Source: a virus
Virus record (IMG/VR): IMGVR_UViG_3300009027_000001
Span: 1-63,877 of that record
DNA length: 63,877 nucleotides
Reading direction: 5' to 3' (one strand)
Part shown: positions 1 to 63,877 of the stretch, piece after piece
Position numbering within the stretch: the stretch's first letter is position 1
How the letters are laid out: each line of letters starts with the position of its first letter
The notes under the pieces: generated by a model
The model's input: only the letters and a program-made list of their open reading frames with translations
Databases searched by the model: none
Told to the model about the DNA's origin: nothing
Position numbers and translations under genes: made by a program

Positions 1-123
1 TATGGCTCTCATTCAGGCTTCGCCGGAGGTGCGAGAGCTTGACACGACTGCGTTCTTTGACGAGCTGAAGCTGCTTGAGGCGTCGGAGGCAGGTATGCCG
101 TGGCCGGACACTCAGCGGCACAA
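1..123. repeat. Direct terminal repeat, left copy (same as 63755-63877)
   Basis: The first 123 bases are identical to the last 123. The reading frame of the structural gene that starts at 63702 runs through the right copy and continues in frame into the rest of the left copy, so the two ends join into one circle. A repeat this short fits either an assembler overlap on a circular or permuted genome, or a short real terminal redundancy. Sequence alone cannot separate these. Confidence 0.95.
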
Positions 124-541
124 CCTGTCGTATACCATTTCCGGTATAACCTACGCTGAGTCACTCGAGATCATCCCACCGTATTCTGTGACGTTCGAGG
201 ATGCCCAGTACGCCGTATCCCTCAAGGGAACGAACAACAACATCATCGACGTTGCGAACACTAATCAGGTACGTATCCTCGCCAACAACTCGGCGGGCCT
301 GATTGATGTACCGATTACGCAAGCTGACAAAGATGCGATTGTCAGCCAAGTTTTCGCACAGGTGATGGAAGGTACAGAGACGTTCGCCGAAGCTATACGC
401 CTGATACGAGCCGAAGCTGCTGGCTCCATAGCTGTGACTGGAACCGAGAACCGGATCAAGTCGGCTGATGGTGGTAAGGACAGAATTGTGGCGAATGCTG
501 ATGAAACCGGGCGAACTGTGACCTCGACGGATGGCGCGTAA
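1..541 (+). CDS. Conserved virion structural protein, 3' part (true start at 63702)
   Basis: Reading from the first ATG at base 2 gives 179 residues, but the gene really begins at 63702 across the circular junction. The body contains a P-D-T-x-R-H-N motif near residue 55 and a T-F-E-D-x-Q-Y-A-V-x-L segment, followed by a possible helical region rich in Ala and Glu. I recognise the pattern as a recurrent phage structural protein without an assigned function. The stop at 539-541 overlaps the next ATG (TAATG), so the two are probably translated together. It may be a head-tail or tail component; that is inference from position among virion genes. Confidence 0.75.
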   Translation, partial: MALIQASPEVRELDTTAFFDELKLLEASEAGMPWPDTQRHNLSYTISGITYAESLEIIPPYSVTFEDAQYAVSLKGTNNNIIDVANTNQVRILANNSAGLIDVPITQADKDAIVSQVFAQVMEGTETFAEAIRLIRAEAAGSIAVTGTENRIKSADGGKDRIVANADETGRTVTSTDGA

Positions 542-1002
542 TGTACGGCACAGGCTACTACGCGGTCAGCTACTACGGGCCGTCCTATTATGTAGGTAGG
601 GCTGGTGCCGACGCTGGCGTTGCGCTGTTCACATACGAAACCTTGATCGCCGAAACCCGAGCACGCCTGAAGGACAGAGTCGCATCAAATTACCGATATT
701 CTGACGCCATGCTCATCTCAATCCTGAACCGTGGCCTCAACGACCTCAACAGGATCAGGCCGGATGCTTGGTATTCCTTCTATGGGATATACCCCACTGG
801 GGTACCTGAGATTACTGACAACTTCATCACTGAGGCTGGACAGGTGAATTGGGAGTCTGACTTCCAGCCTGACATCAGGTTCTACCCTGCGATGGTGGAC
901 TATGTCACTGGTTTCGTACACATGATGGAGGACGCCTATGTCGATGAAGGTGTCGCACAGGCGTTCATAAGCGAGTTCAGGAAGAAGGCTTTAATCACAT
1001 GA
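541..1002 (+). CDS. Adaptor/head-completion-like protein with Tyr/Gly-rich N-terminus
   Basis: A 153-residue protein. The first ~25 residues are rich in Tyr and Gly (GTGYYAVSYYGPSYY). The remainder is clearly paralogous to the protein at 3907-4284: both share a predicted helix ending L-N-R-G-L-x-D-L-x-x-I-R-P-D, a P-E-I segment, an A-G-Q-V-x-W strand and a C-terminal helix with M-V-x-Y-V. That pattern resembles phage adaptor proteins that join the portal to the tail. Two paralogues in one genome is unusual; this one may have moved from a connector to another virion position. Starts on TAATG overlap with the upstream gene. Confidence 0.65.
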   Translation: MYGTGYYAVSYYGPSYYVGRAGADAGVALFTYETLIAETRARLKDRVASNYRYSDAMLISILNRGLNDLNRIRPDAWYSFYGIYPTGVPEITDNFITEAGQVNWESDFQPDIRFYPAMVDYVTGFVHMMEDAYVDEGVAQAFISEFRKKALIT

Positions 1003-1016
1003 CCGGTCCCAGACAC

Positions 1017-1045
1017 TTGTTCTGAATTCAAGAATCTAGTACGAT
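1017..1045 (+). promoter_or_regulatory. Weak candidate sigma70 promoter
   Basis: TTGTTC at 1017-1022 and TACGAT at 1040-1045 are separated by 17 bases in the 80-base gap before the gene at 1083. Both hexamers are only partial matches to consensus. It could give an internal promoter for the scaffold and coat genes, but it may be chance. Confidence 0.3.
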
Positions 1046-1082
1046 CAGCGTGAACTCTCTCACATAGCTATGGAGAATTAGG

Positions 1083-1316
1083 ATGAAAGGCAAACATTGG
1101 GGCAGCCTGACTGCTTCCGTAGAACCCGGATACCGCACGAACGTGCATGGTTCCCACGGTGGTTCGCCGAGTGGCAAGATGGTTGCTGTCTCGCGCACGA
1201 AAGAATATGCGACGAATGTCGTGGGTAGTCATGGCGGCACTCCCAGCGGCAAGTTCCTCGGCCAGACGAAGGGTAAGATTCGGCACGGTTCGGACTTCCC
1301 GGCGAAGGCATCGTAA
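1083..1316 (+). CDS. Small Gly/Ser-rich protein with internal repeat
   Basis: A 77-residue basic protein. It carries two copies of a short repeat, G-S-H-G-G-(S/T)-P-S-G-K, around residues 23-32 and 48-57, preceded by a T-N-V pattern. A GGAG-like ribosome site (tatggagaattagg) precedes the ATG. The stop overlaps the next start (TAATG). No family recognised. Located between adaptor and scaffold genes, so it may be a minor head component or a small assembly factor; that is inference from position. Confidence 0.6.
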   Translation: MKGKHWGSLTASVEPGYRTNVHGSHGGSPSGKMVAVSRTKEYATNVVGSHGGTPSGKFLGQTKGKIRHGSDFPAKAS

Positions 1317-1543
1317 TGGCGAAGGTCATTAAATCGCTCAACCTGTCCTCGTTGGACGGGGTATATGACGTCGAAATTAACAAGGCAGCTCCCAGCGCAC
1401 GACGTCAGAGGGACGGATCGAAGGATGGCAAGGCAGTAGCCGCCAAGCAGAAGGCCAGCCAAGATACCGACGATGCCCGTGCCAGAGCGATCCATTATGG
1501 ATTCGATCCGGATGCGAAGCTGCCTATTGGCTTCTTTGAGTGA
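1316..1543 (+). CDS. Hypothetical small late protein
   Basis: A 75-residue protein whose ATG overlaps the preceding stop (TAATG) and whose stop overlaps the GTG of the next gene. The middle is rich in Lys, Arg, Asp and Gln and looks helical or disordered. No family recognised. The tight overlaps on both sides and its place just upstream of the scaffold support it as a real late gene. Confidence 0.6.
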   Translation: MAKVIKSLNLSSLDGVYDVEINKAAPSARRQRDGSKDGKAVAAKQKASQDTDDARARAIHYGFDPDAKLPIGFFE

Positions 1544-1779
1544 AACTGAAACTAGACAAACAAACAGCGCAGTCATTAACTAATCTCCGGATAAACCCGG
1601 ACTTCAAACAAGTGTTGAAATGGCTCGAAGGACACCGCGCAAAGTTCGATGAGGAACTCCTCACCGCCGAAGGCACTCCCCTGTATAGAACGCAGGGGAA
1701 GGCTTTCGTCGTTGACGGAATATCTGAAGCGTTCGTGACGGCCCCCGAGATCACTGAAAAATTCAAACAGGAGAGGTAA
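1540..1779 (+). CDS. Hypothetical small late protein (GTG start)
   Basis: A 79-residue charged protein starting at GTG, which overlaps the preceding TGA as GTGA. It ends seven bases before the scaffold start, and its last codons provide the purine-rich ribosome site (aggagagg) of that gene. No conserved domain recognised. Tight packing and codon use like its neighbours argue for a real gene. Confidence 0.55.
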   Translation: MKLKLDKQTAQSLTNLRINPDFKQVLKWLEGHRAKFDEELLTAEGTPLYRTQGKAFVVDGISEAFVTAPEITEKFKQER

Positions 1780-1785
1780 TACGCC

Positions 1786-2829
1786 ATGAGTGCGCTACCG
1801 AAAGCAGTACGAGAGCAAGTAGAGCAAGCCAACAAAATCGTCGAAGAAGTGTATGGCGACGACGGCAAGCTGAAAGTTGAAGAACCGGCCAACGAACCGG
1901 CCAAAGAACCACCTAAAAACGAGGCGGAACCACCTAAGATCGAGGCGGAACCGGCCAAGGAACCGGCCAAAGAACCGGCCAAAGCCGAGCCGACCGACTG
2001 GGAGCACAAGTTCAAAGTGCTTCAGGGCAAGTACAACGCGGAAGTCCCGCGCCTTCAGAAACAGCTGCAACAGAGTCAGGGCGACAACCAAGAGATGCGT
2101 CAGCGTATGCTGAACCTCGAAGGTATGGTCGCTTCTATGCAGACGTTGAAAGATAAGCCAGCGGAACCTGAACAGCCCAAGAAACCCATTATTTCCGATG
2201 AGGAACGTGAGCAATTTGGTGACGACCTCATCGACCTGATCCAGCGTGTATCGCTTAACGCTACACTGCCGGAAATCGAATCTCACCTGAAACCGCTTGA
2301 AGGGCGTGTGAAACAGGTGGATGAAAAAGTTGCAACTAGCCAGAAGTCTATGGCAGAATCCAAACGTCAACAGGTATTCGACCGCCTTACGGCAGCTGTA
2401 CCGGACTGGGAGGCCCAGAACGAGGACGAAAATTTCCTCAACTGGCTCGATGAACAGGAAGGACTGACCGGAAGACCGAGAGCATACTTTTTGACAGAAG
2501 CGATGAAGAACGCCGATGCCGATAAAGTCATTGCGTACTTCACGAGCTTTCAAAGCGAAAACGCTGCTGCTACACCAGCGGAACCTGCTCCGGAACCAAC
2601 CCCGGAACCACAGGTCAAGTTGGACGAATTGACGGCCCCCGGAACGCCTCAAACCGGGACAGCAAGCGCTCCGAACGAAAGCGGTAAGCGGGTATGGACC
2701 CGCGCAGACATAGCCCAGTTCTATGCTGACCGGAATGAGTTTGTAAAAAAGGGCAAACCGATTCCGAAAGAGATGACGAAGTTAGAAAGAGACATCTTCG
2801 CAGCTCAAGCAGAGGGCAGGGTTCGTTGA
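1786..2829 (+). CDS. Putative capsid scaffolding protein
   Basis: A 347-residue acidic protein immediately upstream of the major coat gene, the usual scaffold position. Residues ~28-70 are a Pro-Glu-Ala-Lys low-complexity run built on E-P-A-K units. Residues ~75-125 (Gln and Leu rich) and ~170-210 look like coiled coils, and another Pro/Glu stretch lies at ~265-285. The C-terminus is Lys/Arg rich, as expected for a scaffold's coat-binding helix. No enzymatic motif is visible. The role rests on position and composition, not on a sequence match. Strong ribosome site aggagagg. Confidence 0.75.
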   Translation: MSALPKAVREQVEQANKIVEEVYGDDGKLKVEEPANEPAKEPPKNEAEPPKIEAEPAKEPAKEPAKAEPTDWEHKFKVLQGKYNAEVPRLQKQLQQSQGDNQEMRQRMLNLEGMVASMQTLKDKPAEPEQPKKPIISDEEREQFGDDLIDLIQRVSLNATLPEIESHLKPLEGRVKQVDEKVATSQKSMAESKRQQVFDRLTAAVPDWEAQNEDENFLNWLDEQEGLTGRPRAYFLTEAMKNADADKVIAYFTSFQSENAAATPAEPAPEPTPEPQVKLDELTAPGTPQTGTASAPNESGKRVWTRADIAQFYADRNEFVKKGKPIPKEMTKLERDIFAAQAEGRVR

Positions 2830-2854
2830 AACCGACTCTAAGGAGTGATTAAAA

Positions 2855-3835
2855 ATGGCATATCCAACTACTACACCGTGGTCAGGCGCAGCCCCTACAA
2901 CGGCGTATGCTGGCAACTTCATCCCTGAAGTATGGTCCGGCAAACTCATTGAGAAATTCTATGAGGCCACCGTTCTTGGCGCTATCGCTAACACGGACTA
3001 CGAAGGCGAGATCAAGAATCAGGGCGATACGGTAAACATCCGTACCCGTCCCGATGTTGCGATTGCTGACTACAGTGCCGACATGGACCTCGTGGTTACT
3101 CGTCCGTCGAGCGCAAAACTTCAGCTGCTCATCGACCAAGGTAAGTACTTCAACGTAGCCCTTGACGATGTGATGGAGCTTCAGAGCGACATCGACATGC
3201 TGAGCATCTGGGCAGAAGACGCCGCAGAACAGATGAAGATTGCGATTGATACCGATGTTCTCGACTTCCTGACCAACGTCGCCGCAACCGGCAACGGTTT
3301 CGATGACATCGTCGCTGAGAACAAGGGTGCCACCGCTGGTGCCATCTCGGGTGACATCGACCTTGGCTTCAATACGCTTCAGACCAACGCGGTTCTGGTG
3401 GACAATGGCGGTACGAACGCTTCGCCGATTGACTACATCCTGCGTTGTGGTCAGGTGCTCGACGAGCAGAACGTCCCCGAGTCGGGCCGCTTCATGGTCA
3501 TCCCGGCATGGTTTGCCGCGCTGGTCAAGGCGTCTGACCTGAAGGACGCCTCGCTTGCTGGTGACGGCACTTCGATCCTGCGTAATGGCCGCCTCGGAAT
3601 GATCGACAGGTTCACGCTGTATGTCAGCAACCTGTTGCTCGACACCGAGACGACTGGTGCGTTCCCGGTTCTGTTCGGTACGACTTCCGGACTGACGTTC
3701 GCTGCACAGTTCACGAAGATGGAAACGATTCGCTCTGAGCGTTCGTTCTCCAACTTGCTCCGTGGCTTGCAGGTCTATGGCCGTAAGGTCGTGAAGGGCG
3801 AAGCCCTCGGCGTCGGCTTTATCCGTAAGTCTTAA
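2855..3835 (+). CDS. Major capsid protein (P22 coat-like, HK97 fold)
   Basis: A 326-residue protein with the pattern of podovirus coat proteins: an N-terminal arm with N-F-I-P-E-V-W-S-G-K-L near residues 22-32, then a G-D-T-V-N-I-R-T-R-P strand near 53-62, a P-domain-like spine helix around residues 100-125, and a C-terminal strand ending in V-K-G-E-A-L-G-V. These match the P22-type coat family as I know it. It follows the scaffold gene, has a strong aaggagtg ribosome site and is followed by a hairpin terminator. It would form the icosahedral shell. Confidence 0.88.
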   Translation: MAYPTTTPWSGAAPTTAYAGNFIPEVWSGKLIEKFYEATVLGAIANTDYEGEIKNQGDTVNIRTRPDVAIADYSADMDLVVTRPSSAKLQLLIDQGKYFNVALDDVMELQSDIDMLSIWAEDAAEQMKIAIDTDVLDFLTNVAATGNGFDDIVAENKGATAGAISGDIDLGFNTLQTNAVLVDNGGTNASPIDYILRCGQVLDEQNVPESGRFMVIPAWFAALVKASDLKDASLAGDGTSILRNGRLGMIDRFTLYVSNLLLDTETTGAFPVLFGTTSGLTFAAQFTKMETIRSERSFSNLLRGLQVYGRKVVKGEALGVGFIRKS

Positions 3836-3849
3836 TCGGACGCTGATCT

Positions 3850-3885
3850 GGACCCCAGTCTCATCATTATGGTGGGCTGGGGTCC
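3850..3885 (+). terminator. Hairpin terminator after the coat gene
   Basis: GGACCCCAG at 3850-3858 pairs perfectly with CTGGGGTCC at 3877-3885; wobble pairs extend the stem inward. A pyrimidine-rich stretch (tccccttaa) follows, without a strong T run. It starts 15 bases after the coat stop codon and may be a leaky terminator or mRNA-stabilising hairpin that keeps coat expression high. Confidence 0.6.
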
Positions 3886-3906
3886 TCCCCTTAACCGGAG
3901 GGTCCG

Positions 3907-4284
3907 ATGGCTAAGACATACCAGACACTCGTATACGAAGCTCGTGAGCTTCTTCAGGACACGGATACCGACCAACAACGGTATCTTGATTCAACCCTCC
4001 TTAACATGCTGAACCGTGGTCTTCACGATCTGTCGAAGATCAGGCCAGACCTCACGTACACGGCATATAACGCCAACTCCCTCGAAGTCCCCGAGATTGT
4101 TGAGTCGGCTCCCGGTGCCGGACAGGTTGCTTGGACTGATACGTGGCCGTGGGAAATGTGGTTCTACAACAGGATGGTGGAATACGTTGTCGCGCTGGCA
4201 GAAGTCACCGATGACGAGTACACTGTGGACGGCAGAGCTGCACTTCTCCTACAACAGTTCCGTAATGGAGCAATAGGACTGTAA
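3907..4284 (+). CDS. Head-tail adaptor-like protein
   Basis: A 125-residue protein paralogous to the C-terminal part of the 541-1002 product: shared L-N-R-G-L-x-D-L-x-K-I-R-P-D helix, P-E-I segment, G-A-G-Q-V-x-W strand and a C-terminal M-V-x-Y-V helix. Small helical adaptors of this style dock below the portal in tailed phages. It has a good GGAGG ribosome site and its stop overlaps the next ATG (TAATG), tying it to the tail-tube-like gene. Confidence 0.7.
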   Translation: MAKTYQTLVYEARELLQDTDTDQQRYLDSTLLNMLNRGLHDLSKIRPDLTYTAYNANSLEVPEIVESAPGAGQVAWTDTWPWEMWFYNRMVEYVVALAEVTDDEYTVDGRAALLLQQFRNGAIGL

Positions 4285-4937
4285 TGGCTACCGAGTACAC
4301 AGAATCACTGGACACCCTGCTTCAAGACACGATCCCAGAACTACCCGGTGTGGTTCGGGCTGTCGCGGAGAGGGAACTCAGACTGACCTTTCGGGAGTTT
4401 TTCGAGAGGTCTTTTGCATGGCGGTCTGTCCTGACGATTGACGCCCCTAGCGGTGACACGGCGATCTGGCTTCAGGACTCAAATGACCTTGACGCCAATT
4501 CAGATGTCATTGCCATTCTACATGTAAGTTTTGAAGGTAACGGACTGGCTAGTTATGCAGCTAAGCCTGACCGCGTGGATACCACTGCCACCAACTTACC
4601 AGTTGGGTTCTACATGACGTCGAACCCCGACGAGTTCAAACTGTATCCCCAGCTGGAAGTAGCAAAACCCGGCGCACTTGAAGTTCATGTGGCGCTGACA
4701 CCTAAGATCGACGCAGTTACGTTCCCGCGTCAGATCAGCACCAAATACTATGATGCGCTGCGTGAGGGCTTCCTTGCCCGTATGTACGCGCACCCGAACA
4801 AACCCTACTCCGCCCCGATGGTAGCCGGACAGATGCGGCATAATTTCAGGCGACGGATTGGGTACTATAATGCACAGGCTAAGCAAGGCTATAATGACGC
4901 CCAAGCATGGTCGTACCCCGTTGGGTGGAGGAAGTAA
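4284..4937 (+). CDS. Putative tail tubular/neck protein (gp11-like position)
   Basis: A 217-residue protein coupled by TAATG to the adaptor gene. It has an N-terminal helical segment (L-L-Q-D-T-I-P-E-L-P-G, residues ~11-21), a beta-rich middle, and an R-Q-I-S-T-K-Y-Y-D-A-L-R-E-G helix near residues 152-165. The order adaptor, this gene, fibre and nozzle-like protein, and the size near 200 residues, fit podovirus tail tube protein A. That assignment is from organisation plus weak pattern, not from a diagnostic motif. Confidence 0.55.
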   Translation: MATEYTESLDTLLQDTIPELPGVVRAVAERELRLTFREFFERSFAWRSVLTIDAPSGDTAIWLQDSNDLDANSDVIAILHVSFEGNGLASYAAKPDRVDTTATNLPVGFYMTSNPDEFKLYPQLEVAKPGALEVHVALTPKIDAVTFPRQISTKYYDALREGFLARMYAHPNKPYSAPMVAGQMRHNFRRRIGYYNAQAKQGYNDAQAWSYPVGWRK

Positions 4938-4940
4938 GAC

Positions 4941-6158
4941 ATGGCGATTCTTTTTGCAAACAACTGTAGTTCTACCCTGTCTGTTAGCATTACTGCTGGT
5001 TCGGGTGTTATTCAAGTAGCTGATTCGAGTACGTTCCCACAGCCTACAGGTGGAGACGTCATCTATATTACCCTTGAAGACCCGGCGGGAGACATCGAGA
5101 TTGTCAGGTGCAGCGCCAATGATGGTGCTGGCACTTTTACGGTTGATGCTGGCGGGCGGGGCATTGATGGTACGACAGCACAAGCGTTCAATGCGACAGA
5201 GACTCGTGTAGAGCTGCGTCTGGTCAAGACGGTATTAGATGCGCTTCTACAGACTCTAGGCGGCACGATGGCCGGTAACCTAGACATGAACAACAATGAC
5301 ATCATTGATGCTGTGTTGTCTGGTACTGGCACTAAAGTGACAGCTGGCGAGATCGTTGGAGTACCCTTGCGTGGCTTAACTGGTACATCGACGAATGAGA
5401 TTTTAGTTCCGACAGATGGTGTTAGCAGGGCCACAGCTGGCGGTGCAGAAATTGTTGTCTCTACTGATCCGTCAGTGGTTCAGGCCACTGAAACTTCTCT
5501 TGGTATTGCAGAGATCGCAACTCAAGCAGAAATGGACGCAGGACTTGATGATCTTCGTTTTGTCACCCCTAAGAAATTTGTTGATACAGCTGCTTCAGAA
5601 ACAGTTAATGGAACGCTTCAACTAGCGACGTCGGCAGAGGTTACGCTAGATACGCCTACTGTTACCGACAAAGCAGTTACGCCAGCTACGCTCGCTGCAC
5701 GTACCGCTACTGATACCCGTGCCGGTCTAGCGGAGAAAGCGACTCAGGCAGAGGTAGACGCAGGTACCGACACTGACAGGTACCTTACCCCGGCAACCTT
5801 CGCAGCTAGTTCTCAGTTAGCAGGAGGCGCAATACCGAGTTTCACTGGTACTTCTTCAATTACAGGATTAACTGTAGGTAAGAAATACCTAGTAAGCGTT
5901 TACGGTATTACAAGAGACGCCGGAACGGGTACGGCTACGTTGGGTGCAGTTCGTGTAGGTGATGGCGCATCAGTAGGGCAAGGTACACAACTTGCCACCA
6001 CAAATTCGCAGAGTATTAACTGGCCGGACGGAAACGTCCCTCAGAGTGCTACGTTTGTTATTACAGCCGCCACAGCCAATATTAACGGTGCAGTTGATTG
6101 GAGAAGCACCTCGCTGTACGTTGCAGCAAAAACTATGACGGCCATCCAGCTAGATTAA
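4941..6158 (+). CDS. Tail fibre protein with T-Q-A-E repeats
   Basis: A 405-residue protein. The N-terminal ~100 residues are a beta-rich attachment-type domain. A glycine-rich strand (L-G-G-T-M-A-G-N-L-D-M) follows near residue 109. Repeats of the phage fibre type, G-I-A-E-I-A-T-Q-A-E-M-D-A-G and G-L-A-E-K-A-T-Q-A-E-V-D-A-G with following V-T-P or L-T-P, occur near residues 188-210 and 260-285. The C-terminal ~110 residues form a separate beta domain that may be the receptor-binding tip. Probably a trimeric fibre or collar fibre. Confidence 0.75.
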   Translation: MAILFANNCSSTLSVSITAGSGVIQVADSSTFPQPTGGDVIYITLEDPAGDIEIVRCSANDGAGTFTVDAGGRGIDGTTAQAFNATETRVELRLVKTVLDALLQTLGGTMAGNLDMNNNDIIDAVLSGTGTKVTAGEIVGVPLRGLTGTSTNEILVPTDGVSRATAGGAEIVVSTDPSVVQATETSLGIAEIATQAEMDAGLDDLRFVTPKKFVDTAASETVNGTLQLATSAEVTLDTPTVTDKAVTPATLAARTATDTRAGLAEKATQAEVDAGTDTDRYLTPATFAASSQLAGGAIPSFTGTSSITGLTVGKKYLVSVYGITRDAGTGTATLGAVRVGDGASVGQGTQLATTNSQSINWPDGNVPQSATFVITAATANINGAVDWRSTSLYVAAKTMTAIQLD

Positions 6159-6170
6159 CGGAGGTGGCGT

Positions 6171-8072
6171 ATGGCAGGCATAAAACTTGAAGGATTCCAA
6201 GGAGCCATTCCTAGAGTATCTCAACGCCTGCTACCCCCAATGGCAGCGTCAGAACTATCTAATACGAAACTGCTCCAAGGTGAATTACGGGGATACCGTA
6301 TACTGGTAGAGGAGGCAGATTTCTCTGCCGGAGCAGTATCGCCTGTCCGTCGAGCGTTTAGGATTCCGGATACCCCCACTGACTCATACCTTATATTTGA
6401 CACACGTGATGTTGACGTTATTCGATCCCCACTTGTGAACGATGTATGGGATAGGTATTTCTGGACAGGTGTTGGGACTCTACCCCAGATGAACTCCTCC
6501 GCCAACATTAAGGCGGGTCAGGTTAATGGCCCGTACTTACTTGGTGTGCCGGGTCCTGCTACTGGCCCTACTGTAACTCCCCCACCCGGCGATGGTGAAA
6601 GCGATGAGACGCGAGCTTACGTCTATACTTTCGTATCAGAGTTCGGTGAGGAGAGTCAGCCGTCACCACCTACCCTTGTAACAGGTGATGGGGGTATCCC
6701 GTGGCAGATTTCTAACATGGCTTCCACAATTAGCGGTGCGACGAGCCGTGCATTTCAAGGCGACCAAGGTCAGGCAGTAGTTAAAATCTATCGCACCGTT
6801 CCGGGTAATGCTTCGACTAGCTTCTTTTATGTCGGTGAGGTTAACTACGGTACTACATCTTATACAGATAATGAATCAAACGATACAGTAGCGTCTAACC
6901 CCCTACTAGAATCAACGACATGGGCACCTCCGATACCCGAAATGGAAGGCTTCGTCGTTATGCCGAACGGCTACCTTGTAGGTTGGGCTGGTCGGCGACT
7001 ACTGTTTAGTGAGCCTTATCGCCCGCACGCATGGCCCGCCGAATATGAACTATCTACCGAGTTCGATATTGTAGGTCTTGGTGTTGTTGGTGGTACATTG
7101 GTGATTGGTACTGAATCCCAACCGTACTTTGGTCAAGGTGTTAGTCCAGCGTCATTTACGACCCAGAAGGTCGATGCTGTTGAACCGTGCCTATCTCGTA
7201 GAGGTCTAGTTAGTACGACAGCTGGCGTACTTTATCCGTCGATCAATGGGCTTGTCCTTGCTAACAGCAGTGGCGTTCGAGTTATTACGGAAGACCTGTT
7301 TACAAAAGAAGAATGGGCAGACTGGCTCCCTGACCAGTTGTACGCCTCACAACTAGGCGTGCAGTACATCGCTTTCAACGGTCCTAGTACTGGGTTTGTA
7401 CTTGACCCAAAAGAACCTACTGCTCGCTTTGTACCATTGACCGGCTTCAATGAGATCGAAGGTATTGAGACTGACCGATATACTGGTAACGTATTTCTTC
7501 TTTCCAAAGACCGCATTTGGGAGTGGGATAGTGAGCGCACTGCCCAACGTATGCCGTGGCGCTGGCAAAGCAAGATGTACCAAACCCCGAAACCAGTTAA
7601 CTTCGGTGCGGCTCGATTACAGTTCATAACAGGTGATGTAACATTTGGGTATGAAATACGTGCTAAGTATCTCCCATACAACACCGCACTGATGACAGCT
7701 ATCGCATCCCAGCCGGGTAGTTTGGCACGCCTGAATACTATTAACGGACAAGTGTTAGGCGGTTCTCCGGCTTGGAACACCGGACTTGTAGCTGGATGGT
7801 CCGACGCTGAGATACGCCAACCCCTAGGTGGTAGCTTGGTATACCCTATAGCTCAACTGAGTGCTACAGAGAATACGGTCAGATTTTTGGTTCATGTAGA
7901 CTACCAGAATGGCGAAAGGAAGACTGTGTTTGACCGTACCATATCGAGTGAAGACATCTTTCGTTTGCCTACAGGATTTAAGAGTGATCTGTGGCAGATT
8001 GAAATGATTGGCAATACTACGGTGTACTCGTTACAGATCGCGGAGACTCCGAAACAGCTGGCTGGAATCTAA
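6171..8072 (+). CDS. Putative tail tubular/nozzle protein (gp12-like)
   Basis: A 633-residue beta-rich protein in the place where podoviruses encode the tail nozzle. Patterns include a V-Y-T-F-V-S-E-F-G-E-E-S-Q-P-S-P-P strand near residue 150 (a Fn3-like insertion often seen in this family), several G-W-A-G-R-R-L-L-F-S-E-P style propeller blades near residue 270, and P-S-I-N-G-L-V-L near 350. Strong cggagg ribosome site. The stop overlaps the start of the next gene (TAATG). It would form the lower tail tube. Confidence 0.65.
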   Translation: MAGIKLEGFQGAIPRVSQRLLPPMAASELSNTKLLQGELRGYRILVEEADFSAGAVSPVRRAFRIPDTPTDSYLIFDTRDVDVIRSPLVNDVWDRYFWTGVGTLPQMNSSANIKAGQVNGPYLLGVPGPATGPTVTPPPGDGESDETRAYVYTFVSEFGEESQPSPPTLVTGDGGIPWQISNMASTISGATSRAFQGDQGQAVVKIYRTVPGNASTSFFYVGEVNYGTTSYTDNESNDTVASNPLLESTTWAPPIPEMEGFVVMPNGYLVGWAGRRLLFSEPYRPHAWPAEYELSTEFDIVGLGVVGGTLVIGTESQPYFGQGVSPASFTTQKVDAVEPCLSRRGLVSTTAGVLYPSINGLVLANSSGVRVITEDLFTKEEWADWLPDQLYASQLGVQYIAFNGPSTGFVLDPKEPTARFVPLTGFNEIEGIETDRYTGNVFLLSKDRIWEWDSERTAQRMPWRWQSKMYQTPKPVNFGAARLQFITGDVTFGYEIRAKYLPYNTALMTAIASQPGSLARLNTINGQVLGGSPAWNTGLVAGWSDAEIRQPLGGSLVYPIAQLSATENTVRFLVHVDYQNGERKTVFDRTISSEDIFRLPTGFKSDLWQIEMIGNTTVYSLQIAETPKQLAGI

Positions 8073-11000
8073 TGGCGCTTACAACTAAACCGAATAGATT
8101 CTACCCTAATATCCCCCCTGCCGAATTATCCCTTGCTTCTCTACAAAATTCGGTGGAGCAGATACGTGCGTCGATAATTACCCATGAACGCCGCGACAAT
8201 AACTACATGAAGTCGTTTGTGCGTTTTGAGGAGTTGGTAGAACTCGGCCTTATTAACAGCGACGGTACTGTAGGCACAGGTGGCACAGGTGGCACAGGTG
8301 GGACAGGTGGGAGTTCCTTCCAGACTCCGTGGCTGAGTAACATCGACGGTGCTGGCTACACACTTAATGACGCTACGCTCACTAACATCGGCGGGCTTAG
8401 TGTTACAGGTACTACAAACCTTAACTCAGTACTCAATGTTGGTGGACTCGCCACGTTCGATGCGTGCATACGATTTGACGGCGGGGATAATTATGTAGAC
8501 TTCTGCCACGACAATACTGACCTGAATATAACAGCTGGTGCCATCGTTCCTTCATCGCCAGAGGTTTATCTTCAGGCGAACTTTACTGAGTCAAATGGTG
8601 CGACTTCTCATATAGAGCAGGCTCTCAGTGCGAACCTTACCGCCATTGCACCTGCTACAGTACAAGACAACTACGCGAACGAAGGCAGTGGTGGTTTGTG
8701 GCGGTGCCTCGTTGCTGATGGAGGACAACCTGCTGGACTTGTTGCTGCACATGATCTTGGTTCGGGTGATTTTACTCTTGAGACAAAAATTTACTGGCCT
8801 TCATCGTCGAACATTGCGAATGATGTTGGCGGCTATGACTTTCTGGAATATAACGATTCCGGCGGTGGCGTAGGTATAGTTTGGGCCTTTACCTATTACA
8901 AGACCTCCGACGTCTTTTACCTAGAGTTTCGTCTCGCCGTTACTCAGATTGGCACCGGAGTCACGAACGATTTTCAAGGGCGATTCCCTATTGTTGGTGA
9001 TCCGTATGATGCTTTCTATCACGCTGTGGCGGAGCGAATTGGCAACACCCTCTGGATTGGTTGGAATGGTAGTGTTATAGGTTCTATAGACCTCGCCCAA
9101 GTAGGGGGTATTGGTGGGTGGCCTTCATACGACCCTGAAGAAGCTGTTACTGTTCGACCGTCCACTGGGACAACACCCTTCCTAGGGATGGTTGGGTACG
9201 GTACAGGTTCAAATCGTCGGATGGATGAAATCCGGCTTTCAAAAGACGGCTATCAGTACGGACTAGATACTAAGTCAAGCTACACCGTTCCGGGCGACCA
9301 TCCACCACCCGGAGACGGCCCTACATACACGCCTGTTGAACCTGATATTAACATCATTGGTTTGGATGTCAGGCTTGACACCGATGCTAGTATCGACTGG
9401 CAGAACAGCGCCGGAGCTTCTGTTGAGCTTTTGACTTTCAATTCAGGGGACCCCGGATTCGATCCGACTGAGGACCCTTATTGGAGCAACGTAGGTCTGT
9501 ATACGAAGCTCAACGGAACTGATGGCTCGACTGCTAACTTTAGTTCGGACGACGACAACGCGCATACACTGGTACCTACTAACGGTGCGCAGATAGACAC
9601 TGCACAGTCTAAGTTCGGTGGTTCCTCGATACTGCTAGATAATACTGGCGCACCAGCATACTCTGATTATGTTCGGATAAATGATTACGTCGGAATGGAG
9701 CTTCTCGATAAGGATTTCACCATCGAGGCGTGGGTCCGTCTGGCGTCGTTACCTAGTTCTTCGCCAGATGGCGGCTTCACGATTATCTCCCACTTCTGGA
9801 ATGCCTCGCAGGAGAGATGCTGGTATTTTAGGCTGGATGACAGCAACGCATTGGAGTTCTCGTATTCCACTGACGGACTAACGGTTGATAATGTATGCCG
9901 GACAGCATTCCCCTTTGCCATAGATAGATGGTATGCCGTGGCAGCAGTTCGTGAGGGCAACAACATACATCTGTATGTAGATGGCACGCGCATTGGGACG
10001 CACTCGGTTTCTGGCTCTGTCTATGACTCGTACCCCGCGTTCCCCTACATAGGGCTAACAGATACAACCTCGGGCTTCCGTGCTCAATTCGATGGATGGA
10101 TAGATGAGCTGCGACTTACTGTGGGTGTCGCTCGATACATTGGGCCAGCCTACACATTGCAGACCTCTGAGTTTCCTACAGTACAAGGCGACCCTGTCAC
10201 TATTGAACCTGATGGGTTTATCGTTGGTGATCCAGCCTACGACACAATAATTGATGGGGTATCCACAACAATCACTGGTAATGCCGTTGTTAACGGGACG
10301 ACGGTCTTGGATCAGACGTTGAATGTTGGTGGCGCTACACAGTTAGGATCGACGCTAGAGGTCACAGGCCCTACAGACCTTTATTCAGTGCTGCGTGTCT
10401 GGGAGGCCGCACAGTTTGACAAGTCAATGAATGTTGATGGCCCCGCTGACTTCCGGATGGGTGTCACGATCTGGGACTATGACGTTTATCCTGCTGGGAC
10501 ACATCTTACTCTCGCCTACTCAGGTATAAATGAAGACGCCAAGTTCATGCGTTTTGTAGAAGACCTCGATGGTAGTGACTCCGGCTCAAATGCAGGGTTC
10601 TATATTGACTACGAGGGGGTAGATAACTCGCCCTTTAACCAGCTGCACTTTGGCTGCGACAAACCCTCCGCCGCTGGGACGATCTTCTACATCGGTGAAC
10701 GTGGCCAAATGGTTCTCGAGGACAACCTAAACCACGCCGCATCGCTAACTTCGACAGAGCATCCTTTACAGATTGGCCCAACCGATAGCTTGAACCTGCG
10801 CTTCGGCAGGAATGAAATCCAAGCGGTCAACAATGGTGCGCAAACAGCGTTAGCGATGCAGCCGTGGGGCGGTGGCATCAGTTTCTTCGAGTCGGACTAC
10901 ACCACCGACTATCATAACTTCATCATCTACCTTGGCAAGTCAGGCACTATAAGTGGACGGTTCTACCTGAACAGCGACTCGGTCAATCTGAACACGTTCA

Positions 11001-12391
11001 TGTACTATGGCAATGCGTCCGGCAACGACTTGATCTGGACGTGCGGGCTTACCACAGAGAATCTGGACATCACTGGGTGGGACGAGGTTATCTTCAGCAA
11101 CGGGCAGCAAGTTAGCTGGGGCAACTTCGATATGTCCGATGCCGCCCAGTTCAAGTATGGCGCGGTAGCCAACCAGTTTGCCACGACGTTCGTTGACACG
11201 ACGCACTGGAACATCACGGGCCTCAGCACCGAACTGTACGTAGACAACGACATTCATACAGCGGGTGATCTGAAGGTTGACGGCACGTTCATCCAGTTCA
11301 ACTCAGACGCAACCGATCCGCCCTCTGAAAATGTTACGTTAGAAGTGTACCGTGGTGGCGTGGCCGGGACCGTGGCGATTCGCTGGAATGAAACCACTGA
11401 TAAATGGGAGTTCACGAACGACGGTTCGACCTACAATGACATTGGCGCTGGCGGAGGTGGCGGCATTAGCAATGTGGTTGAGGACCTGACGCCTCAGCTT
11501 GGTGGCCAGCTCGATGTGAATGGGTTTGCTCTCGGCGATGGAACCCTAGAACTCCTGACGTTTACCGAGACTGCCTCAGCGGTCAACCATATCAACCTCA
11601 CCAACGCTACCACAACCAACGCTCCCACGGTGGGAGCAGCTGGTGACGACACAGATGTTGGCCTTATCCTTGCAGCCAAGGGCACGGGCAACATTTCGGT
11701 AGGCAACTTCACGTTCGATGCAGACCAGACAGTAGGTGCTGGCCAAGACAACTATGTCCTGACGTATGACGATGCGTTAGGTACCATCCAGCTTGAAGCG
11801 GCGACGGGCGGAGGTGGCGGCATTAGCAATGTGGTTGAGGACCTGACGCCCCAACTTGGCGGCAACCTCGATGTGCAAGCTAACATCATCAATACCTCAA
11901 CGGTCAACGGTGGCATTACGCTTACGCCAAACGGCACCGGCAATGTGACCTTGGGCAATTTTGTATTCGACGGTGACCAGACTGTCGGTGCTGGTCAGGA
12001 CAACTACATCCTGACTTACGACAACGCTGGCGGAACGATCCAGCTTGAAGAAAGTATTTATGACATAGGGTTTTTCTATAGCGGTAAACCAACAAACAGC
12101 CAAGAGGTTTTCCGTATGGAGTCTGTCCGTGCTTGGACGCTTCCGGACCCCGGAACGGGTAGTACTGGTGAGGCTCGGGTGGCAAGCACCGGGAACGTAG
12201 CGTTTAGTGTTAGACGTAACGGTACGCAATTCGCCACCGTAACCTTTAACATCAGCGCATCAGGAACTTGGGCGTTTGATGCGGCGGCTGATGAAAACTT
12301 TGCAGCGGGGGATACTCTTACAGTACTTGCACCTGCTACTGCGGATGCAACCCTTGAGGATATAGCTATATTCCTGAAAGGACTGCGTTAA
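8072..12391 (+). CDS. Large tail fibre with two LamG-like domains and repeated C-terminal modules
   Basis: A 1439-residue fibre. Residues ~1-65 form an N-terminal segment, then a Gly-Thr-Gly linker encoded by four 9-base repeats (8273-8308). Two concanavalin/LamG-like domains are visible around residues 165-400 and 480-710, each with the W-x-x-I-D-E-(I/L)-R-L end motif and the latter with a D-F-T-I-E-A-W-V-R core. Shaft-like segments (N-V-G-G-x-x-x-x) follow. Near residues 1125-1325 lie two tandem modules beginning G-G-G-G-I-S-N-V-V-E-D-L-T-P-Q-L-G-G and ending N-Y-x-L-T-Y-D. Probably recognises a surface polysaccharide; the binding role is inferred. Confidence 0.75.
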   Translation: MALTTKPNRFYPNIPPAELSLASLQNSVEQIRASIITHERRDNNYMKSFVRFEELVELGLINSDGTVGTGGTGGTGGTGGSSFQTPWLSNIDGAGYTLNDATLTNIGGLSVTGTTNLNSVLNVGGLATFDACIRFDGGDNYVDFCHDNTDLNITAGAIVPSSPEVYLQANFTESNGATSHIEQALSANLTAIAPATVQDNYANEGSGGLWRCLVADGGQPAGLVAAHDLGSGDFTLETKIYWPSSSNIANDVGGYDFLEYNDSGGGVGIVWAFTYYKTSDVFYLEFRLAVTQIGTGVTNDFQGRFPIVGDPYDAFYHAVAERIGNTLWIGWNGSVIGSIDLAQVGGIGGWPSYDPEEAVTVRPSTGTTPFLGMVGYGTGSNRRMDEIRLSKDGYQYGLDTKSSYTVPGDHPPPGDGPTYTPVEPDINIIGLDVRLDTDASIDWQNSAGASVELLTFNSGDPGFDPTEDPYWSNVGLYTKLNGTDGSTANFSSDDDNAHTLVPTNGAQIDTAQSKFGGSSILLDNTGAPAYSDYVRINDYVGMELLDKDFTIEAWVRLASLPSSSPDGGFTIISHFWNASQERCWYFRLDDSNALEFSYSTDGLTVDNVCRTAFPFAIDRWYAVAAVREGNNIHLYVDGTRIGTHSVSGSVYDSYPAFPYIGLTDTTSGFRAQFDGWIDELRLTVGVARYIGPAYTLQTSEFPTVQGDPVTIEPDGFIVGDPAYDTIIDGVSTTITGNAVVNGTTVLDQTLNVGGATQLGSTLEVTGPTDLYSVLRVWEAAQFDKSMNVDGPADFRMGVTIWDYDVYPAGTHLTLAYSGINEDAKFMRFVEDLDGSDSGSNAGFYIDYEGVDNSPFNQLHFGCDKPSAAGTIFYIGERGQMVLEDNLNHAASLTSTEHPLQIGPTDSLNLRFGRNEIQAVNNGAQTALAMQPWGGGISFFESDYTTDYHNFIIYLGKSGTISGRFYLNSDSVNLNTFMYYGNASGNDLIWTCGLTTENLDITGWDEVIFSNGQQVSWGNFDMSDAAQFKYGAVANQFATTFVDTTHWNITGLSTELYVDNDIHTAGDLKVDGTFIQFNSDATDPPSENVTLEVYRGGVAGTVAIRWNETTDKWEFTNDGSTYNDIGAGGGGGISNVVEDLTPQLGGQLDVNGFALGDGTLELLTFTETASAVNHINLTNATTTNAPTVGAAGDDTDVGLILAAKGTGNISVGNFTFDADQTVGAGQDNYVLTYDDALGTIQLEAATGGGGGISNVVEDLTPQLGGNLDVQANIINTSTVNGGITLTPNGTGNVTLGNFVFDGDQTVGAGQDNYILTYDNAGGTIQLEESIYDIGFFYSGKPTNSQEVFRMESVRAWTLPDPGTGSTGEARVASTGNVAFSVRRNGTQFATVTFNISASGTWAFDAAADENFAAGDTLTVLAPATADATLEDIAIFLKGLR
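8273..8308 (+). repeat. Four tandem 9-base repeats (Gly-Thr-Gly linker)
   Basis: Units GGCACAGGT x3 followed by GGGACAGGT encode a flexible glycine/threonine linker between the N-terminal domain and the first LamG-like domain of the fibre. Copy number could vary by slippage. Confidence 0.85.
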
Positions 12392-12411
12392 ATTTTGGAG
12401 AGGAAACACCA

Positions 12412-13428
12412 ATGGCACTATTAGGAATGAATGGATTTGAAGATTACGGTGATACAGCTGATATGAAGGCTGATGACTTCGTCACTACGGTTGGGACTAT
12501 GGCTTTTGAAACTGGCCGAATTACAGGTCGAGCACTAACCATAAATTCCTTTGACGATGATTATTACCACCATCTCACAGCACCAACCACTGCCACTTGG
12601 TACATTGGGCTTGGAGTAAAAGCCACTAGCCCTCCTTCCAGCGACAGTGTTCTTATTTTTACCCGCAACACTGACGGCGGGGAGGAGATAAGAGTTTATT
12701 TAGCAGTTGGCGGAACCATGCAGGTGCGTCGATCCGGCACACTTTTAGGCACCACCACTAACAGCGTCAACTTCGGCACTTGGAATCACATAGTCTTAAA
12801 GGTGTTTCAGAATAACACCACTGGCACTGTAGAGTTTTGGCTAAACGGTACCAAGGAGATAGACCTTACCAATGTGGACACGCTAAATACAGTAGCGAGC
12901 CTTCAATATGTACACATCGCCGCAGTAAGCGCATCCCTTCCGATAGCGATTGATGACCTATATATCGGTGACGATAGCGGCACGGATATGACAGATCAGC
13001 AAGGCGACTGCGTCATCGAGATGCTGACGCCGAACGCGAACGGCACCACCAACAACTTCACCGCATCCCCGGCGGTAAGCAATTACTTAAACGTGGATGA
13101 TGGCTCTGCCCCAGATGACGATACAACCTACAACCATAGCAGCACAGCTACCCATAAGGAACTCTATGCGTGTAGCAATATAACCGGCAACGTAGATACC
13201 ATCCACGCGGTCCAAGTGCGGGCGTATGCTCGTAAAGAGGATGCGGGCAACCGCCAAATAAACCTTATTTGTAGAAACAACGTAACAGAGGTAGACAGCG
13301 GACAAAAAGGACTAACAACCACCTACGGCTACAAAAGCCATATCTACGAAAATGACCCGGATGGTGGTGGCAACTGGACCGAGGCCGACGTCAACGCGAT
13401 GGAAGTAGGGCTTGAGATAGGTACTTAA
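12412..13428 (+). CDS. LamG-like tail/receptor-binding protein
   Basis: A 338-residue protein. Residues ~1-200 look like a concanavalin/LamG-type jelly roll: G-F-E-D at the start, W-Y-I-G-L-G-V-K strand, W-N-H-I-V-L-K-V near 125-132 and a D-D-L-Y-I-G-D-D ending near 180-188. The C-terminal ~140 residues form a second domain (A-V-Q-V-R-A-Y-A-R-K-E-D-A-G) of a kind that often follows this jelly roll in phage proteins. Ribosome site gagaggaa. It sits after the large fibre, so it is probably a fibre tip or accessory adhesin. Confidence 0.65.
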   Translation: MALLGMNGFEDYGDTADMKADDFVTTVGTMAFETGRITGRALTINSFDDDYYHHLTAPTTATWYIGLGVKATSPPSSDSVLIFTRNTDGGEEIRVYLAVGGTMQVRRSGTLLGTTTNSVNFGTWNHIVLKVFQNNTTGTVEFWLNGTKEIDLTNVDTLNTVASLQYVHIAAVSASLPIAIDDLYIGDDSGTDMTDQQGDCVIEMLTPNANGTTNNFTASPAVSNYLNVDDGSAPDDDTTYNHSSTATHKELYACSNITGNVDTIHAVQVRAYARKEDAGNRQINLICRNNVTEVDSGQKGLTTTYGYKSHIYENDPDGGGNWTEADVNAMEVGLEIGT

Positions 13429-13430
13429 AA

Positions 13431-14351
13431 ATGGCCAATTACACAGAAACATTTAGTGGCCAGACAACGGGTGCTAACAGTACGACGTTCACTAACCGAT
13501 GGGCGACCGAAACCAGCATCAGCGTCGAAAATCCGGCGATCGACGAGCAAGATGATCGCGTCCTGCGATTCAGTACGGGCGACAGCGGCTACCAGCTGCA
13601 AAGCATGGATAGCGTTGACTCAGACGGCAACCGTGCCAACTGCGAGATCGTGGCGCGAGTGCGAGTAAACGGCGACGACGACAACCTCGTGTATCTTATT
13701 GGCAGGGCCAGCGGAGCAGGAACCACCGAGACTGGTTACGTTTTACTCATTTCTAGCAACGGCACGCTGCGGATTTACCGAGCCGATGCAGGAACGCTTA
13801 CTCTAATAGGAGCGAACGGCCCGGACGTCGATCTTAAAGGGGTATCAGCATGGGCCGATTTTTTTGGCGACACCTACACCTACATGCCACCGAACGAATG
13901 GCTGCTGATGCGGTTTCGCATCAACGGCACCGGAGCAACCGTCACACTGTCGGGGAAAATCTGGGCTGACGGCCAAGAGGAGCCTACCGATTGGGATATG
14001 GTACGAACCGACACCAGCGCCAGTCGGATCACCACGGCTGGCTGGTGCGGCGTTGGACGAGGCGTTCATACGTTTACGACGTACTTGGATGCTATCGGCA
14101 TCGGCACCAACGGCGACACGGCAGTACTGCCAGCAGGTACCAGCCCGGTACGAGTTACCAACGTCGGCGGCCACGTGCTGCATCAAAATGAAGCCACGCC
14201 AGTTAGAGTTACCAACGTCGGCGGCCACGTGCTGCATCAATATGAAGCCACGCCAGTTAGAGTGACCAATGTAAGCGCTCAGGTTCTTTACACGCGAGCC
14301 GCAGAAGCAGCCACAGGGCAGACCATCGTAGCGTTCATTGGAACTGGTTGA
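13431..14351 (+). CDS. Jelly-roll adhesin-like protein with C-terminal 18-residue repeats
   Basis: A 306-residue protein separated from its neighbour by only two bases. Residues ~1-230 resemble another LamG/concanavalin-type beta-sandwich (Y-x-E-T-F-S at the start, W-L-L-M-R-F-R-I near 160, T-Y-L-D-A-I-G-I-G-T-N-G-D near 220). Residues ~241-290 are a tandem repeat P-V-R-V-T-N-V-G-G-H-V-L-H-Q-x-E-A-T in two full copies and one diverged copy. The repeat DNA is nearly identical, so the copies are recent. Likely a surface-binding tail accessory protein. Confidence 0.6.
   Translation: MANYTETFSGQTTGANSTTFTNRWATETSISVENPAIDEQDDRVLRFSTGDSGYQLQSMDSVDSDGNRANCEIVARVRVNGDDDNLVYLIGRASGAGTTETGYVLLISSNGTLRIYRADAGTLTLIGANGPDVDLKGVSAWADFFGDTYTYMPPNEWLLMRFRINGTGATVTLSGKIWADGQEEPTDWDMVRTDTSASRITTAGWCGVGRGVHTFTTYLDAIGIGTNGDTAVLPAGTSPVRVTNVGGHVLHQNEATPVRVTNVGGHVLHQYEATPVRVTNVSAQVLYTRAAEAATGQTIVAFIGTG
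14154..14300 (+). repeat. 54-base tandem repeat, two full copies and a partial third
   Basis: Copy one is 14154-14207 and copy two 14208-14261; they differ at a single base in the Asn/Tyr codon. A diverged partial third copy runs from 14262 to about 14300. The unit keeps the frame (18 codons), so copy number can change without frameshift. Confidence 0.85.
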
Positions 14352-14425
14352 CGGTGCCACGACTACCCCAGTAATATAGACAGGTTATTCAAGGTTATTC
14401 AATAACTCATAAAGGAACTGTATAA

Positions 14426-14650
14426 ATGAACATCTCAAACGAACAGCTAAAAGCAGCTATCAACTCTGGGCTGGTCATTACTGACCCGGCAAGCGAGGTA
14501 GCAGTACCCCTGAAACATGCTGGCGGTGTACTTATCCTCCATCAAGTTCTTCTTGCTGTTGCAAAGGGTGAACTGACTATCGTACAGGCAGAGGGCGACA
14601 TTGACCCCGCTGACCTGAAACCCGGTGGCACCAACGATGACGACGATTGA
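14426..14650 (+). CDS. Hypothetical small acidic-tailed protein
   Basis: A 74-residue protein with a helical N-terminus, a hydrophobic middle (A-G-G-V-L-I-L-H-Q-V-L-L-A-V-A) and an Asp-rich C-terminus. An aaaggaac ribosome site precedes the ATG. It overlaps the endolysin start by 14 bases. No family recognised; its position makes a lysis-timing or tail role possible. Confidence 0.55.
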   Translation: MNISNEQLKAAINSGLVITDPASEVAVPLKHAGGVLILHQVLLAVAKGELTIVQAEGDIDPADLKPGGTNDDDD

Positions 14651-15182
14651 CGACATCATCACAGACATCCTGAAGGCGGAAGGCTGGGATACGTACACCA
14701 ACGACCCAGTTGACCGGGGCGGTCCCACTAAGTGGGGCATCACCCTCAAGGCATGGCAGGACTACCGTGGTGACTGGACGAGCGTCAACGAGGACGACAT
14801 CAAGGCCATCACCGAGCAGGAGGCGCGGGATTTCTATAAACTCGAGTATGTAAAAGCCCCACGTTTCGATATGCTTCCACCGCTCCTTACCCCAATGGTG
14901 GTGGATTGTGGCGTCAATCATGGGGTACGTGCAGCCTCAAAATGGGTACAAAGAGCCGTGGGAGCCAAGCAGGACGGCGTCCTCGGTCCTAAAACCCTTG
15001 ATGCAGTCACCTCCACAAACCTGTTAGCAATCTACCAGCGAGTAGCGGCGTATCGGTTCCAGCTGTACGGAAAGATTGTATCTGGGGACCATTCTCAGGC
15101 AAAATACGCACATGGATGGAACAACCGTGGGTCTAAATGGTTGCTCCGGTTGGCAGACTACCTAGCAGGCGACGACACATGA
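14637..15182 (+). CDS. Endolysin, GH108-type muramidase
   Basis: Reading from ATG 14637 gives 181 residues. The N-terminal motif has the family's catalytic glutamate (E15, E-G-W) followed by D-x-G-G-x-T-x-W-G-I-T at about residues 26-36, diagnostic of glycoside hydrolase 108. A C-terminal peptidoglycan-binding-like segment (G-V-L-G-P-K-T-L-D-A) lies near 114-123. It would cut the cell wall sugar backbone at lysis. No signal peptide is seen, so it should need a holin. A GTG at 14625 is an alternative start, but it would put four extra residues before the usual N-terminus. Confidence 0.9.
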   Translation: MTTIDDIITDILKAEGWDTYTNDPVDRGGPTKWGITLKAWQDYRGDWTSVNEDDIKAITEQEARDFYKLEYVKAPRFDMLPPLLTPMVVDCGVNHGVRAASKWVQRAVGAKQDGVLGPKTLDAVTSTNLLAIYQRVAAYRFQLYGKIVSGDHSQAKYAHGWNNRGSKWLLRLADYLAGDDT

Positions 15183-15634
15183 ACTGGTTGAAATCACTTT
15201 TCGGATTGGGCGAGATTGCAGGTGAGTACTTGAAGGACCGCCAGAAGCTCAAGCAAGAGCTGAAGATGGCCCAACTCAAAGGCAAGATTGACCTCGCCAA
15301 CGCGAAGGTTCAGGCCGCCATTGCACAGCAACAGCACGTGCAGACATGGGAACAGACCTACGTCAATATGCAGCGCGAGTCACTGAAGGATGAGATTGTC
15401 CTTGGTGTCGTGCTGCTGCCGTATGTCGGCGCGTTCATTCCTAGAGTGCAGGACCACATTCTGATCGGCTTCGAGTATTTGGCTAAGATGCCGTACTGGG
15501 CAGTCGGCCTCACAGTAACCATCTTCCTCGCTATCTATGGCATCCGCCACAAAAACGCGGCGAAGATTCAAGCGCCCGGTCTACGTGATGTAGACGTTAA
15601 GGAAAAGAGAAATGAAAACACATCAAGCGATTAA
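15179..15634 (+). CDS. Putative holin
   Basis: The ATG overlaps the endolysin stop (ATGA), giving 151 residues. An amphipathic, coiled-coil-prone N-terminal part (residues ~18-65) precedes two hydrophobic segments at about residues 72-88 and 101-120, then a charged tail. Size, membrane topology and coupling to the endolysin fit a holin of the two- or three-segment type. It could instead be an inner-membrane spanin partner. Confidence 0.6.
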   Translation: MNWLKSLFGLGEIAGEYLKDRQKLKQELKMAQLKGKIDLANAKVQAAIAQQQHVQTWEQTYVNMQRESLKDEIVLGVVLLPYVGAFIPRVQDHILIGFEYLAKMPYWAVGLTVTIFLAIYGIRHKNAAKIQAPGLRDVDVKEKRNENTSSD

Positions 15635-16001
15635 CCAACTCCTGACATGTGTGTCAGTCGTCATTAAGGAACGGCACCTGCCTGAACTAGCAGAGGTTGT
15701 GAAGCAGGCTGGCACGCTCGTCAACTCTGTACACACTATGTCACTCGAGAAGATCGACGAGAAGCTCGCAAAACTCGTCAAGGATTTCGAGGCGAAGATC
15801 GTCGGTGGCGGTGAGGTTACGGCACAAGACCTAGTGATGGCCGGTGTCGAGCCGGTTGCGGTTGACGAGGAAGAAGATTTCACCCCGCTACCCGATGAGG
15901 TAGACGAGGAAGTCGCCGAAGCCACCATCGTAGTTAAGTCTCCCATCAAGGACCACGCTGCTGATGAAGACTTGTTTGACGATCTGGATGAGCTGATATG
16001 A
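15612..16001 (+). CDS. Hypothetical acidic protein in lysis region
   Basis: A 129-residue protein overlapping the holin-like gene by 23 bases and the next gene by 4 (ATGA). The first ~60 residues look helical; the rest is strongly acidic, ending in [10 protein letters not shown]. No family recognised. The acidic end resembles tails used for protein docking, but nothing more can be claimed. Confidence 0.55.
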
Positions 16002-16858
16002 AGATTGTACTCACAATCGCAACACTTATTCTCAGCACCGCTACATTTGCAGGTGGCAACAACGACGGCGAATGCGACCATCCAGTTTTTGTCGAAGTAG
16101 GCTGTGGTGAACCCGGTCCTGCTGGTCCTCCGGGTCCTGCTGGTCCTCCGGGTCCTGCTGGTCCTCCGGGTACTCCGGGTCCTGCTGGTCCTCCCGGCCC
16201 TGCTGGTCCTCCCGGCCCTGCTGGTCCTCCGGGTCCACAAGGTGAGCCGGGCGTCGTGGACTATACACGAGTCACAAAGCTGATTGATGAGTCGTATAGC
16301 TACCGCTTTGGTCGCTTCACTGACTACATGGCTGCATCCGCAGCACTTGACATTGACCTACCACAAGATCGTGGACATCGCCTTACTGCTACAGGTACAA
16401 GAGTAGATGGTAGGTCCGGTGTTGGTTTTGGTTATGCCTACATGAATGAAGACGGTGTCGCAATGAAAGCCGGTATCGCTCGCGCTGGCGATGAAAACAT
16501 TGTAAAGGTTGGCGTCAGCTTTGAGTTTGGTAATCGCAAGGAAGTTGCGGTATACGAAGCACCGAAAAACGATAACTACGACATGCTGCTGGCCCGTGTA
16601 AACGAGCTGGAACAACGCCTCGCGGCTATCCCGCAGGACGACGAAGTTGCGGTATATGCAGCGGAGCGGATTGAAGCGCACGAGGTAGTATCTGGCGCTG
16701 AGCACAGCGATCTGGCTACTAGGCTGGATGAGCTTGAGCAGCAGCGAAAAAGGGATGCAGCTCGCGCCGCGAGGATTGCTAGGGAGCAGGCAGAGTACGA
16801 AGCTGAACAACGTCAGTTCGCACAAGAAGCATTAACAGATTTGGAGAAATACAAGTGA
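15998..16858 (+). CDS. Exported collagen-like protein with YadA-type segment
   Basis: A 286-residue protein with a Sec-type signal peptide (residues ~1-19, cleavage near A-T-F-A-G). Residues ~40-85 are perfect Gly-X-Y collagen repeats (G-P-A-G-P-P). Residues ~145-180 ([10 protein letters not shown], then M-K-A-G-I-A-R and [10 protein letters not shown]) closely resemble the C-terminal membrane anchor of trimeric autotransporters such as YadA. A coiled coil follows (~200-286), which is odd because YadA anchors normally end the protein. It lies in the lysis region and may be exported to the periplasm or outer membrane. Coupled by ATGA to the preceding gene. Confidence 0.7.
16112..16251 (+). repeat. 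Collagen-type tandem repeats (9/18-base units)
   Basis: Near-identical GGTCCTGCT and GGTCCTCC(G/C) units encode Gly-Pro-Ala and Gly-Pro-Pro triplets. One Gly-Thr-Pro interrupts the run. DNA-level identity suggests recent expansion. Confidence 0.9.
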
Positions 16859-17127
16859 TCCCAGAGTCAGCTAAATCGGTCGCCAGAAAAGTAGGTGAAT
16901 ATATTGCACTGCTTGCGGTGTTCGGTACAGTCGGCACGTATTGGATCAACACGGAAGTTGAGAGACGGATGGGTGAGCTGGCGGATGACCCCGGTAGCCA
17001 CCCAACTGTTGTTGCAAACTCGACTAAACTTGAAACCCTTGAGGCAGGTCAGGCACGTATCGAAGAAAAGGTTGATGCTTTCTCTGGCAAATTCCTTGAG
17101 TACCTAGAACGGCAGGCTGGGCAATGA
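16855..17127 (+). CDS. Small membrane-anchored coiled-coil protein (GTG start)
   Basis: A 90-residue protein; GTG overlaps the preceding TGA. A hydrophobic helix (residues ~14-30, [16 protein letters not shown]) is followed by a charged coiled coil that probably lies in the periplasm. The topology resembles inner-membrane spanin components or phage haemolysin/holin-like proteins. No clear family match. Confidence 0.55.
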
Positions 17128-17390
17128 CCTATGACAAGAGGGCAATGACCTATGAACAAGACGTCGAACTCCACGAAAGAGTTGCGAGGATCGAGGCCGA
17201 AGTTGACCATATCGACGCCATCGTCTCAGAGAGGCATGGTCGTATGCAGCGTATTGAGGACAAACTCGACGCTATGGAAAAGGATTTGGAGCGGTATCGA
17301 GGGACCGTTGGGGCTATTCTACTTGTCCTTACTGCTGTAACGACGTTCTTCAAGCTGTTCTGGCACGACCTACAAAGGTTTATCAAATGA
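17124..17390 (+). CDS. Small coiled-coil membrane protein, XhlA/holin-like
   Basis: An 88-residue protein with an N-terminal coiled coil (residues ~10-58) and one C-terminal hydrophobic helix (~60-80, G-A-I-L-L-V-L-T-A-V-T-T-F-F-K). This order is typical of haemolysin XhlA-type phage lysis proteins. The start region is duplicated at DNA level (about 19 bases), giving in-frame ATGs at 17124 and 17145; either could be used. It overlaps both neighbours by four bases. Confidence 0.6.
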   Translation: MTYDKRAMTYEQDVELHERVARIEAEVDHIDAIVSERHGRMQRIEDKLDAMEKDLERYRGTVGAILLVLTAVTTFFKLFWHDLQRFIK

Positions 17391-17887
17391 AGTATCGCGG
17401 CATTCAGCCATACATAGAGGACGACATTTCCATTGGCATCGAGAAAATGTCAGAAATCCTTGACGAGATCGCCCCCCTTCACAAAGCACACTACGCCGAA
17501 ACCGAGGAAGCCTACCTCGACGATCCCTACGACCCTGACTACGTAAGATTGTTCAGTCTTGAGGAGAATGGCGGGTACGTTGTATTCACGGTACGGAAAA
17601 ACATGGAATTAGTTGGTTATATCCAGTACTATGTCTTTCGGGACCTTCATACCCAACGTGTGTACACAGCCCGTGAGGATTGTCTCTACATCAAGCCAGA
17701 AGCGAGAGGGTTGGGTTTGGCCCCGAGGCTATTGAATTTTGCGGAACACGGCCTGCGCCAGCTGAATTGCAAATACGTAGGCATGACCAGTAAGTCACCA
17801 GTGGGCGGCCCGGACATCCGCCCGTTTTTGGAGAAGCGCGGCTACCGGATGGTCGCAGAGTACTTCTCAAAGAAGTTAGAGGATTGA
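17387..17887 (+). CDS. GNAT-family acetyltransferase-like protein
   Basis: A 166-residue protein. The acetyl-CoA-binding core is visible at residues ~102-120 (Y-I-K-P-E-A-R-G-L-G-L-A-P-R-L-L), where R-G-L-G-L stands for the R/Q-x-x-G-x-G/A loop. A C-terminal F-L-E-K-R-G-Y-R beta-alpha end is also typical. Genes like this often sit beside internal virion proteins of podoviruses. The substrate is unknown. It starts by ATGA overlap with the lysis-type gene upstream. Confidence 0.75.
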   Translation: MKYRGIQPYIEDDISIGIEKMSEILDEIAPLHKAHYAETEEAYLDDPYDPDYVRLFSLEENGGYVVFTVRKNMELVGYIQYYVFRDLHTQRVYTAREDCLYIKPEARGLGLAPRLLNFAEHGLRQLNCKYVGMTSKSPVGGPDIRPFLEKRGYRMVAEYFSKKLED

Positions 17888-17890
17888 GAC

Positions 17891-18928
17891 ATGTGTTGCA
17901 GTTCGCCCCCACCGCCACCTGATCTTGGACCCAGCGCTGAAGCGTCGAAAGAAATTGCGGAGATGCAACAGCAAACTGCTAGAGAGCAGCTTGAATGGTC
18001 TAGAGAACAAGACACCATGAACCGAGAGCTACTCCAACAGGTGTTGGACGTACAGCTCCCGGCCATGCAGGAACAGTTTGAAACTGCATCGGCTGACCGC
18101 CAGCGCTACGAAGAAATGTTCCGCCCATTCGAGGATCAGTGGGCAGAGGAAGCGAAGAACTACGACACGCCGGAGCGCCGCGCACAGGAACGCGCCCGCG
18201 CCCTTGCCGACGTCAACACACAGTTTGATGCACAGCGCCGTAATGCCTTGTCGAGGCTTGAGTCCTATGGTGTCGATCCGTCGCAGACCCGCAACGCTGC
18301 ACTGGATGTCGGTGTACGCACCGCACAGGCCGCAGCAATGGCTGGTGCCGCTACGCAGGCCGACCGCCGTGTCGAGGACACTGGCCGGGCCTTGCAGTCT
18401 GACGTCATCAACCTTGGCCGTGGCGCACTGTCCAACGCCGCTGGCTTCTATGGTCAGGCCGTGAATGCTGGCTCTGCCGCACAAGGTAATGCACTCAACA
18501 CCACAGCCTCCGGCGCAAACGCTGTACAGTCCAGCCTTGGCTTCTCTGGACAGGCGTTGCAAGGTTATAACCAGAACGCCAACATTCTGTCACAGGGCTT
18601 TGGTAATCAGATGCAGTCATGGAACGCTCAACAGCAGCAGACAGCCGGTATGCTACAAGGTATCGGCGGTATAGCTGGTATGTTCATGGCAGACGGTGGC
18701 GAGGTAGAGAACCCTGTCGGTGGTCCGGCAGCGCCGTACACGGCTGATGGGCCGGTTGATGGGCCGGGCGATGGTTCGGGCGTGGATGACCGTGTCCCGG
18801 CCATGCTGTCACAAGACGAGTATGTCATCCCGGCAGACGTTGTACGGGCGAAGGGCGAGGAGTTCTTCGATAAGCTGCTCGAGAAGTACCACACACCTGC
18901 GTCACAACAGCGCAGAGGAGCGATCTAA
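17891..18928 (+). CDS. Internal virion/DNA ejection protein
   Basis: A 345-residue protein. The N-terminus (M-C-C-S-S-P-P-P-P-P) is followed by long Gln/Glu-rich coiled-coil helices (residues ~15-170), an Ala/Gly/Asn-rich region (~170-265) and a C-terminal segment with M-A-D-G-G-E-V, D-D-R-V-P-A-M-L-S-Q-D-E-Y-V-I-P and a closing F-F-D-K-L-L-E-K-Y-H helix. The latter pattern recurs in phage internal virion proteins. It heads the three-gene set with 18928 and the giant protein, analogous to the T7 gp14-15-16 or P22 ejection sets, and is probably packaged and ejected with DNA. Confidence 0.65.
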   Translation: MCCSSPPPPPDLGPSAEASKEIAEMQQQTAREQLEWSREQDTMNRELLQQVLDVQLPAMQEQFETASADRQRYEEMFRPFEDQWAEEAKNYDTPERRAQERARALADVNTQFDAQRRNALSRLESYGVDPSQTRNAALDVGVRTAQAAAMAGAATQADRRVEDTGRALQSDVINLGRGALSNAAGFYGQAVNAGSAAQGNALNTTASGANAVQSSLGFSGQALQGYNQNANILSQGFGNQMQSWNAQQQQTAGMLQGIGGIAGMFMADGGEVENPVGGPAAPYTADGPVDGPGDGSGVDDRVPAMLSQDEYVIPADVVRAKGEEFFDKLLEKYHTPASQQRRGAI

Positions 18929-20814
18929 TGGCGGGTAATTCAGCACTGGGCGGATTCGTTGAAGGTTTGCAAGGTGGTATAACCCACCGGCAGCAGTCGC
19001 TCCGCAACAAGAAGATTGACCGGATGCTTGACCAAGAAGGCAAGATGCAAGCGATGGCGATTGAAGGCAAGCAAATGGACATCAACAAGGTCCGTGAGCT
19101 GAAGGGGCTGGCACCCCGTGACTTCACCCAGTTCGAGGCGGACCAAGACCCCTACGGGTTCAAGCTCGGTGATTTCTTCAAGCCCCGCAAGCTGTGGCAG
19201 AACTTCAAAGACAACACTGGCTTCGGCGGCGGGTCTATGGATGCCCCTACCTCCCCGGTGCAGTCCAACGAAGCGGCCATCGAAGATATGACCCAAGGAG
19301 CACAAGGCTCCTCGATGGGTATGCAGGGTAACACCGATGACATGTCGCTGATGGCCGCCGCTGATGGCGGGCCAGTCAGGAAGATGGCTAACGGTGGGTC
19401 CGTCGAAGAACAGCTCGACGCAATGGATCGAACTCGCCGTCCCAACCCCGGCTCAGCAGAATCTCAGCTAGACCGCGAACTCGATCAGAAGACCCGTGAC
19501 CGTATGAACGCTCGACAGAATCCGAGCCGTACACGTAAAGCACTTAATACTGGTAAGCGTGTGGCGGGTAAGGCGGCTCGGCTAGCGCGTGCTGGTGCTG
19601 GTGTAGGCGGCGCTTTAGCTGGGGCGCAAGGTGCGGTCCGAGGGGGTTTTACTGATACTGAACAGATGCGCCGAGAGTACACCATGCCAGAAGCCTTGAT
19701 GGTGGATAAGGACGATTCTGATTTTGAAATCTTCCTAAAGGATTTAGGCGCTCGTGCTATCGGCGTCGGTAACTATGTCGGCGATGCTGCTTTGGATATG
19801 GTTGGCTTTGGACGTGATGAAGCACAAGCACAAGCTATCCGTAGCTCTGACGTTGCACGTCCAACACAGCAAGAACCATCGGTAGCTGCCCAGCCACAGG
19901 CGGCAACGCCAAGAGCTGCTGTCCAGCCGCCCGCTGCACCCCAAGCCCCCGAAGTAACGGGTGGCCCGAACCAGCTGGCCGACGCCCCGATCACCGATCC
20001 GGGTGAGATGCCGACGATGAACACCGAGGAGTGGGTAGCCTACCGTGCCGCCAGTGTCGAGAGTATGCTGATGCAGGGTATGTCTCTCCCTGAAGCCCAC
20101 GATGCTGTCACCTCGATGCAGCAGAAAGGGTTCCTCAACTACGGCACACAGGCTCTACAGATGCTCGCAGCTGGTGATCCGGCTCGGGCAGCGATGGCGC
20201 TCAAGGCTGCGTACCAGTACTTCCCGAACGGAGTTGATGTCAGATTTGGCATAACCAAGGACAAGCAGGGGCAGCCCGCTCTCGTAGCGATGGGTGCCAG
20301 CGAGCAGACCGGCGAATCTACCGGCGCTCCCATGCTAATCACTGGTGAGCGACTGGCCGTGATGATGGAGAACATGACCAATCCGGATGCGTTCCGTACG
20401 TGGACGAAAGACTGGCGTGAGTTTGAGCAAGACCTCCGTAAATACTACGAGATGGAGAAGCCGCAGGCTGAGAGCGAGAACATCTATCGTGACCGTATGG
20501 GCCGAGCAGCGCTCAATCGCTCCGAGGCTGATCTTGTCGGCGCTTATAACGCTGGACGAGGGGGCGGTCGCAAACGCACTGACATGGACCGTAACTCTGC
20601 TGCTCTCCGTGACTACGTAGCAGAGTCCGGACTGCTTGAAGGCATTGATCCACAGACCCAACGATACCTCACACGTGTCATGGAAGCGCTATACCTGAAT
20701 TACGATATGTTGCAGGGTGAGATCATCGAAGAAGTGATGGTAGCCTACGAAAACAACCAGCTACCACAGCTGCTAGAGAGCTATGGACTGTCCAATGCCG
20801 AAAGTGATGAATAA
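18928..20814 (+). CDS. Internal virion protein
   Basis: A 628-residue protein that overlaps both neighbours by one base (TAATG). It has a helical N-terminus, low-complexity Pro/Gln/Ala stretches near residues 300-350, and the short A-D-G-G-P-V and A-N-G-G-S-V motifs near residues 145-160. A Gly/Ala-rich hydrophobic stretch (~210-235) could insert into a membrane. The ordering before a giant ejection-type protein supports a role as the middle ejection protein. No enzymatic motif seen. Confidence 0.65.
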   Translation: MAGNSALGGFVEGLQGGITHRQQSLRNKKIDRMLDQEGKMQAMAIEGKQMDINKVRELKGLAPRDFTQFEADQDPYGFKLGDFFKPRKLWQNFKDNTGFGGGSMDAPTSPVQSNEAAIEDMTQGAQGSSMGMQGNTDDMSLMAAADGGPVRKMANGGSVEEQLDAMDRTRRPNPGSAESQLDRELDQKTRDRMNARQNPSRTRKALNTGKRVAGKAARLARAGAGVGGALAGAQGAVRGGFTDTEQMRREYTMPEALMVDKDDSDFEIFLKDLGARAIGVGNYVGDAALDMVGFGRDEAQAQAIRSSDVARPTQQEPSVAAQPQAATPRAAVQPPAAPQAPEVTGGPNQLADAPITDPGEMPTMNTEEWVAYRAASVESMLMQGMSLPEAHDAVTSMQQKGFLNYGTQALQMLAAGDPARAAMALKAAYQYFPNGVDVRFGITKDKQGQPALVAMGASEQTGESTGAPMLITGERLAVMMENMTNPDAFRTWTKDWREFEQDLRKYYEMEKPQAESENIYRDRMGRAALNRSEADLVGAYNAGRGGGRKRTDMDRNSAALRDYVAESGLLEGIDPQTQRYLTRVMEALYLNYDMLQGEIIEEVMVAYENNQLPQLLESYGLSNAESDE

Positions 20815-23800
20815 TGGCAACTTTCAAGGAGCGTTACGAGGAACTGTTCGGGCCAACGCCAGACTATGACCCGATAGCACAAACTGCCCCGGACGAGCTA
20901 ATCGGGCAGACTCGTCGCCGTGCGCTGGATATACAAGACGCTGCTCCTACTGCATCCCCGCGTCGAGCGGTTCCTATTCGTGACTTGTCTCCACCGGGTG
21001 AGGAGCAGGGTGCTATCTCTGGCCTGCTCAAGACAGGTGCCTCGAAGGTCGTGGCCGAACCGCTGGTCGGTGCAGCTGAGTACCTGACCCGGCAGACCAC
21101 AGGACGGCTCGGGTGGGAAGGCCCTACCGAAGCCCTGCAAGGAGTGCGGGACGATCTGGCCCAGTGGCGCGAAAGCGTCTACGCCCGGATGAACCCGGAG
21201 GTCATGGACATGGTGGGCCGGGAGCTGCTGACTCTCGACCCCGACAGGACTATCTGGCGTGGAAGCCCTCTCGATGTCGCCGAGGCTGTTGCATACAAGG
21301 TTATAGAACAGACACCCTCCCTGCTCGCTACACTGGTACCCGGCGCGATAATGATGCGGGCCGGTGCGATGGGCAAGGGAATCCAGTACCTTAGCGCGTC
21401 CGAGGCGGGTATATCACTGGGTGCTATACAGAACGAGATCGCTGACGGCATTAACGAGATGTCAGCTGATGAGCTGTCGGCTGAGTCGTTCCGTTTCAGA
21501 CAACTGATGGAGGAGTACGGTGACGAAACACAGGCGCGAGCCGACCTTATACGTGAAGCGCAGGGAATGGCACCCGTTGTCGGCGGTGTCGCTGTCGGAG
21601 CAATTTCAGCTGCCGCTGGTCGATACCTCGCACCTGTCTTTGACGATGCGGCTGGCCTTGGTTTCGGCCAGCGCGTCGGTCGAACTGCAATATCAGAGGG
21701 CCTTATCCAAGAAGGCCCGCAGGAATCTATCGAACAAATAGCCAGCAACATCTCCGCCGCTGTCTACGATGGTGACCGGGACTTGCTGGAAGGTGTGGCC
21801 GAGTCCTACGCACAGGGCGCTCTGCTCGGTGCCATCATGGGTGGTGGCGTCGGCGGTATACTCGGGCGTGGTCGGCAGGAGGAGCAGACGCCCCCAGAGC
21901 TGGACACGCCAGACGCCCCCAGTGCCTTCACGCCGGGCCGTGGTGGTCCCCGAGGGCCACAGCAGGCACTACCCCTCGACTTCGGTGAGGAGCAGCGCTC
22001 AGGCCCTATCACGCAGCAGGAGGATATGTTCGCCATACCGGACGAGCTGTTCGACGAGCAGGGCAACTACGTGGGTAACGTGGCTGGACAGGCCGCCGCT
22101 GCACAAGAGGAAAACATCGTTGATCCGGCTATCCGGGCGGCTATTCAGGCGAACATCCGTTCCGATCAGAAGATGGACGATATGTTCCAGACTAACCCAC
22201 AGCGGGAGCAGGAGTATCCCAGCCAGAACATACAGACTGAGATGTTCCCGAGGGCTGCTCCGACTGGTGGGTTACCAGCTCCTAACACCCGTCCTGTACC
22301 TGCTGAAGACCCGATGGCTCCGGAACAGCAGGAGATGCTGCCCGGCCCAGAGAAACGTACGCTTGGTAACAGGCGTACAGAGATGTATGACGCCCCAATA
22401 CCCGAGCCGCAGGTAGACATCTCGGCACAGATGGATCAGTTGGCACGGGGTATGCGTGATGGCGTCTATCTCGCTGCCGAGCAAGAGGTTGATCCTGCCA
22501 TCCTTGGGGACTTCCCGATGGTGCAGGACTTTGATGGTCGTGGCGGTGACATGATCTTCAAGGATGAGGAGACTGCCGACCAGTGGATGGAGGCGCTGGC
22601 GAACAGCAACCCCGAAGACCTGCAAGCCATCCTCGGTGAGATCACCGGGGCTGGTACTGGTAAGCCGATCGACGGTCGCCTTGCTGTACAGAAGATCGGA
22701 GAGAACGGAGGCGTCGAGCAAGAGACGCTGGTGTCCACCCTCGAAGAAGCACAACAGGTGCAGGAGGAGATGGGGGGTGAGACACGTGTACTGACGGCTG
22801 AAGAAGCTATAGCCCGCCGGGAGATGATGGCTGCTGACGACCTGTTTGCTGAGCCTGAACCAGAACCAGAGGGTACGCCGGGCGGCACACCTCGCACGGG
22901 TACTGGTCGTCACCGTGTGCGTTTCACTGATGATGCTGGGCAGGTCATTGAAGACCGCACGTTCAGCGACGTAAGGAGAGCGAACAAATATGCAGATCAG
23001 CTGGCCGACGAGTACCAGCTGGCTCAGCCTGAAGCTGATGCCCGCATTACTGTCACCCCGATACGCACTATGCCGAAGCGCAAGACCAAGCCTACTCAGG
23101 ATGAACAGAAGGCTGAGCTTGCCAAGCGAAAGAGAAAGGCTACGTATAAGACAGAAGGTGAAAAGGTAGCTGACGAAATACGCAGGCGTGTACCGTTCGA
23201 TGAGCGTCAGGATATGACTGAAGCGGCAGCTAAGGCCGGTACTCGAGAGGAAGCTGCACAGAACCTCCTACGCCTCGCCGCTAAGCAGATGGATGAAGAA
23301 CAGGCTCGCTCTATCGACGGGTTCTTCCCGCCTGACAGCTACGAGTTCAAGAACAAGCAGCTGAAGCAGGATTACACCGATGCGTGGCAGGCTCTCTACG
23401 AGGCTGACTTCATCGCTAAGAACAAGGCGGTCATTCCGCTTGAGTTTCGTGGGACTGTTGTCTCCAAGGCTAACCGAGACAAAAAGAAAGCCCTGAAGAA
23501 GATCGAGCAGGTACGGGAGGGGTCGAATCCCCGCCGTAAGGTCGAGAAGGCTGTCCGCGAAGCTCGATACACAAGTGAGGCAGCTGTTGCACAGTTGTCC
23601 TACAACGAACGTAAGATCGCTGAGCGCCTCGGGATCGAGATGCCCACCGATGCACAGAAGATGGAAGCGGAAATCCTGTCTGAAACACAGCAGCAGTTAG
23701 CAGACTTCCGTGAGTCGAAGATAGCAGAAGACGCTGAGGAAGATACCTACGTCGCCGCTATGGTGGAGGCTACCGCCCCCCGTACCAAGGACGACTCGGA

Positions 23801-26800
23801 CCAGCCCATCGGCGATACGCTGGAAGGCCCGGTCTACCGCTTCGACATGAAAACGACGAAGAAAGAACTGGAAGCACTGACCGAATCTGAACTGAACAAC
23901 GTCTTCGATGATGCGTTACGGTGGCGGCAGTCCACCAACAAACGTCTTAGCGATGGCCGCATCTCTGAAATGAAGCGAGAAATCACAACTCGCTCCGAGA
24001 GGATCAAAGAGATTATGCGGGCCGTAGTCAGTATGCGAAATAGCGCTGGCACGGAAGCACGGGCTAAAGGCGCATACATCGTCACCAACGTCACTAACAA
24101 GAAGGGTGGCGGCATCCGGCGTACGACTGTACGCAGTGGCCCGTTGACCTCCTCGTCAGAGAAGTACGAAGAAGGTGCTGACAAGCTGAAGGCTCGGGCT
24201 GAGAAAGCCAAAAAGATATACACCGATCTGTCGGACAACCTGAAGGGTGCCTTGAAACGTCTGAAGGCTGTGGCACCTGAGACTGATGAGTACGGCAACC
24301 TGACGGAACTCGGGCAGGATGAGGTCATGGGTATCTGGTGGGCTGAGTCGCTGGCTGAACTAGGGCAGGCTGTAGTTGAGAGCCGTAGGACAGACGACCC
24401 TGCTATGGAGCTGGCTAGTAAAATATCTACTGGCCTAAAACGTGTTGCCGGTAAGACCTCTGACCGTCTGTTTGGAACTGTCTTCGCCGACGCTGCTCGT
24501 CAGACCCTCATCATCAATGCGAAGGATATGGGCAAGGACCTCGCTACGATTGCAAAGCAGGTCAACAACTTCAATGACAAACTCGAGGCTGCTAACCGGC
24601 TGCACGAGGCCAAGAAAAAGTGGGTCAAAGACAGCGACTACAAGCAGTTCATTAAGCCGATCATCCGTAAGTTCCACGAGTCGTACTGGAACAACAAGGG
24701 TACGTACTACCCGACGCTGGCTGAAGCGGCAAACCTCAAGTGGGTACTAGACAACTACCGAGCGCAGGGCAAGAAAGATGACTTCTACCTGCCGCTGCGA
24801 CGGGTGCTGGAAGATTTCGGCTTCAAGTTCAAAAACAATACGCTAATCGTCAATGAGGTTGACGGCGAGTTCGACTTCACCCCGAAAGACGCTCACCTGA
24901 TGAACCGTTTTCGCCGTAGCGACCCGATCATTATGGACAGGACAGTCGTACGCCGTGAGACGGATAAACCTTACGAACCTGTCACCCTTACATACAGGCG
25001 TCCTGAAGGGGAGCTGGACAAGCGCATCGCTGAGCGTGAGAAGCGTACGGAGAAAGATCAGTTCATCGCTAAAGAGGAGCTGGACTCGATCAAGCATGTC
25101 CGTGCATCAGCCATCTTTGCACGGTTCCGTAAGATCGTGGACAACCCGAAGACCACGAGAGATAAGCTGGTTGATGCCGAGCTAAAGCTGCTTGAAGACC
25201 TAAAGAAAGAGGGTTTCCTGACCAACGTCGGCGCACAGATGGTGACTATTAAAGTACCTGACCGTCCGACGATTAGCCTCCGTCGTTCTGCACGAGCGCT
25301 GGACGACGGTATACTGACTAAGAGGGAAGCCCGCAGTCGCATGGCCTCCATCCGCAAGTCATACACCAAACCCCTATACAGGCACGAAAGTAAGGTCGGG
25401 CGCTACGCTGGTAGCGTTGCCGGTACAGCTATTGCTGATACCGAATCTGAGTGGGTATACAAAAAGCTACCGGGCTTTTTGCTTAAAAACATTAAGCCTA
25501 AACGGGTATACACTACAGCAGCTAACAAACTGCATGAGAAAATCAAGTATTCAAACTCAAGAATCTCGCTTAACGAGGCACTCGACATAATCATCGAGAC
25601 TCTACCTTCGTCTGACCCCTTGGGTAAGGTCGCTAGACAATTACGCAGCGTAGATGTCACCCGTGGTATCGGCCTCGGATATGCGTGGGGGATGAAGTAC
25701 GCGGTCGGTGGTTACTGGAATGAGTCAGGGCGAGTAGACATTGACTTTGAGTATTTCTACGGAGAAGAAGCGCTAAGCAAAACGAATAAAGATTTGGTTG
25801 ACGCCCAGTTTCTACAGGTAGTACTCCATGAAATTGCCCATGCAGCAACAGTAGAATCTATAGATCGCAGTCAAACGGCTGAGGCTATCATAGATGAACT
25901 AATACAGCAGGGGCAGCAAGCGTGGGGAAGACAACATACCGGAAAAATTCTGGAACGCATTCTTATTAACGATAAGTTCTTTAAGCAAAGGAAGTTTAGT
26001 GACGTAGCATCAAAGCAAGAACTCGCTGAAATTTTTACAGCTGAAATAAGTTTACAAGAGCCGAATAAAATTGCTTACATCAACAAGGTCGGTGACGACT
26101 TTGAAGTAATAGTTAAAGCCGCAAAAGACAAGCCCTACGGTTTTACCAATCCACATGAGTTTGTTGCTGAAGCATTTTCAAATCCTGAATTTCAAGATTT
26201 CTTAAAGGCTACCAAGTTCAACAAGAAGAACTGGCTGTGGGATGAATTCAAGAAAGCTGTGTTTAAGATTCTCGGTATTAAGACTGACGAAAACCTTGAC
26301 ACCATTTGGGATGTTGTACTAGCAGCAACGCCAGCGTTGACCAGATACGCAAACAGTTATGACCCGAGTAAATACCATTGGGAACCGGGTGGTAAAAAAG
26401 ATATGCGACCGTACGGAGAATACGTACAAGAGGCTCGTAAAGATATAAACAGCCATCGTCAAGCATACGACGATGCAGGTAATCAGCTTGGCGACTTGCT
26501 GAATGATCGCTACCGTTTGCGCGGGGCCAATACTGTACTTCAGTCACTCATCAGCTCACTGCCTGAACGCAGCGCACTAGGGATTACTGCTCGCAAACTG
26601 GCTGAGCTGGACCTAAGCGATGTTACGGTTCGCTGGGATTGGACTAATCTCATCAAGAACCCCGACACTAATGGTGTTTACCGTGGCAAACATCGCCGTG
26701 TAATCCTTGCACGTAAGGATGGAATGTCTGGACACAAGCTGGCTCGTGTCACGTTACACGAGCTGATGCACGCTGCTACGCAGGAAAGCCTGCAACGCAA

Positions 26801-29800
26801 CCAGACGCTTCGTTCACTGATGACAGATGTCCAGAGTGAAGTACGCCAAAAACTCATGGAGCAGTTCCCTGTTGGTAAACTGCCGTATGGTTTGCGCCCG
26901 CAGGATCAGGTCGATGAGTTCGTAGCAGAAATGTTCTCGAACGAAGCTATGCAGCAGGCAGCTAAGACCACTATGCTTGATAGCCGGATGTCTCTGTGGA
27001 GCCGGTTCAAAGACTTGGTCAAGCAGTTACTTGGTTGGGTGGGGGACTACGAAATTTCAGCTTTCGATATGGTTATGGAATTGCAGCCGCAACTATTCGA
27101 GTATGCTGAGTTAGACAACCCCAACGCCCCTGACCTATATCACGGAGACGTAGCATTAGGTAATAAAGCTCGTGAGGTTTGGAACAGAGCTAAGATGACC
27201 TACGACATCGAAAACCGAGCACGTACGGCTGCAACACAAGGCGCGACAATCTTCGGGCGTGGCAAGTTGAGCCATGCGTTCCACTCCATGCGCCAGCTGC
27301 GTGAGCGTTATGAACAGTACTTCGGCGGGAAAGAAGGTCCACTGGCGAAGTACATGGATGCGTTCAACGCTCGCAACTCCATGAACAATGAACTGATGCA
27401 GATGCCTGAACGCCTGTCACGTAAATGGTCAGAGTTCGAGCAGAAGCACGGTGTTAAGGTAGCTAACGATTTCAGTCAGCTTGCTACTGAAGCTACCATG
27501 CACACGCTCGACCCGAGCAAGGTCGCTGGGCATGAGAGGAACAAGAAGTCTGCAAAGGCTCAGCCGACTATGTATCGTGAGCTGCGTGCCCGGTACCAAG
27601 CGTTGCCGCAAGACTACAAGGATTTGTGGGCAGAGGTTACAGACTACTACCAGTCATCGCTTGAACAAGAAACCGGCCTGATGATGCTCAATGCCGTACG
27701 CGGAGTCGTCACCAAGGGAGCCGGTGAGACGATGGACCTTGGGACGTTCAACCGCAAGTACAACGAGACGAACATCCTGAAGTTCAGCACGCAGGAAGAA
27801 ATCTTGGCTGAGTTCGGTGAGTTCCTTGGTGAAGATGCTGCAAACCTCGCCAAGTTCATACAACGGGTGGCTAACGTACCGGCCATGAAACAGGGGGTCT
27901 ATTTCCCCCTCATGCGCTACGGGGAGTACGCTGTCTACGCCAAGACCATGCGTGACAAGAAGTACTTTAAGGACAGCCAAGCTGCACGGAAGTACGCAGC
28001 CGACCAGCGTCTTGAAGACCCGACCTACTCTGTCAACACACGTGAGGAAAGTGATGGACGGTGGAGCGTGCAGGTCACGGAGAGTGCTTTCGTCATGGGT
28101 GAGACTATCACCGAAGTGATGGAGAAACGCCAACAGCTGGTAGACGAAGGCTACGACTGGGTTGGAGATGTCGGACGCAAGCTAGAGATGCCGAGAGAGT
28201 CGGCGATCACCTCGAACGCAGCGCTGTCCAGCATCCTTGAAACGCTGTCGGATAATGCAGCTGCACAAAACGCGATCAAGCAGTTCTACTTGCAGTCGCT
28301 TTCCGATCAGTCGTTCCGTAAGAGAGAAATCAAACGACAGAACCGCCGGGGTGTGGACTACTTCACGCAGCATCGCAACTTCGCCAACTACGCTCGCCAG
28401 TCTGCTTACTACAGGTCACAGCTGAAGCATGGCTGGCAGATGGCGAAGGGGCTGTCTGACATGCGTGACTTCCTGAAGGACTACCGACAGGGCGCGAGCA
28501 AGATGTCTCGCGTCCAACTGGACAACGTGTACGAAACGCTGAAGACACGTGATGAGAAGATGACCGACCCAGTACAGCTCCACAAGGCTGTGCGGGGCGG
28601 CATCGCTCTGACCCAGTTCTACATGCTGACCAGTGCTTCCTACCACATGATTAACAGCACGCAGCCGTGGATGGTGTCGCTGCCCACGATGGGAGGTCGC
28701 CACGGCTGGGGCCAAGCCTTCGCAGCTATGAAGGGAGCGCAAGCCCTCATCAAAGACCCGATCTTCAGTCAGATAAAAGAGTCTAAGGGTGGTCTGGCGC
28801 TGCTGAAGAAAGGCAACCTCGCTGCCGAGCGTGCCTTCGGCGTTTTCGATCAGCTGCGTGATAGTCTCAAGGCCAACGACGCTCGTGCGGACGAGCACCT
28901 CGAGATGCTTGACAAGCTACGTAAGACAAGCGTGTTGGAAGTCTCCCCGCTGACGGAGCTGCGAGAGATCGCAACGGGCAAGGAGTCGTGGACGACGAAG
29001 GCGATGGATGCGTCACGTGCGATGGCGCACATGGTCGAAGTGAACAACCGCGTTCTGACGGCTATCGCTGCCTACGATTTGGAGTACGCCCGCCAGAAGA
29101 ACGGGGGGGCAGGCGAGGAAGCAGCACGAGAAGCGGCCACGCAGTACGCCGAGGACATGGTATCGCAGACGCAGTTTGACTACTCGACGGCCAACAAGCC
29201 GCCCGCGTTCCTGCGTTTCCCAATCGTGTTCCAGTTCATGCAGTGGTCGCAGCACATCTACGCACACATCATCCGCAACACGGCAGCAGCTCTGAAGGGC
29301 GACAAGGACGCCGCCAAGATTCTCGGTGGCGTTCTCGGTACCCACGCTGCCGTAGCTGGCGCACTGGGTGTGACGTTGCAGCCGATCAAGATGGCCTTCG
29401 GTCTGGCGATGATGGCGCTGGGCGATGAAGACGAGCCTTACACGTGGCAGAACGCCCTCAGCGGTGCGACCTTCGACCGGGTCACTACTTCGGCGATGAA
29501 CGAATTGTTTGGTACAACTGTTTCAACAGTGCTCGGCAAGGGGCTACCCGCCGGGCTGGGCATTGATCTCTCTACGCGCATGTCTTTGGGAACCCTGTTC
29601 TTCATCGACCTGCGAGGTGACACCCCTGAGTCGGTGGCTGGTTCACTGCTCTCATCCTTCGGAGGTGCGAGCGTCAACCAAGCTCTGACGTTTGGTAGGG
29701 GTATACAGTACATGGGTAGCGGCGACATAATGAAGGGCCTTGAAGTCTTCTCCCCCAAATTCCTTCGTGACATTCTCCGGGCTGGCCGGTTTGCGTCCGA

Positions 29801-30194
29801 GGGTTTGGTGAACAACTCCGGTGACACTGTGCTCGACACCAGTGCGCTAGGGTTTTACGAGACGGCATTGCAGGCAGTAGGATTTACTCCAACAGCTATT
29901 GGACAATTCTACGAAGGGCAAGCAGCAATCAAAGATAAAGAAGCCTACGTACGGAAGCAAAAAATCAGGTTGATGAAAGACTTTCGTACATCTAGTGCAG
30001 CCGGGCGTCGTGCGATCATAGATCAGATCGTTGAGTTTAACAGCTCATTCCCACAGGAAGCGATCACCCGGTCTGCGCTCCTTCGCAACCTGAAGGGCAA
30101 ACTCGAGCGTGAACTTCAATACGAGCGATATGGAGCAGCGATAGATGAGAAGAAAGCAGCACTCTACGCCGGTTATGGCGAACCCTACCGTTAA
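20814..30194 (+). CDS. Giant internal virion/ejection protein with two HExxH domains
   Basis: A 3126-residue protein. An N-terminal region with Ala/Gly-rich hydrophobic stretches (residues ~165-360) could form a membrane channel. Charged disordered linkers follow (~360-800) and then mostly helical regions. Two related metallopeptidase-like domains sit at about residues 1540-1850 and 1900-2110: H-E-I-A-H-A-A-T near 1672 and H-E-L-M-H-A-A-T near 1982, each followed by E-F-V-A-E-(A/M)-F-S-N. A C-terminal R-F-P-I-V-F-Q-F-M-Q-W segment near 2800 resembles the PLxRFG region of large podovirus ejection proteins. It probably enters the host with DNA; peptidase activity is inferred. Confidence 0.75.
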   Translation: MATFKERYEELFGPTPDYDPIAQTAPDELIGQTRRRALDIQDAAPTASPRRAVPIRDLSPPGEEQGAISGLLKTGASKVVAEPLVGAAEYLTRQTTGRLGWEGPTEALQGVRDDLAQWRESVYARMNPEVMDMVGRELLTLDPDRTIWRGSPLDVAEAVAYKVIEQTPSLLATLVPGAIMMRAGAMGKGIQYLSASEAGISLGAIQNEIADGINEMSADELSAESFRFRQLMEEYGDETQARADLIREAQGMAPVVGGVAVGAISAAAGRYLAPVFDDAAGLGFGQRVGRTAISEGLIQEGPQESIEQIASNISAAVYDGDRDLLEGVAESYAQGALLGAIMGGGVGGILGRGRQEEQTPPELDTPDAPSAFTPGRGGPRGPQQALPLDFGEEQRSGPITQQEDMFAIPDELFDEQGNYVGNVAGQAAAAQEENIVDPAIRAAIQANIRSDQKMDDMFQTNPQREQEYPSQNIQTEMFPRAAPTGGLPAPNTRPVPAEDPMAPEQQEMLPGPEKRTLGNRRTEMYDAPIPEPQVDISAQMDQLARGMRDGVYLAAEQEVDPAILGDFPMVQDFDGRGGDMIFKDEETADQWMEALANSNPEDLQAILGEITGAGTGKPIDGRLAVQKIGENGGVEQETLVSTLEEAQQVQEEMGGETRVLTAEEAIARREMMAADDLFAEPEPEPEGTPGGTPRTGTGRHRVRFTDDAGQVIEDRTFSDVRRANKYADQLADEYQLAQPEADARITVTPIRTMPKRKTKPTQDEQKAELAKRKRKATYKTEGEKVADEIRRRVPFDERQDMTEAAAKAGTREEAAQNLLRLAAKQMDEEQARSIDGFFPPDSYEFKNKQLKQDYTDAWQALYEADFIAKNKAVIPLEFRGTVVSKANRDKKKALKKIEQVREGSNPRRKVEKAVREARYTSEAAVAQLSYNERKIAERLGIEMPTDAQKMEAEILSETQQQLADFRESKIAEDAEEDTYVAAMVEATAPRTKDDSDQPIGDTLEGPVYRFDMKTTKKELEALTESELNNVFDDALRWRQSTNKRLSDGRISEMKREITTRSERIKEIMRAVVSMRNSAGTEARAKGAYIVTNVTNKKGGGIRRTTVRSGPLTSSSEKYEEGADKLKARAEKAKKIYTDLSDNLKGALKRLKAVAPETDEYGNLTELGQDEVMGIWWAESLAELGQAVVESRRTDDPAMELASKISTGLKRVAGKTSDRLFGTVFADAARQTLIINAKDMGKDLATIAKQVNNFNDKLEAANRLHEAKKKWVKDSDYKQFIKPIIRKFHESYWNNKGTYYPTLAEAANLKWVLDNYRAQGKKDDFYLPLRRVLEDFGFKFKNNTLIVNEVDGEFDFTPKDAHLMNRFRRSDPIIMDRTVVRRETDKPYEPVTLTYRRPEGELDKRIAEREKRTEKDQFIAKEELDSIKHVRASAIFARFRKIVDNPKTTRDKLVDAELKLLEDLKKEGFLTNVGAQMVTIKVPDRPTISLRRSARALDDGILTKREARSRMASIRKSYTKPLYRHESKVGRYAGSVAGTAIADTESEWVYKKLPGFLLKNIKPKRVYTTAANKLHEKIKYSNSRISLNEALDIIIETLPSSDPLGKVARQLRSVDVTRGIGLGYAWGMKYAVGGYWNESGRVDIDFEYFYGEEALSKTNKDLVDAQFLQVVLHEIAHAATVESIDRSQTAEAIIDELIQQGQQAWGRQHTGKILERILINDKFFKQRKFSDVASKQELAEIFTAEISLQEPNKIAYINKVGDDFEVIVKAAKDKPYGFTNPHEFVAEAFSNPEFQDFLKATKFNKKNWLWDEFKKAVFKILGIKTDENLDTIWDVVLAATPALTRYANSYDPSKYHWEPGGKKDMRPYGEYVQEARKDINSHRQAYDDAGNQLGDLLNDRYRLRGANTVLQSLISSLPERSALGITARKLAELDLSDVTVRWDWTNLIKNPDTNGVYRGKHRRVILARKDGMSGHKLARVTLHELMHAATQESLQRNQTLRSLMTDVQSEVRQKLMEQFPVGKLPYGLRPQDQVDEFVAEMFSNEAMQQAAKTTMLDSRMSLWSRFKDLVKQLLGWVGDYEISAFDMVMELQPQLFEYAELDNPNAPDLYHGDVALGNKAREVWNRAKMTYDIENRARTAATQGATIFGRGKLSHAFHSMRQLRERYEQYFGGKEGPLAKYMDAFNARNSMNNELMQMPERLSRKWSEFEQKHGVKVANDFSQLATEATMHTLDPSKVAGHERNKKSAKAQPTMYRELRARYQALPQDYKDLWAEVTDYYQSSLEQETGLMMLNAVRGVVTKGAGETMDLGTFNRKYNETNILKFSTQEEILAEFGEFLGEDAANLAKFIQRVANVPAMKQGVYFPLMRYGEYAVYAKTMRDKKYFKDSQAARKYAADQRLEDPTYSVNTREESDGRWSVQVTESAFVMGETITEVMEKRQQLVDEGYDWVGDVGRKLEMPRESAITSNAALSSILETLSDNAAAQNAIKQFYLQSLSDQSFRKREIKRQNRRGVDYFTQHRNFANYARQSAYYRSQLKHGWQMAKGLSDMRDFLKDYRQGASKMSRVQLDNVYETLKTRDEKMTDPVQLHKAVRGGIALTQFYMLTSASYHMINSTQPWMVSLPTMGGRHGWGQAFAAMKGAQALIKDPIFSQIKESKGGLALLKKGNLAAERAFGVFDQLRDSLKANDARADEHLEMLDKLRKTSVLEVSPLTELREIATGKESWTTKAMDASRAMAHMVEVNNRVLTAIAAYDLEYARQKNGGAGEEAAREAATQYAEDMVSQTQFDYSTANKPPAFLRFPIVFQFMQWSQHIYAHIIRNTAAALKGDKDAAKILGGVLGTHAAVAGALGVTLQPIKMAFGLAMMALGDEDEPYTWQNALSGATFDRVTTSAMNELFGTTVSTVLGKGLPAGLGIDLSTRMSLGTLFFIDLRGDTPESVAGSLLSSFGGASVNQALTFGRGIQYMGSGDIMKGLEVFSPKFLRDILRAGRFASEGLVNNSGDTVLDTSALGFYETALQAVGFTPTAIGQFYEGQAAIKDKEAYVRKQKIRLMKDFRTSSAAGRRAIIDQIVEFNSSFPQEAITRSALLRNLKGKLERELQYERYGAAIDEKKAALYAGYGEPYR

Positions 30195-31782
30195 ACGGAA
30201 GGACAAATCAGGTCGGACCCAGTACTACAAGACCTGCCCCAAGTGCGGAGATCAAACCCTTCGCAGAGGTAACAAGGCGCAGTCAGGCAAGGTACGTTGG
30301 AATTGTCGTGGCACCACAGGTGATCGCCTGCACTGCTACTCGACGACCGACCCCAACAAACCGTACTCAGGTCGTAACAGCCGTAAGGATGCGGACAAAA
30401 ACCCACAGTTTCGCCGCAAATTAGGCGGAGTAAAACGCTTCGTCATAACAGCTGCACAGAACGCTACCCCTGTTCACGAACCATTCTTTATGTCACTTCT
30501 GACATACTGCAAGCATAACGATGCTGAATTGGTGGTGATTCCTCTCCGGTACAAAAATCCGACCTCGCAGTGGGTTGCATCGCAGGAGAACCTAGAATCG
30601 TGGGCCAGTGAACTACGCCCCTACCTCTACAACCAGCGCAAGAAACTCAATGAGAACCTTGTACTGCTCGGAGACATCAAGACGCAGCCCACCGCTGTCA
30701 ACCCCTTGCAGGGGTTCGAGAGCCTGACACACGGCGAGTCAGCGATCCTCGGACACACTAAACTGCAACTCGAAACCATCGCCACCCCATCCCACCGCTA
30801 CCCCAAGATCATTACCACCACCGGGGCAGTCACCATGCCGAACTATACGGACAGCAAGGCTGGCAAGAAAGGGGAGTTCCACCACGCTCTGGCCGCCGTC
30901 GCAGTAGACATCATCGGTAAGAAGTTCAGTATGAGACAGCTGAACGCAACCAAGGATGGGTCGTTTATCGACCTCGATGTTGCGTACCACGCAACAGATG
31001 TAAAGAAGGCACCAAGAGCATCAGCGCTGGTCTTCGGCGATACTCACCGAGCCGTCATGGACAAGACGGTAGAGAACGTCACGTTCGGGCCGGGGGGTAT
31101 GGTGGAGCAGCTTGACCCCGAACATCTGGTATTTCACGACCTCCATGACGGTAGCTCCACCAACCACCACACAAAGAACGACCCATTTGCTCAGGTGGCT
31201 AAGCGTGTGGACCTCCTCCATCTTGTCAGGGATGAAGTCATACAAGACGTCATGTGGCTGGCGCGTGTCTGTGCGGGGCGCTCAGGCGTTCTGGTGGCCT
31301 CCAACCACGATGATTTCCTAGCCCGGTGGCTGCGAGAGCAGGATTGGAGGCGCGACCCAGAAAATGCGGAGTTCTACCTAGAAACTGCACTACACCTTGT
31401 CCGAGAAGTCCGTCAGGGAAACGCCGTACCTCACCCGTTCACGTACTGGGTCGAACGATTGAAGAAGAACGCTCCCATCAGGTGTCTGAAACGTGATGAG
31501 AGTTTTGCGCTAAATAATGTCGAACTGTCGCTGCACGGTGACAAAGGGCCAAACGGAACAAGGGGTTCCAGAAAGAACTTGCGTCGGATCGGGGTCAAGA
31601 CCATCATAGGGCATAGCCACTCCCCCGGCATCGAGGAGGGGTGCTACCAGACCGGCACCAGCACCCCGCTGCGGCTGGACTACAACCAAGGCCCGAGCAG
31701 CTGGATGCACTGTCACTGTGTTCTGTACGCCAATGGCAAACGTAGCCTGCTGTTCATCATCGACGGAGAATGGCGACTGTGA
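30145..31782 (+). CDS. Zinc-ribbon metallophosphoesterase-like protein (T5 A1-like?)
   Basis: A 545-residue protein overlapping the giant gene by 50 bases. GGAG nine bases upstream supports ATG 30145; ATG 30175 (M-A-N-P-T-V) is possible. A zinc ribbon (C-P-K-C ... W-N-C) lies near residues 34-54. Calcineurin-type metal motifs follow: G-D-T-H near residue 300, S-N-H-D near 390, and G-H-S-H near 490. This zinc-finger plus phosphoesterase order recalls the T5 A1 DNA-transfer protein as I know it. The neighbouring ejection gene fits a role in early infection, such as DNA entry or host DNA degradation, but this is inference. Confidence 0.65.
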   Translation: MRRKQHSTPVMANPTVKRKDKSGRTQYYKTCPKCGDQTLRRGNKAQSGKVRWNCRGTTGDRLHCYSTTDPNKPYSGRNSRKDADKNPQFRRKLGGVKRFVITAAQNATPVHEPFFMSLLTYCKHNDAELVVIPLRYKNPTSQWVASQENLESWASELRPYLYNQRKKLNENLVLLGDIKTQPTAVNPLQGFESLTHGESAILGHTKLQLETIATPSHRYPKIITTTGAVTMPNYTDSKAGKKGEFHHALAAVAVDIIGKKFSMRQLNATKDGSFIDLDVAYHATDVKKAPRASALVFGDTHRAVMDKTVENVTFGPGGMVEQLDPEHLVFHDLHDGSSTNHHTKNDPFAQVAKRVDLLHLVRDEVIQDVMWLARVCAGRSGVLVASNHDDFLARWLREQDWRRDPENAEFYLETALHLVREVRQGNAVPHPFTYWVERLKKNAPIRCLKRDESFALNNVELSLHGDKGPNGTRGSRKNLRRIGVKTIIGHSHSPGIEEGCYQTGTSTPLRLDYNQGPSSWMHCHCVLYANGKRSLLFIIDGEWRL

Positions 31783-32030
31783 AACACTACCATGTGGTAG
31801 AGGTCCGTTGGGAAGATGCGAGTATAGAAACACAAGATTTCACAAGGAAAGATGCAAAAAAGACCAAGCCGGTCATCCGATGGACAACCGGCTATCTGGT
31901 CGAGGAGAACGACGATACGCTTGTGCTCGCTACTGACTTCTACGAAGGCAAGAAGGAGGAGTTTGCTTCACCCATGCAGATTCCGTGGGGAATGATTCTC
32001 GAGTACTACAAGCGACCCTTATGGGACTAG
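31770..32030 (+). CDS. Hypothetical small protein, last gene of rightward arm
   Basis: An 86-residue protein overlapping the phosphoesterase gene by 13 bases. Beta-rich start (V-K-H-Y-H-V-V-E-V-R-W) and a central T-T-G-Y-L-V-E-E-N-D-D-T-L-V-L-A segment that looks like a small beta barrel. No family recognised. It ends convergently with the leftward gene 32027-32167, overlapping it by four bases. Confidence 0.6.
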   Translation: MATVKHYHVVEVRWEDASIETQDFTRKDAKKTKPVIRWTTGYLVEENDDTLVLATDFYEGKKEEFASPMQIPWGMILEYYKRPLWD

Positions 32031-32167
32031 TCCTTGTCAACCTCTACGTCTTCGACAACTTCCTCGACTTCAACCACTGGTTCTTCAACCACTGGTTCCT
32101 CGACTACAGGCATAGCTTTCGGCTGTTTCCTGCGTTCCCATTCTTTTCTCAGTGTGCGACTCGGCAT
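32027..32167 (-). CDS. 46-residue acidic repeat peptide
   Basis: A short gene with a strong ribosome site (aggagagg three bases before ATG on the minus strand). The basic N-terminal half (L-R-K-E-W-E-R-R-K) is followed by V-V-E-E-P repeats and an acidic tail. It is the last gene of the leftward arm. No family recognised; charge separation suggests a protein-binding peptide. Confidence 0.55.
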   Translation of the reverse strand: MPSRTLRKEWERRKQPKAMPVVEEPVVEEPVVEVEEVVEDVEVDKD

Positions 32168-32176
32168 TGTCCTCTC

Positions 32177-32434
32177 CTAAATTGGACGATTTTTAGCGTC
32201 ACGTGCGTAGCTGCGGTTAGTCTTGCGGCTTACTACACGTGTGTTAGAAGTCGAACGGCTACCACCCTTCGACAGTGGAACTTTATGGTCTAGCTCTTTG
32301 CCATCACCCTTCTTGACCTTGCCTTCTCGTATGGCCTTGCGGCGTGCCTTGTTGCGGGCAGCACGATCTTTCTTCGCCTCGGGGGATGCGTGGTACTTCT
32401 CGTAGTACGCCTTACTTCTTTCTCTCTCGCCCAT
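32177..32434 (-). CDS. HNH-endonuclease-like protein
   Basis: An 85-residue basic protein. The motif L-D-H-K-V-P-L-S-K-G-G near residue 52, followed by N-T-R-V-V-S and N-R, is the HNH pattern (metal-binding His then Asn and His/Arg). It is shorter than usual and I cannot see zinc-binding CxxC pairs, so it may be a minimal HNH nuclease or a relic. ATG overlaps the upstream stop (TAATG), which decides the start over a TTG at 32458. Confidence 0.6.
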   Translation of the reverse strand: MGERERSKAYYEKYHASPEAKKDRAARNKARRKAIREGKVKKGDGKELDHKVPLSKGGSRSTSNTRVVSRKTNRSYARDAKNRPI

Positions 32435-32955
32435 TAGTCTACCCTGCGAAACGACCAAGCAGGGCCAGCGCCGTAGTTCCAGCGGAAGCTCTTGGGATCG
32501 TACCCTTCCCGCACATCTTTAGGGGTGCAGCGAAAGCCATACTTGGTGAAGTACCGCTTGCCGAACCAGTACCTACCGATGGACCCGTACTTACCCTGTT
32601 GCACGCGGTAGCCTTTATCGTTTTCATACACAAGTTTCATTTCTTCATGGTCATATTTGCATACGTGCCAGCTGTAGTTGCGGAGGCCGTCGCCACCATT
32701 GCGAAACGCATGGTACTGCCAGAAGCGCCAGAAGCTATGGTCGCCATCGTAGATGTTATCTGGGACACAGTTGTAGTCTACAGGCAACGCTCTGTAACCG
32801 CCGTACCAGTCTTCCGGGTTACACCAAGGAAGAAGTACCTTCGGCACATCACTGATGGGGGTCTTGCGGAACCACCACATGACGACAGGGACCACCACCA
32901 CGCCAGCGATGATGACAGGAATCTTACTCAGGTTTTGTAGGGTTGCGTACCACAT
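32434..32955 (-). CDS. Conserved phage membrane-anchored protein of unknown function
   Basis: A 173-residue protein with an N-terminal hydrophobic helix (residues ~12-28, I-P-V-I-I-A-G-V-V-V-V-P-V-V-M) and a Trp/Tyr-rich soluble domain containing F-W-R-F-W-Q-Y-H-A-F-R-N-G-G-D-G-L-R-N-Y, a segment I have seen in unassigned phage proteins. It probably lies at the inner membrane. It starts within the upstream DUF3310-like gene (32-base overlap). Confidence 0.6.
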   Translation of the reverse strand: MWYATLQNLSKIPVIIAGVVVVPVVMWWFRKTPISDVPKVLLPWCNPEDWYGGYRALPVDYNCVPDNIYDGDHSFWRFWQYHAFRNGGDGLRNYSWHVCKYDHEEMKLVYENDKGYRVQQGKYGSIGRYWFGKRYFTKYGFRCTPKDVREGYDPKSFRWNYGAGPAWSFRRVD

Positions 32956-33205
32956 GATCCAACTTCTTCAGCCGCTTCAACTCCCGTTGAGCATACCAGA
33001 TAATCTTGTTCAGATCATATTCCTTACTGGTGTTGGCTTTGTGGCCGTAACGATAGCACGCTTTGAAGATGTTGGCCATCGCAAAGTTCATGTCCCGGTA
33101 CTCGATGAGGTCCTGCATTTCCTTGGCACCGGGGGGCAGTTGGTAGTAGTCGGACGACCACCCTGTAACGTCAGATTGCGTTTTCAATTTTCTATTTTTT
33201 GACAT
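32924..33205 (-). CDS. DUF3310-like protein
   Basis: A 93-residue protein with Y-Q-L-P-P-G-A-K-E-M-Q-D-L-I near residues 21-34, F-A-M-A-N-I-F-K-A-C-Y-R near 41-52 and a K-I-I-W-Y-A-Q-R-E-L helix near 67-76. This matches the DUF3310 pattern found in many phages, including next to or within T7 gp1.7-type nucleotide kinases. Function unknown, possibly nucleotide metabolism. It follows the primase-helicase. Confidence 0.7.
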   Translation of the reverse strand: MSKNRKLKTQSDVTGWSSDYYQLPPGAKEMQDLIEYRDMNFAMANIFKACYRYGHKANTSKEYDLNKIIWYAQRELKRLKKLDHVVRNPTKPE

Positions 33206-33230
33206 TTTAATAGTGGGCCTTTAATGCACC

Positions 33231-36038
33231 TTAAAGCTGCACTTCATAAAGACGGGTTCTGGGCAGGTCACTGTTAGCGCCTATACCAAATATGGTATAC
33301 ATCATAGTCCCGCTGATTTCGTTCTTGAACTGCTTTTCGATGGACGAGAAGCTGATGTTGTGTGACGCTTTCAGCCACCTGTGAAAGTCGTGGACGGTGA
33401 AGCGGTAGGTGTCGTTCTCGCCTTTTATAATCATCAACTTTCCGGTTTTCGAGGGTTGCAGGATCACCGGGTCTTTCGTGTAGCGGCCCGGTTTCGGGAA
33501 CTGGTCAACGACCATCATATCGGCTTGGTGCTGCTGTAGGTAAGCGATGACGAGTTCTCGAGCAGACGCAGCTGCGAGCGAGTGACCTGTGCGAGTACGC
33601 AGTACCGTAACCCTGTCCAGAAGATACCGTTTCAGGGTTTTGGTGTCGATGGAGACGATACCGGCCTTTTTCGCAACAGCTGCACCAACTAGAAGGGCAG
33701 CGATAGTTGCACACCAGAACCTCTCTCCTTCTCGGAAATTGTGATCGGCATACAGACTTTGATATGTTTTCTGAACAGCCTGCTCCAAAGCCCCATGTTT
33801 GGTACTGATATATTCTGCAAAACGAAGTCCAGCGTGTCCGTAGTTCGAGTCCAGCAGTCCGAACATGGCGTTACGCGAAGCCCGAGTCGGGTCATTAAAG
33901 GGATCGACTTCAACCTCAAATGTTCGCGCTGTTGCGGCGTCAGAAGCCCCTCCAAGTCCGCCCATATAATCGAAGATACTCTCATTGCTGGCTCCTATGA
34001 CCATCGTCTTCCAGTCAGCGACTTCACGCAACTCAGCGTTCGTGGTAAGGCGTGTGCGCTCCTTCCCCTGTGCAATATCGAAGGCTGTCTTGTAAAAATT
34101 CTCGAGAGCGCCTTCACCACGTATCTCGTCCCAATACACCGGCAGGTTCTTCAGGAACGCTGTCTTGTTGATGATCGAGAGGTAGGTATCGCTGGTGGAG
34201 TTCATACCCTTGGTCGGGGACCCCCAGACCGCCTGTGCCGTTTTCAGCACGGACGACTTTCCAAGCCCTGACTCATTACTGACGATTGTGAGCATGGCAC
34301 CGGGCATACCAGTGAATCCAAACAGCGGCGCAGCAAAGGCAGAAGCGAGGATCGTCGTGAAAGCGGGGTTATTCTGGTCAGCGACGAAATCAGCCGACTC
34401 CTTCCAGTTCTCAAAGTCACCGTTGCACTGATAGTGCCGGGCAATTTCCCTATACTTGGATGCAACCCGCACACCGGCCTCTTTCGTGCCGTTAGCCATG
34501 AACGAAGTCGTGCCAGCGGTGAAACCAATAATCTTGATATTCTCGTCATCGGTACGCTGCTCAATCCAGCCGAGACGAGATACGGCGTTACCGACTTGGC
34601 GTTTTTTCTGTATCTCCTGAAGCCATGTACTCATAAGTTTATTCCAATGCACAAGTTCGGGCTGCTCAAGCGGGCAACCGTTCGACGCCAGTTCCTTTTT
34701 CAGCGAAACCGTGTCGCCGAGTAGCCTAGCATCCATTTCGATACTGATAGGTGTCGAGCCTGCGAGCCTAGACGCCACCGTGATGTTGTACTGGTTACTT
34801 ACAATGTCTCGTGACGCGCCTTGCATTTCCCACGTGCGGTTCAGCACCTTTTCCCAGAGGAACTGCTTGGTGCCGGGGTCGAACATCTTACGCTCCATAC
34901 CCAGATCGCCCTCGATGGGACGCCACGTTTTCAGCGGGAACTCTTTTCCTTCAGCTGTTACAACTTCTTCTTCGCCTAGGCTCAGCGGTGTCTTGACGCT
35001 CCCCCGGTGTGGACATGCTTTGCATACTTCTGGTCGAAAACTGGCGAAGGTGTCACAGAGTGTTGGCCCGGCATCGTTCTCCAACCGTTGGTTCCACTTC
35101 TCTGTTGTGTCTTCGGGAGTGTAGTCGGGGTGTCCTTCTGAGAGAGCGTGGTAGTAGAGTTCACCATCCGCACAGTGCTTTGCAAGTTGGAGGCAAGCAA
35201 CCCACTCGGGTTCAGAGCAATCCTCTCCGTTAGTTTGTAATACATGGGCGAGTACGCCGCACTTTTTGGCGATGTTGGGGACGAAACTTTCCACAGTCCG
35301 TCCAGCCACACCATTTGATAGCTCAGTAAGCCCGTTGTGAAGCCCGCGAAGGTAGTCGGGCACATTCCCGTGAATGTCCAGCTGTCCACTCGCTCCACCT
35401 GTTCCGAGAAGGGCCGCTTCCAAGTCTCGGGGGTCAAACAGCTTCCCAGACCAATGCAATGCTTTGACTGCCTTGGGGTCATTGCTGTCTTTAAGATTTC
35501 GGGTTCCAACAGGGCGTAGTACTCGGGCCGGGTCAGCTGTACATGTGGGGTCGGCAGGTAAGCCGTGAGCCGCCGCTTCATTTTTGAGAGCGCGAGCCAG
35601 TTCTTCCCATCGAGAACGCGCAATAGGAACTTCAAGAGGCCAGTATACATGGATGCCATTCCCAGAGTGGACGAGGATTGACGGTGCGGGCATCCTCGTC
35701 GCGTTACAAAACTCACGGAGAGCGGCGACTACTTCCGTGGGGTTCGACAGCCCGCCTTTGAAGTCGATGTCGAACCACAGCGCCTTGATCTGATGTACGT
35801 TATCACGTGTCCTGAGTTGGTTCTTACCAGTTTTCGGGTTCTCGTGCCAGCCTTGCTGGTAGCTACCCATTGCGTAGAATACGTTGAAGCCTGACTTCGC
35901 AGCCTTGATCGTCGCCTTTTGCAACTCAGCGTGGTCGTTACACACCACGTGCTGCATACCCTTGTTGGAGAGAAAAGCGAGTATCAGCTTCCCATCGTCA
36001 GCAGGGACTACAGCATTATAGAATTCCGATAGATTCAC
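33231..36038 (-). CDS. Primase-helicase (AEP/RepB-type primase plus DUF927-like ATPase)
   Basis: A 935-residue protein. The N-terminal ~230 residues contain L-W-F-D-I-D-F (metal-binding DxD) near residue 90 and H-S-G-N-G-I-H-V-Y-W near 123, typical of archaeo-eukaryotic/RepB-type primases. A cysteine cluster (C-x2-C-x2-C-P-H-R-G style) lies near 345-355. The C-terminal half is a DUF927-like ATPase with Walker A S-N-E-S-G-L-G-K-S-S near 590 and a Y-W-D-E Walker B-like motif near 635. It would unwind DNA and make primers at the phage fork. Preceded by a terminator, so its level may differ from upstream genes. Confidence 0.8.
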   Translation of the reverse strand: MNLSEFYNAVVPADDGKLILAFLSNKGMQHVVCNDHAELQKATIKAAKSGFNVFYAMGSYQQGWHENPKTGKNQLRTRDNVHQIKALWFDIDFKGGLSNPTEVVAALREFCNATRMPAPSILVHSGNGIHVYWPLEVPIARSRWEELARALKNEAAAHGLPADPTCTADPARVLRPVGTRNLKDSNDPKAVKALHWSGKLFDPRDLEAALLGTGGASGQLDIHGNVPDYLRGLHNGLTELSNGVAGRTVESFVPNIAKKCGVLAHVLQTNGEDCSEPEWVACLQLAKHCADGELYYHALSEGHPDYTPEDTTEKWNQRLENDAGPTLCDTFASFRPEVCKACPHRGSVKTPLSLGEEEVVTAEGKEFPLKTWRPIEGDLGMERKMFDPGTKQFLWEKVLNRTWEMQGASRDIVSNQYNITVASRLAGSTPISIEMDARLLGDTVSLKKELASNGCPLEQPELVHWNKLMSTWLQEIQKKRQVGNAVSRLGWIEQRTDDENIKIIGFTAGTTSFMANGTKEAGVRVASKYREIARHYQCNGDFENWKESADFVADQNNPAFTTILASAFAAPLFGFTGMPGAMLTIVSNESGLGKSSVLKTAQAVWGSPTKGMNSTSDTYLSIINKTAFLKNLPVYWDEIRGEGALENFYKTAFDIAQGKERTRLTTNAELREVADWKTMVIGASNESIFDYMGGLGGASDAATARTFEVEVDPFNDPTRASRNAMFGLLDSNYGHAGLRFAEYISTKHGALEQAVQKTYQSLYADHNFREGERFWCATIAALLVGAAVAKKAGIVSIDTKTLKRYLLDRVTVLRTRTGHSLAAASARELVIAYLQQHQADMMVVDQFPKPGRYTKDPVILQPSKTGKLMIIKGENDTYRFTVHDFHRWLKASHNISFSSIEKQFKNEISGTMMYTIFGIGANSDLPRTRLYEVQL

Positions 36039-36050
36039 AGTCGTCGCCAG

Positions 36051-36085
36051 TAAAAAGGACCGGGGGCAGATAGCCCACCCCCGGC
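36051..36085 (-). terminator. Rho-independent terminator after the SSB-like gene
   Basis: On the minus strand CCGGGGG (36084-36078) pairs with CCCCCGG (36066-36060), followed by TCCTTTTTA. It begins nine bases after the stop at 36094. It splits the replication block, probably giving partial read-through into the primase-helicase. Confidence 0.7.
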
Positions 36086-36093
36086 CAAGCTAC

Positions 36094-37152
36094 TCAACTG
36101 CTCAAGATGCTGTCGAGCATTGCGTCGAAGTCCTCACCGCCAGCCGGGGGATTGGCTTTAGCGGGTTCCGAGGGGGCCTCGTTACTCGGACTAGACTCAG
36201 GCGGCGCAACTGGTGCCGGGGCAGGTGCAATCTCATCGACCGTCTCGGCCTGTGCTGCTGCCTGCTCCTGTGCGACTGCGGTTTCCTCTACTGGTACCGG
36301 CTTCGGCTTAGCCTTCGCGGGAGCCGGGGTAGGTGCTTCTGGTGCAGCAGGCGCGACCGCTGCCCCTGCCTCGCTACCTTCCCCGGTATTTCCCGCGTCA
36401 GCGTACTCCGCCGACTCATTGAGAACTCGTTTGGCTTCTTCCGACTCGCGCAGTTCGGACGACGCCTTGAACTCATCTTCATTGAGGAAACGAAGACCTT
36501 TGAAGGTAAACTTCGGGTACGCTGCTTCAGCGTCGAAGCCTATCTTCGTTGCCAGAACGTAGTACGGGATGCCCTTCGGCTTCAGTACACGTTCGGCGTA
36601 ATCTTTGAGGGGGTTCAGTGACGCAGGCGGTACACGCAGCAACATCACATCAACGTCTTTCGGGTCACGTTTACCAGCTGCGACTTCTTCCAGCTGATAC
36701 AAAAAGGCAACCGCGACTCGGCGGACGTCCTGACAAGCCTTCGTTGACTTGCCTTGGTCAGTCTGTTTGGAACCCCAGACATTCATCGGGCAGCTGGCGC
36801 ACAGTTCATGTACCTTTTGTGGTACACCTGAGTCCGGGCGCACACCGTCGCTCGACCAGCAATCAGGCTTGCTGTTATCACCCTCGGCGTAGCTACCTTT
36901 GTAGTACGTCTTCGAGGGCAGGTTGTTCGAGCGCAGCATCACTACTTCGAGGCTCGGCATCGGGTCGCCATCGGCGTTCAGATACGGCTGCGTTTCGCCA
37001 CCGGACTTGACCTTCCAGACCTTGCCTTTGTAACTGATGACCGGGAACCCGGACGATACGCCACCGGACAGTTCATCAAATACTTCCTGACCGACGACCC
37101 CTTGTAGATGTGCAGGCAGTTGTGCTGCTGTAGTTGTAAGGTCATTACTCAC
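36094..37152 (-). CDS. Putative single-stranded DNA-binding protein
   Basis: A 352-residue protein. The N-terminal ~230 residues form a globular domain with four cysteines in C-x20-C-x2-C-x(~20)-C spacing near residues 105-145, likely a zinc site. The C-terminal ~120 residues are Pro/Ala-rich and disordered, ending in an acidic-hydrophobic tip (D-F-D-A-M-L-D-S-I-L). Such a tip is the hallmark of phage and bacterial SSBs that recruit replication proteins. Its location among replication genes agrees. No direct OB-fold motif is visible by eye, so the call is moderate. Confidence 0.6.
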   Translation of the reverse strand: MSNDLTTTAAQLPAHLQGVVGQEVFDELSGGVSSGFPVISYKGKVWKVKSGGETQPYLNADGDPMPSLEVVMLRSNNLPSKTYYKGSYAEGDNSKPDCWSSDGVRPDSGVPQKVHELCASCPMNVWGSKQTDQGKSTKACQDVRRVAVAFLYQLEEVAAGKRDPKDVDVMLLRVPPASLNPLKDYAERVLKPKGIPYYVLATKIGFDAEAAYPKFTFKGLRFLNEDEFKASSELRESEEAKRVLNESAEYADAGNTGEGSEAGAAVAPAAPEAPTPAPAKAKPKPVPVEETAVAQEQAAAQAETVDEIAPAPAPVAPPESSPSNEAPSEPAKANPPAGGEDFDAMLDSILSS

Positions 37153-37538
37153 GATTCTTTACCTCTGCGAATACCGATTTGGGTGGATGCGGTGAACTTG
37201 ACGCCGGGTACTTCCACGCCTTCGTCCAGTAACTCTTTAATGATCTTCTTGTTGGCACGAATGTCCATCGCCTCGAACTTGCGATTCTTGATTGCAAACT
37301 TGAAGAACTCGTCACGGTCTTTCACCGTAGCGCTGGTGCGTTCGATCTTGTAGATCGTTCCGGCGTCGGTGTTAGCCGAGTTGCTGCCGGAATCGTTCAG
37401 GTGTACAGCGAACTCCGACTCGAGTTTCGCCATCGCCTGCTTTACGCGATCCATACTGTTGTTAAATTCTTTTTTCGCTTCGTCAAGGTAGTCCCGAAGC
37501 TGGACGTACTGCATGATTTTTTGGTTTAGGTCTGTCAT
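37149..37538 (-). CDS. Coiled-coil replication-block protein, unknown
   Basis: A 129-residue protein with a long N-terminal helix (residues ~1-50, heptad-like) and a C-terminal domain ending G-V-K-F-T-A-S-T-Q-I-G-I-R-R-G-K. That arrangement resembles unassigned phage proteins encoded beside SSB genes. It overlaps both neighbours by four bases, so it is translated with the SSB-like gene and may act with it. Confidence 0.55.
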   Translation of the reverse strand: MTDLNQKIMQYVQLRDYLDEAKKEFNNSMDRVKQAMAKLESEFAVHLNDSGSNSANTDAGTIYKIERTSATVKDRDEFFKFAIKNRKFEAMDIRANKKIIKELLDEGVEVPGVKFTASTQIGIRRGKES

Positions 37539-37948
37539 GTTCTAATCTCCACTTCTCTGCCACTGGCATCAACGATAGTTGACTTGCGGCCCTTCAGCGT
37601 TCGCGCTGCCTCTGTCTTCAGCACTTCCTTCGGCTTCTCACCAAGTACCTTTTCAGCGTTGGCTGTAAGGGTGGCGAGGCCGATTCGAGCGCGTATAAGT
37701 AGAGACAGTCGTGAGTCATGGAGTGTCGTCATGTAGCGAATGAACTGATCCAGTTCGTGACGCTCACAGGTCATCACCACTTCATCAGCCTTCTTCATGC
37801 CACGTGTCATTATCTCTGTGGCTTCGAGCATCTTTGCGAACGCATAGACACCATCTTTGTCGCCGGAATGGACAGAAGTGCGTAGGGCAAGAGCAGCTAC
37901 TACACGCTTCAGCTTCCAGCGATAAAACCATTGCTTCATTCGTTTCAT
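37535..37948 (-). CDS. Hypothetical helical protein
   Basis: A 137-residue basic, mostly helical protein. It starts M-K-R-M-K-Q-W-F-Y-R-W-K-L-K-R and overlaps the next gene by four bases. No family recognised. It lies between the SNF2-type helicase and SSB-like genes, so a role in replication or recombination is plausible but unproven. Confidence 0.5.
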   Translation of the reverse strand: MKRMKQWFYRWKLKRVVAALALRTSVHSGDKDGVYAFAKMLEATEIMTRGMKKADEVVMTCERHELDQFIRYMTTLHDSRLSLLIRARIGLATLTANAEKVLGEKPKEVLKTEAARTLKGRKSTIVDASGREVEIRT

Positions 37949-37957
37949 TTTATCGCC

Positions 37958-39508
37958 TTAGTTGTCGTTAAACATGTCGAGGAGAGCGCCCTGTAGACGA
38001 GCTTTCTGCCTCAAACGGGAATACAGCTTACGCTCGATTGCTGTGCCAGTCAAATGAATTACAAGGGTTTTATGTTCTTGACCGGGGCGGGTGATTCGGG
38101 CGTTCGCTTGTTCGTAAATCTCGAGTGATGTGGTAGGTGTGAACCAAACAATCGTGTTGGCAGCGGTTAATGTTAGGCCGTGAGCCATGCACTGAGGATG
38201 GGCAATTAACAGCTGTTTTTCAGGGCTGTCCTGAAACGTGTTGAAGATGTCGTTACGGTAGCCCATCGGAGTTCCTCCGTGAACTATTGCGGCGTTCGTC
38301 TTCTTCAGCACACGAGCATACAACTCCTCCGTGGAGTGCTTGAAGTTCGTGAAGCAGATGACCTTGCCAGCTGCCTGTTCATAAATGTCGATGAGTTCTT
38401 GAACTCTGTTCTTGTTGTCGAGTCTAACCACGCCCTTGTCCTGCGTGTATACCCAACCACAGCTGATTTGTAACAGCTTTGAGAAAAGCACACCTTCGTT
38501 CGCTGCCGTCACCGTCCCCTCTTGGAAGGCTAGCTTCAGCTTCTTCACCATGTTGTCGTAGGTGTCCTTCACCTGTTTAGAAGGTGTGACCTCAATGTCC
38601 TTGTAGGTAGTCTCGGGGAGTTCCACGCAATCGTCACGCTTGAACCGAACAGCTGGCTGCAACATGGCGTAAACCTGATCGTTGGCATCGGGTTTCGGCA
38701 CCCACCTGAACTCGGTGATCTGCGTCATGGTGCGACGGATGAACTCTTTCTTGTAGGGTGTGGCCCTGTTGGGGGTGAGTAGCTTCGCCAGCCCCCACGC
38801 ATCAGGTGGCTCGTTAGGAGTTGGCGATCCGGTCAGACCCCAGACATAGGGGGTGTTGCGTATCACGCTACGCGCAGCCTTCCATAACTCTGTGCTGGCA
38901 TTCCTGAAGGTCGCTACTTCGTCAATAATCACAACGTCATACTTCTGGTCGATCAACTGCTGCCGCATCATCTTCAGACCGTCATGGTTGATGATGTGGA
39001 TTTTGGCGGCGGCGTTATCACGGAGCAGCGCGAGCCGTTTCTTACGCACCGGGTGATGCAGGATCACGGTAGACAGGTGCATGAAGTACCGGAATATCTC
39101 TTTGTCCCACACCTGTGTCAGAGTAGAGAGCGGTGCAACGACGAGCACCTTCTCGATCTGGTTCTCTTTGAACATGTGGTCACAAGCATACAGAGCAGCG
39201 CGTGTCTTACCCGTACCCATTTCGGACAGGACGTAGGCACGAGCCTGCATGGTGAGCAGCGCGGCGGTTGTTTTTTGGGTGGAAAAAGGTGGGGGATCGG
39301 AGGGCCACTCGTACTGCGACAATACAGGTGCCGGTACTTTGTAGCCCATGTTACGTGCGAGGCGGGTTGTTTCCGTATTGTGTGGATACGCCATAACGCG
39401 CTGCCCCCGGAAGTCTACCATTCTGCCGGGAACGAGAGCAGACAATCCCTCATCAGGAGGAATAAGGAATTCTTTGCTTGCTTTGACGACTACGGGTTGA
39501 GCAGCCAC
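37958..39508 (-). CDS. SNF2/DEAD-like superfamily 2 helicase
   Basis: A 516-residue protein with helicase motifs in order: Walker A S-E-M-G-T-G-K-T near residue 95, V-V-A-P-L-S-T-L (Ia) near 121, D-E-V-A (II) near 197, G-L-T-G-S-P-T-P (III) near 225, and in the second domain V-I-H-G-G-T-P and Q-A-N-A-R-I-T-R-P-G-Q (VI) near 480. It matches the phage SNF2-type helicases, probably used in recombination or fork repair. It overlaps the VRR-NUC gene by 19 bases, a frequent phage pairing. Confidence 0.85.
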   Translation of the reverse strand: MAAQPVVVKASKEFLIPPDEGLSALVPGRMVDFRGQRVMAYPHNTETTRLARNMGYKVPAPVLSQYEWPSDPPPFSTQKTTAALLTMQARAYVLSEMGTGKTRAALYACDHMFKENQIEKVLVVAPLSTLTQVWDKEIFRYFMHLSTVILHHPVRKKRLALLRDNAAAKIHIINHDGLKMMRQQLIDQKYDVVIIDEVATFRNASTELWKAARSVIRNTPYVWGLTGSPTPNEPPDAWGLAKLLTPNRATPYKKEFIRRTMTQITEFRWVPKPDANDQVYAMLQPAVRFKRDDCVELPETTYKDIEVTPSKQVKDTYDNMVKKLKLAFQEGTVTAANEGVLFSKLLQISCGWVYTQDKGVVRLDNKNRVQELIDIYEQAAGKVICFTNFKHSTEELYARVLKKTNAAIVHGGTPMGYRNDIFNTFQDSPEKQLLIAHPQCMAHGLTLTAANTIVWFTPTTSLEIYEQANARITRPGQEHKTLVIHLTGTAIERKLYSRLRQKARLQGALLDMFNDN

Positions 39509-39819
39509 GCCAGTAACTCCGATTCCCCCGAAAAGGAACCATCATGGTCATAGTATTCTTCCCCAACGACGAGCGTCTTACCGCCTGCATCCCTAATGTT
39601 TTCCATCGTCAGGATTTGTCGGGGTGTGGGGTGTTTGCCGGGGCGCTTTGTCTCGATGCCGAGGAAGCGTCCATTGTGGCAGACATGAAAGTCTACGCCG
39701 GGAGCGCCATGCCCACGCTGGACAGGCATGTGCCACCATGCGCCGTGGTTTCGTAACATGCGTTTGACACGTTCTTTTACAGTCTTCTCGAGGATGTCTT
39801 TCGGGTCACGGTTTTTCAT
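39490..39819 (-). CDS. VRR-NUC family nuclease
   Basis: A 109-residue protein. G-A-P-G-V-D-F-H-V and I-E-T-K-R-P-G-K (PD-ExK core) and the C-terminal G-G-K-T-L-V-V-G strand match VRR-NUC nucleases, structure-specific enzymes that cut branched DNA. The ATG overlaps the upstream stop (TGATG), favouring this start over one 18 bases earlier. It is paired with the SNF2-type helicase. Confidence 0.85.
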   Translation of the reverse strand: MKNRDPKDILEKTVKERVKRMLRNHGAWWHMPVQRGHGAPGVDFHVCHNGRFLGIETKRPGKHPTPRQILTMENIRDAGGKTLVVGEEYYDHDGSFSGESELLAWLLNP

Positions 39820-40487
39820 CAGTCTCTCTCGTACCATTCAGGGCAGGATTTCACAGGGCAGTAGCCACACAGGGGTGTCGGGTTCAGCGGCCAGTCGCCG
39901 GTCTTCTCTGCCTCATCAATAGCAGCGGCGCGAGGCATGAAGTCCAGCCACACCTGTTTCAGTTGGTCTTTGTGGATCGTTTCTCTGGTGAACTCGTTGT
40001 CCTTGAGCCACGCATAGACCAGCACGAACTGTTCTATCTCCGGCATCAGGCGTGACAGGATCGCTGCGGCCAGCTTCAGCTGATCGAAGCCCGGCTTCTG
40101 CTTGCCTGTCTTCCAGTCAATGACGAACGCGATTGTCGAGTTATCGGAAAGCAGTAACAAGTCGAGGACAGCACGTACCCATGCGTCCTTGGCGAAGAAG
40201 TCTACGGGCTGTAGCTTGTGGTTGAGGCACAGGCGCATTTCGCCATACCTCTCGTCGTGCGGTAGCGACATTGCTCTGTCGGCACTGCCCTGCATGTGAC
40301 GCAGCTGTACCGGAAGTGGTACACCCTCCATCACGTACTTGAACAGCGCGTCGTGGACGAACTTACCGTCAGCCTGCCACTGGTTGTCAGGTTCCTTAAC
40401 GTCCTTCTTTACTTTCAGGTGGTAGAACTTCTTGCGGCACTTCTCGAACATATCGAGAGCGCTGAATGACCATGCACGCTTTTTCAT
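39819..40487 (-). CDS. PD-(D/E)XK nuclease, RecB/Cas4-like
   Basis: A 222-residue protein. It opens with S-x-L-x-x-F-E-K-C-x-x-K-F-Y, then G-x-F-V-H-D-A-L, an acidic site D near residue 120, V-I-D-W-K-T-G-K (catalytic D-x-K) near 135, and a C-terminal C-G-Y-C-P-V-K-S-C cluster. The N-terminal Cys with three C-terminal Cys is the iron-sulphur arrangement of Cas4/AddB nucleases. Probably an exonuclease for recombination. ATGA overlap with the small zinc-type gene upstream. Confidence 0.85.
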   Translation of the reverse strand: MKKRAWSFSALDMFEKCRKKFYHLKVKKDVKEPDNQWQADGKFVHDALFKYVMEGVPLPVQLRHMQGSADRAMSLPHDERYGEMRLCLNHKLQPVDFFAKDAWVRAVLDLLLLSDNSTIAFVIDWKTGKQKPGFDQLKLAAAILSRLMPEIEQFVLVYAWLKDNEFTRETIHKDQLKQVWLDFMPRAAAIDEAEKTGDWPLNPTPLCGYCPVKSCPEWYERD

Positions 40488-40645
40488 TTTTCCTCACTCG
40501 TAAGGTGGTAAAGCCCTCGGCAATGGGGGCATTTATAGAACCGTTTTACCCCTATTTCACGTTGTTCCTTTAACGCTATCCGAGCCTGTTGTGCGCTCTT
40601 GTACCCCACCTTCCGGCAGGTCTTTTTCTGTCGTCGTGAACCCAT
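40484..40645 (-). CDS. 53-residue zinc-finger-like peptide
   Basis: A small gene with a very strong ribosome site (aaggaggt six bases before ATG) and an ATGA overlap into the nuclease gene. The basic product has one Cys near residue 10 and C-P-H-C near 39-42, with a His at 47. A small zinc-binding DNA or RNA-binding peptide is possible. It overlaps ORF 40557-40724 in another frame. Confidence 0.6.
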   Translation of the reverse strand: MGSRRQKKTCRKVGYKSAQQARIALKEQREIGVKRFYKCPHCRGLYHLTSEEK

Positions 40646-40724
40646 CGCATACCTCCTTATGTTCGTTGATTGCGATTTCTTCGTAATAGTTCTTACAGTG
40701 GGGGCAACGCCAGACTTCCCACAT
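40557..40724 (-). CDS. 55-residue peptide with CPHC motif
   Basis: The ATG overlaps the DNA polymerase stop as TGATG. The N-terminus W-R-C-P-H-C-K-N-Y-Y is a zinc-knuckle half like that of its neighbour, and the rest is hydrophilic. The 3' half overlaps gene 40484-40645 for 89 bases in a different frame; the strong ribosome site of that gene lies inside this one. Either both are translated, or this is an intact leader ORF that couples polymerase to the downstream genes. Confidence 0.45.
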   Translation of the reverse strand: MWEVWRCPHCKNYYEEIAINEHKEVCDGFTTTEKDLPEGGVQERTTGSDSVKGTT

Positions 40725-42577
40725 CACTTGGCATCCCCGTAGGTCGGGCCGTGACCGGCCTCTGCGTCAATAGGTAAATTACGCGACCACTTAGGTTGCG
40801 TCTTCATAATGTCAAGCAAGCCCTGCTCCAACTGAGGAAGCATGGCCGTAGGGACAACATACACCAGTTCGTCGTGCGCCTGCAATGCGGGCCGGAGTCC
40901 GAACTGCTCGTAGGCTTGACGCATGTGTCCCGTAATGATGATTCGGGCGAGGGCTTGGATCAGGTTCTCTACGAACTTGCCGCCCCACATGGTACGGCCC
41001 TGTCCAGCGAAGTTGTACGTCCAGCCTTGGTACTTGGCGTCCTCAACCCACCTGAGATTCGGGTAGTCGAGTGACATGCCATTGGGGAGAATGATCTGAT
41101 TGCCCTTCACTGTGGCCGGGCCGATCTGTCGTGAGCCGCCGTTCACCATCATTCCGACAGTCTCATCACACAGCTTCCAGAGTGCCGGGATTTCGGGGTA
41201 CGACATTCTATACACATCTACGTAACGCCTGACTTGCTCGTCGGTTTCTTTGACGCCCTGAGCGCGGAGGGTTGCCTTCAGCTTCTTCCAGCCCATGCCG
41301 TAGCCGAGGCCGAGGATGCAGGTCTTGCCGATGAACCGCTCGTGCTGGTCGGCCTTGGTAATGACTCTGCCCCAGACCTTCGACGCAAACGCACAGTATG
41401 GATCACCACCTGTACGGAACACATGTAGCAAATCCTGACAGTTGGACAGCCATGCGTTCAGGCGAGCCTCGATCTGGGACAGGTCACACGCCAGAACTGT
41501 ATGACCGGGGGGAGCGCAAAGCGCGTAACGTAGGTGGTTACGGTCTGTGGCATCCTGTGGGATACGTGGGAGATTCTGGCAGTTGATCTTCTCCATGCCC
41601 CCATATCGCCCTGTGTGGGCCGCATAGTAACGTAGGGGGATTCTGAGACGCTTGTAGCGCTCTGCTATGTCAAGGAACCTCTCGGCACGTGACTCGGCAA
41701 TCGTGGATTTCACGCCTAGTCTCGCTGCCATGATAGGCGCTATGATGGGGTCGTCGCCGTAGGTGTCTTCCAGTTCCTTCCAGCCTGTGTCGTTCTTGGC
41801 GAACGCCCAAGTCGCTTTCCCGGTGGTGGGGCTGATCTTGTATGGTACTTCTACCCCTAGGCTTTCTAACAGCTGTGCGAATTGTGGGTTAGACGAAAGT
41901 TGTGACTTTTTCACATGGTCGGGAAGGGCTTCCATGAGCTTCTTTTTTCGCTCACGAGTTGAGTCTAGCACACCCTTCAGGATTTTAGCATCCAGAACGA
42001 ACTGCGGCTCGAGATACATACGCAGCGTCAGGTCGATAATGTCTAATTCATCACGAGGGAACTCAGCGAGTAAATTCTTGAACAGCCAGTAGGTACCTTC
42101 CACATCCGTCTTGCAGTACTCGCCATATTCGACCATTTCTTGAGTCGAGAGCGAGGCACGCTTCCGGCCAGCCATCAAGTGGACAGTTCCCATCTTTGCC
42201 CAAGGAGACTTTCTTACTTTGAGACAGGAAGCCAGCGATATACTCCTGTGGTACGGTTTGAGGAGGGCTTGAGCCATACCAAGTGTGTCCAGCAAGCGTG
42301 CTGGTAGCTGGGTCGGAAAATAGGTTGATAAGATCACGCCATCGAATAAGGTATTGTGACTCAACATAGCTGAGTCGCGTAGACCAAGGCGAGCGAAAAG
42401 GGCCGCATATTCGTCCATCGTGTCGTAGCTGTACCATTCGGCAGGTTCCTCATTGACTTTGATGCCGACCATGATTATCTCAAAGCGTGGGTCAGACACG
42501 TAATCCTGAGTAGACATCTTCGACAGGGAGTAGTCCTTGTCGTAGTATGTTTCCCAATCAAGGGTGATGAGGTTCAT
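40724..42577 (-). CDS. Family A DNA polymerase
   Basis: A 617-residue polymerase with proofreading domain. Exo I is D-W-E at residues 7-9, exo II H-N-T-L-F-D near 76-81, exo III Y-x-x-x-C-K-T-D near 160. Polymerase motif A D-L-S-Q-I-E-A-R is near 364, motif B R-F-I-G-K-T-x-I-L-G-L-G-Y-G near 410, motif C H-D-E near 567. No 5'-3' exonuclease domain. The start is set by ATGA overlap with the 21-codon ORF upstream; an ORF extension to 42631 would add 18 unrelated residues. It is the phage replicase. Confidence 0.92.
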   Translation of the reverse strand: MNLITLDWETYYDKDYSLSKMSTQDYVSDPRFEIIMVGIKVNEEPAEWYSYDTMDEYAALFARLGLRDSAMLSHNTLFDGVILSTYFPTQLPARLLDTLGMAQALLKPYHRSISLASCLKVRKSPWAKMGTVHLMAGRKRASLSTQEMVEYGEYCKTDVEGTYWLFKNLLAEFPRDELDIIDLTLRMYLEPQFVLDAKILKGVLDSTRERKKKLMEALPDHVKKSQLSSNPQFAQLLESLGVEVPYKISPTTGKATWAFAKNDTGWKELEDTYGDDPIIAPIMAARLGVKSTIAESRAERFLDIAERYKRLRIPLRYYAAHTGRYGGMEKINCQNLPRIPQDATDRNHLRYALCAPPGHTVLACDLSQIEARLNAWLSNCQDLLHVFRTGGDPYCAFASKVWGRVITKADQHERFIGKTCILGLGYGMGWKKLKATLRAQGVKETDEQVRRYVDVYRMSYPEIPALWKLCDETVGMMVNGGSRQIGPATVKGNQIILPNGMSLDYPNLRWVEDAKYQGWTYNFAGQGRTMWGGKFVENLIQALARIIITGHMRQAYEQFGLRPALQAHDELVYVVPTAMLPQLEQGLLDIMKTQPKWSRNLPIDAEAGHGPTYGDAK

Positions 42578-42639
42578 CCGAGAACTGCAATCAGCAGCAG
42601 GAAGAACATAAGCACAATTAGAGTTGTCCATCGTTTCAT
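42574..42639 (-). CDS. 21-residue single-pass membrane peptide
   Basis: A short ORF linking two genes: its ATG overlaps the stop of 42636-43184 (ATGA) and its TGA overlaps the polymerase ATG (ATGA). The product starts M-K-R-W-T-T and continues with about 15 hydrophobic residues (L-I-V-L-M-F-F-L-L-L-I-A-V-L-G), an ideal transmembrane helix with a basic N-terminus. It may be a real microprotein or a coupling device for polymerase translation. Confidence 0.5.
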   Translation of the reverse strand: MKRWTTLIVLMFFLLLIAVLG

Positions 42640-43184
42640 TTTATGTATTTGTCTATCAGCTGTTGATACAGCGAGGGCTTCGGGGGTAGGGCGGCGCTGC
42701 CTAAAGTACTGGCTGATGATAACGCCTGCCCTGTGGACGTTCCGTTGCTGGTGATCGTGATGCTCGGAGACTGCACGTTTGCCAAGCCTGTAGCAACAGG
42801 AGGATCAATCAAATGGTGGCGTGGATAATACGCAGGGTTAGGTGCTTCTGGTCTAGGTGTTACCAAGTCGAAGTCACAGTCAGGGTTCTGACACTGAAGT
42901 GACACCCAATCGCCGGGCTTATTGTCCAGACCGTTGTCGGTTTCTTCGATCCAGAGTTGGAACACAAGCAGCAGACCTTTCTTCTCATCACGTGTGAGAC
43001 ACTGACGACAGAAGATCGTGTTGTGTTGACGTTCGTACTTCTTTAGCGAGTTCAGATCACGTGCGTGGAATGGGGTGAGATAGTGTGAACGAAACGTGTC
43101 AGGGTTGAATACCCCCGCCTGCATTTCAGGGTGAACTTTGGCAACAAGTTCGACAACTTCTTGCCGTACTTCATCTAGTTTCAC
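42636..43184 (-). CDS. Hypothetical protein with CxxC pairs, first gene of replication block
   Basis: A 182-residue protein. Four cysteines (C-R-Q-C near residues 59-62 and C-Q-N-P-D-C near 98-103) suggest a zinc site. The C-terminal third is Ser/Thr/Pro-rich and looks disordered, ending in a helix. No family recognised. It begins the block containing DNA polymerase, downstream of the 43249-43279 terminator and a candidate promoter. Confidence 0.6.
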   Translation of the reverse strand: MKLDEVRQEVVELVAKVHPEMQAGVFNPDTFRSHYLTPFHARDLNSLKKYERQHNTIFCRQCLTRDEKKGLLLVFQLWIEETDNGLDNKPGDWVSLQCQNPDCDFDLVTPRPEAPNPAYYPRHHLIDPPVATGLANVQSPSITITSNGTSTGQALSSASTLGSAALPPKPSLYQQLIDKYIK

Positions 43185-43216
43185 TTCAGTCGCCTTACTT
43201 AGTTGGTAGATGATTG

Positions 43217-43245
43217 AAGCTACCAGATGACCTTCCGCTCGTCAA
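43217..43245 (-). promoter_or_regulatory. Candidate promoter of the replication block
   Basis: On the minus strand TTGACG (43245-43240) and TAGCTT (43222-43217) are separated by 17 bases, 33 bases upstream of the ATG at 43184. The -35 is good and the -10 poor. It sits just past the terminator of the early block, where a new promoter is expected. Confidence 0.4.
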
Positions 43246-43248
43246 GAC

Positions 43249-43279
43249 AAAAAAAGGGGCCAGCCCGAAGGCCAGCCCC
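43249..43279 (-). terminator. Strong rho-independent terminator of the early block
   Basis: On the minus strand the arms GGGCTGGCC and GGCTGGCCCC enclose a TTCG tetraloop and form a GC-rich hairpin with a small internal mismatch, followed directly by TTTTTTT. It is 28 bases after the last early-block gene and separates it from the replication genes. Confidence 0.88.
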
Positions 43280-43287
43280 GAAGGATG

Positions 43288-43304
43288 ACACACACAGTGT
43301 GTGT
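43288..43304. promoter_or_regulatory. Palindromic site 1 (8+1+8)
   Basis: ACACACACAGTGTGTGT, the longest copy of the recurrent odd-centred palindrome (centre 43296, A). It lies between the stop codon of 43307-44026 and the terminator hairpin, a position like that of phage stoperators. Confidence 0.8.
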
Positions 43305-43306
43305 GG

Positions 43307-44026
43307 TTAGTGCGGATACCGTCTATCCAATTCCAAGTCGTCCTCCATGACAGCACAAGTTAGCAGCACTTGGTTAATATCGTCCATGAACGGCAAGTGG
43401 CGAAACTGCGTTAGCTGAGTCGCGCCCCAACCTTCAGGCATAGATGACTTCAACTTCTGCGCTGCCATGCGCTGCGTGTACTTCCTTTCAACGAGAGAAG
43501 CAAACTCGGGCCACGCACGATACAACTGCCCCGGCGTGTTCACCGGATTGATACTCAGGGTTTCACCATTACTCATCATAAAGTTACCCCCGCCCCAACA
43601 GATACCACGTGCATAGTTGTCGAACTTACGTTGCCAGAACGCCAACTGCTTGTGCCTAACAACCCACGCTAATACCTTGCTCCGAAGCGTGGGGTCTGTA
43701 ATGTCCGTATCCTTAATCTCTATCTCAGGATACGGCCATGCGTCATACGAATGACCAAAGGTTAAAGTGATTTCGGGTTTCTTGTTTAGGAACTCGCGCT
43801 TTTCTGCCAGCGACGGACAATGAATCGTCAGTTTGTTGCAGTACTTCAAAGCGTTCTTCTTACCAAGTAACTCCATCGCATCACGTTCATCCTGTGACCA
43901 ACCGAACCAGTAGTACTCCTCGGGGTTAAGCGTGTTCTTGTGTATCGTGTGTCGATACTTGTTGAACAACGCTGTACCCCGAGAAAGCATGAGTGACCTA
44001 CCGGATTGCGATAGTCGGCTACTCAT
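43307..44026 (-). CDS. Hypothetical protein, last gene of early block
   Basis: A 239-residue protein, starting at an ATG that overlaps the VWA gene's stop by eight bases (ATGAGTAG). It contains a P-E-E-Y-Y-W-F-G-W-S segment near residue 35, Trp-rich patches and a C-terminal acidic end. No family recognised. Tight coupling to the HExxH/VWA gene suggests it may be an accessory or target protein of that module. Another ATG at 43990 is possible. Confidence 0.55.
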   Translation of the reverse strand: MSSRLSQSGRSLMLSRGTALFNKYRHTIHKNTLNPEEYYWFGWSQDERDAMELLGKKNALKYCNKLTIHCPSLAEKREFLNKKPEITLTFGHSYDAWPYPEIEIKDTDITDPTLRSKVLAWVVRHKQLAFWQRKFDNYARGICWGGGNFMMSNGETLSINPVNTPGQLYRAWPEFASLVERKYTQRMAAQKLKSSMPEGWGATQLTQFRHLPFMDDINQVLLTCAVMEDDLELDRRYPH

Positions 44027-45206
44027 CGTCCAGTTCCACGTAGATCGTTTCACCGACAGGGGATTCCATTCCCTCGCTGGTGCTGCACCAGATCGTCGGG
44101 TAGCCCGGATCGTCTGGGAAGTCACCGTACATATCAGTGAAGTAAACTACGCAGTCAGGGCGAATACCTTGCTCCTCAATCCATACGAAGGGCGGCACAA
44201 AACTCGTCCCTCCTCCCCCACCGAGCGGTGGGATATTGTCTCGCAAAGAGTCACCCGCGTACAACTCATACACTTTGTTGATACGGGCATCGCAGCCGAT
44301 CAGCGTCACCTGTTGCGGGGTGCAGTCGAGCAGGATGTTGTCGCACTCACCCAAACCCTGTGCCATTTCCTTCTGTGACATAGAGCCTGAAGTATCGACA
44401 ACGAACACGATGTGTCCTGCCGAGAAGCCTGTGTAGCTAGGCATCACTACACCCTGTGACAGCAGTCGGCGACGATGGGGTCGCGTCCAAGTCGTAGCCT
44501 CACGGCCAGCACACTTGTTCATAGACTTACGCAACTTCTCCGTCCACTGTACTTTCGGGTCTAACACCTGTTCGACAAACCGTTGCAGGTCAGCAGGTAA
44601 CTTACCCTGCGCCTTGGCAGCGTCGGCAGCACTTGCAATCACACGTTTCATTTCTGCCTCAGTCGATTGAGCATTAGCAGGAATGTGGTGATCTAACGTA
44701 CCACCTTCGCCCGGCCCCGGCCCCTCTCCATCATTGGGGTCGTCTTTCAGCTTGCGATAGACTTCATCTGCCATATCCTGCGAAGTGAACCGGGACGGAT
44801 CATGCAGGATGTTGCTAGGCATCTTACCGATCTTGCAGTTGTACAGCATATCGTTAATGACGTAATCGCCAGCGCGATTCCATCTGCCGTGGTCAAAGGG
44901 TTCACCGTCGAAGCCCGTGTCTTGATACGCCTTGCTTCGCGCCATGTGCATCCACATTGCGTGGGCAATCTCATGGCACATAACAAAGACACGCTCAGGC
45001 AACGAACACTTGGCGAAGAAGTCCTCGTCGAACCAGATGTTCTTACCATCGGTTGCTGCCGTTTCGTTTCCCTTCATGTGCGGGGGAAACACATTGTCGA
45101 ACTTACCGACCTTGATGTTCATGTGGTCGAGCATGATCGACGCAAAGAACGGCACGTGCAACAGCATGGCAGTCTTTACTTCGGTGAGTTTGGTATTCTC
45201 ACTCAT
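44019..45206 (-). CDS. HExxH metallopeptidase-like plus VWA-domain protein
   Basis: A 395-residue protein. The N-terminal domain has H-E-I-A-H at residues 78-82 (zinc-type HExxH) and resembles DUF2201-type putative metallopeptidases; a flexible Gly/Pro/Asp segment follows near 160-175. The C-terminal von Willebrand A domain carries the MIDAS motif D-T-S-G-S near residue 270 and a G-G-G-T loop near 330. Such VWA proteins work with MoxR-type AAA ATPases, and one is encoded just upstream (47017-48102). Probably an adaptor recruiting the ATPase to a target; catalysis is unproven. Good gaggag ribosome site. Confidence 0.8.
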   Translation of the reverse strand: MSENTKLTEVKTAMLLHVPFFASIMLDHMNIKVGKFDNVFPPHMKGNETAATDGKNIWFDEDFFAKCSLPERVFVMCHEIAHAMWMHMARSKAYQDTGFDGEPFDHGRWNRAGDYVINDMLYNCKIGKMPSNILHDPSRFTSQDMADEVYRKLKDDPNDGEGPGPGEGGTLDHHIPANAQSTEAEMKRVIASAADAAKAQGKLPADLQRFVEQVLDPKVQWTEKLRKSMNKCAGREATTWTRPHRRRLLSQGVVMPSYTGFSAGHIVFVVDTSGSMSQKEMAQGLGECDNILLDCTPQQVTLIGCDARINKVYELYAGDSLRDNIPPLGGGGGTSFVPPFVWIEEQGIRPDCVVYFTDMYGDFPDDPGYPTIWCSTSEGMESPVGETIYVELDDE

Positions 45207-45787
45207 GTTTTTTCTCCTCTACCTTTGTAGGTGTCGAACGGGACTCTCACTACAGCCTCGTCAGACAGCAGACGATCAGCCAACCGGATACGTTGGTCAG
45301 TCCACATATCCATGTGTTCGTCTACCACCTGTCTCAACTCAGTGAAGTGAGACTTCAGCGCCTCGTCCCATCGTGAATTGACGTTGATGATTAGCCCATG
45401 TGATCCACGTGCATACAAGTCACGAGCAGAGAACTTGTTGGTCATTACCAACTGCGCCTCCATGTGCTTGAGACAAGCGTCACGAGCCTCGCTGTCGGGG
45501 AACCACAAGCTAGCTTTGGTCTTACCCATGTAGCCGATATTCCAATCAACTGTCTTGAGTATGACTTCCAGCACCTTCTGCCACAGCGGTGAGCGTGATA
45601 ACGAATACCCACGCCGCAGAGCAGAGTCAATGGCCTTGCGTTCCTTACCGTCTAGGTCTTTCATCGTGACCTCGGAGTACCCACGTAAACGAATGGGAAT
45701 CTCATATTCACGTGGCCAACCTTTGTGACGCTTGTGAGCTGACACCCATCGGTTCCACGCAGACGTACCATTTTCAATGTCAGGCAT
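45203..45787 (-). CDS. Hypothetical protein of the AAA/VWA module
   Basis: A 194-residue protein overlapping both neighbours (8 bases upstream, ATGA downstream). It looks alpha-beta, with many Trp and Arg residues (A-W-N-R-W-V-S-A-H-K-R-H-K-G-W-P). No family recognised. Its position between the DUF3150-like and VWA genes makes it likely to work with them. Confidence 0.55.
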   Translation of the reverse strand: MPDIENGTSAWNRWVSAHKRHKGWPREYEIPIRLRGYSEVTMKDLDGKERKAIDSALRRGYSLSRSPLWQKVLEVILKTVDWNIGYMGKTKASLWFPDSEARDACLKHMEAQLVMTNKFSARDLYARGSHGLIINVNSRWDEALKSHFTELRQVVDEHMDMWTDQRIRLADRLLSDEAVVRVPFDTYKGRGEKT

Positions 45788-47015
45788 CGGCGTACTCCTT
45801 CATCGCTTCAACAATCTCGCCAGCATCCTTAGCCAACTGCTTACGAAGCGCGTCGTCCTTGCGAATGTCTTTCACATCGTACATGGTCAACTTCTTCTCG
45901 ACAGCCTCGCGGATTTCTTCGATCTTCGCATCGTTGGTTGCATTCAGATGTTTGAGCATCGAAGCCTGATCCTTCAGCTTGTCCACCATCGTGTAGTGGA
46001 ACAGCGCGTCGGGGTTACTCAGTCGCTCGAAGGCGTGGTTCACGGTTTCAAACAGCCGTTGCCAAGCATCCTGCATCGCGTTCTCGAGCATCGTGCGCGT
46101 CCGAGAGTTCAATGCCTCTGCCAACTTCTGTGCCTGTTGCCCTTGGATACCATCGAAGTCAGCACCCTTGGGGATAGGCTGGAAGTCGAAGTCCAGACCG
46201 AAGTGATCCCTGATACTTGCAAGGTCAGGGTAGTCATTGGCGTTATAGGCAGTACCGAGTTTCCTCTGCGCTGCCTGTAAGTCATTGGCGTACCCTTTCT
46301 CAAACTCAGTCAGGGCTGCCTCTGTCTCGGACTTGGCGTTTGCCACAGCTGCCGTGTACTCCATGAACAGGGTATTAGGAAGCAGCCGAGGCCCGGCGCG
46401 TTTCCCTGTTTCATTCACACCCACGACAGACCACGGAAGGGTCATGGCGTAGTGAGCAGTACGTGCAGCGTCGATGCACTTGTGGACTTTCTTGAGTCGT
46501 TCATCGGCACCGGCCAGCAGATACTTGTGAGTCTCAAACGCCGCAGCGTCAGCACCAGCCGCAGCCGCAGCATCCTTACTGGCTTTACGGTCCTTGATCT
46601 TACCGTGCCATCGTGCGGTGCGAAGTGTCACAAGTGTTCCAAACTGACGAATGTCGATTTGGTCGAGAATGTCCTCATCGGTGAACGTGGGGATGGGCAC
46701 ATGATCTACGCCCGTACCCTTTGCGAACACCTGATTGGAAGGGGTGTCACACACAGTGTGTGTTTCCGTAACTTCCGTAACTTCCGTAACTTCGGGTTCT
46801 GGTTCCTCCTCTTGTTCTCCCGCAGCTTGTGCGATCAACGATTCAATATCGTCAACCTCATCGTCAACTTCATCGTCAACCTCTGGCTCGTTCACCAAGT
46901 CATCGGCGGTGATAACGACTTCCTCCTCGGGTTCCGGGGTTTCAGTCACCTGTTCCGTATCGTCCGATAGCACGCTATCGAGCAAGGAACTAATATCGTC
47001 AAATGATGCACCCAT
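45780..47015 (-). CDS. DUF3150-like coiled-coil protein
   Basis: A 411-residue protein. The first ~105 residues are acidic and disordered, with V-D-D-E and V-T-E repeats, and include H-T-V-C encoded by palindromic site 2. The rest is helical, with R-L-L-P-N-T-L-F-M-E-Y near residue 215 and Y-P-D-L-A-S-I-R-D-H-F near 265, which fits DUF3150 as I know it. DUF3150 genes commonly accompany AAA ATPase and VWA genes, as here. Start set by GGAGGT before ATG 47015. Confidence 0.65.
   Translation of the reverse strand: MGASFDDISSLLDSVLSDDTEQVTETPEPEEEVVITADDLVNEPEVDDEVDDEVDDIESLIAQAAGEQEEEPEPEVTEVTEVTETHTVCDTPSNQVFAKGTGVDHVPIPTFTDEDILDQIDIRQFGTLVTLRTARWHGKIKDRKASKDAAAAAGADAAAFETHKYLLAGADERLKKVHKCIDAARTAHYAMTLPWSVVGVNETGKRAGPRLLPNTLFMEYTAAVANAKSETEAALTEFEKGYANDLQAAQRKLGTAYNANDYPDLASIRDHFGLDFDFQPIPKGADFDGIQGQQAQKLAEALNSRTRTMLENAMQDAWQRLFETVNHAFERLSNPDALFHYTMVDKLKDQASMLKHLNATNDAKIEEIREAVEKKLTMYDVKDIRKDDALRKQLAKDAGEIVEAMKEYADA
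46748..46762. promoter_or_regulatory. Palindromic site 2 (7+1+7), inside a coding region
   Basis: CACACACAGTGTGTG centred on 46755, within the acidic linker of the DUF3150-like gene and read there as His-Thr-Val-Cys. It is a perfect inverted repeat around one base. Confidence 0.8.
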
Positions 47016-47016
47016 G

Positions 47017-48102
47017 TTACATACCTCCACGTTTCGGGTCGATCAGGTTCGCTGCAACTAACAGGTCTTGATTCTGGCGCAACCAACCAGCGAACTTCTT
47101 TGATTGCACAAGTGATGGGCCGGTCTTACGCATAGCGGCCTTGATACCAGACACCTGAAACTCACGAGGCATACGCTTGAGATAATCAAACGCAGGCTCC
47201 GCAGTATCTCCGTCCACACGGTGAGCGATCATCTGCGTGGCAGCGTACTGGGCATCGGGACGCTCTTTGTCAGGCAGCTTGCACTTCATCGGATTCGCAA
47301 CGATGTCCTCAAAGTCAGGCAGTTGCTCTACCACACGCATGAATGAAACAAACTGTGCGGTAGTACCCTCGCCGATTGCACCGGAGCAGAGTTCAATGAA
47401 GTCACCTTCCGAGAAGTAATCGCCGATCAGGTGCGACACCTTGCAGAACGAGCGTGGCGTGCAGAACGGCCCCGGCTTGTCAGGTACCTTGTCCTGAAAG
47501 ATCAGTCCCGGCTGAGCCTTGGCGAAGGCAATCGCCGCCCAATGGATATTGCCCTCTTGCTCGGCCCACTCAACCCACGAGTCCAAGTGCGGCTCGACCT
47601 TCAGTTCGATACGCCTGTTCTCAATGAACGCGAGTGAACGCTGGACACCAGAGCGATCCGATTCCCTGTTGGACGCAGCTACCACCATGTACTCAATCGG
47701 CAGCTTACTGTCGCCCACCTGCCCTGCATTGAGCAGTTCGGCAGAAGGTTTCTGTACATCGTGACCAGACTGCCGGTACTCATCCAAGAAGATGAATCCC
47801 GCCGCAGCATCACCCTCCTTCGGCATCCAAGGTGCCTTAGTGAACCACATTTCACGTGCCTCAAGATCGGGGCAACCATAGCCACGAACATCGGGTGCTT
47901 CCACTGTGGACAGGAAGAACTTCTTAACGGTGAAGTCAGGCAGACTCCATTGTTTCTGTACCAGCCTACCGGCTTGCTCAACGCCCATTGACTTGCCAAG
48001 TCCGGGGCCGGATACCAACTCGACAGAGAAGCGTTCACCTGTCTCAACTTGTCGCTTCCACAACTGCGAAAGCATGGGTATTACTTGGTTCATGTATGCC
48101 AT
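47017..48102 (-). CDS. MoxR/CobS-like AAA+ ATPase
   Basis: A 361-residue protein with Walker A S-G-P-G-L-G-K-S at residues 31-38, Walker B I-F-L-D-E near 100-104, a sensor-like V-V-A-A-S-N-R-E near 137-144 and an R-R-I-E-L arginine segment near 165. The style is MoxR-type, as in CobS and related single-ring ATPases that pair with VWA proteins. With the DUF3150-like, 194-residue and HExxH/VWA genes just downstream it forms a putative protein-remodelling module used early in infection. Confidence 0.8.
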   Translation of the reverse strand: MAYMNQVIPMLSQLWKRQVETGERFSVELVSGPGLGKSMGVEQAGRLVQKQWSLPDFTVKKFFLSTVEAPDVRGYGCPDLEAREMWFTKAPWMPKEGDAAAGFIFLDEYRQSGHDVQKPSAELLNAGQVGDSKLPIEYMVVAASNRESDRSGVQRSLAFIENRRIELKVEPHLDSWVEWAEQEGNIHWAAIAFAKAQPGLIFQDKVPDKPGPFCTPRSFCKVSHLIGDYFSEGDFIELCSGAIGEGTTAQFVSFMRVVEQLPDFEDIVANPMKCKLPDKERPDAQYAATQMIAHRVDGDTAEPAFDYLKRMPREFQVSGIKAAMRKTGPSLVQSKKFAGWLRQNQDLLVAANLIDPKRGGM

Positions 48103-48107
48103 GAGTT

Positions 48108-48623
48108 TTATACCTCGATATGTTTTACTTGATGAAAAGGCACGCCCGAAGTACGTGCTATGATTTGTGCCATTGATTGACTCGTTAAGGCGACACTATC
48201 CTTGAACGGTAACGCGAATATATGTCCGGTGAATTCCCGCGTTAATCGAATCCACGCAGCTGTCGTGAGACAGTCGTCGTCTGTTGCTGTCGCATCACGT
48301 AAGATGATGCACACTTGCTCTCCTTCATCGCACTCTTTGTAACAGAATGGTAGATAGCCTTCGGGAGTGCTTGCCTCGGCTTTCAATCGGTTCCATTCTG
48401 GTAGGGTGCAGGGGTCAGCGAAGCAGAATTCCTGTGCCTCATGCTGCTCCCTACTCTGGTCAGGGAATAAAAGCATTTCGTTCTCCATCGCATCGACCAA
48501 TGCTTCCAGTATGTAATAGACGTTGCGACACCGTTCCATGAGAGCAACCTTGGTTAGCTGATCCCACGAACTGCCAACGGCATTGAAGGCACGCTTCGCC
48601 CGTTTCAGGTGTATTGATTTCAT
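48108..48623 (-). CDS. Hypothetical early protein
   Basis: A 171-residue protein, starting by ATGA overlap with the small gene upstream and ending five bases before the ATPase gene. It has an N-terminal helix rich in Lys and Arg, several Cys residues (positions ~68-105) and an alpha-beta look. No family recognised. It may belong to the ATPase module by position. Confidence 0.55.
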   Translation of the reverse strand: MKSIHLKRAKRAFNAVGSSWDQLTKVALMERCRNVYYILEALVDAMENEMLLFPDQSREQHEAQEFCFADPCTLPEWNRLKAEASTPEGYLPFCYKECDEGEQVCIILRDATATDDDCLTTAAWIRLTREFTGHIFALPFKDSVALTSQSMAQIIARTSGVPFHQVKHIEV

Positions 48624-48835
48624 GCCCGATGTGGTTTCCTCCCTTTGCTACTCCTGTTGGGAGCACCACGCTTCTCATACTTACGACGTCGTGGAGCTGC
48701 GAGCGCGGCTTGTGAGACAGCCATGTCACGACGTTTCATTTCACGGTTCCACGCAGCGAGCGATACGTCACGATCCCCGCCAGCGACAGATGTACCAAAG
48801 ATACGGTCAACCACCTTTTTAATTTGTTTCTTCAC
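48620..48835 (-). CDS. Small basic early protein (GTG start)
   Basis: A 71-residue strongly basic protein (R-R-R-K-Y-E-K-R near residue 50). The GTG start has aggaggt upstream and overlaps the previous gene by 17 bases. Possibly nucleic-acid-binding. No family recognised. Confidence 0.55.
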   Translation of the reverse strand: MKKQIKKVVDRIFGTSVAGGDRDVSLAAWNREMKRRDMAVSQAALAAPRRRKYEKRGAPNRSSKGRKPHRA

Positions 48836-49064
48836 TCTCTACCTCCTCATGCCTGATACAGTCCCATAGTTCACGTGTTTCATCAGGCTTGAAACAGTGG
48901 GATATGTCGGGTCGCCAATCACAGGTTTCACACACAGTGTGTGGTTCTGCTGCCTTGGCGGACTCGAACAACAGAATGCCACCGATGATCCACGCACACA
49001 GCGCGAATACGGCGGCGATGATAACGAGTGCCAGCATGAAGTCTGGTGATGGACGATACCTCAT
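48819..49064 (-). CDS. Small membrane protein with site-encoded HTVC
   Basis: An 81-residue protein with one transmembrane helix (residues ~9-33, F-M-L-A-L-V-I-I-A-A-V-F-A-L-C) and a soluble tail with several Cys (H-T-V-C-E-T-C-D-W). The H-T-V-C comes from palindromic site 3. ATGA overlap with the upstream gene. No family recognised; likely inner membrane, N-terminus inside. Confidence 0.6.
   Translation of the reverse strand: MRYRPSPDFMLALVIIAAVFALCAWIIGGILLFESAKAAEPHTVCETCDWRPDISHCFKPDETRELWDCIRHEEVESEETN
48929..48943. promoter_or_regulatory. Palindromic site 3 (7+1+7), inside a coding region
   Basis: CACACACAGTGTGTG centred on 48936, identical to site 2, inside the small membrane protein gene just after its transmembrane segment. 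Read as His-Thr-Val-Cys in the gene's frame. Confidence 0.8.
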
Positions 49065-49339
49065 GCGCCACCTGCCTTACGCGCACGCTGGACAAGTTCA
49101 TACGTGTCTGCGTCACCGATCACACAGTTCTTCACGATGTGATCCATTTCCATACGCTTACCAACGTACCTTCTATACAGCCGTTCGTAACGCTCAACCA
49201 AATCATCGTACTTGCGAAGACGCACGAACCCAAGTCGGTACAGTAACCTGTCGAGCATAGTCCCTTCGGGTTCTTCCCTACTCTTGTCTACCTTCTGCTT
49301 CAAACGCCCACGAATTTTATCTAGTTCTTTGTATTCCAC
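49061..49339 (-). CDS. Small coiled-coil early protein (GTG start)
   Basis: A 92-residue highly charged helical protein (R-Y-E-R-L-Y-R-R-Y-V-G-K-R). The GTG at 49339 has GAGGAG seven bases before it; a longer ORF to 49411 lacks such a site and overlaps its neighbour more. No family recognised. Confidence 0.5.
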   Translation of the reverse strand: MEYKELDKIRGRLKQKVDKSREEPEGTMLDRLLYRLGFVRLRKYDDLVERYERLYRRYVGKRMEMDHIVKNCVIGDADTYELVQRARKAGGA

Positions 49340-49832
49340 TTTCGTTCTCCTCTCCAAGCAGGATTGCTTGGCGTTGGTTAATACCCATCTTGTTTGGATA
49401 GAACCTAGCAACGAATGATGGGTAGTAGTCGTCGCTATAGTCTGTGCCGAATTCCAACACCGGCTTTGCTGTTGTAGTTGAGATCAGCTGTACTATTTCA
49501 CACCTGTCCTCACGATACCCATTGGGGTCGAAGTGATGGTCAATCAACTCCGACTGCTTTTGTGCGTGGTGTCCCATAACCTCCTCTGCCGGTTGCCACA
49601 CGTTCAACGGCATTTGATTGCAAACAATAATGTCCTCCATCATTGAACGGTAGCCATCGTTCGGGTCCTCCTGCACACGATAGATCACTCCGTCAAGCAT
49701 GAAGTACATATAGTCTACGGGCTGATCCTTCCACACCTTATCGGGTGGGTCTGCTTCCGCTTCGGTGAACCATACACCTGAAAGCAAACCCAACCGATTG
49801 TGGAAGTGTTCGAGCCTTAGTTGTCCAGCCAT
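49317..49832 (-). CDS. Hypothetical early protein
   Basis: A 171-residue acidic protein, probably alpha-beta. Motifs such as V-D-Y-M-Y-F-M-L-D-G-V-I-Y-R-V near residue 40 suggest a beta-rich first half. It overlaps both neighbours (16 and 23 bases). No family recognised. Confidence 0.55.
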   Translation of the reverse strand: MAGQLRLEHFHNRLGLLSGVWFTEAEADPPDKVWKDQPVDYMYFMLDGVIYRVQEDPNDGYRSMMEDIIVCNQMPLNVWQPAEEVMGHHAQKQSELIDHHFDPNGYREDRCEIVQLISTTTAKPVLEFGTDYSDDYYPSFVARFYPNKMGINQRQAILLGEENESGIQRTR

Positions 49833-50158
49833 TCTATCTCTCCAACTTCCAGCCCACCTTCGCTTGATGCCTTGATGCTGAGTGATGCTTGCCTGTGTCC
49901 CATGTCGCTGTCGATCTTACTCATCAGCGCGGCCATGAATGGATCGTCAGCCATTTCATTGAGGGAGTTCACGATGTGCAGTACGTCCTGCATGAGATCG
50001 TACTGCTGTTGGGTGAGCAGGGGTTCACCGCAGTCAGGGCAGAGCGCCCCGATCCATGCTCCGTAGTCCTGCATGGCAATGTCGTCTTTGCGGTAGTCGC
50101 AGTTCTCGTTGTCGCACACGAGTCCGTTTGCTTGTACTTGGATTGGTTTCTGTTCCAT
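49817..50158 (-). CDS. Zinc-ribbon early protein
   Basis: A 113-residue protein. C-D-N-E-N-C near residues 15-20 and C-P-D-C-G near 40-44 form a four-Cys zinc ribbon; the remainder is helical with an acidic end. Ribosome site aaggaa. Small early zinc-ribbon proteins often bind host factors or nucleic acids, but the target is unknown. Confidence 0.6.
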   Translation of the reverse strand: MEQKPIQVQANGLVCDNENCDYRKDDIAMQDYGAWIGALCPDCGEPLLTQQQYDLMQDVLHIVNSLNEMADDPFMAALMSKIDSDMGHRQASLSIKASSEGGLEVGEIEWLDN

Positions 50159-50192
50159 TGTAGTTCCTTAGTTGGTTTCAGTAATACTAACA

Positions 50193-50513
50193 TTAAATGT
50201 ACTGCTCGTTACACAGTTCGCAGAGTCCGTCCAGTTCTTCAAATGTCTCCTCATCTACATTCCTGTGACACTCGACGCAGAAGCACGCGGACGGTGATAA
50301 CGTGAGCGGATCGTCGTTCTGCACACGTGATGCCAATGCGAATCTGTCCCAATCAAACTTGGGGCTGTCGTTCTTGAAGTACCCCATGATCTTGTTAGTG
50401 AGGATCGTCAGGCACAACTCATGCTCACGCTCCTTCTGTACACCTGTAATGATCTTCTCATGCTCACGCCGCAGGATGCGTGCGATCGCTTCGTAGTCTT
50501 TCTTAGTTGCCAT
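50193..50513 (-). CDS. Early protein with C-terminal zinc finger
   Basis: A 106-residue protein with a helical N-terminus and Cys pairs C-F-C-V-E-C-H and C-E-L-C-N near residues 77-102, a treble-clef-like zinc site. ATG 50513 is preceded by aaggagg, which decides the start. Palindromic site 4 lies immediately upstream of that ribosome site, so a bound protein could affect its translation unit. Confidence 0.6.
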   Translation of the reverse strand: MATKKDYEAIARILRREHEKIITGVQKEREHELCLTILTNKIMGYFKNDSPKFDWDRFALASRVQNDDPLTLSPSACFCVECHRNVDEETFEELDGLCELCNEQYI

Positions 50514-50769
50514 TGTGTCCTCCTTTTGACACACACTGTGTGTACCATTCTTCGTACCCGTCCAGCCAGTAAGTCAGGAAGCTGCCATGCCAAGCAATCT
50601 CGCCGAAGTACTGCTCAGTGAACTGTGCCGCCTTGTCAATGAACAGCATCCTGTCGTGCATACTTGTTAGCCTGTCGGGGTTAGAGCCACGCTGCCGGTG
50701 ATAACGAGGAGTGGGCGCACCAATCATCAGCAGCGCGGCTCTATAACTATCTTCTCGACTCTGCGCCAT
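50503..50769 (-). CDS. Hypothetical small early protein
   Basis: An 88-residue protein starting within the upstream gene (23-base overlap) and ending 11 bases inside the next. Its C-terminus (Y-T-Q-C-V-S-K-G-G) is encoded by palindromic site 4. Possibly helical with aromatic patches. No family recognised. Confidence 0.5.
   Translation of the reverse strand: MAQSREDSYRAALLMIGAPTPRYHRQRGSNPDRLTSMHDRMLFIDKAAQFTEQYFGEIAWHGSFLTYWLDGYEEWYTQCVSKGGHNGN
50531..50543. promoter_or_regulatory. Palindromic site 4 (6+1+6)
   Basis: ACACACTGTGTGT centred on 50537, in the 3' end of 50503-50769 and 18 bases upstream of the ATG at 50513. Here it is read in a different frame from sites 2, 3 and 7. Confidence 0.8.
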
Positions 50770-51076
50770 AGCCGATGTACTTCCGCAATCTCTGGTACAT
50801 GGGTGTGATGGTGAAGCCCTCACCCCAACCACGGACAGCGCGGCTCACTGTCTCGTACTCGTCGCCGTACAGTTCAAGGTAATAGTGCTTGGGCGCAACC
50901 AGCCGAGGTTTACGCCACCTGTCTATAACCTCGTCCAGTACCCGCCGATCCTGTCGCGTCGGCGCAGTCTTACGTGCCTGTGCCAATGCCAGACACAACT
51001 CACGCTGAATCTCTGTAGTGCGCTGTGCGCCCACGTGTCCGAAATGCAGCCAGTACTTCCAGTCTCGAGATGTCAT
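50747..51076 (-). CDS. Hypothetical basic early protein
   Basis: A 109-residue basic, helical protein (A-R-K-T-A-P-T-R-Q-D-R-R-V-L near residue 34). Strong aggagg ribosome site close to the ATG. No family recognised. Confidence 0.55.
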   Translation of the reverse strand: MTSRDWKYWLHFGHVGAQRTTEIQRELCLALAQARKTAPTRQDRRVLDEVIDRWRKPRLVAPKHYYLELYGDEYETVSRAVRGWGEGFTITPMYQRLRKYIGYGAESRR

Positions 51077-51084
51077 ACATCCTC

Positions 51085-51414
51085 CTATTCACAACGTATA
51101 CACGTGAATAGAACACCATCACGCTCACGTGCCGTGGGGTCGTCCCGCATATCTGGCACAGACCAGCAGTAACTCGCGGGGTTGTCGCTGCCGTCCTCGT
51201 TCCAGCAGAACTCACAGTTAGGTGTACCAACTATCAGTTCACCGAACATTTCAAGATCAGAACCGAACAGGTCAAGCACATCGCTGAACGAGTATGCAAC
51301 ACGTGTAGGTGCATCGCATATATTCTCAAGCGCGCAGCTTGCAATCGCACCATCTTCGATTACGTCCTGCTGCATTTGTTGCAGCATAATATCCATTGCC
51401 TTCATCTTACCCAT
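51085..51414 (-). CDS. First gene of main early block, hypothetical
   Basis: A 109-residue acidic protein with Cys pairs (C-E-F-C near residue 66, C-W, C-I-R-C at the end), perhaps zinc-binding. ATG 51414 has gaggag six bases upstream; upstream ATGs lack this. Being first behind the AT-rich regulatory region and palindromic site 5, it should be among the earliest expressed genes of this block. Confidence 0.55.
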   Translation of the reverse strand: MGKMKAMDIMLQQMQQDVIEDGAIASCALENICDAPTRVAYSFSDVLDLFGSDLEMFGELIVGTPNCEFCWNEDGSDNPASYCWSVPDMRDDPTARERDGVLFTCIRCE

Positions 51415-51477
51415 GTTACTTCTCCTCATCATTGGCTTGTATCAGGTTTGACACAAGTGTTTTTGAAAACATCTGTT

Positions 51478-51490
51478 ACACACAGTGTGT
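51478..51490. promoter_or_regulatory. Palindromic site 5 (6+1+6)
   Basis: ACACACAGTGTGT centred on 51484, 64 bases upstream of the first early-block ATG (51414) and two bases after the TTTGAAAACATCTG repeat. Confidence 0.8.
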
Positions 51491-51757
51491 GTCCTATTAA
51501 GTGCAAAAGGTCTAAGTTCACGTGCAGTTTCGAGGGGCGAGTTTGCACTAATACTGGCCTTTGAAATCAACAGTATAACTAATACGTGAAATAAGTGCAG
51601 CGATCTGAGAGTACAGTCAGTTATAGATGCAGGGGTGAGGGGGTTGTCGCGCCCGCTTCCCCGAACCCCGAGTCTCTCTCGCTATGGGGGGTTCTTCTCT
51701 GAAATTGATTAACTTATTTAACCTATTAGATAAGTATATGTATTGTAAGGGCGCAAT

Positions 51758-51794
51758 ACGTTAAGGGTCACGTTAAATACGTTAATCACGTTCA
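51758..51794. repeat. Iteron-like ACGTTAA repeats
   Basis: ACGTTAA at 51758-51764, 51770-51776 and 51779-51785, plus ACGTTCA at 51788-51794, all in the same orientation with 12-, 9- and 9-base periods, directly beside the AT-rich tract. Confidence 0.7.
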
Positions 51795-51878
51795 TTTCGC
51801 TGCCAAAAGTACGGCGCTGATGATAACGCCTCGCCCCTGCCACATGAAGGTTTGAAAACATCTGAAGCTGCACCGTTT

Positions 51879-51892
51879 ACACACAGGTGTGT
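51879..51892. promoter_or_regulatory. Palindromic site 6, variant with two-base centre
   Basis: ACACACAGGTGTGT has the same six-base arms as the other sites but an AG centre, so the half-sites are one base further apart. It may be a weaker site or a different dimer spacing. Confidence 0.6.
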
Positions 51893-51952
51893 GTGATCCC
51901 CGGATTCCCTACACGGTGGTGATCCCGAATTTCCGCTCGTAGGGGCGAAAGA

Positions 51953-51973
51953 AAAGGGGCGCAAGGCCCCTTT
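51953..51973 (-). terminator. Terminator after 51984-52550
   Basis: On the minus strand AAAGGGGC pairs with GCCCCTTT around a five-base loop, followed by a T-rich run (TTCTTT). Eleven bases after the stop codon. It isolates the first leftward gene from the main early block. Confidence 0.7.
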
Positions 51974-51983
51974 CCAACACCGA

Positions 51984-58710: not shown

Positions 58711-58897
58711 ACACACATATGCCAACGCCAGTCAGGTGAAGTGCTACTCAGACGGTGGCCCGGTGAAGAAGGCCAAGAAGAAAAAGGCCAAGAAGAAGGC
58801 CGCTACCCCAGAGATGCTTGGTACTGGTATGGCTGCCAAAGCAGGTAAATCTATACGCGACACCCGCAAGAAACAGATGAAAGACCTCGGTCTTTGA
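58700..58897 (+). CDS. Small Lys-rich ADGG-motif protein
   Basis: A 65-residue, very basic protein (K-K-A-K-K-K-K-A-K-K-K near residue 24), overlapping the previous gene by 11 bases and paralogous to it in the first ~20 residues. S-D-G-G-P-V-K is the conserved motif. Its charge suggests DNA or capsid-interior binding; this is inference. Confidence 0.6.
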   Translation: MRRKHTYANASQVKCYSDGGPVKKAKKKKAKKKAATPEMLGTGMAAKAGKSIRDTRKKQMKDLGL

Positions 58898-58929
58898 ACA
58901 CGACTACTCGGAAAAGTGAGAATTAGGCG

Positions 58930-61344
58930 ATGACTACTTATATTACTGTTGACTATGACGGTCAATCCGGCGGCGAATTTGTAGAGGAGGGGGCGCTTGT
59001 TACGTGGACGGTACCCAGTTCCTCGTCTGGATTTATCGTCACCGACATACCGGATGGTGCAGCTGGTTCACTCCGTATGGCGCTGGTCAGCGGTGTACTA
59101 CCTTCCAACAATGCTACCCTCACGCAGGGCGGCGTAACTGCACTCGCCAATAACGAGAACGGTGCCAAGATCGAGAATATGCTGTATCCGGCGTATGCTC
59201 GTGAGGACTTGGCTGTCGCCGCCTCCGGCGCGATTACGTGGACCGGCCCGGCGCTCGGTACCACCCACAGTTTCTTCTTCGACGGCCAGACGACCAACGT
59301 GGTCGCTAACGAGATTCTTACCTTCTCCGGCGGTCAGACTGCGGAGGTCATAACCGTTGAATCTGATGCTGGTGCTACGGGTGAGCTGTCAGTCCGGATC
59401 ATCGGTGACATTGATATTGACGGCCTCCCGGCAGACAACGAGACGTTCACTGGCGACATCGCTGGTGACGGTACGGTTAATGGTGCCTTCCACCCTCGAG
59501 GCTATACTCCTGAAGAAGTCCACAGGCTTCTCTCGGACCTCAACGACGACGAGACGATCTTCGGTGACGACGACCTCTCGATCATCGACCCGACCGCTTC
59601 TGAACGTCAGACCGGCGTGCAGGTCAAACTGCTCGGTACCATAAATATTAACGACACCGTCGCCCAGCACATGTATGGCGGTTCTATCGAGCAGGGCAGC
59701 GGCAATACGCAGGAGGTCTATTCGGGCCTCGGCGTCAACGTAACGTCACCTCTGACCACCTCGGTGCCGGTCCTCATCCAAGAAGACACGATCATCACCG
59801 AGTACTGGGATAATGCCTACTTCCCGAACTCTGTAGCCGGTAAAGTACGTATTCTCGTCAAGACCATCGAGAACGGCGTCAGGATCGACGGCCAGCGAGT
59901 ACGTGGTGCGCTCCTCGAGTTCGGAGAGACGTACTTCTTCGCAGGCACGACCATCGGCTTCGGTGAGGTGTCACTGGCCCTCGTATCCGCCGCAGACGGT
60001 AACAACAATACCGCTGTCGGTACGGTTGCAGGTGCTCCGTACAGCACCATCGTTTTGACTGAGGGCTACCACACCCTCGACTTCAACGAAGGCTCAGGAG
60101 CCACACCATTCGGTCTGGACATCGACTTCGGTTCGGCCAACAGTCTTCAGACTTACGAACGCACGAAGTACATCCAGCGGCGCGGAACAGCGGAAACTTT
60201 GTTCGGACGCAACGCCCAGCTGTTCACCGGCATCAACACGAACTTCGCCTACAATGGTGAGGTCGGCGCGATCGCCGAGGATGACATCCTTCAGTGGGGT
60301 ACAGAGATTCCCTACACGGGCGGTTCCGGTACGATTGTTGCTGTTGGCGAGGTTGTCGAGGGTGGTACCTCCGGCTCTCGCGGTCGGGTCATCTTTGTTG
60401 ACGACACAGCTGGCTCCGGCACAATTGTCGTGGCTGACCCCACCGGCAACTTCAATAACACTGAGTCCCTGACCACCCTGCGCGGCGCGTCGGAGTGGAC
60501 GGCCACCTCTGGTACGGTTGTGAACAACACGGCCTCTGGTCAGCTGCTCCTCGTTGCCAAGAATGACGCTGGCGCTACGGGTAACGTCTACGGTCAGCTG
60601 CTCACGGGTACGATCCCGGCCAATGGTCAGACCCTATTCGGCGCTACAGACGGTGACACGCTGGACGTCAACGGTGCAGTCAGCACCCGCACGGTTAACA
60701 GCCAGTTCGTCGGCTCCTACACCGGCTCGAACTACAACCCGATGAACTTCGGTATTGCGATTGCCGTCTCTGACGCCATCGCTGGTGACTCGTTCACCAA
60801 CCTGCTCGAAGCTACCATCGCCCCGCCGGACAACCGCTCCGGCTCGGTCACGAACCTCTCGGTTGGCGACTACGTTACGGTCTACCCGTGGGATGGTGCT
60901 GCGACAGACGTTAACGGCGATGCCGAGCCTGACTTCAACGAGATGGTGGCTACGACCACGATCACGGGCGGCGTCAGTACCTCGGTGGTTGTCGGTGCAG
61001 CTAACATCCCTGCCAACACCCCGGCAGCGGGTTACATCCGCGTCGAGCGTGATTCGGACGGTAACTACGACCTACTTGAATACAGCTCGTGGACAAACAC
61101 GACTGGTACGTTCACTCTAGTCGGTACGGCTACGAACACCTGTACGACACCGTTCAACGTGTTCAGAGCATTTATCGACCAGCTGGCAACGGCGACTTCA
61201 CACTCTTACACGGCTACCTACACCACTCCGAACGATGTGGCGGTGACGGTACGGCGCGGCGGAGTAACCCCAATCAAGACATTTAAGACGACGGCGGAGT
61301 TTGGAGCATTTAGCATCTCAACGATTCGTACGCCTGACTCATAA
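58930..61344 (+). CDS. Large virion surface/tail protein
   Basis: An 804-residue beta-rich protein (many Gly, Thr, Asn, Asp). A helical patch G-Y-T-P-E-E-V-H-R-L-L-S-D-L near residues 191-204 is followed by Ig-like or beta-barrel segments, and F-S-G-G-Q-T and D-A-G-A-T-G strands recur near residues 130-160 and 545. No enzyme motif. It lies after the portal and the two small genes and before another large surface protein, so it is probably a virion decoration or tail-spike-type protein. Confidence 0.6.
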   Translation: MTTYITVDYDGQSGGEFVEEGALVTWTVPSSSSGFIVTDIPDGAAGSLRMALVSGVLPSNNATLTQGGVTALANNENGAKIENMLYPAYAREDLAVAASGAITWTGPALGTTHSFFFDGQTTNVVANEILTFSGGQTAEVITVESDAGATGELSVRIIGDIDIDGLPADNETFTGDIAGDGTVNGAFHPRGYTPEEVHRLLSDLNDDETIFGDDDLSIIDPTASERQTGVQVKLLGTININDTVAQHMYGGSIEQGSGNTQEVYSGLGVNVTSPLTTSVPVLIQEDTIITEYWDNAYFPNSVAGKVRILVKTIENGVRIDGQRVRGALLEFGETYFFAGTTIGFGEVSLALVSAADGNNNTAVGTVAGAPYSTIVLTEGYHTLDFNEGSGATPFGLDIDFGSANSLQTYERTKYIQRRGTAETLFGRNAQLFTGINTNFAYNGEVGAIAEDDILQWGTEIPYTGGSGTIVAVGEVVEGGTSGSRGRVIFVDDTAGSGTIVVADPTGNFNNTESLTTLRGASEWTATSGTVVNNTASGQLLLVAKNDAGATGNVYGQLLTGTIPANGQTLFGATDGDTLDVNGAVSTRTVNSQFVGSYTGSNYNPMNFGIAIAVSDAIAGDSFTNLLEATIAPPDNRSGSVTNLSVGDYVTVYPWDGAATDVNGDAEPDFNEMVATTTITGGVSTSVVVGAANIPANTPAAGYIRVERDSDGNYDLLEYSSWTNTTGTFTLVGTATNTCTTPFNVFRAFIDQLATATSHSYTATYTTPNDVAVTVRRGGVTPIKTFKTTAEFGAFSISTIRTPDS

Positions 61345-61359
61345 GCATGAGGAGACGGA

Positions 61360-63702
61360 ATGGCTACTGTTTCCGTTTCATTTAACGGTACGAGAGTAAA
61401 CGACTCCGACGCAGCTACTAATACAAGTAACTGGGGATCGACTGGTCCTGCACCAGCGTCAGAGTTCCCTCTTGCGTATCAGGTAACATCTGGTACTACC
61501 ACGGGTGCAGTAAATAAGAAAATCAACTCAACGTCGTTGGGTGGTCTTCAGTTTGACCCCGCCACTGGTAGCCCTGTTGATATGACTGCCGCAGCCAACC
61601 GGCTGTGGTTTGTCAAGACGTATGTATCTGACTCCTTCGATCTGAACACGACTGAAGGTGTGCGTGTTGCGCTTGGTGATTCAAACAGCACCTACTACTA
61701 TTACAACGTCGCAGGCTCCGGTGCGAACAACACCCGCTTTAGTGCATATCCAGCGCAAGGCGGCTACCTGATCTTTGGCCTTGACCCCAACATAGCTCAG
61801 TGGCGGGAAGGTACTACGGGAAGTCCGTCTTTGACCGCTGTTGACTGGTTCGGTGTTCAGTGTGCCTTCGTAAACGGTACTGCTAAGGCTGAGAACTTGG
61901 CCCTCGACGCAATCGACATCGGAACGGGGCTTGTTCTGACCGGCGGGGACGGTGTTGACACTGACGGTGATTTCACGAGTTTTGTTTCGACCGATCAGGA
62001 TACCAAGACGAATCGTTGGGGAGTTGTAACTGGTAGCGGCAACGCCGTTAAAGTGAATGGCCTGCTTGAGATTGGCCGAAATACTGGCGGTACGGCTGTT
62101 GCAACAGGTTTTACTGATACTACGTCTATTGTCACGTTCCCCGATGGCTACCATAGCCGAGGGCTTGTCGGCGTAGATGTTGACCTCGGTAGCGCCAGTA
62201 CAACTGTTACGATTGACTCCCTGATGATCGGTGAAGGCTCTCTTAACGGCGCTGATGCCGACGACACTCGACCAGACTTTACTGTGAATGGGACGTCTGG
62301 GTCGCTGGCAGTCGGCGCTCAGATGCGTAATTTCCGCGATGTCACTTTTACTTCTGTATGTGCCGTAGATGGCGCAGATATTGAGTGTGTGCTTCTGACA
62401 CAGGCCAGCGCAGACATCGAGAACTGCGTCATCCGCACCAACCAAGTAACGCAGGTTGCTACACTGCAAGACCCGACTTTTGGTACGTCTACGGACCTGA
62501 ACAACACGGAGTTTGTGCAGTCAGGTGTGGGACACGCCATTGAGATTGACACAGTTGGTACATACAATCTTCAGGACATCACCTTCACCGGCTACGGCGG
62601 TACGCCCGGTACGAACAGTACTCCCAGCTCGGGAGCAAACGACGCTGCCATCTATAACAGCTCCGGCGGTGCGGTCACGATCAACGTCAACGGTGCGGGC
62701 AACCAGCCCAGTGTCAGGAACGCGGCTGGCTCGACGACCACGGTCAATCAGACGGTGACGGTTACGATCAAGGCGGTTGATACGGCTGGTGATCCGATTC
62801 AGCACGCCAAAGTCTTCTTGGAGACTGGGCCGGGAGGTACCGCGAGTATTTCTAATGTCGGTGCTACCAGTGTAGATGCGGGTGCGTCTGCAACAGGTGT
62901 CACCTTGTCTGAACCTGCTGGTACGCAGGAGGATGACCTGATCCTCGTGATCGTCAAGAACGATGCGACTACCTCAAACTGGACCCCCCCTGCCGACTTC
63001 ACACAGATTGACCAAGCCACAGGTACGTCTAACCAGCGTTTCTGGATAGGATACAAGGTACGTGGAGCCACAACCGGCAGTGGCTATTCCTTCACCCATG
63101 ATTTCGGTGCAGGCACTCATACGGCTGGGCAGTTGGTTGTCTACCGCGACGAGAACACAAGTACCCCGCTGGATGTTTCATACGTGCAGGCCAACCACAA
63201 GACAGACAGCGTAGATGACCTGAGTTACGCCCCCAGCGCCATTACAACTACGACAAACAATGCGTGGGTCGTCATTATGAGTGGCTGGTCAGGCGGTCCC
63301 GGCACGGTGAGCTGGGCAGGTATTTCTGGATACACGACTGATGCTACCCTTGAGGGTGGTAGTGGACGTAACCTGAATACTATATCCAAGCTGGTTGCAA
63401 CAGCTGGTACAGAAACACCGGGATCGTTCGGTACGACTGGTGACGCGGGCGAGGATGGTACGAGTTTCACTCTCGCTATCCGGCCCGGTACGACCTCTAC
63501 AGGTGGCGATGACTTGATTTCCTACGCCCTCACGGACTCTCTTGGCGAAACCAGTGTCAGTTACGGTGGCAGCACCCCGCAGGCTGTGAGAGGCTATGTT
63601 CGGAAAGGTTCTGTCTCTCCGGTCTATAAAGCCAGCCCGATTAACGCTACTATTGGTACCAATGGTTTGACCCAGACAGTTACGCTGGTAAGTGATGAAT
63701 AA
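61360..63702 (+). CDS. Large virion surface/tail protein, beta-solenoid-like
   Basis: A 780-residue protein with a strong gaggagac ribosome site. The middle (residues ~200-500) has repeating short strands with I/V/L and N/D (T-V-T-I-D-S-L, A-D-I-E-N-C-V-I) of a right-handed beta-helix kind. Residues ~500-700 form one or two Ig/jelly-roll-like domains (W-T-P-P-A-D-F-T-Q-I-D). It may bind a host surface. The stop overlaps the next gene (TAATG), which crosses the circular junction. Confidence 0.6.
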   Translation: MATVSVSFNGTRVNDSDAATNTSNWGSTGPAPASEFPLAYQVTSGTTTGAVNKKINSTSLGGLQFDPATGSPVDMTAAANRLWFVKTYVSDSFDLNTTEGVRVALGDSNSTYYYYNVAGSGANNTRFSAYPAQGGYLIFGLDPNIAQWREGTTGSPSLTAVDWFGVQCAFVNGTAKAENLALDAIDIGTGLVLTGGDGVDTDGDFTSFVSTDQDTKTNRWGVVTGSGNAVKVNGLLEIGRNTGGTAVATGFTDTTSIVTFPDGYHSRGLVGVDVDLGSASTTVTIDSLMIGEGSLNGADADDTRPDFTVNGTSGSLAVGAQMRNFRDVTFTSVCAVDGADIECVLLTQASADIENCVIRTNQVTQVATLQDPTFGTSTDLNNTEFVQSGVGHAIEIDTVGTYNLQDITFTGYGGTPGTNSTPSSGANDAAIYNSSGGAVTINVNGAGNQPSVRNAAGSTTTVNQTVTVTIKAVDTAGDPIQHAKVFLETGPGGTASISNVGATSVDAGASATGVTLSEPAGTQEDDLILVIVKNDATTSNWTPPADFTQIDQATGTSNQRFWIGYKVRGATTGSGYSFTHDFGAGTHTAGQLVVYRDENTSTPLDVSYVQANHKTDSVDDLSYAPSAITTTTNNAWVVIMSGWSGGPGTVSWAGISGYTTDATLEGGSGRNLNTISKLVATAGTETPGSFGTTGDAGEDGTSFTLAIRPGTTSTGGDDLISYALTDSLGETSVSYGGSTPQAVRGYVRKGSVSPVYKASPINATIGTNGLTQTVTLVSDE

Positions 63703-63877
63703 TGGCAGTTTCAGTCGATTGGATCACAGGAGTCATCACAGTCCCAAGGGCTGATATGGCTCTCATTCAGGCTTCGCCGGAGGTGCGAGAGCTTGACACG
63801 ACTGCGTTCTTTGACGAGCTGAAGCTGCTTGAGGCGTCGGAGGCAGGTATGCCGTGGCCGGACACTCAGCGGCACAA
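63702..63877 (+). CDS. Conserved virion structural protein, 5' part (continues at 1-541)
   Basis: The ATG overlaps the stop of the preceding gene as TAATG. The first 18 codons (MAVSVDWITGVITVPRAD) are seen only here; from 63755 the sequence repeats base 1 onwards. The complete protein would be about 197 residues. The N-terminus, with a V-D-W-x-T-x-V-I-x-V-P pattern, is a style I associate with a conserved phage structural protein family of unknown role. It belongs to the rightward late operon and is followed by a Tyr/Gly-rich adaptor-like gene. Confidence 0.8.
   Translation, partial: MAVSVDWITGVITVPRADMALIQASPEVRELDTTAFFDELKLLEASEAGMPWPDTQRH
63755..63877. repeat. Direct terminal repeat, right copy (same as 1-123)
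   Basis: Right copy of the 123-base repeat at the start of the window. It lies inside the coding region that begins at 63702, and joining it to base 124 restores a gene of about 197 codons. Confidence 0.95.

What the first reader, a model, noticed from the sequence alone, without database searches (positions are those of the whole stretch)
20814..30194. Giant ejection protein carries two tandem, related HExxH domains
Two regions near residues 1540-1850 and 1900-2110 share the order L-H-E-(I/L)-x-H-A-A-T-x-E-S, then E-F-V-A-E-(A/M)-F-S-N (a possible third ligand glutamate), then L-W-x-x-F-K and V-x-x-x-L-G. This indicates internal duplication of a gluzincin-like peptidase in a protein thought to be ejected into the cell. 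A peptidase delivered with DNA could cleave a host target or the protein itself.
Basis: partly seen in the sequence, partly recalled or inferred. Interest (0 to 1): 0.7.

Follow-up and report, generated by a model that had tools for sequence, protein, structure and literature searches.

The report
Phage ejection protein with doubled metallopeptidase
A giant protein that this virus of bacteria probably carries in its particle and injects with its DNA has two side-by-side copies of a zinc-peptidase domain (the same general kind as the catalytic part of anthrax lethal factor), where its sampled close relatives have one; the domain is already known in such phage proteins, but this adjacent pair looks unique in the sample searched.

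Summary
ORF 20814-30194 (3126 aa) holds two homologous HExxH domains: A (aa ~1583-1848; H1672, E1673, H1676, Y1775, E1782) and B (aa ~1897-2105; H1982, E1983, H1986, Y2025, E2035). Profile-profile comparison of non-overlapping sets gives 99.9%, E 8e-32. Both are lethal-factor-like (M34-type) zincins: the family profile hits lethal factor (E 5e-8), and both AlphaFold models have lethal factor domain IV as best or tied-best match. HExxH, the downstream Glu and a Tyr are kept in 100, 100 and 96 of 100 domains. The domain is the 'MPTase' of phage polyvalent proteins (Iyer 2017) and occurs in solved phage ejection-machine proteins.

What is unusual: 26 other giant homologues sampled by their C-terminus have exactly one MPTase, nearly always 440-532 aa before the C-terminal 'tail-700' domain. 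B sits at that position (454); A is an extra upstream copy (764). A shares a ~50-aa insert with the single copy of the nearest relative, so the duplication is not recent; its history is unresolved. I favour post-ejection self-processing, with host cleavage as main rival. Nothing here shows activity. Verdict: new variant (adjacent tandem pair) of a known kind.

The parts
20814..30194 (+). Giant polyvalent / ejection-type protein, 3126 aa, about 350 kDa
   Evidence: Single open frame; C-terminus matches NCBIfam NF032893 tail-700 'PLxRFG' (E 4e-82), Pfam LPD39 and PHROG 10089 'DarB-like antirestriction' (E 3e-54)
25560..26357 (+). MPTase copy A (aa 1583-1848), the extra upstream copy
   Evidence: HMM hit; AlphaFold model mean pLDDT 77.6, VIA best match lethal factor 559-775 (Z 6.5)
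25827..25841 (+). Copy A HEIAH (H1672, E1673, H1676)
   Evidence: HExxH in 100 of 100 family domains (presence of HExxH was also a filter for that set)
25944..26123 (+). Copy A insert between HExxH and EFVAE (aa 1711-1770), shared with L007 only
   Evidence: H-to-E spacing 110 in A and 103 in L007, 45-63 in the others measured; pairwise score of L007's insert: 55 against A, 21-29 against the others
26136..26138 (+). Copy A Tyr1775, 7 residues before Glu1782, as in lethal factor
26157..26171 (+). Copy A EFVAE; E1782 is the predicted third zinc ligand
26502..27128 (+). MPTase copy B (aa 1897-2105), at the family's canonical position
   Evidence: 454 aa from HExxH to tail-700 start; family 440-532; AlphaFold mean pLDDT 88.9; lethal factor domain IV Z up to 7.4
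26757..26771 (+). Copy B HELMH (H1982, E1983, H1986)
26886..26888 (+). Copy B Tyr2025, 10 residues before Glu2035
26916..26930 (+). Copy B EFVAE; E2035 is the predicted third zinc ligand
27327..27686 (+). LPD39 domain (aa 2172-2291)
   Evidence: PF18858, E 4e-9, above gathering score
28083..30155 (+). tail-700 / PLxRFG C-terminal domain (aa 2424-3114)
   Evidence: NF032893, 277 bits, cut-off 100
17891..18928 (+). Neighbouring virion protein, homologue of phage JC1 gp64 (virion-associated by mass spectrometry)
   Evidence: 36% identity, E 2e-30; JC1 Table 6 in PMC9144972
6171..8072 (+). Virion protein, homologue of JC1 gp61 and of the solved chain 8jov_A

Best explanation
The ORF encodes a polyvalent protein packaged in the virion of a short-tailed phage and ejected with its DNA. 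It carries two lethal-factor-like (M34-type) gluzincin domains in tandem. In each, two His of HExxH and the first Glu of the downstream EFVAE bind zinc, the Glu of HExxH activates water, and the conserved Tyr before EFVAE helps stabilise the transition state (inferred from lethal factor). Shown here: homology of the two copies, conserved site residues, fold match, and a fixed position of the single-copy domain just ahead of LPD39 and tail-700 in relatives. Inferred: after ejection the MPTase cuts the giant protein, separating the N-terminal part from the C-terminal packaging/conduit part; the tandem copy adds a second cut or a second specificity. The pair arose by an old duplication (or import) in this lineage: B is the positional orthologue, A the extra copy.
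For: A and B are homologous. HExxH and both Glu of EFxAE are invariant in 100 domains and Tyr is in 96. The profile hits an internal virion protein, 9sfn (4e-19), PhiM1 tetrameric ejection protein gp48 (3e-14), lethal factor (5e-8) and N4 vRNAP (0.002-0.003). Both models have lethal factor domain IV as best or tied-best match. 26 other homologues found by their C-terminus and long enough to include the site have exactly one MPTase, at 440-532 aa before tail-700 in all but one. In 252 pairs of relatives the MPTase is more conserved (mean 72%) than its N flank (50%) and C flank (60%), as expected for a constant role in the particle rather than a shifting host target. Copy A matches the family consensus at every strongly conserved column compared.
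Against: No cleavage or metal binding is shown by anything here. Iyer et al. (PMC5512222) note that N4 vRNAP, which has the same kind of domain, is packaged unprocessed. Z-scores to lethal factor are 6-7.5, below the level the tool calls decisive, and Foldseek alone gave no E below 0.001. The 252-pair comparison is biased, because those loci were found through MPTase motifs. Between the window and L007 the trend reverses: MPTase 31%, flanks 42-79%.
Confidence: 0.45

Rival explanations
1. The MPTases are effectors: after ejection they cleave host proteins (defence, envelope or regulatory targets), and duplication widens the target range.
For: Lethal factor and other M34-type enzymes act on partner proteins in trans (own knowledge). 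Between the window and its nearest relative L007 the MPTase segment is the most divergent part (31% against 42-79% in the flanks) and has no DNA-level match (blastn gap 25180-27258), which fits diversification or module exchange. Iyer et al. list this option.
Against: Near-universal presence at a fixed distance from the C-terminal domain and higher conservation than the flanks in most pairs argue for a constant partner.
Confidence: 0.27
2. The domains are mainly architectural parts of the ejection machine (core or conduit), with catalysis secondary or lost.
For: The same domain lies in solved virion proteins: PhiM1 gp48, 9sfn internal virion protein, 23sg gp10. The position is fixed relative to the C-terminal domain. 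Copy B departs from consensus at three strongly conserved non-ligand columns of the EFVAE helix region.
Against: Complete conservation of the downstream Glu and of HExxH, plus Tyr in 96 of 100, is hard to explain without catalysis.
Confidence: 0.2
3. On origin rather than function: the pair was made by import, one copy coming by recombination from another phage lineage rather than by duplication in place.
For: In the 100-domain tree B groups with L087/L088 (100/96) and A is nearest to L007. The window and L007 share DNA-level similarity on both sides but not across the MPTase segment.
Against: In the smaller tree A, L007 and B form one group, 82/83 support. B differs from L087 by as much as its flanks do (38% against 36-39%), as vertical descent predicts.
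Confidence: 0.3

Closest known systems
MPTase (zincin) domains of polyvalent proteins (Iyer et al. 2017, PMC5512222)
   Same: HExxH plus a Glu on a later helix, variable insert between the two helices, located in giant phage proteins with LPD domains; multi-copy proteins already reported
   Different: Multi-copy proteins are described as often interspersed with other domains; here the copies are adjacent, 310 aa apart, and the other close relatives sampled have one
C1 domain of N4 virion RNA polymerase gp50 (PMC12633501)
   Same: HExxH domain just ahead of a large helical C-terminal domain in a ~3,500-aa ejected protein; profile match E 0.002-0.003
   Different: One HExxH domain is described, fused to an RNA polymerase; no polymerase family was matched in the window protein
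Anthrax lethal factor domain IV / M34 (Pfam ATLF, Pro-Pro endopeptidases)
   Same: HExxH, Tyr, then EFxAExF; Tyr-to-Glu spacing 7 in copy A; best fold match of copy A and tied best of copy B
   Different: Below Pfam ATLF thresholds; packaged in a phage giant protein; both copies keep HExxH, whereas the second zincin-like domain of lethal factor lacks it (own knowledge)
PhiM1 tetrameric ejection protein gp48 (8vb2; PMC11440229)
   Same: Same HExxH domain (residues 378-509, E 3e-14) in a structurally solved ejectosome protein
   Different: 1,263 aa, one copy; the authors labelled residues 268-528 endolysin/exotransglycosidase-like
Bcep22-like (Lessievirus) DarB-like giant proteins, e.g. phage JC1 gp69
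   Same: Similar place after homologous virion genes (gp61, gp64); gp69 was found in virions by mass spectrometry
   Different: JC1's C-terminus is not detectably homologous to the window's; its HExxH at 3479 of the stop-to-stop frame is of a different branch (HEAFH) and matched only weakly

Membership tests
Polyvalent-protein zincin MPTase (Iyer 2017) | HExxH followed by a Glu on a later helix | tested here: met
   Both copies; 100 of 100 family domains; helices at both motifs in the models
Polyvalent-protein zincin MPTase (Iyer 2017) | Part of a giant multidomain phage protein with large-polyvalent-protein domains | tested here: met
   LPD39 above gathering score, tail-700
Polyvalent-protein zincin MPTase (Iyer 2017) | Zincin core: helix, three-stranded sheet, two helices | tested here: met
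   B model: helices, three strands (52-55, 68-71, 76-79), HExxH helix 87-109, EFVAE helix 147-156; A similar plus insert
M34 / ATLF (lethal factor-like) | Match to Pfam PF07737 over its cut-off | tested here: not met
   No match for the window record; 8 of 50 relatives match weakly, best E 4e-4
M34 / ATLF (lethal factor-like) | HExxH plus EFxAExF with a Tyr 7 residues before the ligand Glu | tested here: met
   Copy A spacing 7; copy B spacing 10 (motif present, spacing differs); PhiM1 gp48 and lethal factor 7
M34 / ATLF (lethal factor-like) | Same fold as lethal factor domain IV | tested here: inconclusive
   Best or tied-best matches, Z 6.5 (139 aligned, 4.8 A) for A and 7.4 (149 aligned, 4.5 A) for B, below Z 8; supported by profile hit E 5e-8
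M34 / ATLF (lethal factor-like) | Zinc bound by His, His, Glu in measured geometry | not testable with these tools
   Model coordinates are not released; ligands inferred from alignment
Phage ejection protein | Present in the virion and delivered to the cell | not testable with these tools
   Homology and synteny only

The most novel reading that the evidence does not exclude
The two tandem MPTases are both active but with different specificities, making ordered cuts that take the ejected giant protein apart in the new host cell, a polyprotein-like programme delivered by a phage particle.
Probability: 0.15. Interest if true: 0.65.

Novelty: new variant of a known kind. Interest (0 to 1): 0.37.

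Why it matters
The role of the HExxH domains in ejected phage proteins is an open question: self-processing, host attack, or structure. A natural tandem pair, with the canonical copy and the extra copy identifiable by position, gives a clean system in which each copy can be inactivated separately. The fixed spacing of the domain from the C-terminal tail-700 domain and its near-universal presence make it likely to be a core part of the ejection apparatus. It also suggests that the endolysin-like region of PhiM1's ejection protein is really a zincin.

Tried and rejected
Sequence search of the whole protein against PDB gave nothing, and single-protein Pfam scans found no peptidase family over threshold; only the family profile revealed the relationship. 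Megablast and tblastn of the MPTase region against named phages gave nothing. Foldseek alone gave no significant hits; VIA re-alignment was needed. VIA placed N4 vRNAP on top for B but over residues 2373-2592 with 6.6-6.9 A rmsd, not over its HExxH domain, so I do not rely on it. Search for other tandem proteins: of 134 MPTase-bearing ORFs only the window has adjacent copies; L048 has two copies about 1,900 aa apart. Trees with 100 and 21 domains disagree on where B falls, so the duplication history is left open. A claim that the MPTase is generally hypervariable was tested and rejected: only 4.8% of pairs have it below both flanks. A direct C-terminal link to JC1 gp69 was tested and not found. 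The record is an isolated virus record, so genome relatives could not be drawn.

Full report
Observation. The frame 20814-30194 is open for 3126 codons. It has two HExxH motifs (aa 1672, 1982) and two EFVAE motifs (aa 1782, 2035). The two regions align with a score of 146, against 33.9 +/- 5.3 for shuffles, and as profiles built from non-overlapping sets at E 8e-32. Two further contigs with other metagenome ids contain the same arrangement at 99.995-100% identity.

Setting. The record is a 63,877-base virus record. It encodes phage head, portal/adaptor, terminase and DNA polymerase genes. The ORF at 6171 is homologous to a solved virion-associated protein (8jov_A, E 7e-58) and to gp61 of the short-tailed phage JC1; the ORF at 17891 is homologous to JC1 gp64. 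JC1 gp61, gp64 and the giant gp69 were found in virions by mass spectrometry (PMC9144972). In the window the giant gene follows the same virion genes. Its C-terminus matches tail-700/PLxRFG, LPD39 and the DarB-like PHROG, and directly matches giant proteins of TM29, POI1126, PBC5, Skulduggery, Itty13, SopranoGao and Vibrio phage 1F273_PE002, although not JC1 gp69 itself. Packaging and ejection are therefore well-founded inferences, not demonstrated.

What the domain is. A profile of 46 relatives finds an internal virion protein 9sfn (E 4e-19), PhiM1 tetrameric ejection protein gp48 (3e-14), gp10 of 23sg (2e-13), lethal factor (5e-8) and N4 vRNAP (0.002-0.003). In the alignment the lethal factor EFxAEAF motif falls on EFVAE of the family, and its Tyr lies 7 residues before that Glu, as in copy A (10 in copy B). 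AlphaFold models (B pLDDT 88.9, A 77.6) have lethal factor domain IV as best (A) or tied-best (B) structural match. Among 100 non-redundant domains (chosen to hold HExxH), both Glu of EFxAE are invariant, Tyr is kept in 96, and the Trp of LWxxF in 92. In the C-terminus-sampled set, which was not chosen for HExxH, every MPTase hit also has an intact HExxH. So both copies look catalytically competent; nothing tests it. That E1782 and E2035 are the third ligands is inferred from this alignment and from general knowledge of lethal factor.

What is unusual. To avoid sampling by the domain itself, relatives were collected by their C-terminal 700 aa. 26 distinct other homologues that are long enough have exactly one MPTase. 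The distance from its HExxH to the start of tail-700 is 440-532 aa in all but one (645, the most distant). B lies at 454, A at 764. B is thus the positional orthologue and A the extra copy. In the larger, domain-biased set (134 ORFs) one other protein has two copies, far apart. Iyer et al. [quoted passage not shown] so multiple copies are known, and the adjacent pair is the variation.

History. The nearest relative, L007 (49-60% identity over most of the protein), has one copy. That copy and A share an insert between HExxH and EFVAE (H-to-E spacing 103 and 110; 45-63 in the others measured). A and the L007 copy thus share a derived feature, so either the split between A and B is older than the split of the two phages or one copy was imported. 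The DNA of the window and L007 matches on both sides of the segment but not across it (gap 25180-27258), and protein identity falls from 55-79% in the surrounding parts to 42% just ahead of A and 31% in A. The trees do not settle it: with 100 domains B joins L087/L088; with 21 domains A, L007 and B form one group at 82/83, and a strict A+B pair is not rejected (p-AU 0.28).

Mechanism. The fixed place, near-universal presence and higher conservation than the flanks (72% against 50% and 60% in 252 pairs; biased sample) favour a constant role tied to the C-terminal packaging/conduit part: I favour self-processing after ejection. Iyer et al. note that P1 DdrB is cut before packaging but N4 vRNAP is packaged unprocessed, which argues for action after ejection where there is action. 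Host cleavage is the main rival, a structural role the second. None of these steps was shown here.

Novelty. The domain, its presence in ejected giant proteins, its likeness to lethal factor and the proposed roles are published. As far as my searches went, new here are the adjacent pair, the identification of canonical and extra copy, the fixed spacing rule, and the link to three solved virion/ejection proteins.

Noticed in passing
PDB 8vb2 chain A, residues 378-509 (phage PhiM1 gp48): Matches the MPTase profile at E 3e-14 with an HExxH and the downstream EF motif, inside the region the authors call endolysin/exotransglycosidase-like (268-528); it is probably a zincin.
   Followed up: partly
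window 30145-31782 (+): Gene overlapping the end of the giant gene by 50 bases; matches PHROG 1745 'DNA transfer protein' (E 7e-153), with several named-phage matches annotated as phage T5 A1-like, unusual company in a short-tailed phage of this size.
   Followed up: partly
window 44019-45206 (-): Separate putative metallopeptidase with VWA-like domain (Pfam DUF2201_N and DUF2201), HEIAH motif at nt 44975.
   Followed up: partly
L048:5795-18469 (+): 4,225-aa giant protein with two MPTase domains about 1,900 aa apart (interspersed type).
   Followed up: no
L207 (Vibrio phage 1F273_PE002), giant ORF, HELIGH at residue 2674 of the stop-to-stop frame: HExxxH variant motif like that described by Iyer et al. 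in a giant homologue with the same C-terminal domain.
   Followed up: no
window 25180-27258 compared with L007: No DNA-level similarity across the MPTase segment although both sides match at 66-75% DNA identity: a possible exchange point.
   Followed up: partly
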